Source of the DNA: Ceratodon purpureus
Lineage: Eukaryota; Streptophyta; Bryopsida; Pseudoditrichales; Ditrichaceae
Length of the DNA stretch: 64,000 bases
Reading direction: 5' to 3'
Assembly (NCBI GenBank): GCA_014871385.1
Contig: CM026426.1
Location: 73,212,303 to 73,276,302, forward strand
In this document: piece after piece, positions 1-64,000 of the stretch
Layout: the number at the start of each line of letters is the position of its first letter
Position numbering within the stretch: the first letter of the stretch is position 1
Position numbers and translations under genes: made by a program
Notes under the pieces: model-generated
Seen by the model: only the letters and a program-made list of their open reading frames with translations
What the model was told of the DNA's origin: nothing
The model's database searches: none

Positions 1-242
1 AAATTTGGGCGAACGTCAAGTGTGTCGCCTAGAAGTCATTAGTGACGGACTTGAGTAACCGTTGTTCAGGATCGAGGATCAAACGAAAGGCCAAATACGA
101 AACGGCACGAACGAAAAGTGCTGCATCACATGTGCCCTCAAAAATTCGACATTCACAATTATACTTTCAAACATTTAGACCTCAGTTTTGCAAAGTACCA
201 CGTCATATATTCAGAGTCGACAAGACTTTAGTTCTTGAGCCA

Positions 243-1250
243 ATGATGACTATCAGTCTACCAAAGTATATTATGTTTACTATAATGCTAAGACTCGTGA
301 CAGATAATTCCATCAAAGCATACCCGCCTGACTCCCCTAGTCCAATTGAAATTGCAAATGTGACACCAAACAACGTTACGATCTATTGCATAGAGAAGGA
401 TTCTATAAATGGGGAAACTAGGCACGGAAACATCATAAACAGTAAAATTTTAAGGAATTCCGTTGTGTAGGTTGGCATTGCAAATCTGGACAACTACGAC
501 TTGGCAGACTTTGGAGAAAGTCAATACTGTGAGTTTGAGATGTTATATAGCTGATACAATTGTGCAATTTTATGGAGTACTGACAAGCTATGTGTTTGGG
601 AGAATCCTGAGGTTGTGCAAAGCCAAAACCGCTTTTCAGAGCCACAAAACACAAATCGTCCAATATGTGACGAGCGTGCGAAGCTAGGTCACCTGCAATG
701 CCAATGGAAAGTTGACAGAGATGGAGTCTATGTCTCCCAGTATGACATTCACCGAGGACGACATCAATTTGTAAAAAAAGCAGATTGGGATGAGGAAATC
801 CTTGCCGAGGAGTTAGTCAATTAATACAACATATCGATCCGAAATGATCTTGAGCATGAGCTAGTTTTAACAGGGCAAACCGGAGCCGGCACAAAAGGAT
901 TGCTAACCCTGCCTCCTCAGATTACTGCTAGGTTTTCGTTGGTTCGAGGAAAACACGATGAATTTCTATTCACATGGATCTGTCATTTCCGAGTAGCTAC
1001 AACCGATGCCTACCGCAATGGTGTGGTTATTTAGATTCCACCTCCATAGGACAGTCTCTCGCCAATTCAATGTATCGATTGTGCTTGGAAAGCCGACTCG
1101 GATGGCATCTGGCTAGATTCAAGTGGCTAAGGTCGAGTAGGACCGAGGTGGCAAAAAATGCATGACTGGTTGTTCCCTCATCAGCGCGACTCAGTAGAAA
1201 AGTACAATAAACCAAGCAAAATGCCGAGACACCAACACCAAAAACTATGA
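243..1250 (+). pseudogene. Decayed tandem S-protein homologue (SPH) gene
   Basis: One frame from the ATG at 243 to the TGA at 1248-1250 aligns end to end with the intact minus-strand gene at 57245-58309. Shared landmarks are a hydrophobic leader, the first-domain strand VTIYC, the segment DGVYVSQ, the second-domain start IRNDLEHELVL, the segment CIDCAWKADSDGIW, and a C-terminus of the form NKPSKMPR (NPSKRPK in the intact copy). The frame is interrupted by six stops: TAG 468, TGA 552, TAA 822, TAG 1032, TAG 1047 and TAA 1128. I found no frameshift; length differences look in-frame. Most stops can be explained by single transitions from Gln, Arg or Trp codons. The family (plant self-incompatibility S1-like) consists of small secreted proteins; this copy should be non-functional. 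The upstream boundary is uncertain because the frame is open back to about 42. Confidence 0.8.
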
Positions 1251-2758
1251 TTCATCGTGATTTGTATCTCCATTGTATACATAAAAATGTATCACTTGAA
1301 TCTTCCCAGACAAATCAGTCAAAAAGACAAAGCATGGGCGGAACCGGAAGAAGATGATGGCGCCGGAGCCATTTCAAGTTCTCCTACATCGAGTGTGGCA
1401 TAGATTAGCTGGGCACTATAGCAGACTCCCAACCTGATTGGGATGCTTGAGTATGCAAAGCCATTCAACGTTGTGCTCCTCCCGCACCCCTGGATTGTGG
1501 TACAGTACTTTGTCGGGTTCAGTAACCTCTTCAGCCGCAATCACAGCAATTACCAGAGGGAAAACGAGAGCAGAGACGCTGTGATCAATTCTCAGTGACT
1601 CTAGTGTGCGCCGAGGGCAGAAGGTGCTCGAAACAACGGCGGTCTCCAAATGTCCACTCCTTCGGTGACCTTATCTTTCATAACAAGAGATGGACAGGCA
1701 CCACGTTTCAATCTTTCTAAAAATGAGTGGAAAAGTACTAAGATAATCACTTCCAGCAGAATGGCTTATATAATTCCTACAAAGATAAATGAGTAATAAG
1801 TCCTCGTTCAAGAAAGAAGAAGAAGTGATTACATAATATTGCTGCAACGTCTCTTCGAAATCGGCTTGTAATATGGGAACAGTAATATTGCTGCAAGGTC
1901 CCTAGTATTAATCGGCTCCTAATAATACTCTTCGAAATATGGGAACAAAAATGAAAAATCTGGTTGGCACCAACGCCACATTCATGACTCCGAAGTGAAA
2001 ATTACTGAGATCAAGTGGCCTCACATAACAAATGGCTGCCCTGCCACAAATCAAACGAATTGATAGAATTAAGAATTGGCAGGGTAGGAGCAGAGAGTAA
2101 AATAAAATATTTTCTCAAATTGCGAGCAATAGGAGATCACAAAATCTCTGATTGTTTAGTTTATTGCTCTTTGTTTGGAGCCGGCGCCATCACTGCCTCG
2201 AGAAGGACGCCGTGACTAGTCCCTCTTAGGCACTATGACCCCGAAGTGCGTTTGCAAAATATGCCAGTACTTGTAATGAGTTCCGTTGGAATATTAAAGA
2301 GCTTGAATCACAATTCAATCCCGGGCTGATCTGGAAGATATTTTGAATTCTCAACAGAAAAATCCCTAACTAGGTACTAAAGGATGCAGGCGTTGTAATA
2401 TGCCAGATTTTGAATGATACGGTTAGTACTTCTGGACAGATTCCGCGATGCAATTCGTATCTAGAGAGAACTTGCTGAGTTTGAAGATTTGGAGCTAATG
2501 GTCGAATGGAGCCGGCGCCAATTGAACTCGGGGAGGATCCCAATGCTCTCGGCCATTGATATCATATAAATCCAATGAAATTCATTCACGAAGGTTGCCC
2601 ACCTCAAAACCAGAGCTGTATGTAACTCCCTCCTGAATACTTCTTCACCTCATATTAGAACACCAGAGGGAGTGTCCAGGTTTTAGAATACGGTAGACGC
2701 GAACTTTAGCGGCGGAATTCTGAACTTCATTCACTAGTGTGTCAACGGCATATCAAGA
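1251..2758. other. Gene-poor spacer with palindromic GC motifs
   Basis: I see no convincing gene here. Short open frames on both strands lack family similarity or splice structure. The notable content is three copies of the GGCGCCGGCGCC-type palindrome (see separate entry). The stretch just before 2759 is the likely leader of the RING-like gene. Confidence 0.5.
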
Positions 2759-5429
2759 ATGCCGCCTTCTCGAATTGCGTCAATTTTGGCGCACAAGGCA
2801 GATTTAGTTAGCGATGCAGGTCGACGCGTTGAGATTGCCCGAAACCGCGAGCGCATTTTGAGTGAAGAATACGAATTAGATTGCCCTGAGCTGCCGAAAG
2901 AAGGGGCAGAGTGCAATGCCGTCCTTGAGGCGCAAGGAATTTTGCGCGATGTTCACTTTCGATATTCGCTTTGTGCACCGTCACTGAAGGATGCTTTCAC
3001 TCAGGCCCAGAGGATAGATGCCATGACTAGCGACGCTACTCTGAGAATGGAAATCAGGGCGAATCTGATGGAGCTTAGAGAGAAACAATTAGAGCTTCAT
3101 CACGACCGATTGCGTGCCGAGCGAGATTTGCGCGATGTTCCTCGGTTTCAGGACTCGTCATGTGTCATAGCAAAGCTACTAGAAGCTCAAAGGAAGTTGG
3201 AGAAACTCAAGGAAGAGTACAGAGAACTTCAGTCCGACCGACGTATGGCGATCGACACTCTTAAGAACTACGGTGAACACACAGAGCTAAGCCTATCGAA
3301 ACAAATCCATCTTCCGAGAATTCTGTTACCGGACAACGGAAAACGCTGCGAGATGTGCAACACAGGTTTCCTGGCAGGTGAAGTGGAGATTTCCCCGTGC
3401 GGACACTTTTACCATATTTTCTGCTTGGCAATACGGGTTGCTATGTATCCGGAATGCTGCGGACGTGGGTGCAGTGTGCAATTTCCTCCATGCTGGCTGC
3501 ACAATTACAGGTTTCCTTCGCACGCAGTCGCTGAATCAGACACAGATAGCTCGTCCTCCGACAACGACAGTATCAATGGTGTGGTTGCACCGTCTACCTC
3601 ATCCTCCTTTTAGTGTGCTTTGATTCATTATTTCCCACAATGAGGAATCACTAACTATGGGGGGTCTTGCCTGACATTCTTACAGACTTGGAGGAAGCAA
3701 ACGAAATGCTGAGTATTCATGCTGATCAAGTGGTCCCTGACCCCAGAAGTTGTCAATCTCCGCCAACGCCGCTTTTTAAGCGGCCAAGAGTTTTGTAGAT
3801 GTGCATTCTTAGAATATTTAAATGCAGGAGTATACCAGGTGTTACAAAGTATAGGTGCTCTAAATGCTACCAATACATATTTTACCTCTGACACTTCAGC
3901 GCTTTATCCAATCACTTGCACTGCGCAATGTGTTAGCTAGAAACATGAATGAAATTTCCCAGTTTTGCAAGCACATGTCTCACTCAAATGCTTTTACTGC
4001 TGGTCAATAGCCTTCTTTTCAGAAAATAAGCGAATAGCAATCTCCCACACAGTAAGTTTGAGTATAAGATTGCCGTCTGACTTTTTGGACACTGTAATTG
4101 ATCGATAGGAATACCAAAGTGACGATGGCAATTCATATTGAATTAGAGACTCTCGATTTTCAAAGGATCACTTGTTTCCTATGACGTGACGCCGGCACCA
4201 TCTCACTTTGCAATATGTTTCCTTCTCCCTGAGCCCTGACTCTTCTTCATCCGTCGAAGTCATTTGTCTCTTCCTAAAATTTAAATTTTAAAATCATAGG
4301 GTTTGAGCCCTCCTATATGGCCTATACTAAGTCAAACTTCCTTAGCGTAATACTGACCAAAGCCAAAGTTTATCATGCTTGCTTCTCCTGTTATCCTTAG
4401 CATAATCGGTGTAATCACTATGTCTGTCCCTTAATACATTTTGTCCGAGAAAAGTTCACATATTATACCTCTATTCCCACCATATATTAAATATCCATGT
4501 TTATCAACAAAAGTATTCAGCAGAATGATCTGCTGATTATAATAGCAGTCTGAGTGTGAGTGCCAAAGGGTCAAAGGTCCTCCTGCCTCTGCACATAGAC
4601 AGAATTTGTGTTATGATCTTCCCACCTTGCGCCGGCGCCACGACCCTTAAAATTTTTCAACCTTTCATCATTTTTATTATCAGTGATTTTCAGTTATGCT
4701 GGTGAAGATTTTGAAGTGTTAAGTTGCGTGGATGGAATCGCCACATGTGCTCTGTTAAGTCTTAAAGCAAGGTTTGTCTGCCTTAGATAAGGATCTGTGC
4801 GAGATTCAATTCGTGACTCATAATTGCACGACTGCTACTACTTGCGATTATAGATGGCACGAATCTTAGTTTTAGAAATTCAATATGTTGATCAGGATAT
4901 GAAAAAGAGTATATGATCTTGCAAAATAAGATTGTTGGATATCACCATTCACCCTTCATAATAAAATAACTAATGAACCATGGTTTCATTTTGAGACGCT
5001 GGAATATCTCTTTGACATCGTGGCACATCGGTAAGGATCAATCCTCCCACCTGGAGCCGGCGCCATCACCCTCCACTAAGCCGTGTATACAAGGTCAGAC
5101 CACTGCTTGATAGGGCTGGTGATGGCTACAGTTCTGTTCTATGTTGGATTTCATTTTTGAGAATTGTATATGCATGAGTTTTGGGAACTCAGTTCCGTAG
5201 CCGAGGTTGGGCGCTATGCTTTGATTGATTTGTTAGATGAGGCATCTGAATTCTTAAGTTAGGAGGCGACATAAGCAATGATATAATGTAGAAAAAGGTT
5301 ATCTCTCAAACACAATTTAGAATATCTTTGAAATTTGACTGTGACAATTTAGAACGTACTTGAATATTGTTCAGATGAAGATTCTGAAGCATTAAATTCG
5401 CAACTTCAGTCCCCTTGGCGCCGGCGCCA
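1357..5429. repeat. Palindromic GC motif, cluster 1 (7 sites)
   Basis: Sites at 1357-1370, 2176-2189, 2507-2520, 4187-4200, 4627-4640, 5052-5065 and 5416-5429 are exact or one- to two-base variants of the perfect palindrome TGGCGCCGGCGCCA. They sit in AT-rich DNA where such a 12-14 bp GC word should be very rare. Some flanks are shared: 2176, 5052 and 4187 continue as CCATC, and 4627 continues as CCACGACCCTTAAAA, close to the site at 26926. Function unknown. Confidence 0.75.
2759..3613 (+). CDS. Coiled-coil protein with C-terminal RING-like zinc finger
   Basis: A single intact exon of 284 codons starts at the ATG at 2759. Residues about 95-170 are rich in Leu, Glu, Lys and Arg with heptad-like spacing, predicting a coiled coil. 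Residues 197-245 carry an ordered set of possible zinc ligands: C197, C200, C214, H216, H219, C222, C233/C234, C238 and C245. The C-x2-C ... C-x-H-x2-H-x2-C core (EMC, PCGHFYHIFC) is what RING-type E3 ubiquitin ligases use, with irregular spacing in the last pair. The tail is Ser/Asp-rich (DTDSSSSDNDS) and probably disordered. By family analogy it may act in ubiquitin transfer, but no substrate can be inferred. The absence of introns, and a location beside pseudogenes and repeats, leaves open that it is a retrogene or transposon passenger. Coding base composition and ligand order argue that it is real. Confidence 0.65.
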   Translation: MPPSRIASILAHKADLVSDAGRRVEIARNRERILSEEYELDCPELPKEGAECNAVLEAQGILRDVHFRYSLCAPSLKDAFTQAQRIDAMTSDATLRMEIRANLMELREKQLELHHDRLRAERDLRDVPRFQDSSCVIAKLLEAQRKLEKLKEEYRELQSDRRMAIDTLKNYGEHTELSLSKQIHLPRILLPDNGKRCEMCNTGFLAGEVEISPCGHFYHIFCLAIRVAMYPECCGRGCSVQFPPCWLHNYRFPSHAVAESDTDSSSSDNDSINGVVAPSTSSSF

Positions 5430-6255
5430 AATGATTCATATTAATAAATCAATTACCATATAATCCGTCACTCTACCATATCCAACTTCGGAGGCCTCAC
5501 TCCGACGGATGATAATTCCCCAGCAACAACTCATTGGTGATATAGACCCCGCAATCAATGATGTCCATTCAAGAATATTCATTGTACATCTATCGCACTA
5601 GTCATATATCAAGTCAAATTGCAAGTCAGACTCATTTGCCAAGTCCAATGTCATATGTGCCGGTTTAAATTTACGTAAGAAATCAGAATACCTCGTACTA
5701 AAGCTCAGAGTTTTTGCACTCATTCAGAAAACCAAACCTCTCATCTCCAAATAAATCATGACGAGCATTTGGAGCAAGTTTGGATATCATGCTGTTTCCA
5801 CAATTCTGAAGATAACATTTGACAAACAAATACACAAGCGAAGATAGAGTTCATGGACTTTATACAAGTAGTTTGAGGCTGTAATCCGTTGTATGAGCGA
5901 CACACAGACTCAAAACAGAGTAAATTTATTATACATATGTGAATTAAATCCCTTCACAGCAACCAGGTTCTATATAATTTGCCGTAACTTTAGCTGTGTA
6001 TTGAGGTGACCCGGAATTGAAGGAAAAATCAACCATAATATATGTGTGCAGTCTAAGAAATATATAGGAAGCGCCCGAACTTGTCCAAATCTCCGAAATT
6101 GAAGCCTCCTCTCAAACTAAAATGCCTTCAAATGGTGATTTGTAGTTATCTAATTATAATCACGACCTCAGTCGCATATTCCCAGTAATATAGCAAATTA
6201 GTGTCGTAACCACTCACAGCATACATATCTCACTATGGAAACTAAACGTAGACCG
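3614..6255. other. AT-rich spacer
   Basis: No gene is supportable. Open frames are short and biased by composition. The stretch contains four of the palindromic GC sites (4187, 4627, 5052, 5416). The last two lie in otherwise unremarkable AT-rich sequence. Confidence 0.5.
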
Positions 6256-6867
6256 TTAGACATGGACAGCCTTCACCGTGGGGTTCACGTTCTGCACTCT
6301 CGGACCACTAACAGATCCTCCACATGTCCAGATCTCCCCTTCACGCCTCCAGGATGAAATAGTCCGGAGTTCGCCTTCTTCGGTGGACAAACTATCAACA
6401 ATGGCAATGACACCAAGCTTGGCATATGCTTCGTCGAAGTATTCATCTCTCCACAAGTCAACTCTTAGAAATATAGGACCCAAAGGTGCAAGGGGCTGAG
6501 TGAAACACAATGCGATACAGTTACCGCCTGGCCAATTGTGCCCCTGTCTGCTTGGACGATCAGAACTACTCGCCCCAGGCGCCACTTCAGGAGCCAAGAT
6601 TTTGCCACCAAGGGCTTCCCAAAATCCATGGCCATCCTCCCAGACATACAAGATCAAACACTTCATCCTTCTCACTGCGCGCTCTAGAACTTCGATCGAA
6701 GGATCGTGAAACCGAACTGGGCATGATAAGACTTTGAGTAACCAAGTCTTTAAGTTCGTAGAGAAGTCCTCCGGTCCCTCGTATAGTGAGTAGTCCACTG
6801 TCCAGGAAGCATCCTGCTTACGAAGCAAGATATCGCCAATCTGTGGCTGATCGAGTGACCTGTTGTG
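6256..6867 (-). CDS. Unrecognised coding exon or gene fragment
   Basis: A minus-strand frame of 190 codons (ATG at 6828) remains open upstream to a CAG acceptor-like site near 6868, reading IGDILLRKQDASW, so it may be an exon rather than a whole gene. Composition is protein-like and not AT-driven: many Trp, charged and Gly residues, for example YVWEDGHGFWEALGG and RVDLWRDEYFDEAY. I recognise no family. There is no signal peptide or transmembrane segment. It may be part of a larger gene or an old transposon. Confidence rests only on length and composition in an AT-rich region. Confidence 0.4.
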   Translation of the reverse strand, partial: HNRSLDQPQIGDILLRKQDASWTVDYSLYEGPEDFSTNLKTWLLKVLSCPVRFHDPSIEVLERAVRRMKCLILYVWEDGHGFWEALGGKILAPEVAPGASSSDRPSRQGHNWPGGNCIALCFTQPLAPLGPIFLRVDLWRDEYFDEAYAKLGVIAIVDSLSTEEGELRTISSWRREGEIWTCGGSVSGPRVQNVNPTVKAVHV

Positions 6868-7393
6868 TAACGCATACTAGATCGAGCCAGTGACAAGATA
6901 GAGCGGGGTCATTCTAAGCGAAATGAGGAGTCATACTGAAGCATGCCGAAGCTTTAAGGTGGTTTATACCTGTCCACAAGTTCCACATTTACCTCCACTC
7001 GTGTCAAGTAACAAATTTGAAATGTAACCATCAAAGGCCGTATCTTATAAATCCGATGAAAATTCGATGGCTGACATATACTTTTCAGCAGCACTCATTT
7101 TAACCGCCAAAATGAGATTTGGAGGCATGACAGTATTCTTCGTCAGAGGGGTTTAACGTCGACAATTATGTGATTTTATTTCAGTATCCGTTTTTCGTCA
7201 GCTGCTATGTTAAAAAAGACAACTTTATCGAAAACAAGAGTCGCCAACGGCGGTATACTGCACATGAAATTTTGTTTTAATGATAAGATTTCAATTGACC
7301 ATTCAAATTTGCTTGCTGAACAGCAGATATATAGAAATAATTTCTTAGTTCGAGGTATTTGCAAAGGCGATTTCGGATAAATATCTCGAAGTA

Positions 7394-8188
7394 ATGTTCC
7401 AATGTATCCGTTTGGCGCCGGCGCCATCCTTTTTGGACAAGCTGAAATATGTAACCGCTGCGACTCTAAGTGTTATCTCTGCGTATATATGGTGTGGAAC
7501 ACACCCTCGTTCTTTACCTCTACTCAGTCCAGGAAACATGTCGTTCATCGTGGGACTCCCTGACGTTGTCATAGTAGATAACATCTTCCCGAAGCTCCTA
7601 GTTCCATTGAATCGCCGGAGGCAAATCATTTGTGACCATGATGCCATCATCATCCTCCTTCACAGACTTCGAAGGCTGTGGGCAACATCCAAGCTCTGGA
7701 AATCAAAAATTGAAGAGACGGTGGAATGGGCAGCGTGGCGATTGGGCCGATGGGAGGCCGACCTCTATGTTGCAGAATCATCCGGCCCCGGTGCGAAATG
7801 CAAACATGGTGCGAGTGTCATTGAAATAGTGTCCAAATTGTTTGAAAGTGATTAGATTTTCTTCCATTTCCCTCAAAATCTTATGCAGTCTCCATCTTGT
7901 GCAGGGTATTCTTTGATGGATATAGATCCAACACATCCACTATTTGAGAAGTCAGATCCGTTCCAGAATTTCAAAATGAATGTAAATCATTTCTCCCGTT
8001 CAAAGGCGATTTGGATCCAGTGCAAGAAACACCATAAACTTAGCAGGAGGGAGTTATTATCTCCGTTGAAGGCGCTATCATTGATCGAGCTCCAGCGTCT
8101 CCAAAACACTCTCCAGAAGGCCGTAAGGGCAAAGGATAAGTCGTCGGCCGGACAAACCTGGGTTACTCCTCAAGATAGGTTGGACTAG
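7394..8188 (+). pseudogene. Unrecognised coding remnant with one in-frame TAG
   Basis: Two frames, 7394-7855 and 7883-8188, are in the same phase and separated only by a TAG at 7853-7855 and nine further sense codons. The joined product would be about 264 residues, with a basic, helix-like middle (RRLRRLW, KIEETVEWAAW) and a Lys/Arg/Leu-rich end (RRELLSPLKALSLIELQRLQ). The first ATG lies just before a palindromic GC site (7413-7426), which would encode LAPAP, so the true start is doubtful. No family is recognised. It could be a nonsense-inactivated gene or two chance frames. Confidence 0.3.
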
Positions 8189-10344
8189 AGACACTCAATG
8201 CTTCGTAGTTCAACTTGCAAGTGCTACTTAGCTGCCAAGTAGAACCTTAAATGGGTAGAATCCGCTCACATGACATTTGGCTCCTGATTGAGTACACGTT
8301 CCTTATAACTATCATATCAAATCGTTTGAACGCGTCCCAAACAATCGGGATAAGTCTATTCCGGTTTCGCACTGGGCTGTTTTTTAACTATATTTTCTTC
8401 CTTTAAAGGACAAGAGTAGAAGCCCTCATTGTTCGAGGCCAGCGCAGCAAAGGCAAACAGTCATACAAAATAAACTACCAACTAGTTATCATGACATTAG
8501 GGTGGAAGAACTTCGAAGAAAGTGAGAGTCGGGTTCCATTGCCAAACAAGTTTTGGTCTGTCCAGGTCTTACCAGTAAGCACAAACGCACTCTCTACATT
8601 TTCTGAATTCTACGATATGGCCACCTCGCGTTAGTATTTATTCCATTCGACCTTTACATTTCGGCCAGGTTGTTTGTATAGCGATATTATTCGACTTTGA
8701 GATATGTGATAAATTTAATTTTGTACTTGATATAACAAAAATCCAACTGACCTACTTTATTGGTTGTATCCGGTTTGATTGCTCCACTTTTCACACAAGC
8801 TACTTAGTCTTAGAGTTCATTTCTGTACAAAGCCTCCATCCATCTCATCTTAGTCGCTAAGCTAGAAACCTAGATACGTGTTTACAACCACCATGTCCCC
8901 TAATAGCTTATCTAACACTAAAGAAGTTAGGAAAAGCCATCTCAAACGCTGATACAAAAGAAGGGTCCACTTACAAACACTACCCGAAGTGCAACTCTAA
9001 TGGAAAGCAAACAAGCAGAGGACAAGCATACTCAATAGAAAGGAACTTAAGCATTTTCAAGCAGACCAATCCCCTGTGAGCTAACCTAACACTAAGAAAC
9101 TACTGACAAATCATGGAAATGGCGCCGGCGCCAGGTGGAAGGCGGTTATGCAAAAGTCTCAGAATGTTACCAAAAGCAAGGGACAAAGTTCATACAGGTC
9201 GGTTGTAGGCATTTAATTTCATTGCAGAATAATTAGGAGGACCATTTTGAATCAAAGATGAGCAGTGTTCGAGATAATTCTAATTAATTTGATAGTGTTA
9301 GGAAAGCAGCAACTCTATAGAATCACAGAAGTAGACCGAAATCCGACCTTGAGATCGGAAATTGCTCCATTCATAATCAAAAAGTAAGCCTGTGAGAATG
9401 AGAGCAGGAGTGGAAGAGGTGTGTCATCAAATCATGATAAGTGCACGACACGAAAATCTAAGCAAATCCGTTACAATCCCACACTGCAAGTCCAATTTTG
9501 CAATAGCCATGTCAGATGCAAGAGATGAAAGAAAAAGTACACGCAAGAAGACTATCTGAAAGTTCAAAACAGCAACAACAATGAAAGGCATCAAAACAGA
9601 GGAAGCAGGAAACTCAAGCATTATAACGCAGTATGGTCACAAAATATGTAGAAGCAAACACAATAGTCTAGGAGAATTGTATTTGTATTCTCAATAAAAC
9701 CTCGATAATAATAAAATAACCTATCAGTCACCTATTCCAGTTCAATCAAAGAAAGCCTAATCAGAATAGCGTTTTAATAGCTACGGGAATAAGAGAGCTG
9801 AAAACATATGATTTCGGAAAATTATCCAATGTATTGTTTTGGTTTTTGTGTAAATGAATTTAAGTGGGTGATATCGTAAAAATCGAAGGAAGTCAGGGCG
9901 GAATCTATTTGCATAAATGACATATAGATAAAATAGTATGTATACATGGAGGCAAAAATTTAGGATTCATCGTCTAAAATTAAGTCAGTATTGCTTGGAT
10001 CTGTGAATTAAGAAACGGCAGGTTTCTGCGAAGCAAGTGGAGAAACGCTTTCAACGATATTTAGTTTCATGTTGGGGATTATCTATTTTTCTTGCGACTC
10101 AAATAGTCAACTTCCATTGAAACGAAGAAACAATACACAGCAGCGGAAACCGAGGCCACGATATTTGTTGAAGATCTTACTTCCAATTGTCTGGACATAG
10201 TTTCCATTATCACATCAACAAGGACAAATTAAATAAATATAATTCTACAAATTGAAAAACACTAGCACGGATAAGGGGCCAGCTATTTCAAATCAATCTG
10301 GATATTGATAGCACATATTAAAATAATAAAAAATTATATGACTC
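8189..10344. other. AT-rich spacer
   Basis: I see no gene in this stretch. The only longer frame (9427-9621, minus, 64 codons) looks like a low-complexity chance ORF. One palindromic GC site lies at 9120. Confidence 0.5.
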
Positions 10345-10925
10345 AGCTGATTTGATCGAACCTCTTTATCATGTACTTGTAAATGGTTGGGCTAACTAGG
10401 GACTCTGCTTGCAACGGCGGAGTTATCATATTCTAGTTCGGATTCATATAGAAAATGAATGTTCTGAATAGAGGGAAAAATCTGACAGCAATTCTTTTGA
10501 GAGGAATCTCACATAATCATATTCCAGTCAGGATTTATGTTAAGGATTAAGAAAACGGATATTTTGAGAGCATCGTGTGATTACCATATTCTAGTTTCGG
10601 ATCTCTTTACGTAAGTTTGGTCCTGGCTAAATCACACCGAGGCCAGGTCCCAAGTGACAAAGGTAATTTCATAGACCATGGGATTTATAATGTGAAGTTC
10701 ACGTGTCGTGGGTTCGAACCACAAACTTCGGAACTTTGTTAATATTTGTATTATCAACGAGTTAATAATCAGGAGAATTCAGTTCTATGGGTGATATGTT
10801 GTATGATTTTTCGTGAAATGGAAATTTAGTCATCTTGGTCTTCACCTTCTTCCATGTTTTTTAAAAGATTTTCCAACCATCTTCATCCTAGTTCTTATTC
10901 TTCCTCTTTCTTTCGCTTTGACTAT
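10345..10925. repeat. Dispersed repeat, modules B then A, with tRNA-like B box
   Basis: Module B (about 10345-10730) and module A (about 10730-10925) recur at 11885-12550 in the opposite order (A then B). Module B ends near 10715 with GGGTTCGAACC, matching the RNA polymerase III B-box consensus of tRNA-derived SINEs. Because GGTTCGAACC is itself palindromic, orientation cannot be read from it alone. Identity between copies looks roughly 70-80 percent by eye. Confidence 0.55.
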
Positions 10926-11884
10926 TCTCTTCAACCCTTCCTGTTTGTATTGATTTTGTGCCCTACTTTCTATTTTTTATAAAGTCTGTTTTCTTATACT
11001 TCGCTGTTTCATTCCCCTTGGCGCCGGCGTCAAATGAGATGATGAAGTTGCTAGAGATGAAATAGTGTTGCTCAGACTATTCAATTTATCCAAGATATAT
11101 ATGTTTGGAATGTCTGTTAAATGCAATTGAATAATTTTCTGTATGTGTTTAAATTAATAGAAAGTTGAAAATACACTCAGTTTTAAAAGGAAAGCAAAGA
11201 GGTACTCAAACCAAATTGCCTGAAGATACGGTAGTAATGATAATCAAATTGGATCTACCATGAAAGTATCTTGACGTAGTGATTGACAAATTCTTCAGGA
11301 CATAAACCTGCTGCAACGTCGACAAGTATCTCAAGCATGTGGGACAGTTTCGTTGTTTTTTGCAATTAGCAACTTCACGATAGCCTCCTGAGCCAGACGT
11401 GTCATCTCATTCTTGTTCCTCGCATAACCCTGATTATTTCAACAAAGATTTTATTTCTACTAGGTTTGTCTTATGAATATATCTTCCCTGTGACCAAAAG
11501 GATACATAATACAAACTTCCACTTAGCTGAAAAAGGGGGAACAAGATTTAAGGTTTCCTACTGCAAGCTTTTAATACTGCTCTTTAAGGGTGGCACTTGT
11601 CACGACAAATGGCGCCGGCGCCAAATGAACTGTGGTTCTGCGATCCTGCTCCTCGACTAAGTGAGAGAAGGTCTGAGAATTTGGAAGCGAAGTTGACGAT
11701 GATCAGTTTATAGGGTTGCAATTAGGAATGCATGTTTGTGAGTGTAATTGTGACCGGTTCATTGTCTATTCGTTGTATCATCATGAAAGGAATCGTTGGT
11801 GAGTTGGAGGCACCAAGTTTTAAGCAAGTTTGTAGCACGCACTCTTGCAGTGCTTCTGCCTGCTCCTGCCTGTTATGTGAAGTG

Positions 11885-12550
11885 GAGCTTCGGAACTTTG
11901 TTAATATGTGTATTATCAGCGTCATAATAATCTGGCAAATTCAGTTCTAAGGCTGAAATGTTGCATGCTTTTTGGTGAAAAAGCCATTCGGTCGTCTGAG
12001 TCTCCACCTTTTTCTATTTTCCCTACAAGAATTTCCAACCGTCATCTTCCTGGATCTTCCTCTTCCCCCCTTAAAATCACAAGGTAAAAGCTGATTTAAT
12101 CCTACCAATTTATCATATACTTGTAAATGCTCTGACAGCAATGACACATTATCATACTCTAGTTCGGATTTGTCAAGAAAATGAATGTCCTGAATAGAGG
12201 GATACATTTGAGAGCAATTCCTTTGAGAGGAATCTCAGATTATCATTTCAACTATGGATTTATGTTAATGATTAAGAAAAAGGATGTTCTGAGAGCAACG
12301 TCAGATTACCATATTCCAGTTTGGGATTTCTTTATGTCAGTTTGGTCCTGGCCCCGGCGGATTTCGTTCGCGACGTACGTCGTCCTTCAGATTTCTCTCG
12401 TTAACGAAATCACACCCAGGCCAGGTGCCAAGTGACAAGGGTAATACAAATAGCGGAGGATAATATACGAGCTTACCCCAGTAATTCCAAAGACCATGAG
12501 ATAAATATTGCAAAGTCCACGTGGCGGGGGTTCGAACCTCGAACTAAATT
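11885..12550. repeat. Dispersed repeat, modules A then B (longest copy)
   Basis: Module A (from about 11889, CGGAACTTTGTTAATATG) is followed by the longest copy of module B (about 12088-12550). This copy contains TAGCGGAGGATAATA (12444), GGGGGTTCGAACC near 12530 and the palindrome CGACGTACGTCG near 12371. The last third is also present at 14485-14605. The segment around 12340-12400 is recognisable in diverged form at 37077-37150, inside the large transposon. Confidence 0.55.
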
Positions 12551-13712
12551 GTAGAGTTATTCCATTACATTTTCTTCTACCATTAGTCTAATGATGCTTG
12601 TGTATTATGCACCGTTATGTGTAATTTCATCAACTGCACATTTGGCCAATTTTCGTGTTTGAATTCAGCACTGTTTGTTTTTCAATATCTGGAATATGTC
12701 GCTGCACATTCTTCAAAAACCTTGTACATTCCTTGCTTCGTATATTTGCCTAGGAATTGTCCACGACTGTTTTATTACTGCTCAAGTGGTGGCCAACTGA
12801 CAAAAGATACCTCAACTGCAAATGTAGAGACCGTTAAAACATGTAATGATCTGTGGACCATGGGCTGCAATTTGTTGATTCAGTACCAATATCACCAAAA
12901 ACTAGATTTTTGCTTGTGGACAATAGTTTCATCAGAGAGTTATAATGGTGGATCCTGAGATTTCATATGAGAAGAACTGGAATAGAACTTAGTAATGGAG
13001 TTGGTTTAGCACTATGTAAGAATCGTAAGTCCTCTGTAAATTAGTAAAAAGTGCCTAGATGATGGTGCAAGAAGGCACCACTATGATTACAAGATTTACA
13101 AAATCTGGAGCTATTTCCAGATGAAACGCTACAAGATTGCACGGAAGAGGCAGCGAAAGATAGAGTCTCCGCTCGCCTTTGAGCACAAAATACAAGCAGC
13201 CATCCGCTTTGGTACTCTCGCTACGACTCACTACCTCAGTGAACGACAAGCTTAGGTGAATCACTCACGGGAAAACTAAAATGATCCAGAGCTCTATACT
13301 TCCCGAATGTACAAGCCTAAGGTTTGAGAGTATGGAGCCTTGAGGAGGTCAATGATGCACTGAATCTCGAAAGTGACACACTCTAGCAATCCTGTCCAGA
13401 ATCTCATGAAGATAGTGAAGGTGGTCACATCGAAGCAGCGAAGCGCTTCGCACCTTCCGCCCAGATCATGACCAAGAGAGAATGAGGTGCCCATCTCGCA
13501 ATCCATGGCAAAGCTTGATATTTAAAGCTTTGCGAGGAATCTTCAGGTCGTCGCCCACACCAGCATCGCACTAAGAAAATAATGCAGCCCTTCGGCCATC
13601 ATGTGAATATGGACCATCACATTCTTTGCATGAAGGTTGAACCATGCAGATTCCGTCACTGTAGGTTGCCATGATCTTCCTTCTAAAGCAAATTAGTCAG
13701 GCCTCAGCAACT
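12551..13712. other. Spacer with weak open frames
   Basis: Frames at 12617-12958 (+) and 13294-13506 (minus) are open but show no recognisable family or splice structure, so I do not call them genes. The minus frame ends about 200 bp from the NHL gene stop and might be part of its 3' region or an old fragment. Confidence 0.35.
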
Positions 13713-14453
13713 TCACCGTAACCATTTGCAGGACTTCGACAGGAGTTTGGCACCTCGGGGAGCGGTTGCAGGACTAGCTCGCAGGTTGCACGCTACATGG
13801 ATATGACCTGGTGGTATAACCCAGGAACCAATCTGCAATGCTGCCCCAACATTAATGCGGGCAGAGAGGGGTATATCATGGTTGTTGATCGCAATCTGCA
13901 GTTCCTTCCCTTGACTCTCAGAGAGTGGGGCACTCGAGGCCTTCAGATTAACGACCACTTCAGAAGTAGTCTTCTTCCCTTGGAAAAAGGGTGCTTCAAA
14001 GCTGTGTGCAAATTCTGTTCCGTTGTATGCCACAATCACGCTCACATCCCTGAAGTGAATCCCCAGCTTCTCATTAGGATTCTCCACTTGGATTGTAAAC
14101 GCAACGTTTGCGTTAAGAACAGGGTTCTTTAGGTCAGCAAGGGTCTTGAGCGGTCCACCGGACCTGTTGGTCAGGTTAAACTTCGTGATTGCAACGTTCT
14201 GTATGGTGGCCTTCGGAAGCTCCGGTTGGAATACAACATAAATGATAAACACAGTAAGGCCTGCGAGGACCAGAAGGATGACGAGGAAGGAGAAGAAGAA
14301 AGAGAGGCAGTAGCAGAGGGAATATGAGTAGGATTTCCGGCGTGGTCTGCCATAGGTGAGGGGGGGAGGTAGAGGAGGGTTGGGGAAGCCTCCAGCTTTA
14401 GGCCACCCCATGGGATTCGAAGCGGATTCGAAGCGGCTTGGTGATAATCTCAA
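13713..14453 (-). CDS. NDR1/HIN1-like (LEA_2 domain) membrane protein
   Basis: An intact 246-codon frame. Residues 1-40 are Pro-rich and end in a basic patch (GRPRRKS). Residues about 46-75 form one strongly hydrophobic membrane segment (LVILLVLAGLTVFIIYVVF). Residues about 84-225 match the LEA_2/WHy fold: IQNVAITKFNL, then VAFTIQVENPNEKLGIHF with the family's conserved NPN, then VIVAYNGTEF, the FFQGKKTT segment and a terminal IHVACNL strand. Family members are single-pass plasma-membrane proteins involved in defence and stress responses. The order cytosolic tail, membrane anchor and LEA_2 domain, and the length near the family's usual 200-260 residues, are typical. M1 is taken as the start; M15 is an equally possible start because nothing conserved lies before it. 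No intron is needed. A B-module repeat fragment lies directly upstream (14485-14605). Confidence 0.8.
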   Translation of the reverse strand: MRLSPSRFESASNPMGWPKAGGFPNPPLPPPLTYGRPRRKSYSYSLCYCLSFFFSFLVILLVLAGLTVFIIYVVFQPELPKATIQNVAITKFNLTNRSGGPLKTLADLKNPVLNANVAFTIQVENPNEKLGIHFRDVSVIVAYNGTEFAHSFEAPFFQGKKTTSEVVVNLKASSAPLSESQGKELQIAINNHDIPLSARINVGAALQIGSWVIPPGHIHVACNLRASPATAPRGAKLLSKSCKWLR

Positions 14454-14484
14454 GGGTAGGGGTTCAGGACCTCTTTACAGCATG

Positions 14485-14605
14485 GTGATACGAGTAGCGG
14501 AGGATAATATTTGAGCTTACCACAGTAATTCCAAAAACCATGGTATACATAATGCGAAGTGCATGTGGCGTGGATTCGAACCTCAAGTCTGGAACTTCGC
14601 AATTT
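14485..14605. repeat. Partial copy of dispersed module B
   Basis: GAGTAGCGGAGGATAATAT ... GGATTCGAACCTC matches the end of the 12088-12550 copy over about 110 bp. It includes the B-box-like element (here GATTCGAACC). It sits just upstream of the NHL gene. Confidence 0.6.
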
Positions 14606-14872
14606 TAATCAGAAATTTCAGGTCTCCCTGAAAAAGATATTTTTTTAAAGACGTCAGCCTAGAGGGTGCTATTTTAACTCATAGGTCTTTTTAAAACTTT
14701 TTACCTGCAATATAAATTTAAAATGGAAGTAAGAGAAAGAATGATCGGCTCATTTCCCGTTTTCCTTGATTCATTCACTAAGAGTATCCACTCATGTCCA
14801 TCTACACCGATGTACACAGCGATTCTAAATGCGAGAATAGTTTGCGTGCCTTCTAACTTAGTATATCTATTA

Positions 14873-16870
14873 TAAGCCAGTTTTAACCCCTACAACATCC
14901 ACATAGCAGTTCTGGTCCAACTTTTTTGTTTTCTATTTTCTTCCAATCGTCTTTGACTAGTTCTTCATGTTACTCTTTTATTTTTTTAAATATTCTCTTT
15001 TCAACCCTATTCTTTCGTTTCAAAATTGTGCCTTTCTAGAGTGTTCGTTGGAATGCAGAGGTTGTCGATCACAAGTTTATCGTAGGTGATCTTTGAGTAT
15101 TTCAGAGCATGAATATATTTATGATCGGATTACGTTTGTATTTATCTACCCTAGGGACCACATCGAGACTGTAGAGAACCTACATAAGGTGCAATACCAT
15201 AGATACAATTTGCCACAAAAATTGATCATTGAATAAACAAGTAGACCGTGTTAAATTAAAATGGAAGTTATAGACTTTGACTATATGATCTTTGGAAATA
15301 TGGATTAAAGGGTACAAAGTTTTGTAGAATTAGATAAGGAATTGGAAATCTTCATGTAATTTTAAGATTACTCATCAAATATATTATCGTAGAAGATATA
15401 TCGTCGAAGAATATGATAGACATAATCATTCGTTGGAATGTCCATAATTATTCTACGGTTATTGATTTAGATCCTTTATTCTTCTATTGTAAATATGTTA
15501 AGCCCTTTATTTATATATAGTAATTATGTTAAGTCCTTTATTTTTCTATGGTAAATGTTAAGAGTCCTTTACTATTCTATACTAAATGTCTAGAGTACTT
15601 TATTTATTCTTTATCCTTTTCCTTTCATCTTGTTCATGTTTCTTCATTATCTTTGAAATTGCTTTTTAACGCACCTACATTCTTCAAAGCATCTTTTTAT
15701 GGTTTCTTGTTAAATAAATTACTTAATTCAATAATTGTGCTTAATTTTTCTATAGTTAATAATTCAAATCACTACTTATTCTATAGGTTTTTGATTTATA
15801 TCCTTTATTCTTCTATAATAAATATGTTAGTCCTTCTTCTCCTATAGTAAATGACCATCTATTGTTAGCCAATTTTTAGCCCCTACAACATCAATTCAAC
15901 AGTTCTGCTCTGACTTTTATTGTTTTTTAATTTCTTCCAATTGTCTGCTCACTAGTTCTTCATGATCCTCTTTTATTGTTTTAAAAAAAACTCTTTTCAG
16001 ATCTCTTCTATCGTTACGATTTTGTGCCTTTATAGAGTGTCCATGGGAATCAGTACGTTGCCGACCACAGGCTGTACATTATTGTAGGTGATATTTTTTT
16101 TTTTTTTGAGAGTACGAATATATTGATAATCGAATTACATATATTTCCACTTACCTCAGGTACTACATCAAGACCGTGGACTGTCTACAGCAGGTGCAAA
16201 ACCATAGAGACGATTTGCCACAAAAATGGCTCGTTAAATGAACAAGTACACTATATTGGATCAAGAGTGAAGTTAGAAACTTTGACTATATAATCTTTGG
16301 AAATGTGATTAAAGGATAAATAGTTTTGTAGAACTAAATAAGGAATTGTAAATCATCTTCAAATTTGAATATCATTCATCAGATATATCTCCAAAGAAGA
16401 TATGTTGTCCAAGAATATGAAAGACATAAACATTCGTTGGATAGAATGTGTAAAAATCCTATTTTTATATTCTAAATAAGTTTTATCTTTAATTTTACTA
16501 TGGTAAATAAGTCAAGTCCATACTTGTTCTATAGTTATTTATTTAAATCCTTTATTTTTTTATAGTATATATGTTAAGGTCCTTTATTTTTGTATAATAA
16601 ATGTTAAAAGTCCTATACTGTTCTATACTAAATGTCTTGGTTTCTTTATTTATTTTTCACCCTTCTTCTTACATCTTGTTCTTGTTTCTCTATTATTTTC
16701 GAAATTGCTTTTTAACGCACCTACATTCTTCAACGCGTCTTCTATTGTTTTTTTTTTTTTAATACATGAGTTAAATCGATAATTGTCCTTAATTTTCCTA
16801 TAGTAAAATATTCAAGCAGATACTTATTTTACGATCCTTGATTCTTTTATACTAAATATGTCCTTTTTTT
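14873..16870. repeat. Tandem duplication of a ~1-kb AT-rich unit
   Basis: Unit 1 (14873-15866) and unit 2 (15867-about 16870) are colinear. Paired landmarks include the CCCCTACAACATC segments (14887 and 15883), GTGCCTTTCTAGAGTGT versus GTGCCTTTATAGAGTGT, ATTTGCCACAAAAAT, and ACGCACCTACATTCTTCAA. Offset is about 994 bp and identity roughly 75-80 percent by eye. There are no coding frames of note. The end of each unit grades into a degenerate short repeat related to AAGTCCTTTATTTTTCTAT. Confidence 0.75.
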
Positions 16871-18790
16871 TATATATTAAAACTTAAGAGTCTTTCAGTT
16901 TTCTATGGTTAATGTGTTGAGTTTTGTTATTTTCTTTAAGAAAATGAGTAAGGACCATTAATTTTGTATTGTTATTAGTTAAAGTTCTTTAAATTTTTAT
17001 AAAAAAATGTGTTGAGTCGTTTAATTTTCCATATTAAATACGTGAAGTATTTTATTTTCTTGTATTTAGCACAAGAGACGTAAAGTAGGAGGTTTAGATG
17101 TTCGAGGTATGGCACATTTGAAAAGTCTGTCTGTGTGAGATATGTTTCAGTTATATTGAGAGAGAACTGACATGGTCAATTTAAGCTTTACGTGGTGTAA
17201 GCTGCGGTCTTTAGAGCATGTGGTTGAATAGTTACTTTACAAACTAGCACACATGCGATTTTGAAGAACGCGGAGGTCGTAGGGCAAGAGAAACATAGTG
17301 AGGGCAAACGGCAGTGACAGACTGATGGGTCCCTTTTGTCCAATATATATGTGCATCAGTTTTGAATTTGATTTGTGGTGTTGAGTTGTAATTGAACGAT
17401 AGGGAAAATGAAGGATGTTATTTTCTTTAAAAAAATGAGTAAAGACCATTAATTTTGTATAGTTATTAGTTAAAGTTCTTTAAATTTTTATAAAAAAATG
17501 TGTTGAGTCGTTTAATTTTCCATATTAAATAGGTGAAGGATTTTATTTTCTTTAATAAACTCTAATCAGATGAAGCTTGATTTGTAGCGGTGAGTTGTGG
17601 TTAATTGATAGAGAACGTCGAGGACGAACTCATGTATGGCAGAAAGAGAATGTCGCTCTAAAATGATTCGGAACAACAAGCACTCGTTTAACATCAATAG
17701 AATTGACAGACACTTTTGTAAATACACAATGATGCACAACATTGGAATGTTGTATCTGAGCAACGCATATGTAATCATTCGTTCCGCCGTCTTACATGCC
17801 TTAATGAATGCGTTTGAATGCCTTTGTGGAAGTTCCTACTTCCAAAGGAAAGCTTCATATATATAATCTATCAACATTCTTCATATTTAGAAAGTGTAGT
17901 TTGCGAAATATGCTTCAAAATGTTTTCAGATTCTAGTTGCATTTCTTTAAAATGGCTGCAAATTGAGGCTAATTCGATGTTGAGTCAAGTTGAAGTTAAA
18001 GTCTAGGGAATTCTCCACGAGTCCTCAGTTCAAATAGCAAGACTCTCCTGGATTGAGCTACTCAAGGCTTTGACGAGGCTCTATTTCCGGGCTGAATGGA
18101 GCAATCTCATGAAGGAGAATAACCTACACGTGACGTCTAGTCAATGAATACATGCGAGAGGTGGGGCAATGGCTTTGCTTCAAACCGACAACTGTTCTTT
18201 GTTGTTCGAAAAGTTTGAGCAAACTGTGCCCTATTAGACAATTAGAACTACAACAAATTTTTGAACTTCACCGTACTCTATATTTATGCAATTACGCAGC
18301 ACGCTAAGAAAATGACTAAAGACCCAAAATCTATAATGCAAAAAAATGGTTTTTTGGGCCTTCAAAACTCTGCTGACCCCTTTTTGCGCAGGGGAAAAAA
18401 ACTAGTTTTTCAACTTTGAACATTACGATCTTGCAATTGGTGAGGAATGAGTGTGTAAGATTTGGTAGACATGTAGACATAGAAGTTAGCTACAAGATCT
18501 TACGGTTAGATGTACTAATTAAAATCCCAACTTTGCAAAGTCCACCTTGCTTTGAAGAGGGGCTGTTTTGAGGCAGTTTTGATGAAAAATACCCTAAGAA
18601 CTTTAGGGGTTAACTTTACATAGTTAGTAGGTAAAGTCCTTTATATTCTTATAATATATGTGTTGAGTATTTCATTTCTCTATATTAAATAAGTAAAGTC
18701 CTTAATTTCATATAATAATTAAGTAAAGTCCATTTACTTTGTAGTATATGTGTATAATATTTTATTTTTCTTATAATAAATGTTTTATAG
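15440..18790. repeat. Degenerate T-rich short tandem repeat field
   Basis: Variants of TTAAGTCCTTTATTTTTCTATGGTAAAT occur many times between about 15440 and 16930 and again at 18610-18780. They are spaced irregularly by 30-50 bp. A 130-bp block at 16928-17058 is duplicated at 17418-17545 with few differences (TTAGTTAAAGTTCTTTAAAT, GTGTTGAGTCGTTTAATTTT). This looks like an old AT-rich satellite-like field. Confidence 0.6.
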
Positions 18791-20189
18791 TCACGAAGTG
18801 TTAATAACTATGTGCTTTTAAAAAAAATAAAAAAATTGCAATAAGATCATCATTAACGTAAGAATAACAATTAATAACCTCTTCTTAACGACATTTGCAA
18901 ATATGAAAACCTGGGTTGCAAAAACACTGACTTCCACTGATGATACAAAAATCATGAAGAGGACAGACACTTCAAGCCAATCGATTGCCCAATGCAAAAT
19001 TGCAGGCACGTTGATTTAAATGATCAATCTCTTATAGTTAATCCTATTCTTTAGTGGTGTTCGTCTTACCGTGACAACAACACATCGAAAATCGTTAAAG
19101 ACTACATGAAAGACTTAAATAGTTATTAAAATTAATTAAAATTTTCTAATTTATTTAAAATATACATTCTAACAAATGGAAATTTAACTCACAAGTGTAA
19201 TAAAAGACTCATGTGGAATAAAAGACTAAAATTTATTTATGTAAAAGACTTAAAGATCATAATATGTTATCTTTTTACGCAAAGCGAATGAATTTAATGC
19301 CATTTGCATACTGAAAAAGAATACCTATAACTTGATGATTGAAGGCCAAATTAATTAAAACATTTAACATCTTAAAGATTTTAAATTTCTATAAAAAATT
19401 CAAATTTATAAGACATATCTAGTCAATTAAATGTTTGTTAAATATTCTAAATTATTTTTATATTAAATCTTGAGACACTTCAAGTCATGGTTTTATGATT
19501 AATATTAAAGCATGAATTAATATAATTGACATGTGATATTAAAGAATGTTTTGTAAAATAATAAGGTTATATATTAATTGTATAATTTTATGTGAAAACA
19601 AAATTTGGTATAGTAAATTAAAAAAAATGAGCAACATTATTTTTTATAGTGTTTAATTCATTATTGTCTTATAATATATAACTTTAGTTTTTTAATTTCC
19701 TATGGTTAATGTATAAGGTACCTAATTTATTGTGATTAAAATGTTAAAATTCTTAGATATTTTATAATCTTTTGATTTCGTTGTACACAAATATAAATTA
19801 CAATCTTAACTAGTTTGTGTTTCAATATTCGTTACCATTATAATTAGCTTGTGTTTATCAAATTCGTATATTCATCGTTAAATTTGGAAGCATTTCAAAA
19901 GATAATGAAAATATCCTCAAGTTTGGTTAAATGATACGATTTTTAAAATATAAATTGAAATCTTAAGACAAAGTTGTAAGTTTTCAATTGTCACTTATGA
20001 ACGTCACTATTATGGCCTCACTAAGTTTTGCCATCTTCATACTATAGAAGTTGAATTTAAATAGATTCGTAGGTTTTTTATTATGCAAGTGCATAATCTG
20101 CTGGCTTTTTGGAACATGTTCTCGAATGGTTAAAGAGTCATAAGGTGATAATGTCGAATGAAAGTTTTTTAATGTTACATCCTAAAAAT
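18791..20189. other. Very AT-rich spacer
   Basis: Apart from stop-rich AT sequence with short homopolymers, I see nothing here. Confidence 0.5.
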
Positions 20190-20294
20190 AAAGTCTTTAT
20201 AAGCTAGTCTTTAAAGTCTTTATAAGCTAGTCTTTAAAGTCTTTATAAGCTAGTCTTTAAAGTCTTTATAAGCTAGTCTTTATAAGCTAGTATA
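20190..20294. repeat. 22-bp tandem repeat, about 4.5 copies
   Basis: AAAGTCTTTATAAGCTAGTC followed by TT is repeated head to tail with almost no divergence, so the expansion is recent compared with the surrounding DNA. Confidence 0.9.
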
Positions 20295-23200
20295 TTTTAA
20301 TGTTACATTTTTAAAATAAAGTTTTTGTAAGCTAGAATGATATGCTTGGAAGCCGTTCCAATCCGTCAAGGCTTTTCCAACTGTCTTTATACTAGTGTTT
20401 TCTATGTTGTTTAACATTATTATAAATCTTAATAAGCTAGTGTTTTTAATGTCTGTATATTCAATATTAAAATTTGAAGCGTTTCAAAAGTTATTAAAAT
20501 ATTCACGAGTTTGATTTAATTAAACAATTTTTTGAATATTAGTTGAAAACTTAATTTTTGAATATTAACAAGAGATTCTTTTACTTGGGAAGCTCGAAGG
20601 GCTACATTTCAAGGACTGCACAAGCAAACTGCCTTAGCACATTGAGAAGGACAGTTACTACCTCGCAATATCCATGGTCCTAAATCAGGAAGTAGTGTCT
20701 GAGGAAGTGAGTGGTCCTCCTTCCATGTTACAATTGTAATGAAACAATCTAATCAGTTCAAAAATTTGGATACTCGTCTAAACATCTGGTTATTTTGAAC
20801 GCATTAATAATTTTCGATTAAATGCATTAATACAATTGCTAAAGGTATCATTCACAAATAATATTAATTATTTCAAACACTTACAACATATAATTTACAA
20901 CTGCACATGAGTAGGACACCATTTTCAAGTAGTACAAAGTACTTGATTTGCCCATTTTGGTCACAAAGCTCTTGAAAGCTCCTTGTGCGAAGGAGGATGT
21001 TCCATCTTCTGCACACAGATTTATAAAGGAGGATCTCAAATTCATACGTGCAAAGGAGCCGGTTTTATTTACAAGTATGAGTTCACAGTTCCTGCTTGAA
21101 ATCATCGAATTTAAATATATTTGGTTTTATTTACAAGTAAATTTTTTAAAAAAACTTCAAATTCATATGCGGTGCATATCCATTTGTCCTCAAATTTATC
21201 CATTTCTTTTAATGGATGTCGGTGATGACATATAAATAAATATCACTTGGCTAGGATTATTTGAACGATGTTGCGCATGACTACATGTCATGACTCTATA
21301 TCATGTTTTTAATCACTACACTTATCTTCTTGTAAACAAGAAGTTTCAAAAATTAAACATATAGAAAGGTTGTGCTGCAATGCACTACCATTATATATAT
21401 TTGAATGGAATATTGCTTTTTGTGACTAAAGTTACAAATGCAATGCTTATCTATTTTTTCTCAAATATTTTGATCTTAACAAAGTTATTGAAGAATTAAA
21501 TAATTTTGTTGTTAAATAAATATATTGTTAACTATAGACAAAATCTACCACAATTTAGTATTTTTGTGCTTATGAATTTTGAATTTATTTATAAATGGTT
21601 TCTCATCAAAGATCTCATATGATTTTTGACATAAGCACAAAGAGATGATTCTTGAAAGATCTTCGAGGGTCTTATTGTAAACGGCTTGCGGACGAGATTC
21701 CATTGGATTCGAGTTAGCTTGAAGTGCCTCTCTTCCAACTGCTTGAGCTGTGTATTTGGATCCCTAATTAATGAAACTGGAAAAAGGAAAACACGTAGTT
21801 TCATGCGATAAATGGAGGCTTTTATGATTAAATAACATGCATTTAAGCATGAGGAATATATTATCAGATCATGTTCGTATTAAAGAGCATACGAACAGCT
21901 TAATTTCATTGATTTTTGTTTGTTCATTCAAATTAGATAATGGCTAATGCATATATCAATCACGAAGTCGTGAATTAGACAAAAACCGTGCTAGAATTTC
22001 CGCATGACAAGAAATGCAGACATTGTGAGCATTTTAAACGTTGTATACAATATTTGTACATAAAATCATTTTCCTGCAAATACAAATTCTTTCATGAGCT
22101 TTACTAGTTGCCAACAAATACATCTGCATGTAAATACAGTTTTTTAACACCACAACCTTTTTTTTAAGAAAAATTATACTTAAAAATATATATTTTAATT
22201 TTTTTGGTAATAATTTTAGAATTGTGGAATTTTTGTTTTGAACTTTTATATTTTTTGGAAAAGCTCAATATCAAAACACTTTAATATATAGTGTTTCTTT
22301 AAATAGCAAATGTGTTATGGCACAATTTAAGCCATAAGACTGTGGCCTATGGTTCCACTAGATTTTGTATAAAGAGAATATAGTGTCATTTAAGTTAATT
22401 CAATTGATTAAAGTTAGTTTTTAAAATACAAGTGCAATTTTTAAAATAAGTCTACTTAAGAAGTACAATGTTTTTATTAGTTTGCCATTGAATTCGGGAG
22501 GTTTTTTTGATTTTTCATGCTTAATAGTGATATACGCTTTTGTAAATTGTGTACATGTGACATATAAAATTCGACTTCTATAGTATGAAGATGGCGAAAC
22601 TGTGTGAGGCCATAATAGTGTCATTCATGAGTCACAATTGACAATTGACATTATGAAAGGGCCTTCTAATGTCACCATTTATGGCATCCGTGGCTCATCA
22701 CAGTATAAAAGATTCCGAATGACATTTCGACACCTTCACTTTGAACAAATTTATAAGAACTTACAAGTATTTTTGCAGCAACAACATCGGAAGTTAAAGA
22801 TCGAGGTGAAACTTTATATAATATATCATTATTAAACAATTATAGACATTATAAAGTGAATATAAATTATATGCTCAAGACATGTTATATTTTTTTCAAA
22901 GAGTGTAGTCGATGTTTTTCAAGGAGTGTCTCAAACCTATGATTTCGGTTGCTGTTCATTTATTTTGCAATGTGAAAGAAATAACGTTTAATCAAAATTA
23001 CATGAAATTAATACGTGACCTCACACTTATATTTGGCGAAAAAATGTTTTACAAAAATTAGTCGAAGCTCTAAGTATGGTTTCCTTGATAATAATTTGAT
23101 AAAATTTAAACAAAAAATTAAGTACGTGAATATGCAACTACAGCATTTTACATGCTTATGCTAAAAAAATCAATTTTGAGTTTGAATCAATCACAATGCA

Positions 23201-24544
23201 AAGCATAAAAAGATGACTGCAAAAATATAACATAAGTTTAATATTGCCTTTGGAATTATTGAAAATTGTCAATTTTTACTTTAAAAACAACATCATGCTG
23301 TGAAGATACAAGTTTTTTGTATGTTTCAAACAAGTGTGTTATTTCAATTTTTTCAAAGCAACATTATGCTGTGAAGATACAAGTCTTTCGAATGTTTTCA
23401 ACGAGTGTACTATTTAAATTTTATAAAACTCATCATAAAAATAAAAATAAAGACATGGTACAAATTTAATAGATAAATAATTAAAAAAATTAAAATCACA
23501 GTAAAACGATTAACTTGAAAATAAATAATTAAAATTAAAATTAAAAAAACTATTCCAAGAAAACAGCTCAAATACAAAACAGAATACGGTAATTGTCTTT
23601 ACATGGGACATGTGAAATGTGACATGTTCAAAATTGTTTTGTGAACCACAGGATTGTGAAAGGCGCCAATATTTTCCTTCATTGATCATAGTATAATATA
23701 CTTTTAAATAATGCCAAAATTGAACTCAATTTTTGATGTGTTCCTCATCTGACCAAAATTTAAAAGTTTTGTAAATTTCATTTCTGCAATTTAATTAACT
23801 TTGGGCAGTTTTTAAGAATAACTATGAATTTACCACGTTTGCGGAGTCTTGGGCAGATTTTAAATGGTGTTCTGGTCAAATATATCTCCCAAAATGTTCG
23901 GATTATTGAAGCATGGGATGATTTTTCAGAAAGTCTCACTTGTAGAATTCTATACAATGGTGCATTGCAGTTTGGGACATGTCCGCTTGCAATCTTTAGG
24001 GACGCTAAAAAAAACACAAGGTGATTTCTGGTACTCTCTTAGGTACTGTGAGTTGCGTCTCCGCTTCTCTTTGGTTCAAAGGTTTACCACACTTGTTTGG
24101 TACAGCATCGACTTACCCATATTCACTTTATCCGAACTTTGAATCCTGATCACTGGTACATGTGCTCTGAATCTCTGTATCGAGCTAGAACCGATCATGA
24201 TTGTTTGTGTAGATTTCACTTTGACAAATCCGCAGATTTAATCACTGTATTAGGTATTTTTGGCCGATGTTCGGAACTTTGGGAAGCTGGCCGCTGGACT
24301 GCGTGGTTAACTCAATCTGTTATGAACATCATGTTTACCCAGCATGGATTTAGCCAAAAGTTCTTTGTCTATGTTTTGCTATAAAATTGTAAGTTTGCAC
24401 CTAAGCCACTTCCTCACAGATCTGGAAGTTCACAAAATATGCATATAAACCTAGGAATCTCTAGCGCCATTGAGAGATGTGGATTGCAATTTTCACACAT
24501 GCATACATGACCTTGACAAATCGCTGTCATTGTACAACAATTAT
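20295..24544. other. AT-rich spacer with minor duplications
   Basis: No supportable gene. A 73-bp tandem duplication lies at about 23287-23435 (two copies of ATGCTGTGAAGATACAAGT). Weak frames at 20881-21105 (minus) and 23824-24142 (+) lack recognisable similarity. The segment GAAGCATGGGATGATTT near 23909 recurs near 25769, hinting at another old repeat family. Confidence 0.4.
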
Positions 24545-24553
24545 CTCACACCA

Positions 24554-24599
<46 letters not shown>

Positions 24600-24664
24600 A
24601 GTCAAATGGTGAGTTTCCATTGCAATTAAAAGTAAACTACATGGAGAGACTCACACCAAGTTTT
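24545..24664 (-). mobile_element. Short retroposed insertion with poly(A) and target-site duplication
   Basis: A run of 43 T (24556-24598) is followed by about 50 bp of unrelated sequence. The whole is flanked by the direct repeat CTCACACCAAGTTTT (24545-24559 and 24650-24664). Read on the minus strand this is a short body ending in a long A tail between 11-15 bp target-site duplications, the signature of LINE-type retroposition of a 5'-truncated transcript. The body is too short to identify its source. The intact long A run suggests a recent event. Confidence 0.75.
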
Positions 24665-25058
24665 AACAGATTGCGGGTACGTTATCTGTAATGGCTTCGC
24701 ACAAATGAAAGCCATTTGTAGACCAGATAGATACGCTTCCCTAGAGTCTACTGAAGGCATTTTGTTCAGTAGGCTTATGCTTCAATCACCTCCCCTCCAT
24801 GCATTCACAATCTTGCGCAATTGAAAGATCTGCTTCATTTCAGCGTATCCAATTTTTTAAGCTCTAGATTTTCTACCAGGGTTCCTACTTCTCATCAATA
24901 ACCTTACTCATCACATACCTCCCAATTGATGTGGTGAACTATGTCACTGTTGAGTGTTGCCTTCCAAAGTAGCTGCTTCCTCCTCCCCTTCCATTCGAGA
25001 AAGTGCGGCATTCTAATCATATACTGCCTCTGTTTTCCTTGCTTGCTCCGACTTAGAG

Positions 25059-25439
25059 TTGTCATGTCGTTTGAAAATGGACAAGGCCATCGTCCTAAGT
25101 TGGTTGTCCGAGGTCCACTTGCGAAAAGAAGCACATGGTCTGATCATTCCAGATGTTCCTTCGCTTGGAAAATTTATTCAGTTTTCTAACAAATTTCGTT
25201 TGGGTGAATTGTGTTACCAGGAAATGCTGTCACTTGGAGACGCGTCCGGCATCCACCTCGCAGAGTATTGCCGTCAGTATCGGGACTCCAGGAGCAACCG
25301 CGGATCATCTCCCGCACATCCAATTTTTATTGACGATGACACTGTACTGGATGTCTCCGAAGACGGTGGTTACTCGGTTCCCTGGTCTTACTCATACAGA
25401 ACCTCCGACAAATCAATTCCGTCGACTCACTCCTGCTAA
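25059..25439 (+). CDS. Unrecognised small ORF
   Basis: A 126-codon frame; the second ATG (M7, MDKAIVLSWL) is the more natural start. The product is acidic towards the end (IDDDTVLDVSEDGG) and has protein-like composition (LGELCYQEMLSLGDASGIHLAEYCRQY), unlike the AT-driven frames nearby. No family is recognised. The overlapping frame 25153-25662 is probably its shadow. It could be a whole small gene, an exon or a transposon accessory ORF. Confidence 0.35.
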   Translation: MSCRLKMDKAIVLSWLSEVHLRKEAHGLIIPDVPSLGKFIQFSNKFRLGELCYQEMLSLGDASGIHLAEYCRQYRDSRSNRGSSPAHPIFIDDDTVLDVSEDGGYSVPWSYSYRTSDKSIPSTHSC

Positions 25440-26176
25440 CCCTCCAGAGGAATTTCGAGCAGCCAGGGATCCAGTCCCTCATCCAACTGCCTTGCCAGCG
25501 ACTGATGCCAGAAGACCACTCCACCGCCAAATTGTTTTTTCGGTTTTCAAAGCTCGTATAATATTAATCCTTAGCAGTTTGCGTGAATTTTGGTATTTAT
25601 CCTTTTACCCGGATCGTTGCCCTCGGAAACAAAGGTGCAACTACGAACATTCCTTTTCTTAGTTTGCTTCGAGTGGTTGCATTTATGCTCATAAGAATAT
25701 GTAATTTCCAACTAGTGAAAACCAGCTAGGTCCATGGTTTTATTTCCCAAAGTACTCGGAGTTTAGAAGCATGGGATGATTTATTGGAAAGGCTGCAAAA
25801 AAGTCCAAATTCTACTAAGATCAGAAAGGTCATTTGAAGTAAATGTAGTCAATGGGGGCTTGACTGGACCAAATTCGACCCTGATTTGAACATTGATTTG
25901 GACATTGAGGGTTGATAACATATTGGGCCGTATCCACATAAGTCTCCCTAAACCCTAGACTCTTGAGACTCTCAAATACGCAGTCCTCCCACGGCCTAGG
26001 TCTCCGAAGTCGCAAACCCTTCAGAAGAATGTGGAATTAGTTGGTTCTAGCTCACTTGCTATTTCAGTGAGGATAACTTGCTTCTAGTTCACTTGCGATT
26101 TGAGTGAGGTATCAATTGCTTCTAATTCAGATCCTACTTCACAGCTTCTAGTTTACCTGCTTCTAGCTTAGTTGCC

Positions 26177-26578
26177 GTGATGAGGAGGAGTAGCTCCGCG
26201 GCCCCTTTGCCAGTTCAAACCCCAGATGGTCTGGAGGAGCTTTCTCCATGGTTCATGGCTGTGGAGCGTGCCCGTGGTCCTACCTCATCCATTCCCGCGT
26301 TCCATTACCTCGCACGCCTAATGGAGCCAGGTGTGGAGTGGCGGTGGACTATTGCGTGTTCCATTGAGCTGGTGGAGATTATGCAGACTTCCGGCATCGA
26401 CTTTCCTCTCTCCAATGGGGAGGACACCTCTGGGGCTGGTTCAAATCTGGAGGAGAGCCAGGGTTCTTGGAGTCTGGAGGAGAGCCAGGGTTCGTGGAGC
26501 CCACCTAGGCAGTCACGAGGTGAAATATTAACACTCACTAACCCTAATCTCGCTCTTAGTATTTCTTCATACTTTTAG
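26177..26578 (+). CDS. Small protein, paralogue of the relic at 38674-39044
   Basis: An intact 133-codon frame. Its core aligns with the relic inside the large transposon: ELSPWFMAVERAR versus ELRPWLVEVERAR, then VEW with T--CSIELVEIMQTS versus T--CTIELVQIMEAS. Conservation of this block in two diverged copies shows that the frame codes for protein. A 27-bp tandem repeat encodes LEESQGSWS twice near residue 100. The last 20 codons may be read-through into an intron (donor-like AG/GTGAAA near 26519). No known family is recognised, and no membrane segment or signal peptide is visible. A telo-box-like AAACCCTAG lies about 230 bp upstream (near 25951). Confidence 0.55.
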   Translation: MMRRSSSAAPLPVQTPDGLEELSPWFMAVERARGPTSSIPAFHYLARLMEPGVEWRWTIACSIELVEIMQTSGIDFPLSNGEDTSGAGSNLEESQGSWSLEESQGSWSPPRQSRGEILTLTNPNLALSISSYF

Positions 26579-29500
26579 ATAACGTAGCAGTTTGTCCTTT
26601 TTTTGAGTGTGTTGTTGGTAGTTTTGTGCCTGTGCTTGTCCATTGGTGCTTGTATTTCACAAGTGTTCATCTTGTATCGGCCTGAAGCAATTTCAATCTA
26701 CCTTGCTCGTCAACTGCTACTAATAGCGACTAATATAGATTTTTTTGGGTTTCTTCCTGGCCGCATGGGCTTGCATACTTGCGGCACGAGGCTGTGAAAA
26801 AACTGACATAGCAACAGAATTTGTCTCAGCTGACTTGCCATTGCGATATTAAACTTTCTGTTGTATGAATGCAGGGGGACGGCGAACACATCGCTGATGC
26901 AAGTTGGTAGTTCTGAACCCCCAGCTGGCGCCGGCTCCATGACCCTTGAACAATTTCCACTCTTCCTTTATTCTTGAACTTTTGCTAACTGAGTCTTGCA
27001 GCCTTGGCTCGTCAGTGCTTCGTTCGGATTGATTGGTCTGGTGAATCTGCATTTGGAGTCTTTACTTCAGTGACGAATCTGCAACATTTGCATTGCTTTG
27101 TTATTTATTACCCACTGTTATTATGAGTCTTGTATGTGCAATGCGGCTCTTATGAATGTTAATGCTTTCAATCTAGATATATAATGCTCGTCTCTTGTTT
27201 TCGGAAACATATTCCGTCATAGAATGATTGATATCTTTTCTTCCTATACAGTACCAAGTGCTTGGGGCCCACTTTACTCCGGCAATAACCAGCCTTAGCT
27301 CATTTGGGAACTTTTGAAAAGCTTCGGGTGGGTTGACGGAGGGATTGGCACCGGCGCCATCCGCCTAACCAGGCTGGTTGCTGCTCTCCATGTCCACGCG
27401 GTGCTCTCCGTTGGTTTTGTCGTGATGGTTTATTGGATTCCCTTATTTGGTGAGAAGTCCGCGGTCCGAAAACGGAGCTCGCACCTACCTCATCATACTT
27501 ACTCGCAGTATTTTGTACATATGATATACGTATGCTATACGTATGGAGTATGTATTAGAAGTCTATACTCTTTTGCTCTGTATTCTAGTTCTCATTATTC
27601 AAGATTCATCGTATGGATGATGTATTTTTATACAGATACGTACGATCTTCGTATCGTATTTCACATTGATTTTCGTCAACTTGCAGTGGATGAATGAGCG
27701 GCATTTGAGAGTTTTCTCATTATTGATGACTTTCTCGTCACTGGCAGTTTTTGAGAAGGAGATCTATCTTTCTACAGATTCTGCCTATATATCTATTTGT
27801 ACACCCTAAAGGATGCACTCTCATTAGCTGACCTTGCGACCATGCAACCAAGGCCACCAATGCCCATGCGACCAGGGGGACGGGAGCGAGGGGCAGGGGG
27901 GGAACACGGCGACAGGGGGCATGGCGACGGGGCGACCTCAACGCGGCCACGGGAGCGCAGCGAATACAGCGCAGCGACAAGGGGGAACACGACGACGGGA
28001 GCTAGAATTGAATGCGCCTAGTGGGACCACTGTGATCTGGGTATGAATGTGAGAGGGACGCCGAGCTGGGAATTCAGTGGAAGGATGAGGTGGCCCTCTT
28101 CCGATTGGTCTACATTGACTTCAATAAATGTCCACCACTATAATTATTTCTGTAGTTATTATTGCACAACCATTTTGAGATTGCATTCTCTCTTTTGCAG
28201 CAAGGGTGGAAGGGAGGACGGAAGAGACGCAGCATTCTTTGGCTGCCCCTTGTATTTTACCCCAATTTTAAAAATTGTCTATATTTCCAAAATTCATAGT
28301 AAATTGAGATATTCTATTTTTTGATTTTTTTTTCCCCATGCTTTTCAAATGTTGCAAGCTAGATTTTTACCGTTCGTTTTCATGAAAACGCAATTACTTT
28401 AGGAGCTATGAAAATGAACATAACTGTTACCACATAAATCGGTTTTAAACCTTGTCCCACAAAACAATTCGGTGAAGGACCATAGAGTTGAATCTCCATT
28501 TGCAATTTTGTGTATGCATTCTCAACTTAGTTGGCTCCTAGGGAAAAAATACAATCACATCGTTGGACCAATATTCATCGACTCAATCTTTGCACAGAGG
28601 AGCATGTGTCTTCCGAGCAGTGGCAAAAAAATGTTTCCTATGGACTTTGGATGTTATGATCTCACAAATGGTGATGGTCCAACGGTTGGAATTTTCACAT
28701 TTACTATTGATGGTAATCACCTTCAAGATCTTACGGTTGGAAACTCTTAAAAAATCACATTTTAGGTCTCGCATATCACATTCTTCAAGGTGGTAGAAAC
28801 GTGCAGTTTTTGACATTGGAGCTCCAAAAACATCATGGTTTTTTAGGAGTTAAGAACTCAAATTTGTGCTTTTTGTAGGCGTGATGAACAATTATAGGTT
28901 TGGGGATCCCCTCTTCACATATATGCTTCATGATTTCTTGTTCTATTGACACGGGCTAATATGTCCCCTAATTCGTCATCACAAAACATTCAATAACTGG
29001 GTATTACTAAGCCGACACTATTGATACCACGCCATATCACAAAAATACCCATGCATATAGCCTCTCCACAAACCCACCCATATAATATTTGAACAACGTT
29101 GCTTTGGATCCAACCTTGAGAGTTCCAGACCTCTCTTATTCCACTATATATACTAGACTGCTAGAAGGCTAGAATGCGAAAACCTGTTGTATATCAACTT
29201 CGTACCAATCAACTACCTACGCAATACCCTCTCAATAACAAGACCTTAACAGAGACATTTATCAAAGAAGCCCCTGCAAGTTCACTATAACAAAAATCTG
29301 AAGGATTAGAATTTACATGAATATTACATGAATTCAATATAAAATATGGTGACCTATCTATACATAATATTGTGGTGCTTTTCTTATAAAATTAATATTA
29401 AATATATACTAAATTCACATGAAATAAATATTTAGGCTGCACATTTAAATCTTCTTTGAGGTTAAATCTTGGATTCTGGAGGAATTGATAATGTAGCGAT

Positions 29501-29775
29501 GGGGTTTACTAATTAAGATGTCAATAGAAGGGCAGGGTAGATTTGAAGTCAGTAAATTGTATGCGTTTGGTAGATTTCAAGTGCATAAAATGCAAATAAG
29601 AATACATTCTGGATTCATACAATGTACCAGTGTGGTAGATTTAAAATGCATCAAATGTAAATGATATCACGCATACTGGCATTTTACATGTTTTTCACAA
29701 AACCACGGTCCACATTGCTTTATTCTGCTTCAGAACGCAAAGTGCCAATACTGCGCATGAAGTGCAAATACTTAC
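26579..29775. other. Spacer with GC-rich low-complexity patch
   Basis: No gene is supportable. Two palindromic GC sites lie at 26926 and 27346. A GC-rich patch at 27840-28020 gives Gly/Arg/Pro-rich frames on both strands and looks like simple-sequence coding noise. Around 27520-27560 TATACGTATGCTATACGTAT forms short palindromes. A diverged duplication is visible at about 29570-29690 (TGGTAGATTTCAAGTGCAT versus TGGTAGATTTAAAATGCAT). Confidence 0.4.
26926..27359. repeat. Palindromic GC motif, isolated pair
   Basis: Sites at 26926-26939 (TGGCGCCGGCTCCA) and 27346-27359 (TGGCACCGGCGCCA). The first is followed by TGACCCTTGAACAATTT, resembling the flank of the 4627 site. I find no further copies from 28 kb to 64 kb. 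Confidence 0.65.
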
Positions 29776-29942
29776 ACTGGCTCTAGCACTGAAGCAAATG
29801 TCGAATATTGTCTGATCCATTTCCGGTATTAGATTCTACAAACTCAGATGGTATTGAACGCGAATGGTAGACCACTCTCTCTGGCGACAGCACTGGCCAG
29901 CAATGTTTTTCCAGTGCCCGGAGGTCTACTATTAAGAACCCC
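29776..29942 (-). pseudogene. Exon relic of a plastid FtsHi/FtsH-like AAA ATPase
   Basis: On the minus strand, after an acceptor-like CTACAG, the frame reads GVLNSRPPGTGKTLLASAVA and then RESGLPFAF. This is a Walker A motif (PPGTGKT) in the context typical of FtsH and the plastid FtsHi group, whose members have a similar KESGLPFVF segment. A frameshift follows, after which another frame gives SEFVES and NIRHLL, then a second shift and a donor-like GTAAGT at 29775-29770. The normal second Gly of GPPGTGKT is replaced by Arg. I see no neighbouring exon, so this is a single decayed exon, perhaps captured by a transposon. Confidence 0.6.
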
Positions 29943-30191
29943 TGTAGATCATCGAAAGACTCATATTCATCAAGCTTGTACAGACGAAAAAGAATCCCCG
30001 AGTAGCCAAGAAGTATCCATCTCAGACTAAGAACCTAAGGGAAACAAGTAGAGATACAGCAAAAATGAATAAATTAAAACGCAAGTTAGCAAGTTGTCAC
30101 AAAAAACCCCTTATAATGACAAAAGCAACACAGCAATATGATGAGGGAAAAGCAAGTACCATAAGAAGTTTATCTTTCAGGTTGTAATACT

Positions 30192-30799
30192 TCAAGGGTT
30201 ACGCATGTAGATCATAATCCCTTCCAAGACCATCCACACATCACCGCTGACGACAACATCCTCAAACTGAGACTTTGCTTTGTCAGCAGCATCTTCAGGC
30301 TGTCGGAACACACCATGTTACAATCAGATCTAGGCTCGAGTAAATATTCTCTGTAAATCATCATAACAAAGTCTTTAGCAGAATTTCGAAGCAATAGCCA
30401 TTTCTCTAAGTAATGTGGCCAAAACACTCACTGCCACAGCAAAAAACAAAAGCCTCGTGCCAAAAACAAACCCTCCGAAATTCTAATACTCAACAAAAAA
30501 ATAAATTCATAGCGTACCATTATGAAATTCTCGTACGACTCCGCCAACCGGTCCACCTCCGGACGCTCCTTCCTCCGCCGCCGCTTCTTAGGAGCCGCGC
30601 CCGCACTCGCATCCGCAATCGTAGCCTCCTCGGCACCGCCGGTGACGTGAGCTGCAGCAGCAGCAGCGGGCCTGTGCGTGGTCCGACCCACGAACTAGCC
30701 CACGGTGAGGAAGTCCGCCGCCATGGCCGCCAGATGCGCGGAGGTGAGCGGCAGCGTGGAGACGTCCATGGGCTCCGCCTCGTTGAGTGCAGACGCCAT
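30192..30799 (-). pseudogene. Two-exon small basic protein gene with one nonsense codon
   Basis: Exon 1 (30799-30518) begins MASALNEAEPMDVSTLPLTS and carries a run of Ala, a basic KKRRRRKERPEVDRLAESYE segment and a good donor (ATG/GTACGC). The intron is 30517-30300 (acceptor CGACAG). Exon 2 (30299-30192) reads PEDAADKAKSQFEDVV, VWMVLEGIMIYMRN and stop, in consistent phase 0. Total length is about 129 codons. A TAG at 30697-30695 (codon 35) interrupts exon 1. Removing a small GT-AG interval there would break the frame, so nonsense is likelier than a missed intron. The GC-rich exon, splice fit and acidic/basic domain pattern suggest a once-functional nuclear protein of unknown family. A sequencing error at the TAG cannot be excluded. 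Confidence 0.5.
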
Positions 30800-31997
30800 C
30801 GCTGCATCACTCCATCTTAATATTACAAAATCCGATATCAAATTTCTGTAAAAGTTTCTGTTGTGATATTTTTCATTGGTAATAAAAGTACCATTTGTTC
30901 AAAAATAAAAAATAAAAAATTCTGTGACAGTAACCAACAAGAAACATTATTTTATATAGAATTTACATTGATTTCTGTCCAGTGAATTTTATATCAAATT
31001 TGGAGATGGTGACTTTTTGTGATATAATAGATATCATCTCAATAGTGACTCAATACCAAAAAAAGATGCCAATCATTTTGAAACGTAATTGGCATTTTTT
31101 GCCGGATAAAACATTTGTTATATTTCAAAATTGCCAAAAAGTATAAAAATTTTACTTCTCACTAGAATTTTATTTACAATGGAAGCATGTGTCAATTGTA
31201 GACGAGAGAATGTTCTCTTTCTGTAAATAAGCTCACTCACATTAGTTTACAAAGAATATGGGTTAAGAAGTAGCAAGACACTAATTGAGGCTTTTCGAAT
31301 GTGTTGTACACAAAGTTTGGGAGTCCAATTGAGCATAGAAGATGGAATTTTGTAGAATTGTGTTTAACTAACAAAAATTGAGAAATCAATCCATCTTCCA
31401 CCTCCAACAAGTTTTGTGTTAAAATAAGTCTTTATGCAAAAGATATGAACAAATCATTGCAGCCGTGTAAAGATCAAAAAAATAAAATGCATTCATAATA
31501 GTTTTTTTGGAGCTCATTTGTACATAAAAGATTAACTTTTTTGAACTTTTGTTGATCTATTTTTTTTTTTATAAATCAAGTAATTATTCACCTCCAACAA
31601 TTTTAATGTCATTTGCAGACTCTATGCAAAAATTATGCGTAGTATTAAAAAAAGACTAATTAGGTGCTTCACCTCAAAGTTTACGTATTCCATATGCATT
31701 CTTGGACACAACTCCACTCCACTTGCATAAACGAGAAAGCATTCTCAACCATTATTTTGCATCTATCTTATCATGCATGCTAGAGTGTTATGCATGATAA
31801 TACTTAAGTAGAAATTTTAAAAAGGATGTAAGTCGAATTTAAAAAGAAAAGAAAAAGAAAGTTGTCAAAATTTTGAATACTATTTTTAGGTGCCAAACAC
31901 TAAAATTATAAATTAAATAATGATTCGGCAAGAGCACCGAAGCTGCCCTTAACCTGCGGTAGATGATACTCTGACACCTGTCTCTTTCTGGTGAGGT
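30800..31997. other. AT-rich intergenic region upstream of prohibitin
   Basis: No coding signal. It separates the divergent 30.2-30.8 kb gene from the prohibitin gene and probably contains the distal promoter sequence of both. Confidence 0.5.
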
Positions 31998-31998
31998 A

Positions 31999-32007
31999 AA
32001 ACCCTAA
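31999..32007 (+). promoter_or_regulatory. Telo-box (AAACCCTAA) in the prohibitin promoter or leader
   Basis: AAACCCTAA lies about 135 bp before the prohibitin ATG. Telo-boxes are common near the transcription start of plant translation and mitochondrial housekeeping genes. Role inferred from position. Confidence 0.5.
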
Positions 32008-32139
32008 CGAAGGCTTCGCAGGTTGTTGCTTTGTTTGTGAGTTCGGGCACCGGCTGTGTACTTTGCTGTTTCGCGCTCTCGCCTTTGCTCGCATCTCGAT
32101 TCTGCAACGACCACCTTGTGACCTTCGCTATTGACAGCC

Positions 32140-33440
32140 ATGAATCTTAACAATATGCGCAATGTCAAGATGCCGAACGCGGGGCCTGCAAGCGCGCTCG
32201 CAAGGCTGGCGCTCATCGGCGGCATCGGCATCTGGGGGGCCGCGAACTCGCTCTACAACGTAGACGGCGGGCACCGTGCCATTGTGTTCAATCGTATTGT
32301 TGGAGTGAAGGATAAGGTGCTGGGGTAGTGGAATTTGAGTAGAGTTGTTTTGGTGTTAATTGTAGGATTTTCTTGGTGAGAGGAGGGATTTTTCATCACC
32401 TAGGGTTTTGGTTCGGTTTTTGCAGTGTTGTGTTTGAATGGTTGGTGATTGTTTCTTGCAGGTGTTTCCCGAGGGAACGCATTTCATGATTCCGTGGTTT
32501 GACAGGCCGGTCATCTATGATGTTCGTGCGCGACCTAACATCGTTGAGAGCACGTCAGGGAGCAGGGATCTGCAAATGGTGGGTTGTATTTTGGGTTGGT
32601 TGAGGCTCGGTTTTAATGGAAGTTCTTGTTTAGGAGAGGAGTTGGATTCAAGGGACTTGGATTTGTGAAATTGTATGATCCACTTTTGAGAGGGTTTATG
32701 GTACTGAAGTTGGAATATGTTTATGAATTCTGCATGAACTGGGATTTATTTTCTGTTTCTTTATTTTACAGGTGAGGATCACGCTGCGAGTGCTGACACG
32801 GCCAATGGCGGACCAACTGCCGACGATTTATCGCACACTGGGGCAAGACTATGCAGAGAGAGTGTTGCCTTCCATCGTGCAGGAGACTTTGAAGGCTGTT
32901 GTTGCTCAGTACAACGCTAGCCAGCTCATTACACAGCGTGAGGTAGGGTGCGGTGGTTTGTTGATCGTTCCTTGAAGAATACGTTCAAAAGTGGCTTGGA
33001 GATGTCGGCATAGTTTTAGTTTTTTACGGTCTTTCTTTGCCCAGCTCGTTTGTTGATTGTTAATCTTGTTCATGTTTCTTGTTCATGTTCGCAAACTTTT
33101 TTTTTTTTGACGCTGACTTAATACTTTTTTGGATTTTGCAGGTCGTAAGCAGGGAAATCCGGAGAATCTTGCAGGAACGTGCCCAAAGCTTCAACATTGC
33201 TTTGGACGACGTGTCGGTCACGAATCTTACTTTTGGGCGGGAGTTCACAGCTGCTATCGAAGCGAAGCAAGTTGCCGCGCAGGATGCTGAGAGGGCCAAG
33301 TTTGTGGTGGAGAAGGCAGAGCAGGACAAGAGAAGTGCTATTATCCGTGCCCAGGTTAGTTACCATATCTCTTCGTCGAGGCATTTGCCTTTTTACAGTT
33401 TCCGAGGGGGTTCTGTGGGGAACGCGTTTGTCGGTAAAGG

Positions 33441-33471
<31 letters not shown>

Positions 33472-33797
33472 TGTAGTTCTTGATGTTGCAGTTTAGGTGT
33501 CTTTATGATATCTTTTCCATGGAAAGAGTCTTGCTGCCAGGTTCTGCATGGGTCCTGAATTTTTCTTGCTGTGTACCTCAGGGAGAGGCCAAGAGTGCCC
33601 AGCTTATTGGTGATGCCATTTCGAACAATCCAGCTTTCATTACATTGAGGAAGATCGAAGCCAGTAGAGAGATTGCGAACACAATCTCCACCTCTCAGAA
33701 CCGCGTATTTTTGAGTGCCGATTCTTTGCTGCTTAACTTGCAAGATATGGGAGTTGAAGAAGTCGGTCTGAAGGCACCGCTCCAAGCTAAGAAGTAG
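32140..33797 (+). CDS. Prohibitin, type II (PHB2-like)
   Basis: Five exons: 32140-32316, 32462-32578, 32772-32942, 33142-33354 and 33582-33797. All four GT-AG introns are in phase 0, giving 297 residues (plant type-II prohibitins are about 280-290). The ATG at 32140 starts [13 protein letters not shown], matching the family start. The hydrophobic segment [16 protein letters not shown] (residues about 21-36) is the inner-membrane anchor. [40 protein letters not shown] and [10 protein letters not shown] form the SPFH/PHB domain. [20 protein letters not shown] and the Glu/Lys/Arg-rich stretch after it form the C-terminal coiled coil. With type-I partners these proteins form ring complexes in the mitochondrial inner membrane that regulate m-AAA protease and support cristae. 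The reading frame is open throughout with no decay. This is the only clear housekeeping gene in the window. Confidence 0.95.
33444..33471. repeat. (GT)14 microsatellite in prohibitin intron 4
   Basis: Perfect dinucleotide run within the intron 33355-33581. Confidence 0.95.
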
Positions 33798-34121
33798 ATA
33801 GCTAAGCTATTCGTTTGAGGTCTTTAACGTGTATTCTCTTCCTTGTCAGTCTAACTGCTGGCGAATGCGATTTTCCTGGGGATGGTCTGAGAGTTGACAG
33901 CTGTGATCTTCAAGACCACTTCCTTCTTCTAGTCAGTCGAGCTGCCTCTTGGTACGGTGTGGTTGGGTTCAGTTTTGACCGAGTGTTGCATTGGTTTGCG
34001 TACTCTCCTCGAGGTAGCCAGAGGGATGGGGATCCGATGCAGGAATGAAGACTGCATTGTACAGGCGATGAGATCTATAGTGAAGTCCTGCTCCTTCCCA
34101 AGTTGGTCCTATTAATTAGTT

Positions 34122-34127
34122 AATAAA
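34122..34127 (+). terminator. Candidate poly(A) signal AATAAA of the prohibitin gene
   Basis: AATAAA lies 325 bp after the stop codon, in AT-rich sequence. It is the best match downstream of the gene. Confidence 0.45.
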
Positions 34128-34404
34128 ACGCCGTAGGGAATTTGAGTCTCAGGACGGTTTACCTCTGGCTCACTTGTTGGATGCCACACTTTAATGTACT
34201 CACAAGGTGTACTCACTGAGTTGCATGGTTGGAAATATTCGCTCCACCTGTTTAGAGTTCCCATTTCATATCCTCCTGCTGGGTTAGATTGACTTTACTT
34301 TTGCCACCTACTTGTTCCTTCCGCATGTCTCTATGTAAAGACCAGGGTCGTGGAGGAGAAACCAATATAGGACATATAAACAGAGACCCTGGCTCAGTTG
34401 ACCA

Positions 34405-34461
34405 TTTTATGAGCCATATGTAACCCTACTTGTGCAAGGGGGTTACATATGGCTCATAAAA
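34405..34461. repeat. Perfect 22-bp inverted repeat (hairpin)
   Basis: The arm 34405-34426 (TTTTATGAGCCATATGTAAC plus CC) and the arm 34440-34461 are exact reverse complements, separated by 13 bp. A third partial echo (GCAAGGGGGCATATAACATG) follows near 34482. It could be a small foldback element, the end of one, or a hairpin RNA. Confidence 0.85.
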
Positions 34462-35338
34462 GCCTGAAAGCCCCTTCTTACGCAAGGGGGCATATAACAT
34501 GAGCACCCGCACTAGTGGAAAACTATGCTACACCAGAGGAATACACCTGGGTACATTTTGTAATGTACATAAGAAATTAATCGTCCTGGGATTTAGTTCA
34601 TGGGATCCAGATCGCATGACATGGCATTCTCCGAGGTTTGAAGTTTGCTGTAAACCTCACCCCACCTCATCTTGATGATGACTGCTATATCGGTCCCCTC
34701 GTGTCCCTCTTGTGGTAGGGACGTGGGACAGGGCCCATGTCGCAAGGGTCTGTCTATTTTGCCCCATCAAGCGTTGCAGCTGCCCCTCTCGTGGGTAGGG
34801 GCAGTGCGACGCTCCGACCCTCGCCCTCCCCAAGCCTCCCCGTTCCCGACCCTAGGCGAAGCCTTGCGCGCCCGTTGTGTCTCCCGGCGCCTGGGCTCCA
34901 GCTCCCCGCACGGTCTATTCGTCATCCCGTACGGGACATTCTTCATCCCGGTCCCGTCACCCTCGTCGGCCTCCCACCCCCACCCCCGCGACGGCTCTCC
35001 CGTTGTGCCCTCATTATTCTCAACCTTCCTACTGACGGCGACTGTGCTGTTTTGAACGTCGGGGCGACGCCATGACTCTCTCGCGACAGCATGAGGCAGA
35101 ATTCATGTGTTTAGACTCAGAGAATTGGGTGACAGATCCGGCATGGCGTAGGAAGGTTGAGCGAGGTAGGCTGCTATCATTTGTAAGGAAATCAGTGAGG
35201 TTGTGAGGATGTTACGGGGAGTATGCGATGCATGGGGGGCTGAGCGATTGCAGCGCTCCTTTGGTACATTGGAGATGACGGATGTGAAGTCAGTGACGAC
35301 GGATCGGTGTGTGTTGACGCTGCCCCGAGCATGCAGAT
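34462..35338. other. GC-rich left flank of the outer transposon
   Basis: Composition changes sharply to GC-rich at about 34660. Open frames at 34672-35075 are Pro/Ser-rich in several phases and look like composition noise. This is probably the 5' non-coding part of the outer transposon whose coding region follows. I could not find its terminal repeat. Confidence 0.4.
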
Positions 35339-36546
35339 GTACGCACCTCAGATCGGAAGCAGGATCTGGACCTCGAGGAAATTGTAGACATGCATGATTT
35401 CGAGGCGGACAATTATGCGGTGGACTTGGCAGCGGTTCGTGAGGACAACACATGGGACTTCCACGGTGCCGGAGGCGATGCAACACAAGAAGCTGGACCA
35501 GGCCGTAGGGAGGGGAGCCCGGACCCCGATGTGCTGCAGCCACAAAGCAGGTCGCTAGGCCACTCCGATGCAACTGGTCCTCTTTCGGGAAGCCTTGGAC
35601 AACATTTCGGTTTAACACGCTACGGGTTGGACGGCCTTACCGATGACAAGACCAAGGACGGGCACGAAGAACCCAGGCCGGAAGAAGAGCGACCTAGGAG
35701 CGATGGAGAAGATTCGCTCAGTTTTAGGACAGAGCCTGGCCAGGACACAGCCGACGACGAGCCGATGTCCAGGAGTTGGAAATCGATGGCACTGTTCTGG
35801 TTGAGAAGGCGAAGAGGCTGTCGTGGCGGAGGGTGGCAGAGAACGTTAGAAAGTGTGTCCAGAACCCACCCCCCGGGCCATTTTCTAGGACAGAGACGGT
35901 GGGAGTCTAAGTAGAATCAGGGAAATGGGAAGCGTCGGGAGACGCAGAAGGTCACCATCCCCTGGGACAGGTTGGAGGACTTCCTTGAGGGTGAGATGTC
36001 CGCCCACCAACATCCATGCACCTTTGTGGAAGAGTCACGTCGTTGCATGAAGAGGGTTGTTAGGAAACAGATCAGAGCTGACTCGGCGATTCAGGAGATC
36101 AGGTACCGCCTGCCCTAAGTCGCTCTGCTGTTTAGGACAGATGTATTCCACAACTGTTTCTGTCCGCTCTGATTTTGTGAATCCCTTCTTCAAGTTTAGG
36201 CCACCAATGAGAATAGGGCAGGATCATCTCACTGTACATGCGTTGTCTATGTCCTGTGTAGCTATTGGTGTCAGTATAGGCCGGTGGACTATAGTCGGCA
36301 ATACAAAAACGAGGTGCAGAAGGTCTTCTCTCATTGCCTTACTTAGAGAACGAACTCCACCAACCAGAGAAAGGCCGTGAAGAAGGCTTAGAAGCTGGTA
36401 GAGAAGGCGGCAAAAGATGCAGAGAAGAAGGCGCGACCTAAGAAAAATGGTAAGACAGAGACTGTTCCTGACCTTAATGTTGAGGCTGTGGATGAGGACG
36501 CAGAAGAGCTTGCAGGCCTACAGGAAGCACAGGAGAAGCTACTGCA
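35339..36546 (+). pseudogene. Left half of a split SWIM/MULE-type transposase gene (outer element)
   Basis: One frame runs from before 35390 (MHDFEADNYAVDLAAV; open upstream to at least 35339, true start unresolved) to 36102. A phase-2 GT-AG intron (36103-36279, acceptor GTATAG) leads to exon 36280-36546. The product is acidic and Gly/Arg-rich at first, then TIPWDRLEDFLEGEM, PCTFVEES and VDYSRQYKNEV, ending in a Lys/Glu-rich EKAAKDAEKK segment and LQEAQEKLL. This resembles the N-terminal region that precedes the transposase core in plant SWIM-domain MULE proteins. In-frame TAG codons lie at 35912, 36344 and 36389; there is no TAA, TGA or frameshift. The frame stops at the insertion point of the 22-kb element and resumes in phase at 58906. 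Confidence 0.65.
36537..36546. repeat. Target-site duplication, left copy
   Basis: AGCTACTGCA directly precedes the left inverted terminus and is identical to 58896-58905. Ten bp fits the 8-11 bp duplications made by Mutator-like transposases. Confidence 0.8.
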
Positions 36547-36606
36547 GGGAAATGCTATTCTGCGAGCGGAGAGCGGTGAGCGGTAACTTTGCAGAAATTT
36601 TGATGT
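36547..36606 (+). repeat. Left terminal inverted repeat
   Basis: Reads GGGAAATGCTATTCTGCGAG at the outer end, then GAGCGG repeats, TAACTTT and ATTTTGATG at about 36598-36606. It forms the counterpart of 58814-58895. Confidence 0.75.
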
Positions 36607-36671
36607 TTTTGGTGAAGTTTCTCACAGTCTACAACTACAGCATATTGGTTTTCACATTAATTTTTTTTTGA

Positions 36672-37296
36672 AAAGTATGAACTGAATAACACCTATGACC
36701 GTGCGTGCCTATTTCCGTGCTTACCTATATCCGTCTTTAGATGTGATTTACAGCCATCATTGAAGGCTACGGGTGTTAGTATTTTGAATTTTCATCTTTC
36801 CACGTAGTAAGCTCAGGAGAAGTGAATGGATTAAGTTTATCTTGGGGTGGATACGGTTTAGGATAATGAAGACTACTAGATTTCATAGAAATTTTCTAAG
36901 AATAAAATGCTATTCTTTATTTAGTCCTTAAGTCTACTATCAAGATAAAGTATAGCCAAGTAAGAGAGATAAAGGATAAATTGGCGTATAAAAAGACTGC
37001 GGAGCAACTGCAGATTTTATCTTTTATTACATTTTTCTTTTTCCTTTTATTACATTTTTCTTTCATCCGATTTGAATTTTTTATGTCATTTTGGGAATGG
37101 CCCCAGCGATTATCCTTTGCGAGGTACGACGTCCATTGCTTTCTCTCGAGAAGTATAACACACCAAAGCCACTGCCCAATTGACGTTAATTAGCTCACAT
37201 GTACAGGATTATATTCAAGTTAAATTCGATGCCACCAAAGATTATGGGATAAACCTCGTGAATTGCTGACCGGCTTATCTGATCGACCTTGATTAG
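36672..37296. other. Subterminal non-coding region
   Basis: No gene. The stretch 37077-37150 is a diverged copy of part of dispersed module B (compare 12335-12410). Confidence 0.5.
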
Positions 37297-37620
37297 TGTG
37301 GGATGTATGGGTGATGTATATGGGATGTATGGGTGATGTATATGGAATGTATAAATGATGTATATGGGATGTATAGGTGATGTATATGGGATGTATGGGT
37401 GATGTATATGGGATGTATGGGTGATGTGTATGGGATGTGTATGCGATCTGAATGTGATCTGAATGTGATCTGAATGTCATGTGTATGTGATCTGAATGTG
37501 ATCTGAATGTGATCTGAATGTCATGTGTATGTGATCTGAATGTGATCTGAATGTGATGTCTATGTGATCTGAATGTGATCTGAATGTGATTTGTATGTGA
37601 TCTGAATGTGGTGTTTCAGT
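37297..37620. repeat. Composite tandem repeat (24-bp and 11-bp units)
   Basis: From 37297 to about 37440 the unit is GATGTATATGGGATGTATGG plus GTGA (24 bp, about six copies). From about 37441 to 37612 it changes to the 11-bp unit GATCTGAATGT. Every fourth unit is often CATGTGTATGT, giving a 44-bp higher-order period. The minus strand of the first part would encode a His/Tyr/Pro/Ile/Thr repeat, which I take as chance. Confidence 0.85.
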
Positions 37621-37770
37621 GATATGAATGTGCTGTGCATTATGAGAGAATATATGATCTGTATGTGAAAGAGAAAAACTATTAAAAAAGCAATGAAATA
37701 AGTTTTATGACATTTACGAAAAAAAGAAAAGAGAAGTAGAAAAAAAGACTTAGCATGAAAGAAAGGAATG

Positions 37771-38290
37771 ACAAGCATAGAGCAAAATTCCAATGCAAGG
37801 TTGTATAAGTTGAAAAGAGTGTAAAAGGAATGGATTCTGTGCTGAATGAGAGTGAATAGGCATGACCTGGAACTTATTGCAAGGCCCCGAGCAGACTTTA
37901 CAGGCGCACCATGGAATCTGGGAATCAGTGCTCTGACACTAGGAAACTGGCTTTACTTTCTTTATATTAATCGGACTATTGGATAAAGAGGGTGGAAAGC
38001 GGCAATGGAAGGATAAATGAAAATATACGATGGAATGCAGAATCAAAAAAAGGGAATGGGAAAAGAAAAAAAGAATGAATATGAGGATGGGAAAGAGGTT
38101 GAGCTTGGGAGCGGAGGGGATAAATGAGAATATGAGATGGAATGAAAAAAAAAGAAAAAAACAAAGGGGGTGTTAATGAAGAAGAAAGGTGCCATGGAAG
38201 AAATAAATGACAAGCATAGAGTAAAATTCCAATGCAAGGTTATATAAGTTGAAAACAGTGTACAAAGAATGGATTATGTGCTGAATAAGA
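37771..38290. repeat. Purine-rich repeat module, copy 1
   Basis: The segment 37844-38152 recurs at 39672-39970 with only scattered differences (landmarks GGCCCCGAGCAGACTTTA, GAGGGTGGAAAGCGGCAA, GGAGCGGAGGGGATAAATGA). Within copy 1, the stretch 37771-37850 is itself repeated at 38208-38290. The + strand is almost pure A/G for long runs. Confidence 0.8.
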
Positions 38291-38673
38291 TAAGGATTGG
38301 AACCTAGCAACTAGTACACTAAACCTACATGTGTACTGCAAGTATGGGATATGGATGGCGAATCCCTAGAATGTAATAACTGAGCGGACGAAATTTTTCT
38401 CACGGGCGTCGAGATCGCAGTGGCGGTGCTTCCCACGTACCTAATTCACTTCAACTCTATCATACATCTAAGAGATTCCTAGCACTCTGCAGCAGGTGAC
38501 ATCCTCTTGAAGTGGCGAATCCAGGATTTTGAGCTCGCTTTGAGGTGGCGTTTTAGGGTTTAGGGTTAAGTACCGCCATTCTCTGTTGCATGTAGAGGTG
38601 CAGAACGACGTGGGGAAGGAAATCTGTAGTCTAGCTTGAAAGGTTTAGGAACAACAAACCCTTCTGGGGTGCG

Positions 38674-39044
38674 ATGCCAAAGGTCCGAAATGCGATGTCG
38701 AAGAGGACGAGAGCGGCTGTGGGTCTAGCCCCAAAGGCACCGGCGAGTTATAAGGAGCTGCGGCCATGGCTGGTGGAGGTGGAGCGCGCCAGGCTTCGAG
38801 GCATGGACCTGCCGCCGTATAGGCACATCGGACGCCTCCATGTTGGCGTTGGGGAATGGCACTAGACAGTGCTCTGTACCATTGAGCTTGTCCAAATCAT
38901 GGAGGCATCCCTTATCCCGTATCCGTTGCCCTCCACCGCCGTTGTGAATCCAGTTCTTCAGCTGCCCGAAGTGATCATTTCGGATGGCGAGACTTGCTGG
39001 TTTGATATAGACAAGAGTTGGATGGAGTGTCCCCCGATGGCTTG
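38674..39044 (+). pseudogene. Relic paralogue of the 26177-26578 gene
   Basis: The frame starting at 38674 (MPKVRNAMSKRTRAAVGLAP) contains ELRPWLVEVERARLRG and a VGEW block, then a TAG at 38863-38865 where the paralogue has Trp. It continues in the same phase as TVLCTIELVQIMEAS and DGETCWFDIDKSWMEC to the TGA at 39042-39044. TGG to TAG is a single G-to-A change. A telomere-like TTTAGGGTTTAGGGTT lies about 115 bp upstream (near 38553) and may be the old promoter's telo-box. The gene lies inside the large transposon, between the two purine-rich repeat modules. Confidence 0.65.
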
Positions 39045-39671
39045 ATTACATTAAGAAATAGGAAACTAGTGGGGTTCTCCAAGTCGCTAAAGAGTGTATC
39101 TCGTAGTGCAGAGTTAGCTTCCTTTACCATAAGGAGCTTCACGCACCATATATAGACATGCAGAGCTGTTAGCTGCTTATCCATATGTTGACTTTAAATG
39201 CAGGCTTCGGTCATAAGTGCCGGTAGATTAGTATCTCTACTTATATGGAGATATGTTTTGTTTTTTGGGATGATAATCATTGCTGTTATGGGTTTGAGAA
39301 GATGGCACATAGATGAGTGTTGCCTCTGTAAATGGGTGGCAGCCTTCCACTGTACATCAAGATTGTTAATCCACTTGAATGTAATATGGTTCCTCTTCAG
39401 TTATGAATATGAGAGTCCGGATTTGAGCAACATGTAAATTGAGTTTCTTAACACTAAAAACGATGTACTTAGAAGTCTTCCTCTTGTGCTTATTATTTCA
39501 TTAAAAGAGAGAGGGGAAAAAAAGGGCGGAATTTGATGTAATAATCCGCTCAAAGGAGTTCAGTATGTTATTTTGGAGCTTATAGTTCCACTCTTGTCGA
39601 GCGTGTTCTCATGAGTTGCCTCTCTCAAGTCTATCCGGTGTGGAGCAATGCTCTGAAGGCCACGAATTTAT

Positions 39672-40780
39672 AGAATGAGAGTGGATAAGCATGACCTCGA
39701 ACTTATTGCAAGGCCCCGAGCAGACTTTATAGGCGCAGCATGGAATCTGGAAATCACTGCACTGACATTAGGAAACTGGCTTTACTTTCTTCGTATTATC
39801 GGACTATTGGATAAAGAGGGTGGAAAGCGGCAAAGGAAGGATAGGTGAAAATATACGATGGAATGCAGAATCAAAAAAAGGGAATGGGAAAAGAAAAAAA
39901 GAATGAATATGAGGATGGGAAAGAGGGTGAGCTTGGGAGCGGAGGGGATAAATGAGAATATGAGATGGATAAAAAAGGAAAAAAAAAAAATAAAAAAAAA
40001 TGGAGGCCTTAATAAAGAAGAAAGGTGCCGACGGAAGGGATGAATAGAAAAATGGAAAAGGAAACGGGAAAAAGAAAAAACAAAATGAAAACGAGGATGG
40101 GAGTGAGGATGTACTTGGGAGTGGAAGAGATAATTGAGAATATAAGATGGAATGTAGAAAATAAAAATAAATAAAAAAATGGAAGTGTTAATAAAAAAGA
40201 AAGGTGCCAATGGAAGGGATAACTGGAAAAAAGGAAAAGGAAACGGAAAAAAGGAAAACAAAATGAAAACGAGGATGGGAGTGAGGATAAAATTGGGAGT
40301 GGAAGGGATGAATGAGAATATAAGATGGAATGAAAAATAAACCCAAAAAAAACAATAGAGGCGTTAATAAAGAATAAAGGTGCCGATGGAAGGGATAGAT
40401 GGAAAATAAAAAGGGGAAGTGGAGTACAAAAACGAAATCATAACGGGTTCTACGGTGAGCTTGGGAGTGGAAGGGATAAATGAGATTATAAGATGGGTAA
40501 TAAGGAGAAAAAATAAAAATAAAAATGAAGGCGGTGTTAATAGAGAAGAATGGTGCCTATTCAAGGGATAAATGGGTAATATAAAAGGAGATGGGAAAAG
40601 AAAAAAAAAATGGTGACATTATCATAACATTCACAAAGTAGCGTGACGAACGCTGAGAGGTGTATCACATTCTGAAGCGCATGACGGGTTGAAATTCAGA
40701 CACTTTGAACCGACTAAAATGAACAACAAAAACGGAAGGAGATGTTAATAAATTAGAAAGGTACATAAAAGTTCCCTATC
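39672..40780. repeat. Purine-rich satellite-like array, period about 175-180 bp
   Basis: After copy 2 of the module (39672-39970), units marked by TTAATAAAGAAGAAAGGTGC begin at about 40009, 40188, 40363 and 40537 (spacing 179, 175, 174 bp), with a looser copy at 40744. Units read GGGATAAATGAGAATATAAG and AGGATGGGAGTGAGGAT. The + strand is strongly purine-biased, so the minus strand shows spurious Phe/Ser/Pro-rich frames such as 39782-40261. Confidence 0.75.
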
Positions 40781-40800
40781 TACTCGCTACCGCCTCTAAC

Positions 40801-43800
40801 TCACATATCCAAAATATCCTCCAATGTACTCAAAGAGCGTACGATTCGGCGCTCTTCTTCGCAGTCTTCTTCGTCTTCAGAGGACGATAAAGTGATAGTG
40901 GATGGCTCTTCTTCGTCTTCTGCCTCCTCTGACTCATCTGCTTCAATATCAACAAACTCCAATGATCTATTTGGTGCATTTTCAGACCTATAGTAACGAT
41001 AAGAACCACGAGCGAGTTCGATAGCAGCATTGTTCGCATAAGATGGAAGATGCCATGATGGTGGAGGGCTAGGGTAGAAATTAGGATCAGAAAAGAAAGG
41101 ACGATGCACAGGATAGCCCATATTATCGCATCTGCAAATGTAAATGGCACATTGTTTATAAATCCACTCCACATTCAATGCGAGTACATAAAACGTAACA
41201 CTAGAGAAAAAGTATCTAAACTCACTTCTGGAATCGAGATCTCTTAAGGATCTTAGCAACGGGAACTTCACCCTCGGGATCATCAACAATGACATGCTCA
41301 GTACTGGTGGCTTGAGGAACTGAGGAAGTCCGAATTAACGGCTGCAACAAAGCCTTGAAAATGTCTTGATCAGCCTCCAAGGCCACGATGTGGCGGTCAA
41401 CGTTGCGGCAAGTGTGGATTGACGGACCTGAAGTACAATCCACTTTACTTTATTAGTGCTACTCCAAAACATTAAACAGTAGGCAAAGTTCTCAGACAGA
41501 AGGTAAAACATTAATTTTAGGCAAACCAAAAACATACCAGTTGCTGCTGTGCAGTCAAACACAACATTCCCGGGATCGGAGCATGCTTCAATCAACATTT
41601 CCATCAGAACCACGGACTTCTCGCGAGGGCCTCTCCATGGCTTCGGACCATTGCACATCTGGTTCTCTGGCAGAACTATATTCTGCAAGCAATCATCACG
41701 ACCCACGTCTACACCGTGACGGCTCAGCAGCTTAGGAACAGGCCGAAAAGCAAACTTTGAAGCAGGAGGTCCGGTCTTCACCAGCAGTGTAATCCCAAAC
41801 CAAAGTGTCTATAATCCAGGAACGAACAACACGCAAGTTAGTACCACATGAGTTCCAGGCTGCAATGTTAGAACTCTGGGTGGGGACAGACCAGAGCAGG
41901 CATGACTATTCCACGAATCCAAATTCCAAATTGCAGGCCATACCAAGTCGTTGCAGAGGCAATGCATGGGCCATAATCTGAAGGAAAAATGCAGTAACAA
42001 ATTCAGAGTCCATTTCATCCCTAGGCCGCGGGCACCCCACGAATGCAAGTTTTAATTCATGGTCATACCATGCCAGGGACGTACACTCTCGCTATGGCAA
42101 GAAGGGGATTGGGATTAAAGAACTGAAGTACTGGTAACAAAGGCCAACTCATCAGATTCGAGGTAAATTGAGACTTAGTTTTCAATGGTTATCAGAAAGA
42201 CTTTATAGGCAATTCGTGACAATCACTAAGAGGTCAGATGATAGTCCAATAAAATGAGGGGATTAATATATTGTATTGAAACTTACGGTAACTGACGGAT
42301 CGAAGGGTGATGTCAGGTGGAGTCGGTTCATTGCCCACCATTCCTTGCGAACTCTGAAATTGAATGCATCGCAGTAACCTAGGATATTTGATTTTGTTGC
42401 TGCATGATACGGATGAAAAAGAATCATGGCTCCGTCATCGTGCAGGTGGTTCTCGGCAAAGTCGAAGGTGTTCTGCCAGAAATCAGTAGAGTCTTCGTTC
42501 CAAGCAGGGATGGATGTAGGTGGGTCTGAAACGCCGGGGACAGGAAGGCCCTCAGGTAGATCTGCAATAATAAGGTCGACAAAGTGATGTTTGACCTGTT
42601 TCCCACTCATGAAGAGGCTTCTCCCATCGGTGACCTGTACAGATATTCAATTTCAAGGAAAGTCAGTGGTATGGTAAAAAGTCAAAACTACGAGCATGAT
42701 TCTAAATAAATCAAGCTGCAAATACCCGCATCACTTCAAAAGGCCAACTCAGATTGCCTGCGGTGTCATGCTCCAGAGTCTGCTCGGGCTAGACCACCAG
42801 GTTACAGGGACAAAATTAAGAGCAAAAACTAGGAGAGAAAGCAAACGAATATCATCTGAACTCGCTGGTCAAGAGGAAGCTGGTGGGCAATTAAATAGCA
42901 AGCTGCTGCAGAGGCCCTTACCTGCCACGACCATGGCATCATGGCACATCATGGGATGCCCATGGCATCATGGCATGAGCAAATTCATCCAAAAATTATA
43001 ACAAGTTCGAAATGCATGTGATCTGGATTACCTTAAGCAGGGTACGCTTGATCTCCAAGTACATGGGAGTGAATTCATTACCACTGCCTGAGAGGACATC
43101 TATGAGGGATGAGTTCAAGATTAACTCGGAATTCTGGCCACACTCCCCAGCATCGTTGAATTCCAGGAGTTGATTGAGCTGATCATATGAAGATCCTCTT
43201 TTTGTACCCCTGGAGTTGGTTTTCTCTTTATGGCCGAAATTGCCAGATGGACTATTCTTATCATCCTGACCAGGGGTGTTGAGTTTCTTCTTGCCCTTTC
43301 TGCCCGACTTTTCCTTTGCTTTCAGCTCCTTCTCCACCTCCTTCTGCTCCGCCCTCTCCTCGGCTTCTCTTACTTTCTGGGCCTTCTTCCGGTCCTCCTC
43401 AATCCTTCTCTTAAGAGCCTTGGCCCGCTCAGTTTCATCCTCTATCCCTTGATGATCGACCATTTCAATACCAGACTCTCCGATGGCATCCCTCGACTTC
43501 CGCAGCTCGATTTCAAAGGATGGTGTAAAACTTGGCACACAGTCCAAGTACCATGCTCCAGCGGTAAGATGAGAAGTTGTCCATGTCCGCTGCTGTGAAG
43601 CTGAGAACATGCATGCTTCATTCGATCTGTCGACCCATGCGGTAAGAAAAACAGGGAGATTCTCTTTTCTGATTGCCTGCTTGGCCAAGAGCTCGTACTT
43701 GAAATATCTGCAAGAATTCCATCACCAGTTTCATGAGCACCGAAACCAGATTCCATTGCAGCAAGTTATGCGTAGCATATTAGACAAGGGCAACATAGAA

Positions 43801-46800
43801 GGGTAACCGAAAGCATGGTAAGCATAGACATCGTGGGCATGGCAGGGTGATTAAAAGCCTAGCACGGTGACAATTTGCATAGCAAATGGAGCCTTTCTGG
43901 TCTTAATGTATCAAGCATATTCAAATAAGCAGACTCGAAAATATTTGAGTTGCGGCACGAATGATTACCATAGAATCCACGCAATTTTAAGGACTGTCAA
44001 TAACAAACCGCTAACCAGTGGGACTTATGAACCTCACGATTGTGCAAACCACTGGAACATAAGGGTACACCTGAATAGAACTCGTCTGACAACGAGATCT
44101 GTTCCCTTGAACTCCCGAAATTCGAGTTGTTTCTGGAAACCTTCGGCTCCTCGGAAGTATGAATTAAAAACGTGGTCCCAGAGCTTCATTCGGCAGTCCT
44201 CCACGTAAGCTACCAGAGTCATCGGCTCAGTGGAGAGTGTCATGTCAATACTGACCTGGTCCTGTCGCACAATCTCCTCAAAATTTGCGGACGCCTGCTC
44301 TGATAGCTGATATGAGCAATTCAAAGAGACAGTAGTTAGCTAGAATCTAGTTATTATATATCCAAGTCAAAACATTTAAAGTGCTAAATGTATAGCAACA
44401 TACCTCTGCCCAGAAAGTTGCCCTCGCAAGCCAGGATGTCAGCCTCTCTTCGTTGACGGGCTTCGGTGGGATCTTCCGGGCCTCACGGGTTGCCGCGGAG
44501 GAGTTGAAGAATTGAAGCCATCTGATCTTAGCCGTGGGGGTAGCCCTTGCCGTGGCTATGAGTTGCAACTTTTCCATGGTAAGCTCTGTATTGGTGGTGT
44601 TAGATGAATAATGCCGCTCCACCTGCAAGTGATCAGGAAAGTTCGTTTGTAAGAATCCAATTGGGAGATTGTTAGAGCGACTGAAAACTCTGCAATATAA
44701 AAGGTGGTTAGTGCTTGACATTCTGTAATTGATGGCTATGATGATCTTCGAGAATGCTATGATGAGATTTATTACACTACCGAAATCTAGTACTTTCAAG
44801 TGCCTGCTGCGAGTCTGCTCGGGCCCATCCCACTGGTAACACTACTGAATTCAATATTCAGGTGAGCCTGCTGGGAGTCTGCTCAGGTCCTTCCACCAGG
44901 TTACACTACCGAGATCACATACCTTCAACTGCCTGCTGCGACTCTACTCGGGCCCTTCCAGCTGGTTACACTACCGAGATCACATACCTTCTAGTGCCTG
45001 CTGCGAGTCTGCTCGGGCCCTTCCCCCTCGTAATACTACCGAGATCACATACCTTCTACTGCCTGCTGCCAGTCTGCTCGGGCCCTTCCTCCTAGTAACA
45101 CTACTGAATTCTAGATTCATTAGAGCTTGCAGAGAGTCTGCTAGGGCCCATCCACCTGGTTACACTACCGAGATCACATACCTCCAAGTGCCAGCTGCGA
45201 GTCTGCTCGGGCCCTTCCATTTGGTTACACTAGCGAGATCACATACCTTCAAGTGCCTGCTGCGAGTCTGCTCGGGCCCTTCCCTCTGGTTACACTATCG
45301 AGATCACATACCTCCAAGTGCCTGCTGCGAGTCTGCTCGGGCCCTTCCAGCTGGTTACACTACCGAGGTCACATACATTCAAGTGCCTGCTGCGAGTCTG
45401 CTCGGGCCCTTCCCCCTGGTTACACTACCGAGGTCACATACCTACAAGTGCCTAATGCGAGTCTGCTAATCTTAGGACTTCCTATGATGACCAACGATAT
45501 GGCTATGATGACCTACGAAGAGGCAATAATGACATTTCAAATGACTATGATTTCCTTCTATATGTTGTGATTTAGAACAGTCCTAGAATCTTTGCATGCC
45601 CGAATGTGCTGGTCCATATGCCTCAGCTAGAATGTCTATGTCCTTAAAAAATATAGAGAGTCCAGTCACCGAGAACCTTCGTAATGAGACTGCTCGGGGC
45701 CAAGCACAGTTGGATTGGGACTATCGCGGACAGAATTCGTCTCTCCCAACATTCATCGATTCGAGATGAAAAACAAACATGTGATAGGAGTGCCCAAGTG
45801 TGCTCGGCCCCGAGCACACTTGCTCCAGCACTGCTAGACACTGCGGAATGAGCACTGACCTGAGGTAGAGGGAAACGCGAGGTATTGATCTGAAAACTCT
45901 CATTCGAAATTAACTATCAACATTGATGTGAACTTTCGACATACGAAGAGACTGAATCACTGGTTTTTTTTAAGCTTAAATGAATGTTTAGAATTAAGGA
46001 AATAATAGTGTTAAGGGATAAGCAACGGATACTTACCTCACGCAGCCACGCTGGTGTTAGTTCAGGGTTCGCAACGGCAAGAAACTTAGTCATTTTAGAG
46101 CAAAGTTTTCGTGTTTCGCTCTTCACCGCGGCCTTCATGGCCCTAATCTTATCAGCTTCTGTGACATCGCCGTCGTTGTGTTCCAAGAACCCTCGAAGAC
46201 CATCATCAGCGGCACGGCTTATCTCATGCTGCAATACCAATCCAATTCCCACAGGGGCAAATACCAACTTAATGTCAAATACGAACTTAGTCAGACAAGG
46301 TTCTTTAAAGCCAAGCTACCAATGATCCAATGATGCTACGATAGAGATTTAGCATAGTCTGCGATGGACATAGATAGATGATGCTGAATAATGCTACATA
46401 GACCAGGGCAGACCATGATGATCATCCACTGCTGATGCCCCATGGCATTCGACTAGGACAGCCTGCGTGTGGTTTTTGGGGACATTCGAGATTATTGAAA
46501 TCATTAGCGAGTGAACCATGCAGAAAAATTAAATAACAATGAAAGGGGATCATGAAAATGTACCTGGAAAATGAAACTCGTGAACACGTTCACAGGCAAG
46601 GTTTGCCAAGTACTGTGCTTTGTTTTCTTGCACCTCTTCAAATCAATACTTGACAAAATATCAGTGAATTGCTCCAGTGGCATGAGGCCGTACTTCTGTA
46701 CCCTGAAGAGGGTGTGAACTGGATTGGTCTTAACATGAGCATCCTCCGTGTTCCTGTCACGCAAAATATCAGAACAGGAATCAAATTATAGAATGGTTTC

Positions 46801-49800
46801 TAAAACTGCTGAGTGTATTGAAGGTGCTATAGTTTAAGGGTGCAACTCACTTGTTGATGTTGTGCATCACCTGCATTACTAGGCCAATTCTACCTCTAGT
46901 TTCCAAGAGAATAGAATCAACCGAGTAGTGCCATGACTCATCCGTCTTGTGCAGGCGCTCAATGTGGTTCCACCAGGCCTGGTACCGATGGTTACCGTCG
47001 CAAACAAAAAACATCAGATTGGTAAGGGAAGCCAACTCGGGAATGGAGAGAAGGTAGTTGTTGAGTTCATCGTTTTTCTTCTCCCAAATTGGTCCCCACT
47101 TGGCCTTGTCAGTATCAGAAATCTCCCGGGTTCTCCCCTCCTCGTCAGTGGTTGACAAGTAGAATACCGAGGCACCCTCGCGATAGCCATGCACAAATTC
47201 CTGCTCAAGTCTGGATAGGTCACTCTGTAACGTAGGCCGCACCATCGGCATTGCAACCATACGGCAAAGAGGAACTTCAAATCTTGATGCATAATGTGTC
47301 TGCATTCGGAGCTCAGCAATTGTCGAAACAGAATTTAGCTTCTGGCGGTTCCGAATTTCGTCCTCATTCCCCACAAATGTATCACCAGTTGAGTCCGCTT
47401 CTCCATCTGAATCTCCATCTTGACCGTCAGATTTTTGGGTCAGGGCCAGTGGGGACTCATCCTGATTGCCTCCTACTTCAGGTTGGTGCTCCTGTAATCT
47501 CAAGCAATACCACATTAGAAAGGCGAATGCTAAATTCGAATTTTACGAGAGAACGCAGACCAGCAGGTGCAAAGTTCTGATCAGAGTTATGAATGATCAA
47601 AGTTCTTCGATACATGGTTGAAGACAGAGCACAATAGTTGCCAAACGAAGAAAGAGTAATATCCAATATGAATAAGTATTGATCAATAGCCCTTGCTTCA
47701 ATTTAAACTCATTATACGGCCTGAATTAAAAAACAATGTACCTAATTCTCAACAGAACTTCGCAGCCATCACAGGAAGCAGAAGAATTAGTACACTATGT
47801 CACACCTCACTATCCTCTGTGAGTCGATGAATTCAAGTAAATAAAAAAGAAATTTATCATGCTCGGCCCAAACCAAATGTCAATGACCACCTGAACGACA
47901 TCAAATAAGTCCAAACAACGCTACTGCAAGCAAGCTAGGAGACAAGCAGACCATCAGCACATGTCTCTAAGCTTTGTGTCTTTCCTGCTAGGACTCTGCC
48001 TCGGCCCTTGCACCTTGCTCCACCAAGTCAATGCAATTGATTGACCACCCTCCTGCGAGTCTGCTCACTTGGTTAAACTACATCGATTTAGTTCTAAGAT
48101 GAGCCAGGTGCGACTCTGCTCGGGCCCTACCAGCTGGTTACACTACCGAGATCACATACCTTCTAGTGCTTGCTGCGAGTCTGCTCGGGCCCTTCCACCT
48201 GGTTACACTACCGAGATCACATGCCTTCAAGTGCCTGCTGCAAGTCTGCTCGGGCCCTTCCCCCTGGTAATACTACCGAATTCTAAATTCATTAGAGCCT
48301 ACTGCGAGTCTGCTCGGGCCCTTCCAGCTGGTTACACTACCGAGATCACATACCTTCTAGTGCTTGCTGTGAGTCTGCTCGGGCCCTTCCACCTGGTTAC
48401 ACTACCGAGATCACATGCCTTCAAGTGCCTGCTGCAAGTCTGCTCGGGCCCTTCCCCCTGGTAATACAACCGAATTCTAAATTCATTAGAGCCTACTGCG
48501 AGTCTGCTCGGGCCCTTCCAGCTGGTTACACTACCGAGATCACATACCTTCTAGTGCTTGCTGTGAGTCTGCTCGGGCCCATCCACCTGGTTACACTACC
48601 GAGATCACATACCTCCAAGTGCCTGCTGCGAGACTGCTCGGGCCCGGTTACCTGGTTACACTACGTCATTCCAATATGTTTTTCGAGAAATACCAAGTAA
48701 TAAGCTCAATATATGAACATATCCGGGCCGAGTTGACTTCTGAACCAACAAATGAACTGTGGATTTACGTAATCATGATAGTAAAAAGTATAAAAATGAA
48801 TATGTTCGTCTGGGAGATCTACTTCTATCATTTTTTACACTTGATTTTGTTATTTGTTTCAATACTGCGAGTCTGCTCGGGCCCTACCCCATGGTTACAC
48901 TACCGAGATCACATACCTTCTAGTGCCTGCAGAGAGTCTGCTCGGGCCCTACCTCCTGGTTGCACTACCGAGATGACATACCCTCAAGTACCTGCTGCAA
49001 GTCTGCTCGGGCCCTTCCACCTAGTTACACTACAGAGATCACATAACATCAAGTGCCTTCTGCGAGTCTGCTCGGGCCCTCCCCCCTGGAAACACTACTG
49101 ATTACTACATTCTTTTTGCCTGCAGAGAGTCTGCTCGGGCCCTTCCACCTGGTTACACTACCGAGGTCACATACCCCTAAGTGCCTGCTGCAAGTCTGCT
49201 CGGGCCCTTCCCCCTGGTAATACTACCGAATTCTAAATTCAATAGAGCCTACTGCGAGTCTGCTCGGGCCCTTCCAGCTGGTTACACTACCGAGATCACA
49301 TACCTTCTAGTGCTTGCTGTGAGTCTGCTCGGGCCCTTCCACCTGGTTACACTACCGAGATCACATGCCTTCAAGTTCCTGCTGCAAGTCTGCTCGGGCC
49401 CTTCCCCCTGGTAATACAACCGAATTCTAAATTCATTAGAGCCTACTGCGAGTCTGCTCGGGCCCTTCCACCTGGTTACACTACCGAGATCACATACCTT
49501 CTAGTGCTTGCTGTGAGTCTGCTCGGGCCCTTCCAGCTGGTTACACTACCGAGATCACATGCCTTCAAGTGCCTGCTGCAAGTCTGCTCGAGCCCTTCCC
49601 CCTGGTAATACTATGGAATTCTTAGTTGAGAAGAGCCTGCAGCGAGTCTGCTCGGGCCCTTGCCCCTGGCAACACTAGCGAATTCTAAATTGAGAAGAGC
49701 CTGCAGAGAGTCTGCTCGGGCCCTTCCACCTGGTTACACTACCGAGATCACATATCTTCAAGTGCCTGCTGCGAGTCTGCCAATCTTTGGCTATGATGAC

Positions 49801-51410
49801 CTACGATATGGCTATGATGACCTACGAAGAGGCAATAATGACATTTCAAATGGCTGTGATTTCCTGTTATGCTGTGATTTAGAGCAATACTAGAATCTTC
49901 AAATGCCCGAATGTGATGGTCCATATGCCTTAGCAATAAGACCGTACTAACTTGACTTCATCCAGTTGAACCGAAATACACGAAGACCTTGACAGAAATA
50001 AATAATAGGGCCACATGGGAACCCGACCAGAAGTGACGTTATAGTACCTCATCGTAAGTTCTTGAAGAGCTTGCTGCGAGTCTGCTCGGGCCATTCTACC
50101 TGGTAATACTACCGAATTCTAAATTCACAAGAGCCTGCTGTGAGTCTACTCAGGCCGATTCTCCTCGTTATACTACCGAATTCAAGTACCTTCGAGTGTG
50201 GGCTGCGAGTCTGCTCGGGCCCTTTCATGAAAATTAGCATTCAGATTTGTATCCAAGTAGAGTAGGGTAGAATGATCGCAATTCATCCTAGGCTTGGACA
50301 GAGAAACAAAGTCATATAATGCAGATCAAGAACCCCACAAGTGGTAGCTCACTGGCACATGTACAGCCCATGATAACCACTCTGTTCCTCTCCGACCACA
50401 CCGAATCCCTATCTCATTTTCTAGTACTGCGCTTGTGAAGAATACCCACTCGACCACCTGTAACCATCGCATGATGGGTTCTATCTATACATGATCAAGG
50501 AGCCCCGTGGAGAGAAAGCAGCAAATAAATCCCTGCTGGTCACATTACCTGGTCTCCATCGACTTCGATCTCTTCACGTCTTGCGCTTGAGGCGGCTAAT
50601 TCCACCATCCTTTGAGATGGCTCAAGGCAGAAGGAATGCGAATCCGACTTCTGAAGCTGGGGTCGACAACGCCTCTGTTGAACTTGCAAAGCCCCTTCCT
50701 GCGAAGCCCCTTCCTGCGAATCCCCTTCCTGCGAATCCACTTCCTGCGAATCCCCTTCCTGCGAAACAATTCCACTAGCTTAGAACAGGTTTGGTGATTG
50801 CATTTTCAGAGCTAACACTTTGCAGATCTTGCAGGGGGTGGATGCCTCGAGGCCAAGCATTACCTAGTGAACCAGGGTTTCAAAGGACAGCCTCCATGGG
50901 CTCATCTGCCTTGTGTACCGACTGCCTAAGGTCCAGTTGCCCTAAATGATGTTATTAAAGTACTACGTACTGGTTTATTACTCTTGAGTCTACTCGGAAT
51001 AAAATGCATGTAGTGACTGGAATATGGGCAGCGGTTATCATTCTAGCTAAGAGGTCTCTTTTTAACGTGAACTAGTAATTAATGAATAATGTATGAAATC
51101 AACTACGTGACTGGAATGTGAACTACATATCAACATAACTTACCTTCGTAGTCTCTATTAAAGTTGAACAACCGCCGTCGGCAAGAAACTGAAGTTTCTT
51201 TGGCTGGACCTCGGCTTCAGCAAACGCATCCCCGTCACCCCCTTCTCCCCGAGTAACAACCTTACTAGAGTTTCCTCCCTTCCTCCCCATGGTTGAACGC
51301 AAATTGTATGGAGTAGTTATGCCGTCTCTAAGCGCTAACTTCTGTAACCTCTCTAGACGTCGCTCTCTTCTAGATTCTAGCTTAGCTTTTGCACCCGATC
51401 TGGTTATCAT
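40801..51410 (-). CDS. ParB/Srx-like plus N4/N6 amino-methyltransferase-like protein, 12 exons
   Basis: Exons: 51410-51144, 50758-50549, 47491-46851, 46753-46564, 46228-46037, 44622-44404, 44306-44071, 43707-43032, 42634-42287, 41808-41538, 41427-41226, 41131-40801. All eleven introns are GT-AG with compatible phases, giving 1260 residues without a stop. Residues 1-45 are basic. Residues 90-114 hold SQEG repeats. Residues about 232-335 resemble the ParB/sulfiredoxin fold, ending in the hallmark VCDGNHRYQAW (ParB: DGxxRxxA). Residues about 740-793 are a Lys/Glu coiled coil. Residues about 890-1115 resemble a permuted (beta-type) amino-methyltransferase: VDLIIADLPEG at the DPPY motif-IV position, then GPREKSVVLMEMLIEACSDP and NVVFDCTAATG (SAM motif I), then RHIVALEADQDIF. 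The acidic C-terminus is SSSEDEEDCEEE. DPPY is altered to DLPE, so catalysis is uncertain. Such domain pairs are known from phages and mobile elements of bacteria. Domain calls are by eye. Confidence 0.7.
42765..42812. repeat. Single degenerate minisatellite unit in intron 8
   Basis: CAGAGTCTGCTCGGGCTAGA ... CCAGGTTACAG is one decayed unit of the 64-bp repeat that fills introns 2 and 5. Nearby (42930-42975) CATGGCATCATGGCA is repeated several times. Confidence 0.7.
44817..45470. repeat. About 64-bp minisatellite in intron 5 (about 11 units)
   Basis: Unit: GAGTCTGCTCGGGCCCTTCC, then NCCTGGTTACACTACCGAG, then ATCACATACCTTCAAGTGCC, then TGCTGC. The + strand frames with repeated Leu/Gly/Pro/Ser are products of the repeat, not genes. 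The array ends at about 45470 and runs into a 160-bp unique block also found at 49780-49940. Confidence 0.9.
45471..45640. repeat. Duplicated non-repeat block (copy 1)
   Basis: GGCTATGATGACCTACGAAG and the following 120 bp recur at 49790-49940. Intron 5 and intron 2 of the same gene therefore share array plus flank in the same order and orientation, pointing to one intron's content having been copied into the other. Confidence 0.8.
45796..45821. repeat. 26-bp near-perfect palindrome around CTCGG
   Basis: The arms AAGTGTGCTCGG (45796-45807) and CCGAGCACACTT (45810-45821) are exact complements around a 2-bp centre. A weaker relative (ACTGCTCGGGGCCAAGCACA) lies near 45690. Both lie in intron 5. 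Confidence 0.85.
48057..50220. repeat. About 64-bp minisatellite in intron 2 (about 25-28 units, with higher-order structure)
   Basis: Same unit as in intron 5. Three unit types (TTCTAGTGCTTGCTGTGAG; TTCAAGTGCCTGCTGCAAG; AATTCTAAATTCATTAGAGC) recur in order, giving a higher-order period of about 193 bp at 48170-48640 and 49190-49600. A 200-bp unrelated segment interrupts the array at about 48670-48865. Three outlying units lie at 50070-50220. Confidence 0.9.
49780..49940. repeat. Duplicated non-repeat block (copy 2)
   Basis: Counterpart of 45471-45640, at the end of the intron-2 array. It ends with CCCGAATGTGATGGTCCATATGCC. Confidence 0.8.
50686..50763 (-). repeat. 15-bp tandem repeat creating five in-frame 3' splice sites
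   Basis: Five copies of GCGAATCCCCTTCCT (plus strand) place the minus-strand acceptor TTCGCAG/GAAGG at AG positions 50760-50759, 50745-50744, 50730-50729, 50715-50714 and 50700-50699. All are in the same phase at the start of exon 2. Use of any site changes the protein only by five-residue steps (SQEG-type repeats). Confidence 0.7.
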
Positions 51411-51725
51411 CTCTGCTTGTATGCTAAAAAAAGACTTGCTCTTTTATCCATGACATTGCTGTGCTTGAACAATCTATGAACAGACCAAATGTTCATATGT
51501 ACTCGACTGCTTGATAACACTTGGACGCATATCATGGTTAAGATCCGGTAACCAAGTCTTAATTACTGTTGTACAGACAAAGTTAGTTCAACTTTCATAC
51601 TGTCAGCTGTTTACTGCATGTTAAGAAGAATATCATCAAGGCCGCCGTCTTTGATATGCCGCTTGCATTTACAATAACCCCTTTATTTATACCCGCTTAA
51701 TCCAATGTCAAGTTGTGTCATTCTG
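51411..51725. promoter_or_regulatory. Divergent intergenic region between the methyltransferase-like gene and the 51.7-kb ORF
   Basis: The 325 bp between the divergent ATGs (51410, 51736) must hold the promoters of both if both are genes. Only AT-rich sequence and TTTATTTATACC (near 51681) are visible. Confidence 0.4.
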
Positions 51726-51733
51726 TATATAAG
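51726..51733 (+). promoter_or_regulatory. TATA-box candidate TATATAAG
   Basis: It lies 3-10 bp before the first ATG of the next ORF. If it is a functional TATA box, transcription would start about 30 bp downstream, leaving the ATG at 51736 outside the mRNA and making the ATG at 51793 the first usable start. Confidence 0.4.
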
Positions 51734-51735
51734 AC

Positions 51736-52245
51736 ATGCGAACGCCACATTCAGTATCGGACTTCTCACATGATTTTTTCACTCCTGACGTAATGGACTC
51801 GCATCAGTCCCGTACTCCTTCAATTCCGGTTACACAGCAGGAGAGAGAGGATAGCTTGTCCTTAGTAAATTTTGACGGGCCTTTTGAACCAATTCAGGAT
51901 TCCAAGACTTTGCTTGATTGCAGCCAGAGCAAGGCACCGATCATACAGTCGGATGTGATGACTTTGGACGCAAAGGCGTGTGATCGGTCGTTGCCAGCAG
52001 CCACTGTTGAAGTTCAAGAGTCCAAGGGCAATTCTAGTAATGCTTCCCATGCCTACGCAAATGTCGGGGTCATCAAGCCTGGAACATATTCCAGACTTCT
52101 TTTAAGAAGTATCCCTCGGCCCAAAGGGCGTAAGCTACAGAGTAGAGGATGCCGAGCAGTTCATAGCACAGAAGAACGAGAAGAAGATAGTAATAATGAT
52201 TCCGTTGCCGCTCAGAGACCTATGAAACGCAGTCGTCAATTTTGA
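51736..52245 (+). CDS. Small Ser/Gln-rich ORF, possible accessory protein of the element
   Basis: A 169-codon frame; the TATA position favours M20 (MDSHQSRTPS) as start, giving 150 residues. The product is Ser/Gln/Asp-rich with a basic tail (RPKGRKLQSRG, RPMKRSRQF) that could be a nuclear localisation signal. The segment GVIKPGTYSRLLLRSI resembles GTFWILKPGKYRVYGV in the transposase exon just downstream (52880-52925). The two may share a domain, or this may be a duplicated first part of that gene. No known family is recognised. Confidence 0.45.
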   Translation: MRTPHSVSDFSHDFFTPDVMDSHQSRTPSIPVTQQEREDSLSLVNFDGPFEPIQDSKTLLDCSQSKAPIIQSDVMTLDAKACDRSLPAATVEVQESKGNSSNASHAYANVGVIKPGTYSRLLLRSIPRPKGRKLQSRGCRAVHSTEEREEDSNNDSVAAQRPMKRSRQF

Positions 52246-52653
52246 TATAGGTCCCAGGAGTCGCGTTTATTGGTTACATCTAGCCCATTATGAATTGAAT
52301 GGTTCCAATGTAACACTGAACTATTTCCGTCGATTTTTCAGGATAATATTTTAGGAAGTTGTTGTGATTAAGTCATGACAGTCGTATCCCAGCTTCTAGA
52401 TTAATTCTGCTGATTAGGGCGGGTACGTGTACTAATTCCTATGTAATAAATTACAGTTGCCAAACTAAGTACGTACAAAGCGTCTCATTAAGATTACAAT
52501 GCTAAAGCATGCAAATTCGGGTTCCTTCCTATTCCACCACTCGTAGATATGCACTCGATGATTGAATTTGGCGTCATACTTAACCATGGGAGAATTCTTA
52601 TGCGTCTTCACCTCTTTGTTTTTTATTCCTCTTTAGAGTTCTCATTGTTGCAG

Positions 52654-55600
52654 GTGCCCCTTAATCTGAACACGATGGCCTATCTTTGTGCGGATTCGCA
52701 TTCCGTTCCTATTACCTTTCCTCTAGGTGTAGATGGCCGCGCTATGATCAGTTCCACCACTCTGAGTCTTTGATTTCGGTTTCGTGAGGAATCACTGCAT
52801 GTAGAAGAGGAGTTCTTTGACGATATCACCGGTGCTCTCTCGCATGCCGTTGGTCAGTTGTCAACTCAGAATGAGATTGGAACGTTCTGGATTCTCAAAC
52901 CTGGAAAGTATAGAGTTTACGGAGTTACTGAGTCTCTAGTAGCTGCTTCTACTGAATTGCTTACTCCCCGATCGTCCACAACAGTGTGCCTTGAGTCTGA
53001 GCCGTTGTTGAGGAAGGTCAAGACCGAGCCAATTCTTCAGACCATCTATGAGCTCAGTGATGGCTCCGATGGTGAAAACGCAGACGAGATTCCGGTGACC
53101 CATGAGAGCATGGAGAAGAGTCTGCCAGTTGCAAATGATAATCTTGAGGAGGTGGTTGTCCCTGTGGAGTCCTCGGTTCCTTCTAGTGTTGCAGATGATA
53201 ATTGTGAGGAGGTGGTTGTCCCAACGAAGTCGTCGGTTCCATCTACTGTTGCAGTCTCCCCTTCAGAAAGTGTTGTTCAATGCATCATGAAGCTTAGCGC
53301 TCGTAAGAGGTCAAAGAGTGTTCTGTCGCGCATCAATTTTAATGCAATTAGAATGCAGGAAGTTCAATACCTTCCACCTCAGTACAACGGCGATGTCATT
53401 TTCGAGTTCCCACCCCTAGGTGCTCACGGTCATCATTCCGCTGCAAAGCAGCTACGGGGAATGGATAGAAAATACGATGGACACCCTTGGACTCGCACAG
53501 TGACTTCAAATATTCAGAACGACCTCAAGTTGGTCTTCCGTTCTTCGTCGTGCCTTGGCCATCTCCGTTGTGACAATGTCAAATGTGAGTATCTAACACG
53601 TGGAAACAGGACTTCGGTAGTGAACGAGACTGAATGGGATGGGATATCTGAGAGACTGTTTAAAGTTGGATCTAACCCGCCGCAGAGTTCTAGTGTGGTC
53701 TGTAAGTCTTGCAATACACCACCGACCTGCGTTGCACTTTGCCCTGCAAGGATATACTACGTCAGTGCTGGACCTCACATGACGAGAGCATGCGTTCATC
53801 TGGGAACTCATGACCATCCAGTGAAGTCCGGCGAGAACCGCGATTTTGTCGAACACACGGAGAACTTGATCAGGGAGCAGGTGGAGCGTACTCCATCCGC
53901 CACCAATTCCGCCATCGTCCTCGAAACTGCGAAGGAGCTGCTGGGCCCATTACTTCTGGCCAAGGAAGGTGAACCGCAGAAGATTCTAGAATTGGAGGAG
54001 CTCGAACCAATCTTCGACCGCTGTAAGCACCTTTCTTCCCCAAACATCAGAAATTGCATTACCTCGTTCAAGGCTGTTAGACGCTTTGGGACCATGGACA
54101 GCATCAGAATGCTGCGAGGCTTCAGCAACTGGAAATTTATCCAAAACAACTTGTTTCCAGGGCAAGGCGATGATGCTGCGAAGGTGTATGTCTTCAAGAT
54201 GTCTGAGGTAGGGCCGGGTAGTGTAGTCGATTTAGTTAAGCGTATGCAGACTGGCGGTGACTTGGAGAATGCGTGGATCATGTTTGACCACGTGAGGCGA
54301 GTCAGGGATTGGGTTACGATGGCTTGCCACGTCTATGACCCCACCTATTGTCGGATAATGACAATCGCAGCGTGCGATATGCAGTCGGAGGACACTGCTG
54401 CCCAGTCCGTCCTCTGGAAGAATCTGAATGCTATCATGCAGACTCACGGGGTCGAGAGAGTTAACTTTAAGGGCTTCATGGTGGATGGTGCCCAAGCGAA
54501 CTTCAATGCAGTTCGCATTATCTATGGAAGCGGTAACGCCTCCGAGATGATGATTGATAGGGAGAGGACATGCCTATTCCATCCTATTCCATTGGAGGCA
54601 GTCTCTAGAGCAACATACAAAGGCTCACATTCGTCCGGACCTCCGAGCGCAGCACATCAAACTCTGCCAGCAGTACAAGAACGCCACGACTATGGCGGAA
54701 GCTGAAACAATGTTCTTGGCAATCCGAGCATGGTGGATGTCATCCGGCGCTGCAACAGAAAAAGGGCTCTCAGATCTGGAAACGTGGCTTTCGTTCTGGC
54801 ACTACCGGTATCGCCAATGGGGAGGTTTCATGGAATTGGTAATTAAACCCTATCCTTTAAATCTCTGTCGCATCTGAAGTTTGGTGCCCTACAGTTAGGT
54901 ATTGGACACTCAGATATCTAACCTAACCTCTACTGTGTGCAGAATCAGAGCAAAGATGAGCTCGCAGAGATGCCGTCCTGCAACCTTGCTGAATCAATCC
55001 ACAACCGGTGGAAGCAGCAGTCCGGAGATCGTGGTAGCGACTTGTATGCTGCAGCTGTGGACGACTTTGTAAGGGCCTTCATGCAATGCGTTGCCTACTT
55101 CCAGTTCTTGAAGGGGGAGCGTCCCGGGAAAGGTCCGTCCAAAGAGGAGCTGAAGCTCCGACGTGCACAAAGATCTGCAGCAAGGACAGGAAACCCGAAA
55201 GTCCTTCACGAAGCGATTATGAACATGCCAGGAGCGGACGAATGGTGCACCAGGGACCCGCATCTTGAAGGGGAAGAGGTCTGTGTCTCTCTAAAACAAA
55301 AACCTGATGTTGCCTTTGGAGATGAACGGGAGTCTCATAGGCCAGACAAGATCAGCGTGTCAAGACCTCGTGTCCAAACTAGAGCTGCACGCTAGGAGAG
55401 CGACTATCCTCCGACGGTGGTAATAACGGACTCTCCTACAAGCAGCGAAGAGGACCAAGCCGACCTTCAACCTGACCATAGTCCACCTCGAGTGGACTAC
55501 CATCACGTCACTTCAGTTGAGGAGACCGCCTGCAACCCTTCTGAGTGGCACATTGCACGACTTCCTAAGACATCCGCCAAGGCGTGCTTCGCCCAACATG

Positions 55601-56394
55601 CTGTGACTAAGAAGAAATGCGTGGTACGGATCGTGCAGCACGGGAAGAGCACTGCGGCGCCGACATACACGGGCCCCATGAAGAACTACAGGAAAGACAG
55701 AATAGAGACTCATCAGTTCTTTTTCTGCAATGACGACATTGACAGGTGCGTCAAGGGTAGCAAATGGAAGTGGGTCCTATCGGTGCCAAAGGTACCTGAG
55801 GTGTGGCTTGTGAAACTTGGGACAAAGTTGACGAAGAAAGAGATACTTTCTCTAGAAAATGCCGGGTTCAGACTCCCGCAGCAGAAGGAGATGTCACCGA
55901 GAAGACTCTTTCAAGACCGGGCAGCGGCAGTGGACTTCTCGGCCTACCCTACGCCGGCATACCCGGACGAGTTCCCTACCCGGCGATCAAGAAAGCTCAT
56001 CCGACGGAACAAGAAGGCTCCGTCGACCAAGCACAGCAATAATTGTGCCTCCGCCTTATCGTTGCAAGCGAAGGTGAGCAAGTTGTGCATGCTGCCTGCC
56101 CCAGCCCTCGGATGCATCGTCACATTGGATTCTGGGAAGCCTCCAAAGGTACAGCAATATTACCTGACCATATCGCAACACCCTGCCTGCACTTGCCCGA
56201 ATTTCAAGGAGATGGCAATTACGGCACTTGGGAAGCAGGGTCAATGGGCTAATTGTAAGCATTTGTATTACCTATTCAGTGTAGTCTGCGGTCTTGAATT
56301 AGAGTCGGATACTTTCATTCATGCAGCTAGTTTTAGCTTCAACAAAGTGAAGCGAGTCCTGGTGGGTGGCCTTCTGAAATTCTTGGAGACCTAG
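52654..56394 (+). pseudogene. SWIM-domain Mutator-like transposase of the nested element (broken)
   Basis: Exon 52654-54838 (acceptor GTTGCAG), intron 54839-54942 and exon 54943-56394 are all in phase 0. Three acidic residues fit a DDE core: D at 54286 (IMFDHVRRV), D at 54484 (GFMVDGAQANFNAVR) and E at 54991 (NLAESIHNRW). TLDSGKP...YLTISQHPACTCPN...ANCKHLYYLF is a canonical SWIM zinc finger (C 56188, C 56194, C 56254, H 56260). Lesions: TGA at 52771 before the core, a frameshift from a 10-bp tandem duplication at 54573-54592, and TAG at 55393 between the catalytic core and the SWIM region. The remainder is well conserved, so inactivation looks recent. It presumably once mobilised the 22-kb element. 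Confidence 0.8.
54573..54592 (+). repeat. 10-bp tandem duplication causing a frameshift
   Basis: CCTATTCCAT occurs twice back to back. With one copy the frame runs on through CLFHW into QSLEQHTK; with two it shifts by one base and ends at 54705. Confidence 0.85.
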
Positions 56395-56604
56395 TGATAT
56401 CTGAGTTGGTGTTCGCACATGTGTAGCCTGTATTTATTTTAATGGTGAAGTAGTGAGACTAAAAGGGCCACTACCAAAAATTTGCAGTAGCACTGGATTC
56501 CATTTCTTCAAATTCGTGTCAGTCTCGCTCTGAATATACATAGGCTCTGTAAAGAAGTATTTTCTACTAAGCAATGTAAGGAACTGTGTAATCCCCAATA
56601 GAAT
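56395..56604. other. Transposase 3' flank
   Basis: I see no gene in this short stretch. It links the transposase stop to the 53-bp array. Confidence 0.5.
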
Positions 56605-56950
56605 GGAGTCACGTAAGTGTGCTCGGGACCGAGCAAACCTTTTTCAGTGTTTAGGAGGGGGTCATGTAAGTGTGTTCGGGACCGAGCAAACATTTTTCAG
56701 GGTTTAGGAAGGGGTCACGTAAGTGTGCTCGGGACTGAGCAAACGTTCTCCAGGGTTAAGGAGGGGATCACGTAAGTGTCCTCGAGAGCGTGCAAACCTT
56801 TTTCATGGTTTAGGAGGGGGTCACGTAAGTGTGTTCGGGACCGAGCAAACGTTTTCCAGGGTTTAGGAGTGGGTCACGTAAGTGTGTTCGGGACTGAGCA
56901 AACGTTTTCCAGGGTTTAGGAGTGGGTCACATAAGTGCTTGGGCATTCCC
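56605..56950. repeat. 53-bp minisatellite, about 6 copies
   Basis: Unit: GGGTCACGTAAGTGTGCTCG, then GGACCGAGCAAACNTTTTCC, then AGGGTTTAGGAG. Each carries the short dyad TGCTCGGGACCGAGCA, related to the CTGCTCGGGCCC core of the intron minisatellites and to the 45796 palindrome. Confidence 0.9.
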
Positions 56951-57244
56951 AATCCCTTCTCAGACTCCTAGAACACGGCGAACTTTGTTTCAAAGAGCGA
57001 TATACCAGCGGCCCAGCTTTGTCAGAATATATTGAGTAAGGTAGAAGCTTCTGACCGTATTAACCCCACCACTAGATTTATGCATGACCATTGAGACTGT
57101 ACACCGTTTTGAAATCAAGGTCCTCTACAGTAATTTATATCCTCCTGAGAACTGCTCTTTCTGTCGTTGATTGTTGTACGTGCGTATGTGTGTATGTTAT
57201 GTTGCATATCTATGTTTCAATCACCTCTCACATGCACACTGTAG

Positions 57245-58309
57245 TCATAATTCGTTGTGTACCAGTTTTGGGCGCTTGCTTGGATTTTCATCGTCCACAT
57301 CGGCTGTTGAGTGACGGTCCTCGACATCAGCTACTGCCTCACGACGTCCAATCCAATCAAATTGTTTCACCCACTTAGGACCGTTCTGGTGACAGGTTCT
57401 GGTATCCAGGAAAATACCATTGTCATTTGCTTTCCAAGCGCAATCAATATACAACATGGGCTGATTGGGGTCATCAGGTGGTATCCATAGGAACACGTCA
57501 TTGCGGGATTTCCTTGTTGCTATTAGAATGAAGTTGCATATCCATTTTGTAATAAAATGTGGATGTGTAGCTCTTCTTAAGATAACTCCTGTGGTACGTT
57601 CATTCTCAGATTCTCTCTGAAGACGGGATGGCAGTGTTCTGACTGTCGTTGCACCATTTACTGGCCCGTAAACCAGCATCAATTCTTGGTCGAGGTCATT
57701 AAGTATTGAAACAAAGTAGTCGCCAAGTCTATCAATCAATCCCCAGGTGTATGGATTTCTCCCGAACTGGCCCTTCTTCAGGAAGTGCTTACTACCTCGA
57801 GGAGGACTGAATTGAGAGACATATACTCCATCGGCCTGAATTCTCCAACGACATTGAGGTTCCTCAGTATGCGGCCATTCATCATATATCGGACAATCAT
57901 CGTCCGAGTATCCTGCCATTTTGTTTCGCTTGCTCAGCACTTTTGGATTTTCATAAACGCAGACAGGTTCAACAATATAGGATTCCACGCAATTCCAACT
58001 CCTGGTTTTGTATGTAAATCTGCAGAACAGATTGTTTGTGAACATTTCCAAATTCATACGTTGTTGAAGCGGAGAACCAAGAAGAGCTACCGAATTCGGA
58101 CTAAGATTTTTAGAGAAACTGTATTCCATTCTAACTAGTCCATCGGCGTCTTTCTTTTCGGCACAATTCACTATAACCGGATGAGGAGATGCGTTTTGAA
58201 TCTGAAGGGGACTATGTGTATTCGGTCGCGAAGCATGTACGCAATAAAAATCTAAGAACATTAAAAAAATCAGAGAACAAAGTTGATTCTTAGTGACCTG
58301 GTTTCGCAT
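57245..58309 (-). CDS. Secreted protein with two S-protein-homologue (S1-like) domains
   Basis: An intact 354-codon frame. Residues 1-26 form a signal peptide (KNQLCSLIFLMFLDFYCVHA). Domain 1 (about 34-168): LQIQNASPHPVIVNCAEK, LFCRFTYKTRSWNC, CRWRIQADGVYVSQF. Domain 2 (about 198-320): FVSILNDLDQELMLVYG, WICNFILIATR, DCAWKANDNGIFLD. Both show the S1-family pattern of an opening strand, a central Cys-bearing strand and a closing C-W-K/R-x3-DG-hydrophobic motif. The usual Cys of the first strand is Tyr in domain 2. Family members are normally single-domain secreted peptides; the best known act in pollen-pistil recognition in poppy, while most have unknown roles. The tail is charged (DDENPSKRPK). 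The gene lies inside the right end of the 22-kb element. Its decayed homologue at 243-1250 shows that the double-domain form is stable. Confidence 0.75.
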   Translation of the reverse strand: MRNQVTKNQLCSLIFLMFLDFYCVHASRPNTHSPLQIQNASPHPVIVNCAEKKDADGLVRMEYSFSKNLSPNSVALLGSPLQQRMNLEMFTNNLFCRFTYKTRSWNCVESYIVEPVCVYENPKVLSKRNKMAGYSDDDCPIYDEWPHTEEPQCRWRIQADGVYVSQFSPPRGSKHFLKKGQFGRNPYTWGLIDRLGDYFVSILNDLDQELMLVYGPVNGATTVRTLPSRLQRESENERTTGVILRRATHPHFITKWICNFILIATRKSRNDVFLWIPPDDPNQPMLYIDCAWKANDNGIFLDTRTCHQNGPKWVKQFDWIGRREAVADVEDRHSTADVDDENPSKRPKLVHNEL

Positions 58310-58813
58310 ATCTACAAATGGGCGAGAACTATGTATTCAACTGAAGTTTCATACATAGTTCATTACGATGTATTCAACTCAAATTCAAGCAGTCATTCAC
58401 TCGGTTGAATCTAGGCAAGAAGTGATCAATAAATGAAGTTCGATGTTTTGAATCGTCAGAGGCATTTGAGGAGGTGACCCGTTGAAAGGTTCTTGACATA
58501 TGAAAGGTCACTTTAGCATGTTTAGAAAGGCACAAATTCCCAACTGTCATAAAAGAGTGATACATTCTGCACTTCGGACCAATGTTTGCAAAATAAGTAC
58601 CGACCGAACAGTTCTTATGACAGCATTCCACGAGTATTGGCCCGTACTGTCCACTGACCCTAACACCAAGATTTCCACGGTCATAGATCTACGTCCTCTA
58701 GTAATTTCACTGAAATTGTCCACGGCCATAGGTCACATTCCGAACTATATTTAGAATTTTCAAAAAGCAAAATAATGTTACTCCATAAAATACCGTAATC
58801 TTACCGCTCTAAT
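58310..58813. other. Subterminal spacer at the right end of the element
   Basis: No gene. At about 58788-58813 a second copy of the terminal subunit occurs (minus strand GAGCGGTAAGATTACGGTAT), an inner repeat of GAGCGGTAACTTTTCGGATA in the terminus. Confidence 0.5.
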
Positions 58814-58895
58814 TCACATTTTCATCAAAATATCCGAAAAGTTACCGCTCTCCGCTCTTCGCTCACCGCTCACCGCTCGCACTTTAGCGACGTCC
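58814..58895 (-). repeat. Right terminal inverted repeat
   Basis: Reverse complement of the left terminus (36547-36606). Read inward: GGACGTCGCTAAAGTGCGAG, then CGG/TGAGCGG repeats, then GAGCGGTAACTTTTCGG and ATTTTGATG. Confidence 0.75.
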
Positions 58896-58905
58896 AGCTA
58901 CTGCA
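58896..58905. repeat. Target-site duplication, right copy
   Basis: AGCTACTGCA, identical to 36537-36546. It is in the same codon phase (CTA CTG CA) as the left copy. Confidence 0.8.
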
Positions 58906-61284
58906 AGTGCAGGCCTTAATTGAGGCAGCCTCAAAGCCGAAGAGAAGGACCCGGATGAGCAAGGTCTAGGGTGGGATGTCAATCAAACGCGGCTGCTAGT
59001 GCAATTTCGTTGCAAAACAGCTACAGTGTAACGAAAACCTTTGTACTATTCAATTCCACTGCATGACGCATACTAACCGAGAAGAGAAGGAGTGTCATGG
59101 AGCACAGTTCGGAGGACACAGAGCTGGCCTATCAGGGCATTTGTCAGCAGCCACGAAGAAGTGGATAGCAGACACCTTAAGGTCAGGCAAGTCGCCTGTC
59201 CAGGTCATGGCCGAGCACAAGGCAGCAGTAATGCGATGTGCGCAATATAACCTGCTAGCCACGAGGGACACATTCATTATGCCGTCGGACGTGTACAACA
59301 TCGCCAATAAGCTTGCCAAAGAACTGTGGGAAAAGCATCCGTCCGTTGCGATGAGTGTCTGTATGTGGACAGACGAGAATGTAGACTGTCACTATCACTA
59401 CCGTGAGTATGGGACTGTAGAGCTCAATGAGCCGCCGCCTCCTGAAGATGACCCATTCTGTCTAGCCATCCAGACAGAATGGCAACTGGAGATGGTGGTC
59501 AGACATGGCCACAGGAGGGCTCTGTCCATGGATGCGACATTCTCCACCAACGCTCACAAGGTGTGCACAGGGCCACACACCTTCCATTATGTCCAGATAA
59601 ACCACTGTTTTCTGTGTGTGCGTTGTATTTCTTGTCCTAATGTCTCTGATAATATTTTCTCTGTCCTCTGCTGCAGTATCCACTGTATACAGTGATGGTT
59701 TTCGACAAATGGGAGCAGGGAATACCTGTTGCCATCACTATCTAGGGTAGGTCACGAGAAGTAGACATCGTCCCGTGGCTCACCAAGTTGCGGGATCGTT
59801 GCATAGCTGTGAAGCCTGATTGGAGGCCAAACTCCTTCATGGTTGACAATGACCAGGCCGAACTTAATGCAATCAGGTGAGGGCACTTAGTGTAATATCT
59901 TTATGACACCAGCAGTTTTCTGGTCAGAATGTTGTTGAAACATCTTGCTTCCATGTGAACCCGCAGGAAGGTTTGGCCTGAGGCTGATGCTGTTGAGGGC
60001 AAAACAAAGGACGACGTTAAGATCCTGCTCTGTTTGTGGCATACACGCAAGGCGTGGCTGGAGAATGCGACTCAGAAGATCAAGGCAAACTATCTTAGGA
60101 CAAAGATTCTTTCTGCCTATGCTGACCTAATGTATGGAAACGGTATCCTTCAGGGAGAGCTTGCTGTGAAGGCTGCGCCGGAGCGTTTCAACTTCCTGAA
60201 GGCTAAGTATCCACAGGCAAAGGCCTTCTCCCAGTACTTCGAAACCACCTGGATTCCGAAGCTGGAAATGTAGGTCAAGGGTTTCCGCAACATCCCCCAC
60301 TGCAATCAGCACACCAACGCTGCAGTTGAAAGTTACCATGCGAATTTGAAGGCCATTCTGAGGTATTCTAGGCAGAAGTTTGACGGCCGTCGTGTGGATT
60401 GGCTGATTTACCATCTGTACAGGGATGTCCTAATTCACTACTGGTATGCCGTCCAATGTAAGTTGTACGAGTTTATCAAGAACGGAAAAGCAGAGGGGAT
60501 TGTGGCCAATGCAGTCATAAGGGCTGCTCAGATCCCAGACGAGCATGTCTCTATCTGCCTGGAGCAGGACGTGGCCTTTGTTGCGTCCCCGATTAACTTC
60601 CCAGCGATTTGGGTGGTGACTAGCCCAAACTCGGACTGGGCTCACTATAACTGCTTGTTGGGCATGCGAGCTAACATTTGTAAGCATGTGGTGAAGGTGT
60701 TTAGGATGATAAACACAGAGGTCCACCCTGGCGACATCATACGGTAGGCTGGGACCTTGAGGGATACGATTCAGGCTGGCTGCAGCACTGCTGGACTAGA
60801 ACTGGGAGACGGGACAGGCAAAGCAGCAATCCAGGACATCAGAGGGGATGTCCTAAAATCAGACGATCCTGAGAAGACATACCTCGAGATGAAGGGGTTT
60901 CTCGGGGAAGCGGATACTCTAGCGCTTGAGAATGTAGGTCTCCAGCAGCATTTTCTGGCTATCCAGGCTGAGGCTACGGGAAAGATGGCTGCACTGAAGG
61001 TCAAATCCGAGGCAGGCTTGCTGCACCATCTCTCCCAGCCGTCCTTCAAGGTTAATGCAGGGCCGAAGAACCTGCGGCGGTTCAAAGCATGCTCGGAACT
61101 AGAGACTAAGAAGAGGGCTGCCGGCCGGCGCAGGAAATGGGATTGGAACATAGGACTATTAGGACAGATGATTATAAGGATAGAGGAGTATTTTTTCAGG
61201 ATTGTCTACAGGATAAAAAGGGTATGTAGGTACCGTATATTTTGTATACTGGAACTGTTATTTTTACAACTGTTTTGTAAGTAG
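58906..61284 (+). pseudogene. Right half of the split SWIM/MULE-type transposase (outer element)
   Basis: The frame continues from 36546 through KPKRRTRMSKV and the Cys-bearing IKRGC-CNF / CHG segment to a donor at 59560 (HK/GTGTGC). Exon 59677-59876 and exon 59967-61284 follow with coherent phases. DDE residues: D at 59531 (SMDATFSTNAHK), D at 59845 (FMVDNDQAELNAIR) and E at 60328 (HTNAAVESYH). The SWIM region (WAHYNCLLGM...NICKHVVKVF) has Tyr where the first Cys should be. In-frame TAG codons lie at 58967, 58997, 59743, 60271 and 60745; there is no TAA, TGA or frameshift before the final TAG at 61282. Together with the left half this gives eight TAG codons in one otherwise open gene. At 60271 the context (KLEM-VKGF) suggests TGG was lost. 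Confidence 0.75.
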
Positions 61285-62094
61285 AAGGAGGCTATGGCAC
61301 GTGCCCAGCTCTTTCCATTTCATGTGGCACTTCACTTCTCTCCTTGCCCCTTTCCCTGTGTTTTGTTTTGCAGCCTACAGCCCTCTGCTCTCTTCCCTCA
61401 TGTAGTGCGTCTGGATTCCAAACTGTACGGGATTCGGATCGTCAGGACATGGAGTTTTTATCTGGAAAAGACACAGGCATTAGGACACTGGACAGGATGT
61501 ACAGGAAAGGCAATTGGTGTACACCTGCTCAACTTAAAATGTCACTGTTACCGCACTTCTGTGATTACAGGGTGGATATGGGAGATGCCGAGCTCTTCCA
61601 TTTCCGAGATCCGTCTGTACTGCCCTAAGTCGTCATTTTTCTGTGTTTTTCCTTTCTTGTCTGCGGCACTCTGGTCTTGTGTTGGAGTGTACCGTGCAAG
61701 TGTTCTTAGGACAAAATTCTGTGTCCTACTTTGCCAATTGTGCAGCACCTAGCAGGACAAGTGTTCCTCTCCTCAATTGCAGACCTTTTTATCATTTTTT
61801 TGGTTTCCTGCATCCATCTCTACTATATTCAAACGCGGTCTTTGGAATTAAGAACATTTCCAGATCTCCTTCTCCCTCTCCTTCACTCCAGTTTGTTATC
61901 TTTCGGGCTGAATTAAAAAGTAAGGTAGTTTTTTATTTTTAAACCTTTTTCAGCCTGATAATCGCGGAGTCCCTGGGTTCGCGCTCGAAATGTGGTTCAA
62001 GTGGTCGTGAATTTTAAAAAAGTTTGCCCTTGCATCGTCTTACTGCGTGGTTCTTTTAACGTACCGAATCTGTTGTCAGATTTATGTACTATTG

Positions 62095-62096
<2 letters not shown>
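61285..62096. other. 3' flank of the outer transposon
   Basis: Open frames at 61294-61752 and 61344-61628 overlap in different phases and show no family. I saw no terminal inverted repeat for the outer element here. Confidence 0.4.

Positions 62097-62188
<92 letters not shown>
62097..62188. repeat. (AT)46 microsatellite
   Basis: A perfect 92-bp AT dinucleotide run. It yields spurious Ile/Tyr frames on both strands. Confidence 0.97.
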
Positions 62189-62191
<3 letters not shown>

Positions 62192-63491
62192 AACGAACAT
62201 AAAAAAAAAAGAGCAATCTCAAAGAGGAGATCTTTGGAGGTTTACGGGGTTTAGTGAGAGACTTCCCCGATGTGCAACGCTCGTTGGAGGTTTTCAACGT
62301 CTACCTCCTTCATATACGATTAATGCTACGATGGTCGTGAAGAGGAGGAACGAGCATACCTGTGTTTGGATTTGAACATCCTTGTGACACTAAACAAAGT
62401 GAAGCCTGATTTCTTTCTGTGCCGGAAGTACATCTCCTTTGGCGAACATTCGAAGCTTATTCTTGCCGTTACATGTGGATTAATAAGTTCAACTATGCAT
62501 TGGCAATGAAGGGTTCAGTGTACCACTGCTATGGAAATATACGTTCCCTTCTTGTCTTTAGATAAGTCCTTCAACTTATCCAAACTTGTATGAATTTGTA
62601 ATTGCATACATATTTGATACTACTTAAATGGAGAGGAATTGTACTCCATGTATTTGATACAAAGTGGCAGAAGCTCATTTGTACCATTCAGACCTATTTT
62701 ATTCTATTCCTGTATATTTCTTTCATATACGAATCCCAATTCTGAATTTTCCACAAGTGAATCTGCATCCCGTTCTCTGTGGTACTTATAAATTAAATTT
62801 TATGTTTTTCAAATCTAAATTCCTTTTTTGTAATTAATTTTATTTTTCTCCTCCTTATTCCTTATATATTTTCTATATTTTATTCAGTGTTTGCAGAATT
62901 TAATGAATTTAATTAAATAAACGGGCCTATCACTTGCAACGCTTCTCATGTTGTATTGCCACTTGGGAAAATGTCAGTGACTTCCGCGTTCACCATCCGA
63001 AGGGAAGGGAAAGCATGAACCACAGTCATGCAATATTGGTAGTGCCGAATTCTACAAGTGGTGCACGAACTCCATTCTAAGCCAACCATCTGTTGCAATC
63101 TGAAGAGCAAGCGCAGATCTTTGTGCTTACGAAGGCAGGTGTGCACATGAACTTGCAAGTACTTTTTTTGTCGATTCCATTACGACTTCACTATTTCTCA
63201 CAATCTGAATGGTCAAAACGTCTCCGCATTTTACCAGAATTCCCTCAAAATTATTCCCTCTCACCCCCTTTTCATTCCTTAATTTCTCTATGAACCCCTT
63301 GAAAGGCATGAAGTTGCTAAGCGGCGTTACTGTCACAACAGTCAAGAAAGAAGCAAAACGATTGCATTGTAGAAGTCCACCATAGCATCACAGAAGTTTA
63401 GCCATTTTTGATAATGATCACAAAAGCGGATCTTGCTTCTCCTGTCCTTGCACGTAAAGAAGAGAAGCAACACCGATGATTGCATACGAAA
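62189..63491. other. Spacer, mostly AT-rich
   Basis: No supportable gene. Minus-strand frames at 62946-63158 and 63127-63345 might be 3' remnants of the pseudogene to the right, but show no continuity. Confidence 0.4.
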
Positions 63492-63998
63492 CTAGAAACT
63501 CTCCAATCGTCCTTCCCCTACTCCACGGTGTCCAGACATGCTCGAATGAATGTCCAGACAATGCTGGTAGCTTTCCACCTGCCCTCCCTTGTCGTCTCCG
63601 AGATCAAGGACTTTCCTGAATGTCTCGAATTCCTCCCCGTGCATATCCATGGTCGGAAAGTAAATCTTCCCCTTTCAGATGAGCTCTTCCATAGCCAACA
63701 TCAAATGGTCGGATCGCGCCATTAGGAGGTCCTCCGTGAGCCCCTACACCGGACACAGCATCGGAGTCCGACTCCCTACCTTGCTGCGACAGAAGAGTTT
63801 GAAGGCCCTGGCCATATGGCGGGGCTCGTTCTTCTCCTTGATCACCTGTCCCTCACGTTCCATCCATTTAAGCAGGCTCTGAAACTCCTCCTCGGAGTGC
63901 TTACAAGGCCAGCACAAGCAAGGCGGCATCGGCACCAAGCCCATGTGTGCAAATAGTGGCGACCACCCCCATTCGACTCCCTCCGCTGCAATACTCAT
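63492..63998 (-). pseudogene. Unrecognised gene relic with TAG and TGA in one frame
   Basis: One phase runs from the ATG at 63998 to the TAG at 63494-63492. It is interrupted by TAG (63746-63744) and TGA (63677-63675). Segments between the stops are protein-like: CWPCKHSEEEFQSLLKWMER, EPRHMARAFKLFC, LLMARSDHLMLAMEELI and FPTMDMHGEEFETFRKVLDL. The repeated pattern EEF then Q/T-x-hydrophobic may be an internal duplication. No family is recognised. It may continue beyond the window edge, so the start is unsure. Confidence 0.45.
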
Positions 63999-64000
63999 CT

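Follow-up and report, generated by a model that had tools for sequence, protein, structure and literature searches.

Genes pairing ParB and methyltransferase domains in green and red algae are reportedly the subject of Iyer 2011 and Petroll 2025. In the brown alga Ectocarpus, the 21.5-kb transposon Sola1-1_Ec32, published in 2025, carries an accessory gene with ParB and N4/N6 methyltransferase domains, and green and red algal cases are cited alongside it (available portion of PMC12477816). The initial annotation of the moss locus analysed here had considered the pairing peculiar to phages and bacterial mobile elements, which these algal cases contradict; as a ParB–methyltransferase gene has already been reported in a brown-algal transposon, the moss gene is of a kind already known. 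Bce_0392 of Bacillus cereus likewise fuses a ParB-like domain to an adenine methylase, although it is bacterial, lies outside eukaryotic transposons and is likened to the moss protein by description (available portion of PMC5512222). The anti-silencing VANC genes of the Arabidopsis VANDAL elements and the moss gene are both accessory genes of MULE-type elements, provisionally so for the moss, and in both a short, subfamily-variable motif is arrayed tandemly in the element's own introns or non-coding parts, whereas VANC is not described as a ParB or methyltransferase protein in the available portion of PMC5735166, and binding by the moss protein is putative.

The locus lies in a window of 64,000 nucleotides of the moss Ceratodon purpureus (contig CM026426.1), the positions of which are used throughout. 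Compared by description with the available portion of PMC12477816, Sola1-1_Ec32 and the moss element are giant DNA transposons of similar size with the accessory gene on the strand opposite the transposase, and both encode a large protein with both domains (1104 aa in Sola1-1_Ec32, 1278 aa in the moss, where the ParB half is weakly supported). The moss element differs in its 10-bp target duplication and in a transposase-like gene unassigned to Sola, and a motif-IV glutamate and iterated palindromes are described for the moss. Among the matches listed in a literature search, titles and abstract openings named no transposon-borne ParB–methyltransferase protein of a land plant.

The transposon and its genes

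The accessory gene is carried by a complete DNA transposon of 22,349 bp (36547–58895), delimited by the start and end of homology to other genomic copies: homology begins at 36547 in copies C9, C7, C11 and C8, and stops at 58895 in copies C1, C9, C11 and C8. The termini (GGGAAATGCTATTCTGCGAGCGG.. on the left, GGACGTCGCTAAAGTGCGAGCGG.. on the right, as complement) belong to inverted repeats at 36547–36605 (plus strand, with GAGCGG iterations) and 58823–58895 (minus strand), and are flanked by the 10-bp target-site duplication AGCTACTGCA at 36537–36546 and 58896–58905. A 10-bp duplication was found in all four copies with both ends read (window, C9, C11 and C8). The suggestion that the gene is part of a transposon is borne out, as it sits between both terminal repeats and within a single target duplication. 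In this moss the transposon forms a large family spread over many chromosomes. MULE target duplications are given as 8–11 bp in the available portion of PMC6446971, and the terminal inverted repeats together with a duplication within this range provisionally identify the element as a giant, MULE-like moss DNA transposon.

The accessory gene (51410–40801, minus strand) comprises 13 exons encoding 1278 aa, with all 12 introns of the GT-AG type and a joined frame that is open over 1278 codons. The initial annotation, which named no strand, had also obtained an open joined frame, but from 12 exons, 11 introns and 1260 residues; the difference equals the 18 codons of the in-frame exon 9 (42779–42726, minus strand), which was absent from that count and has a counterpart in five of six other copies read. 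Exons 3–13 were compared, and each of exons 3–8 and 10–13 also has counterparts in other copies. The matched parts of exons 3–12 are stop-free in eight further gene copies, and the single stop counted is the terminal stop in exon 13; exons 6, 7 and 13 are matched only in part in the A_C1 copy, and the B_nested and E_div copies are without some exons. The motifs VCDGNHRYQAW, DLPE, PREKSVVLMEMLIEACSDPG, FDCTAATG and RHIVALEADQDIF, on which the earlier reading was built, were all recovered in the gene. As the ParB-like segment and the methyltransferase part have 162 and 155 protein matches, respectively, in the same genome (best candidates scored; one place may count repeatedly), the observation is far beyond chance, and the gene is real, with predicted exon joins.

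Between the window and C9 copies, after exclusion of codons facing a stop or gap, dN/dS is 0.101 for the ParB-like segment, 0.134 for the middle region (exons 5–8, 43032–46228, minus strand, without an assigned domain) and 0.160 for the methyltransferase segment, and all three are under purifying selection. Among near-identical copies the methyltransferase segment gives ratios of 0.71, 1.06, 1.23 and 0.42, which are based on very few changes and reveal no clear constraint. The gene is present in lineages down to about 29–47% identity per exon.

The accessory gene is divergent from a transposase-like gene (52774–56394, plus strand) that is split across several frames in the window copy and in the C9 copy occupies two long frames, of 740 and 490 aa. 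Of the 162 ParB-exon matches, the 41 listed on C1–C4 include 30 in a divergent pair within 25 kb, 1 in another arrangement and 10 without a transposase-like gene. The transposase-like domain occurs in at least 150 places in the genome. A Pfam search of its frames returned no transposase domain, of MULE or other type, the only match being DUF1248 at E 0.18; by eye, a SWIM-like C-x-C ... C-x-H pattern and D, D and E-like residues can be discerned. An ORF of 170 aa (51733–52245, plus strand) precedes this gene, with equivalents of 170, 155 and 186 aa in the C11, C9 and C8 copies. A third gene, an ORF of 363 aa (57245–58336, minus strand), weakly resembles S1 self-incompatibility proteins of plants, with a PF05938 match (E 0.0023) that does not reach the cut-off of the profile.

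ParB-like and methyltransferase-like segments

The C-terminal part had been read as a permuted N4/N6 methyltransferase, and this assignment is upheld. PF01555 matched in five of five members (best E 2.9e-10; the window member, at 25.7 bits, falls slightly below the cut-off of 26.7), and profile searches against PDB matched the methyltransferases DpnA (5.5e-8) and CcrM (3.3e-6). Motif IV lies in exon 10 (42287–42634, minus strand) and is followed by the motif X helix and motif I (FDCTAATG) in exons 11–12 (41226–41808, minus strand) and by an acidic C-terminus in exon 13 (40801–41131, minus strand). The order IV ... X, I is permuted as in N6/N4 amino-methyltransferases, so that a predicted beta-class domain is supported. 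The profile similarity and permuted order are shared with the beta-class N6-adenine enzymes CcrM and DpnA, whereas the moss protein has DxPE in place of the DPPY type, an altered motif I, a ParB-like segment and a long middle region.

The catalytic motif IV of the beta class is (D/S)xP(Y/F/W). In the window it is DLPE, replacing DPPY/DLPY, whereas three aligned relatives have DLPF, DLPY and DPPY. The genomic pattern A-D-x-P-x-x-L-P-V-P, which needs the LPVP context and leaves out other contexts, including 32 PF01555 matches elsewhere, gave 607 motif-IV sites, at which the catalytic aromatic position is Glu in 559, Lys in 19, Tyr or Phe in 1 and another residue in 28 (Trp not separated); the motif is thus altered by glutamate at 92% of the sites sampled. 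Motif I reads DCTAATG or DCTTSTG, its first Gly being Ala or Ser in the aligned lineages other than a divergent one on C7, which has DWNAGTG. Two residues of each motif are invariant in the five aligned lineages: D and P in motif IV, and D and the final G in motif I. Given Glu at 559 of 607 catalytic aromatic positions, classical 6mA/4mC activity appears doubtful from the predicted protein, and the suggestion that it is a source of 4mC or 6mA is weakened. Phage and plasmid methyltransferases are distant, and no relatives of the methyltransferase alignment were found in viral contigs. The matched gene is annotated, in six of seven phage/plasmid records, as a single methyltransferase gene of 717–810 bp, too short for a comparable ParB fusion; the seventh record is unannotated.

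The ParB-like segment is encoded by exon 3 (46851–47491, with the DGNHR box) and continues in exon 4 (46564–46753), both on the minus strand. In 17 aligned members the GxHR-type box has an invariant D, nearly invariant G, N and H, and R in 14. The PF02195 profile search proposed earlier gave no match for this segment and none in the whole genome; neither PF02195 nor another ParB family in Pfam or PHROGs matched the window segment or two divergent relatives, and no ParB family in Pfam matched across the 17 relatives. DUF1015 matched weakly in 9 of the 17 (best E 0.059), the window member's match covering the DGNHR box. A profile search against PDB returned weak, unrelated matches only (E 0.27 and up), AlphaFold gave a poor model from the alignment of 17 (pLDDT 52.9), and with this model Foldseek found nothing at E 0.001. 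A DGNHR or DGFHR box followed by an HN box is common to the moss protein and YbdM-type ParB-like proteins, but the first box alone aligns by profile: hhalign against the YbdM family aligned 13 columns, covering the DGNHR box only (p 0.039; negative control 0.35). Joint alignment with ParB proteins of phages misaligned the N-terminal half; rows L115, L125 and L133 had been removed from the phage set, L125 and L133 containing stop codons and L115 being dropped along with L125 with no fault reported for it. Among viral and prokaryotic contigs, the peptide patterns used recovered no relative of the ParB-like alignment. The ParB/Srx reading of the initial annotation, for which the box and the order of elements speak and against which the PF02195, PHROGs, AlphaFold and Foldseek results stand, is thus retained as a weakly supported assignment.

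Motif arrays and palindromes

65-bp tandem arrays with the motif CCGAGCAGAC occupy parts of intron 5 (44772–45467) and intron 2 (48109–49780). CCGAGCARAC occurs 35 times in the window, with all 35 occurrences inside the element, compared with 0.21 in window shuffles. Intron 5 also contains a palindrome with 13-nt arms around CTCGG-CC-CCGAG (45795–45822), and a 53-bp array at 56608–56937 has a single exact CTCGG-GA-CCGAG palindrome and three more with one mismatch each. The spacer of CTCGG-NN-CCGAG is always 2 nt in the copies read (0–7 tested). Four copies contain 2, 2, 5 and 61 palindromes (shuffle means 0.005–0.025), the window copy having only two exact ones, and none was found in the diverged C7 and nested C5 copies, both partly read. 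Genome-wide, the C8-copy type was counted 1109 + 1146 times against 0, and the window type at 144 sites against 1, counts that track the copy number of the element and are not independent. Of the 50 window-type sites listed among the 144, 42 have a listed ParB or methyltransferase match no more than 25 kb away; of the remaining 8, 6 have a transposase-like match no more than 2.5 kb away and 2 are near none listed. The palindrome flanks differ in the C8 type only, and common descent may account for the palindromes in the window, C11 and C9 copies. By analogy with VANC and VANDAL, CTCGG-NN-CCGAG is a candidate self-recognition site.

Candidate roles of the accessory protein

As the key catalytic residue is changed though the gene is under selection, the protein may recognise or protect its element and not methylate in the usual way. 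We give an even chance to an element-specific DNA-binding regulator in which the methyltransferase fold does not carry out ordinary 6mA/4mC formation. The ParB-like half, possibly nucleotide-binding, would act with the methyltransferase-like half on repeated motifs, namely CCGAGC half-sites and CTCGG-NN-CCGAG palindromes in the gene's own introns and near the right end, with the methyltransferase fold used for binding (DNA, perhaps SAM) or for a non-standard reaction. Such a regulator could keep the element expressed or mark copies for transposition, like VANC of VANDAL. That an active amino-methyltransferase writes 6mA/4mC on its own element, with the ParB part giving specificity, as proposed for algal elements, is unlikely: the PF01555, CcrM and DpnA matches, the permuted order, the purifying selection on the segment, the invariant residues of motifs IV and I in five lineages and the DWNAGTG retained in the C7 lineage are consistent with it, but the glutamate at 559 of 607 sites, with Tyr or Phe at 1, and the Ala or Ser for the first Gly of motif I in the other aligned lineages argue against it.

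Slightly less probable again is a helper of transposition, whose ParB-like part would nick or clamp element DNA at palindromes serving as assembly sites of the transposition complex. That the gene diverges from a transposase-like gene in 30 of the 41 listed cases fits, as does the occurrence of nicking nucleases among ParB-like domains, including the B. cereus ParB-methylase (available portion of PMC5512222); however, nicking by the moss segment is putative, and the motif arrays are mostly intronic, away from the element ends. That the gene is a captured passenger, of no function to the element, is very improbable. Captured genes are common in MULEs and the window copy itself has a broken transposase-like gene, but purifying selection and the persistence of the gene in such diverged lineages disfavour mere carriage. 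A domesticated host gene beside a transposon by chance, which the intact frame next to a broken transposase-like gene might suggest, was rejected because terminal repeats and a target duplication enclose the gene; being multi-copy as well, it has next to no probability as a host gene.

A broader proposal extends the regulator reading and is offered tentatively, as we consider it doubtful: giant moss transposons may have built self-recognition from bacterial parts, as a VANC-like anti-silencing system of independent origin that would combine a ParB-like clamp, a methyltransferase fold with a kept Glu in place of its catalytic aromatic residue and a palindromic operator, CTCGG-NN-CCGAG, multiplied by the subfamilies in their own introns. 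Transposon-borne ParB–methyltransferase accessory proteins are now extended to a moss, in a large family in which the protein is kept by selection and the catalytic motif is altered at most sites sampled. With an altered motif in a selected protein, the guess that such proteins methylate their own element therefore gains a testable alternative, that they read it, and the candidate operator CTCGG-NN-CCGAG directly supplies the target for a binding assay.

The accessory gene and its transposon

Homology to six further copies starts at position 36547 and ends at 58895, and these element ends are inverted repeats. The window copy is flanked on both sides by the target duplication AGCTACTGCA, and the copies on contigs C9, C11 and C8 of the same moss genome (G000) carry 10-bp duplications of their own, i.e. 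all four copies with both ends read. The 10-bp duplications and terminal repeats fit the MULE superfamily, for which PMC6446971 gives target duplications of 8–11 bp; the assignment is provisional, since the transposase-like frames match no transposase family in Pfam. The transposase-like gene (51733–56394, including a small ORF in front) is broken over several frames in the window copy; the C9 copy keeps it in two long frames (740 and 490 codons) and the C11 copy in frames of 791 and 410. In the C5 copy, it is interrupted at about 10742257 (position 22434 of B_C5) by the left end of an element of the same kind. The third element gene (57245–58336, minus strand) weakly resembles plant self-incompatibility S1 proteins (PF05938, E 0.0023, under the cut-off). 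ORFs flank the insertion at 59000–60747 (plus strand) and in the left flank before 36546; those on the right appear transposase-like by eye, give no match to Pfam, and the insertion site may itself belong to another transposon. The window copy may lie on a sex chromosome; the genome of Ceratodon purpureus is about 360 Mb in size and includes U and V sex chromosomes, each >100 Mb (PMC8000587).

Opposite in orientation to the transposase-like gene lies the ParB-like/methyltransferase-like gene (51410–40801, minus strand). The initial annotation had joined 12 exons into an open frame of 1260 residues; the joined frame is indeed open, but comprises 13 exons and 1278 codons plus a stop, the difference being the 18 codons of exon 9. 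The exons, separated by GT-AG introns throughout, lie on the minus strand at 51410–51144, 50758–50549, 47491–46851, 46753–46564, 46228–46037, 44622–44404, 44306–44071, 43707–43032, 42779–42726 (exon 9), 42634–42287, 41808–41538, 41427–41226 and 41131–40801. In a comparison with other copies that covered exons 3–13, a counterpart of exon 9 was present in five of the six other copies read.

Methyltransferase-like and ParB-like segments

The proposed N4/N6-type amino-methyltransferase segment is borne out by profile matches. The window protein matches PF01555 at E 2.5e-5, slightly under the curated cut-off, and all five lineage members match it (best 2.9e-10). The C-terminal part also matches the solved relatives DpnA (5.5e-8) and CcrM (3.3e-6, positions 16–228 of 241) and phage DNA methyltransferases. 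For motif I, the SAM-binding motif of such enzymes, the sequence is DCTAATG or DCTTSTG, with one divergent lineage having DWNAGTG instead. In known enzymes, the aromatic residue of the catalytic motif IV stacks on the flipped base. On alignment with enzymes of a Lactobacillus phage, an Enterococcus plasmid and a Ruegeria phage, motif IV of the moss proteins is D-x-P-E (K in the C11 copy), whereas the three relatives have DLPF, DLPY and DPPY. The codon-level pattern A-D-x-P-x-x-L-P-V-P, which covers only proteins with the LPVP context, occurs genome-wide at 300+307 sites compared with 0 in the reversed control; the catalytic aromatic position holds Glu at 279+280 sites, Lys at 19, Tyr or Phe at 1 and something else at 28 (Trp not counted separately). 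As Glu occupies 92% of the motif-IV sites sampled, the change looks, from these sequences, like conservation and not decay. Within TLWFG of exon 11, the window copy has Trp and five other aligned copies have Arg or Lys, possibly a recent private change. Elsewhere in the genome, at least 32 other PF01555 matches exceed the curated cut-off, one of which spans nearly the whole domain; C8:9595672–9596436, C1:5958254–5958736 and C5:15306119–15306592 are among the matches listed. They may represent additional methyltransferase lineages, perhaps ones whose catalytic motif is canonical.

Of the ParB/Srx-like segment that had been proposed, the DGNHR box and the HN box that follows it stand, the latter shared with the YbdM family, while Pfam, PHROGs, AlphaFold and Foldseek lend the ParB assignment no support. 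Over 17 relatives, the D of the DGNHR box is invariant, G, N and H are nearly so, and R is present in 14. A profile comparison with the YbdM family aligns the first box alone (p 0.039 versus 0.35 for the negative control), and on its motifs the segment is likely, though unproven, to be ParB/Srx.

Between the window and C9 copies, dN/dS is 0.101 for the ParB-like segment (276 codons), 0.134 for the middle (440 codons) and 0.160 for the methyltransferase segment (271 codons); against the nested C5 copy, values are 0.081 (middle) and 0.145 (methyltransferase). Comparisons of more divergent copies mostly have saturated dS, and the methyltransferase ratios of nearly identical copies (0.71, 1.06, 1.23 and 0.42) rest on very few changes and so make no statement on constraint in the youngest copies.

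Copies and motif arrays in the genome

The genome holds 162 matches to the ParB-like segment (best 140 candidates scored) and 155 to the methyltransferase part (best 125), counts in which one place may give several exon matches, and 150 to the transposase-like domain (best 150). On C1–C4, 30 of 41 ParB-exon matches have a divergently oriented transposase-like match within 25 kb, one has a transposase-like match otherwise arranged and 10 have none. Six of the 30 distinct ParB-like sequences contain a stop codon. Two strongly diverged gene lineages, numbered L040 (1–3600) and L037 (100–1735), adjoin copies in the comparison, with ParB-like identities of 47% and 39%, respectively. In another related sequence (L059, C13:2087650–2088400), the ParB-like exon continues into sequence like the GAGCGG iterations of the terminal repeat, where a related element may have inserted.

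The window has 35 occurrences of CCGAGCARAC, always within the element (shuffled window, 0.21); introns 2 and 5 each contain a 65-bp array, and one 53-bp array lies near the right end. Its core forms a palindrome with a 2-nt spacer; spacers of 0, 1 or 3–7 nt were absent from every stretch tested. A palindrome with 13-nt arms occurs in the window copy, where it lies in intron 5, and likewise in the C11 copy. The C9 copy has variants of it, and the C8 copy has 61 palindrome sites, mostly with CCTCGG-NN-CCGAGG arms and differing flanks. Genome-wide, the C8 type numbers 1109+1146 (control, 0) and the window type 144 sites (control, 1), counts that track element copy number and are silent on the identity of the binding protein. 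Among the 50 window-type sites listed, 42 have a listed match to the ParB or methyltransferase part no more than 25 kb away. At C1:9887942–9891163, a palindrome array with ∼322-bp spacing has no ParB-like match nearby among the matches listed.

A candidate DNA-reading regulator

In a 21.5-kb Ectocarpus transposon, a gene opposite in orientation to the transposase encodes a 1104-aa protein that combines ParB with an N4/N6 methyltransferase (PMC12477816). The same account cites green and red algal cases, with Petroll 2025 and Iyer 2011 among the sources for them. The papers listed by literature searches, mostly without subscription papers, included no report of such a transposon gene in a moss or other land plant. 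VANC is described as binding a short motif, which tandem repetition spreads through introns and other non-coding sequence (PMC5735166). With an accessory protein maintained by selection and motif arrays, differing by subfamily, in the introns of that protein's own gene, the moss element resembles VANC/VANDAL; because of this resemblance, a regulator that reads DNA seems more probable to us than a classical methyltransferase. Such a protein would bind the arrays of its own motif, and binding may in turn provide anti-silencing of the element.
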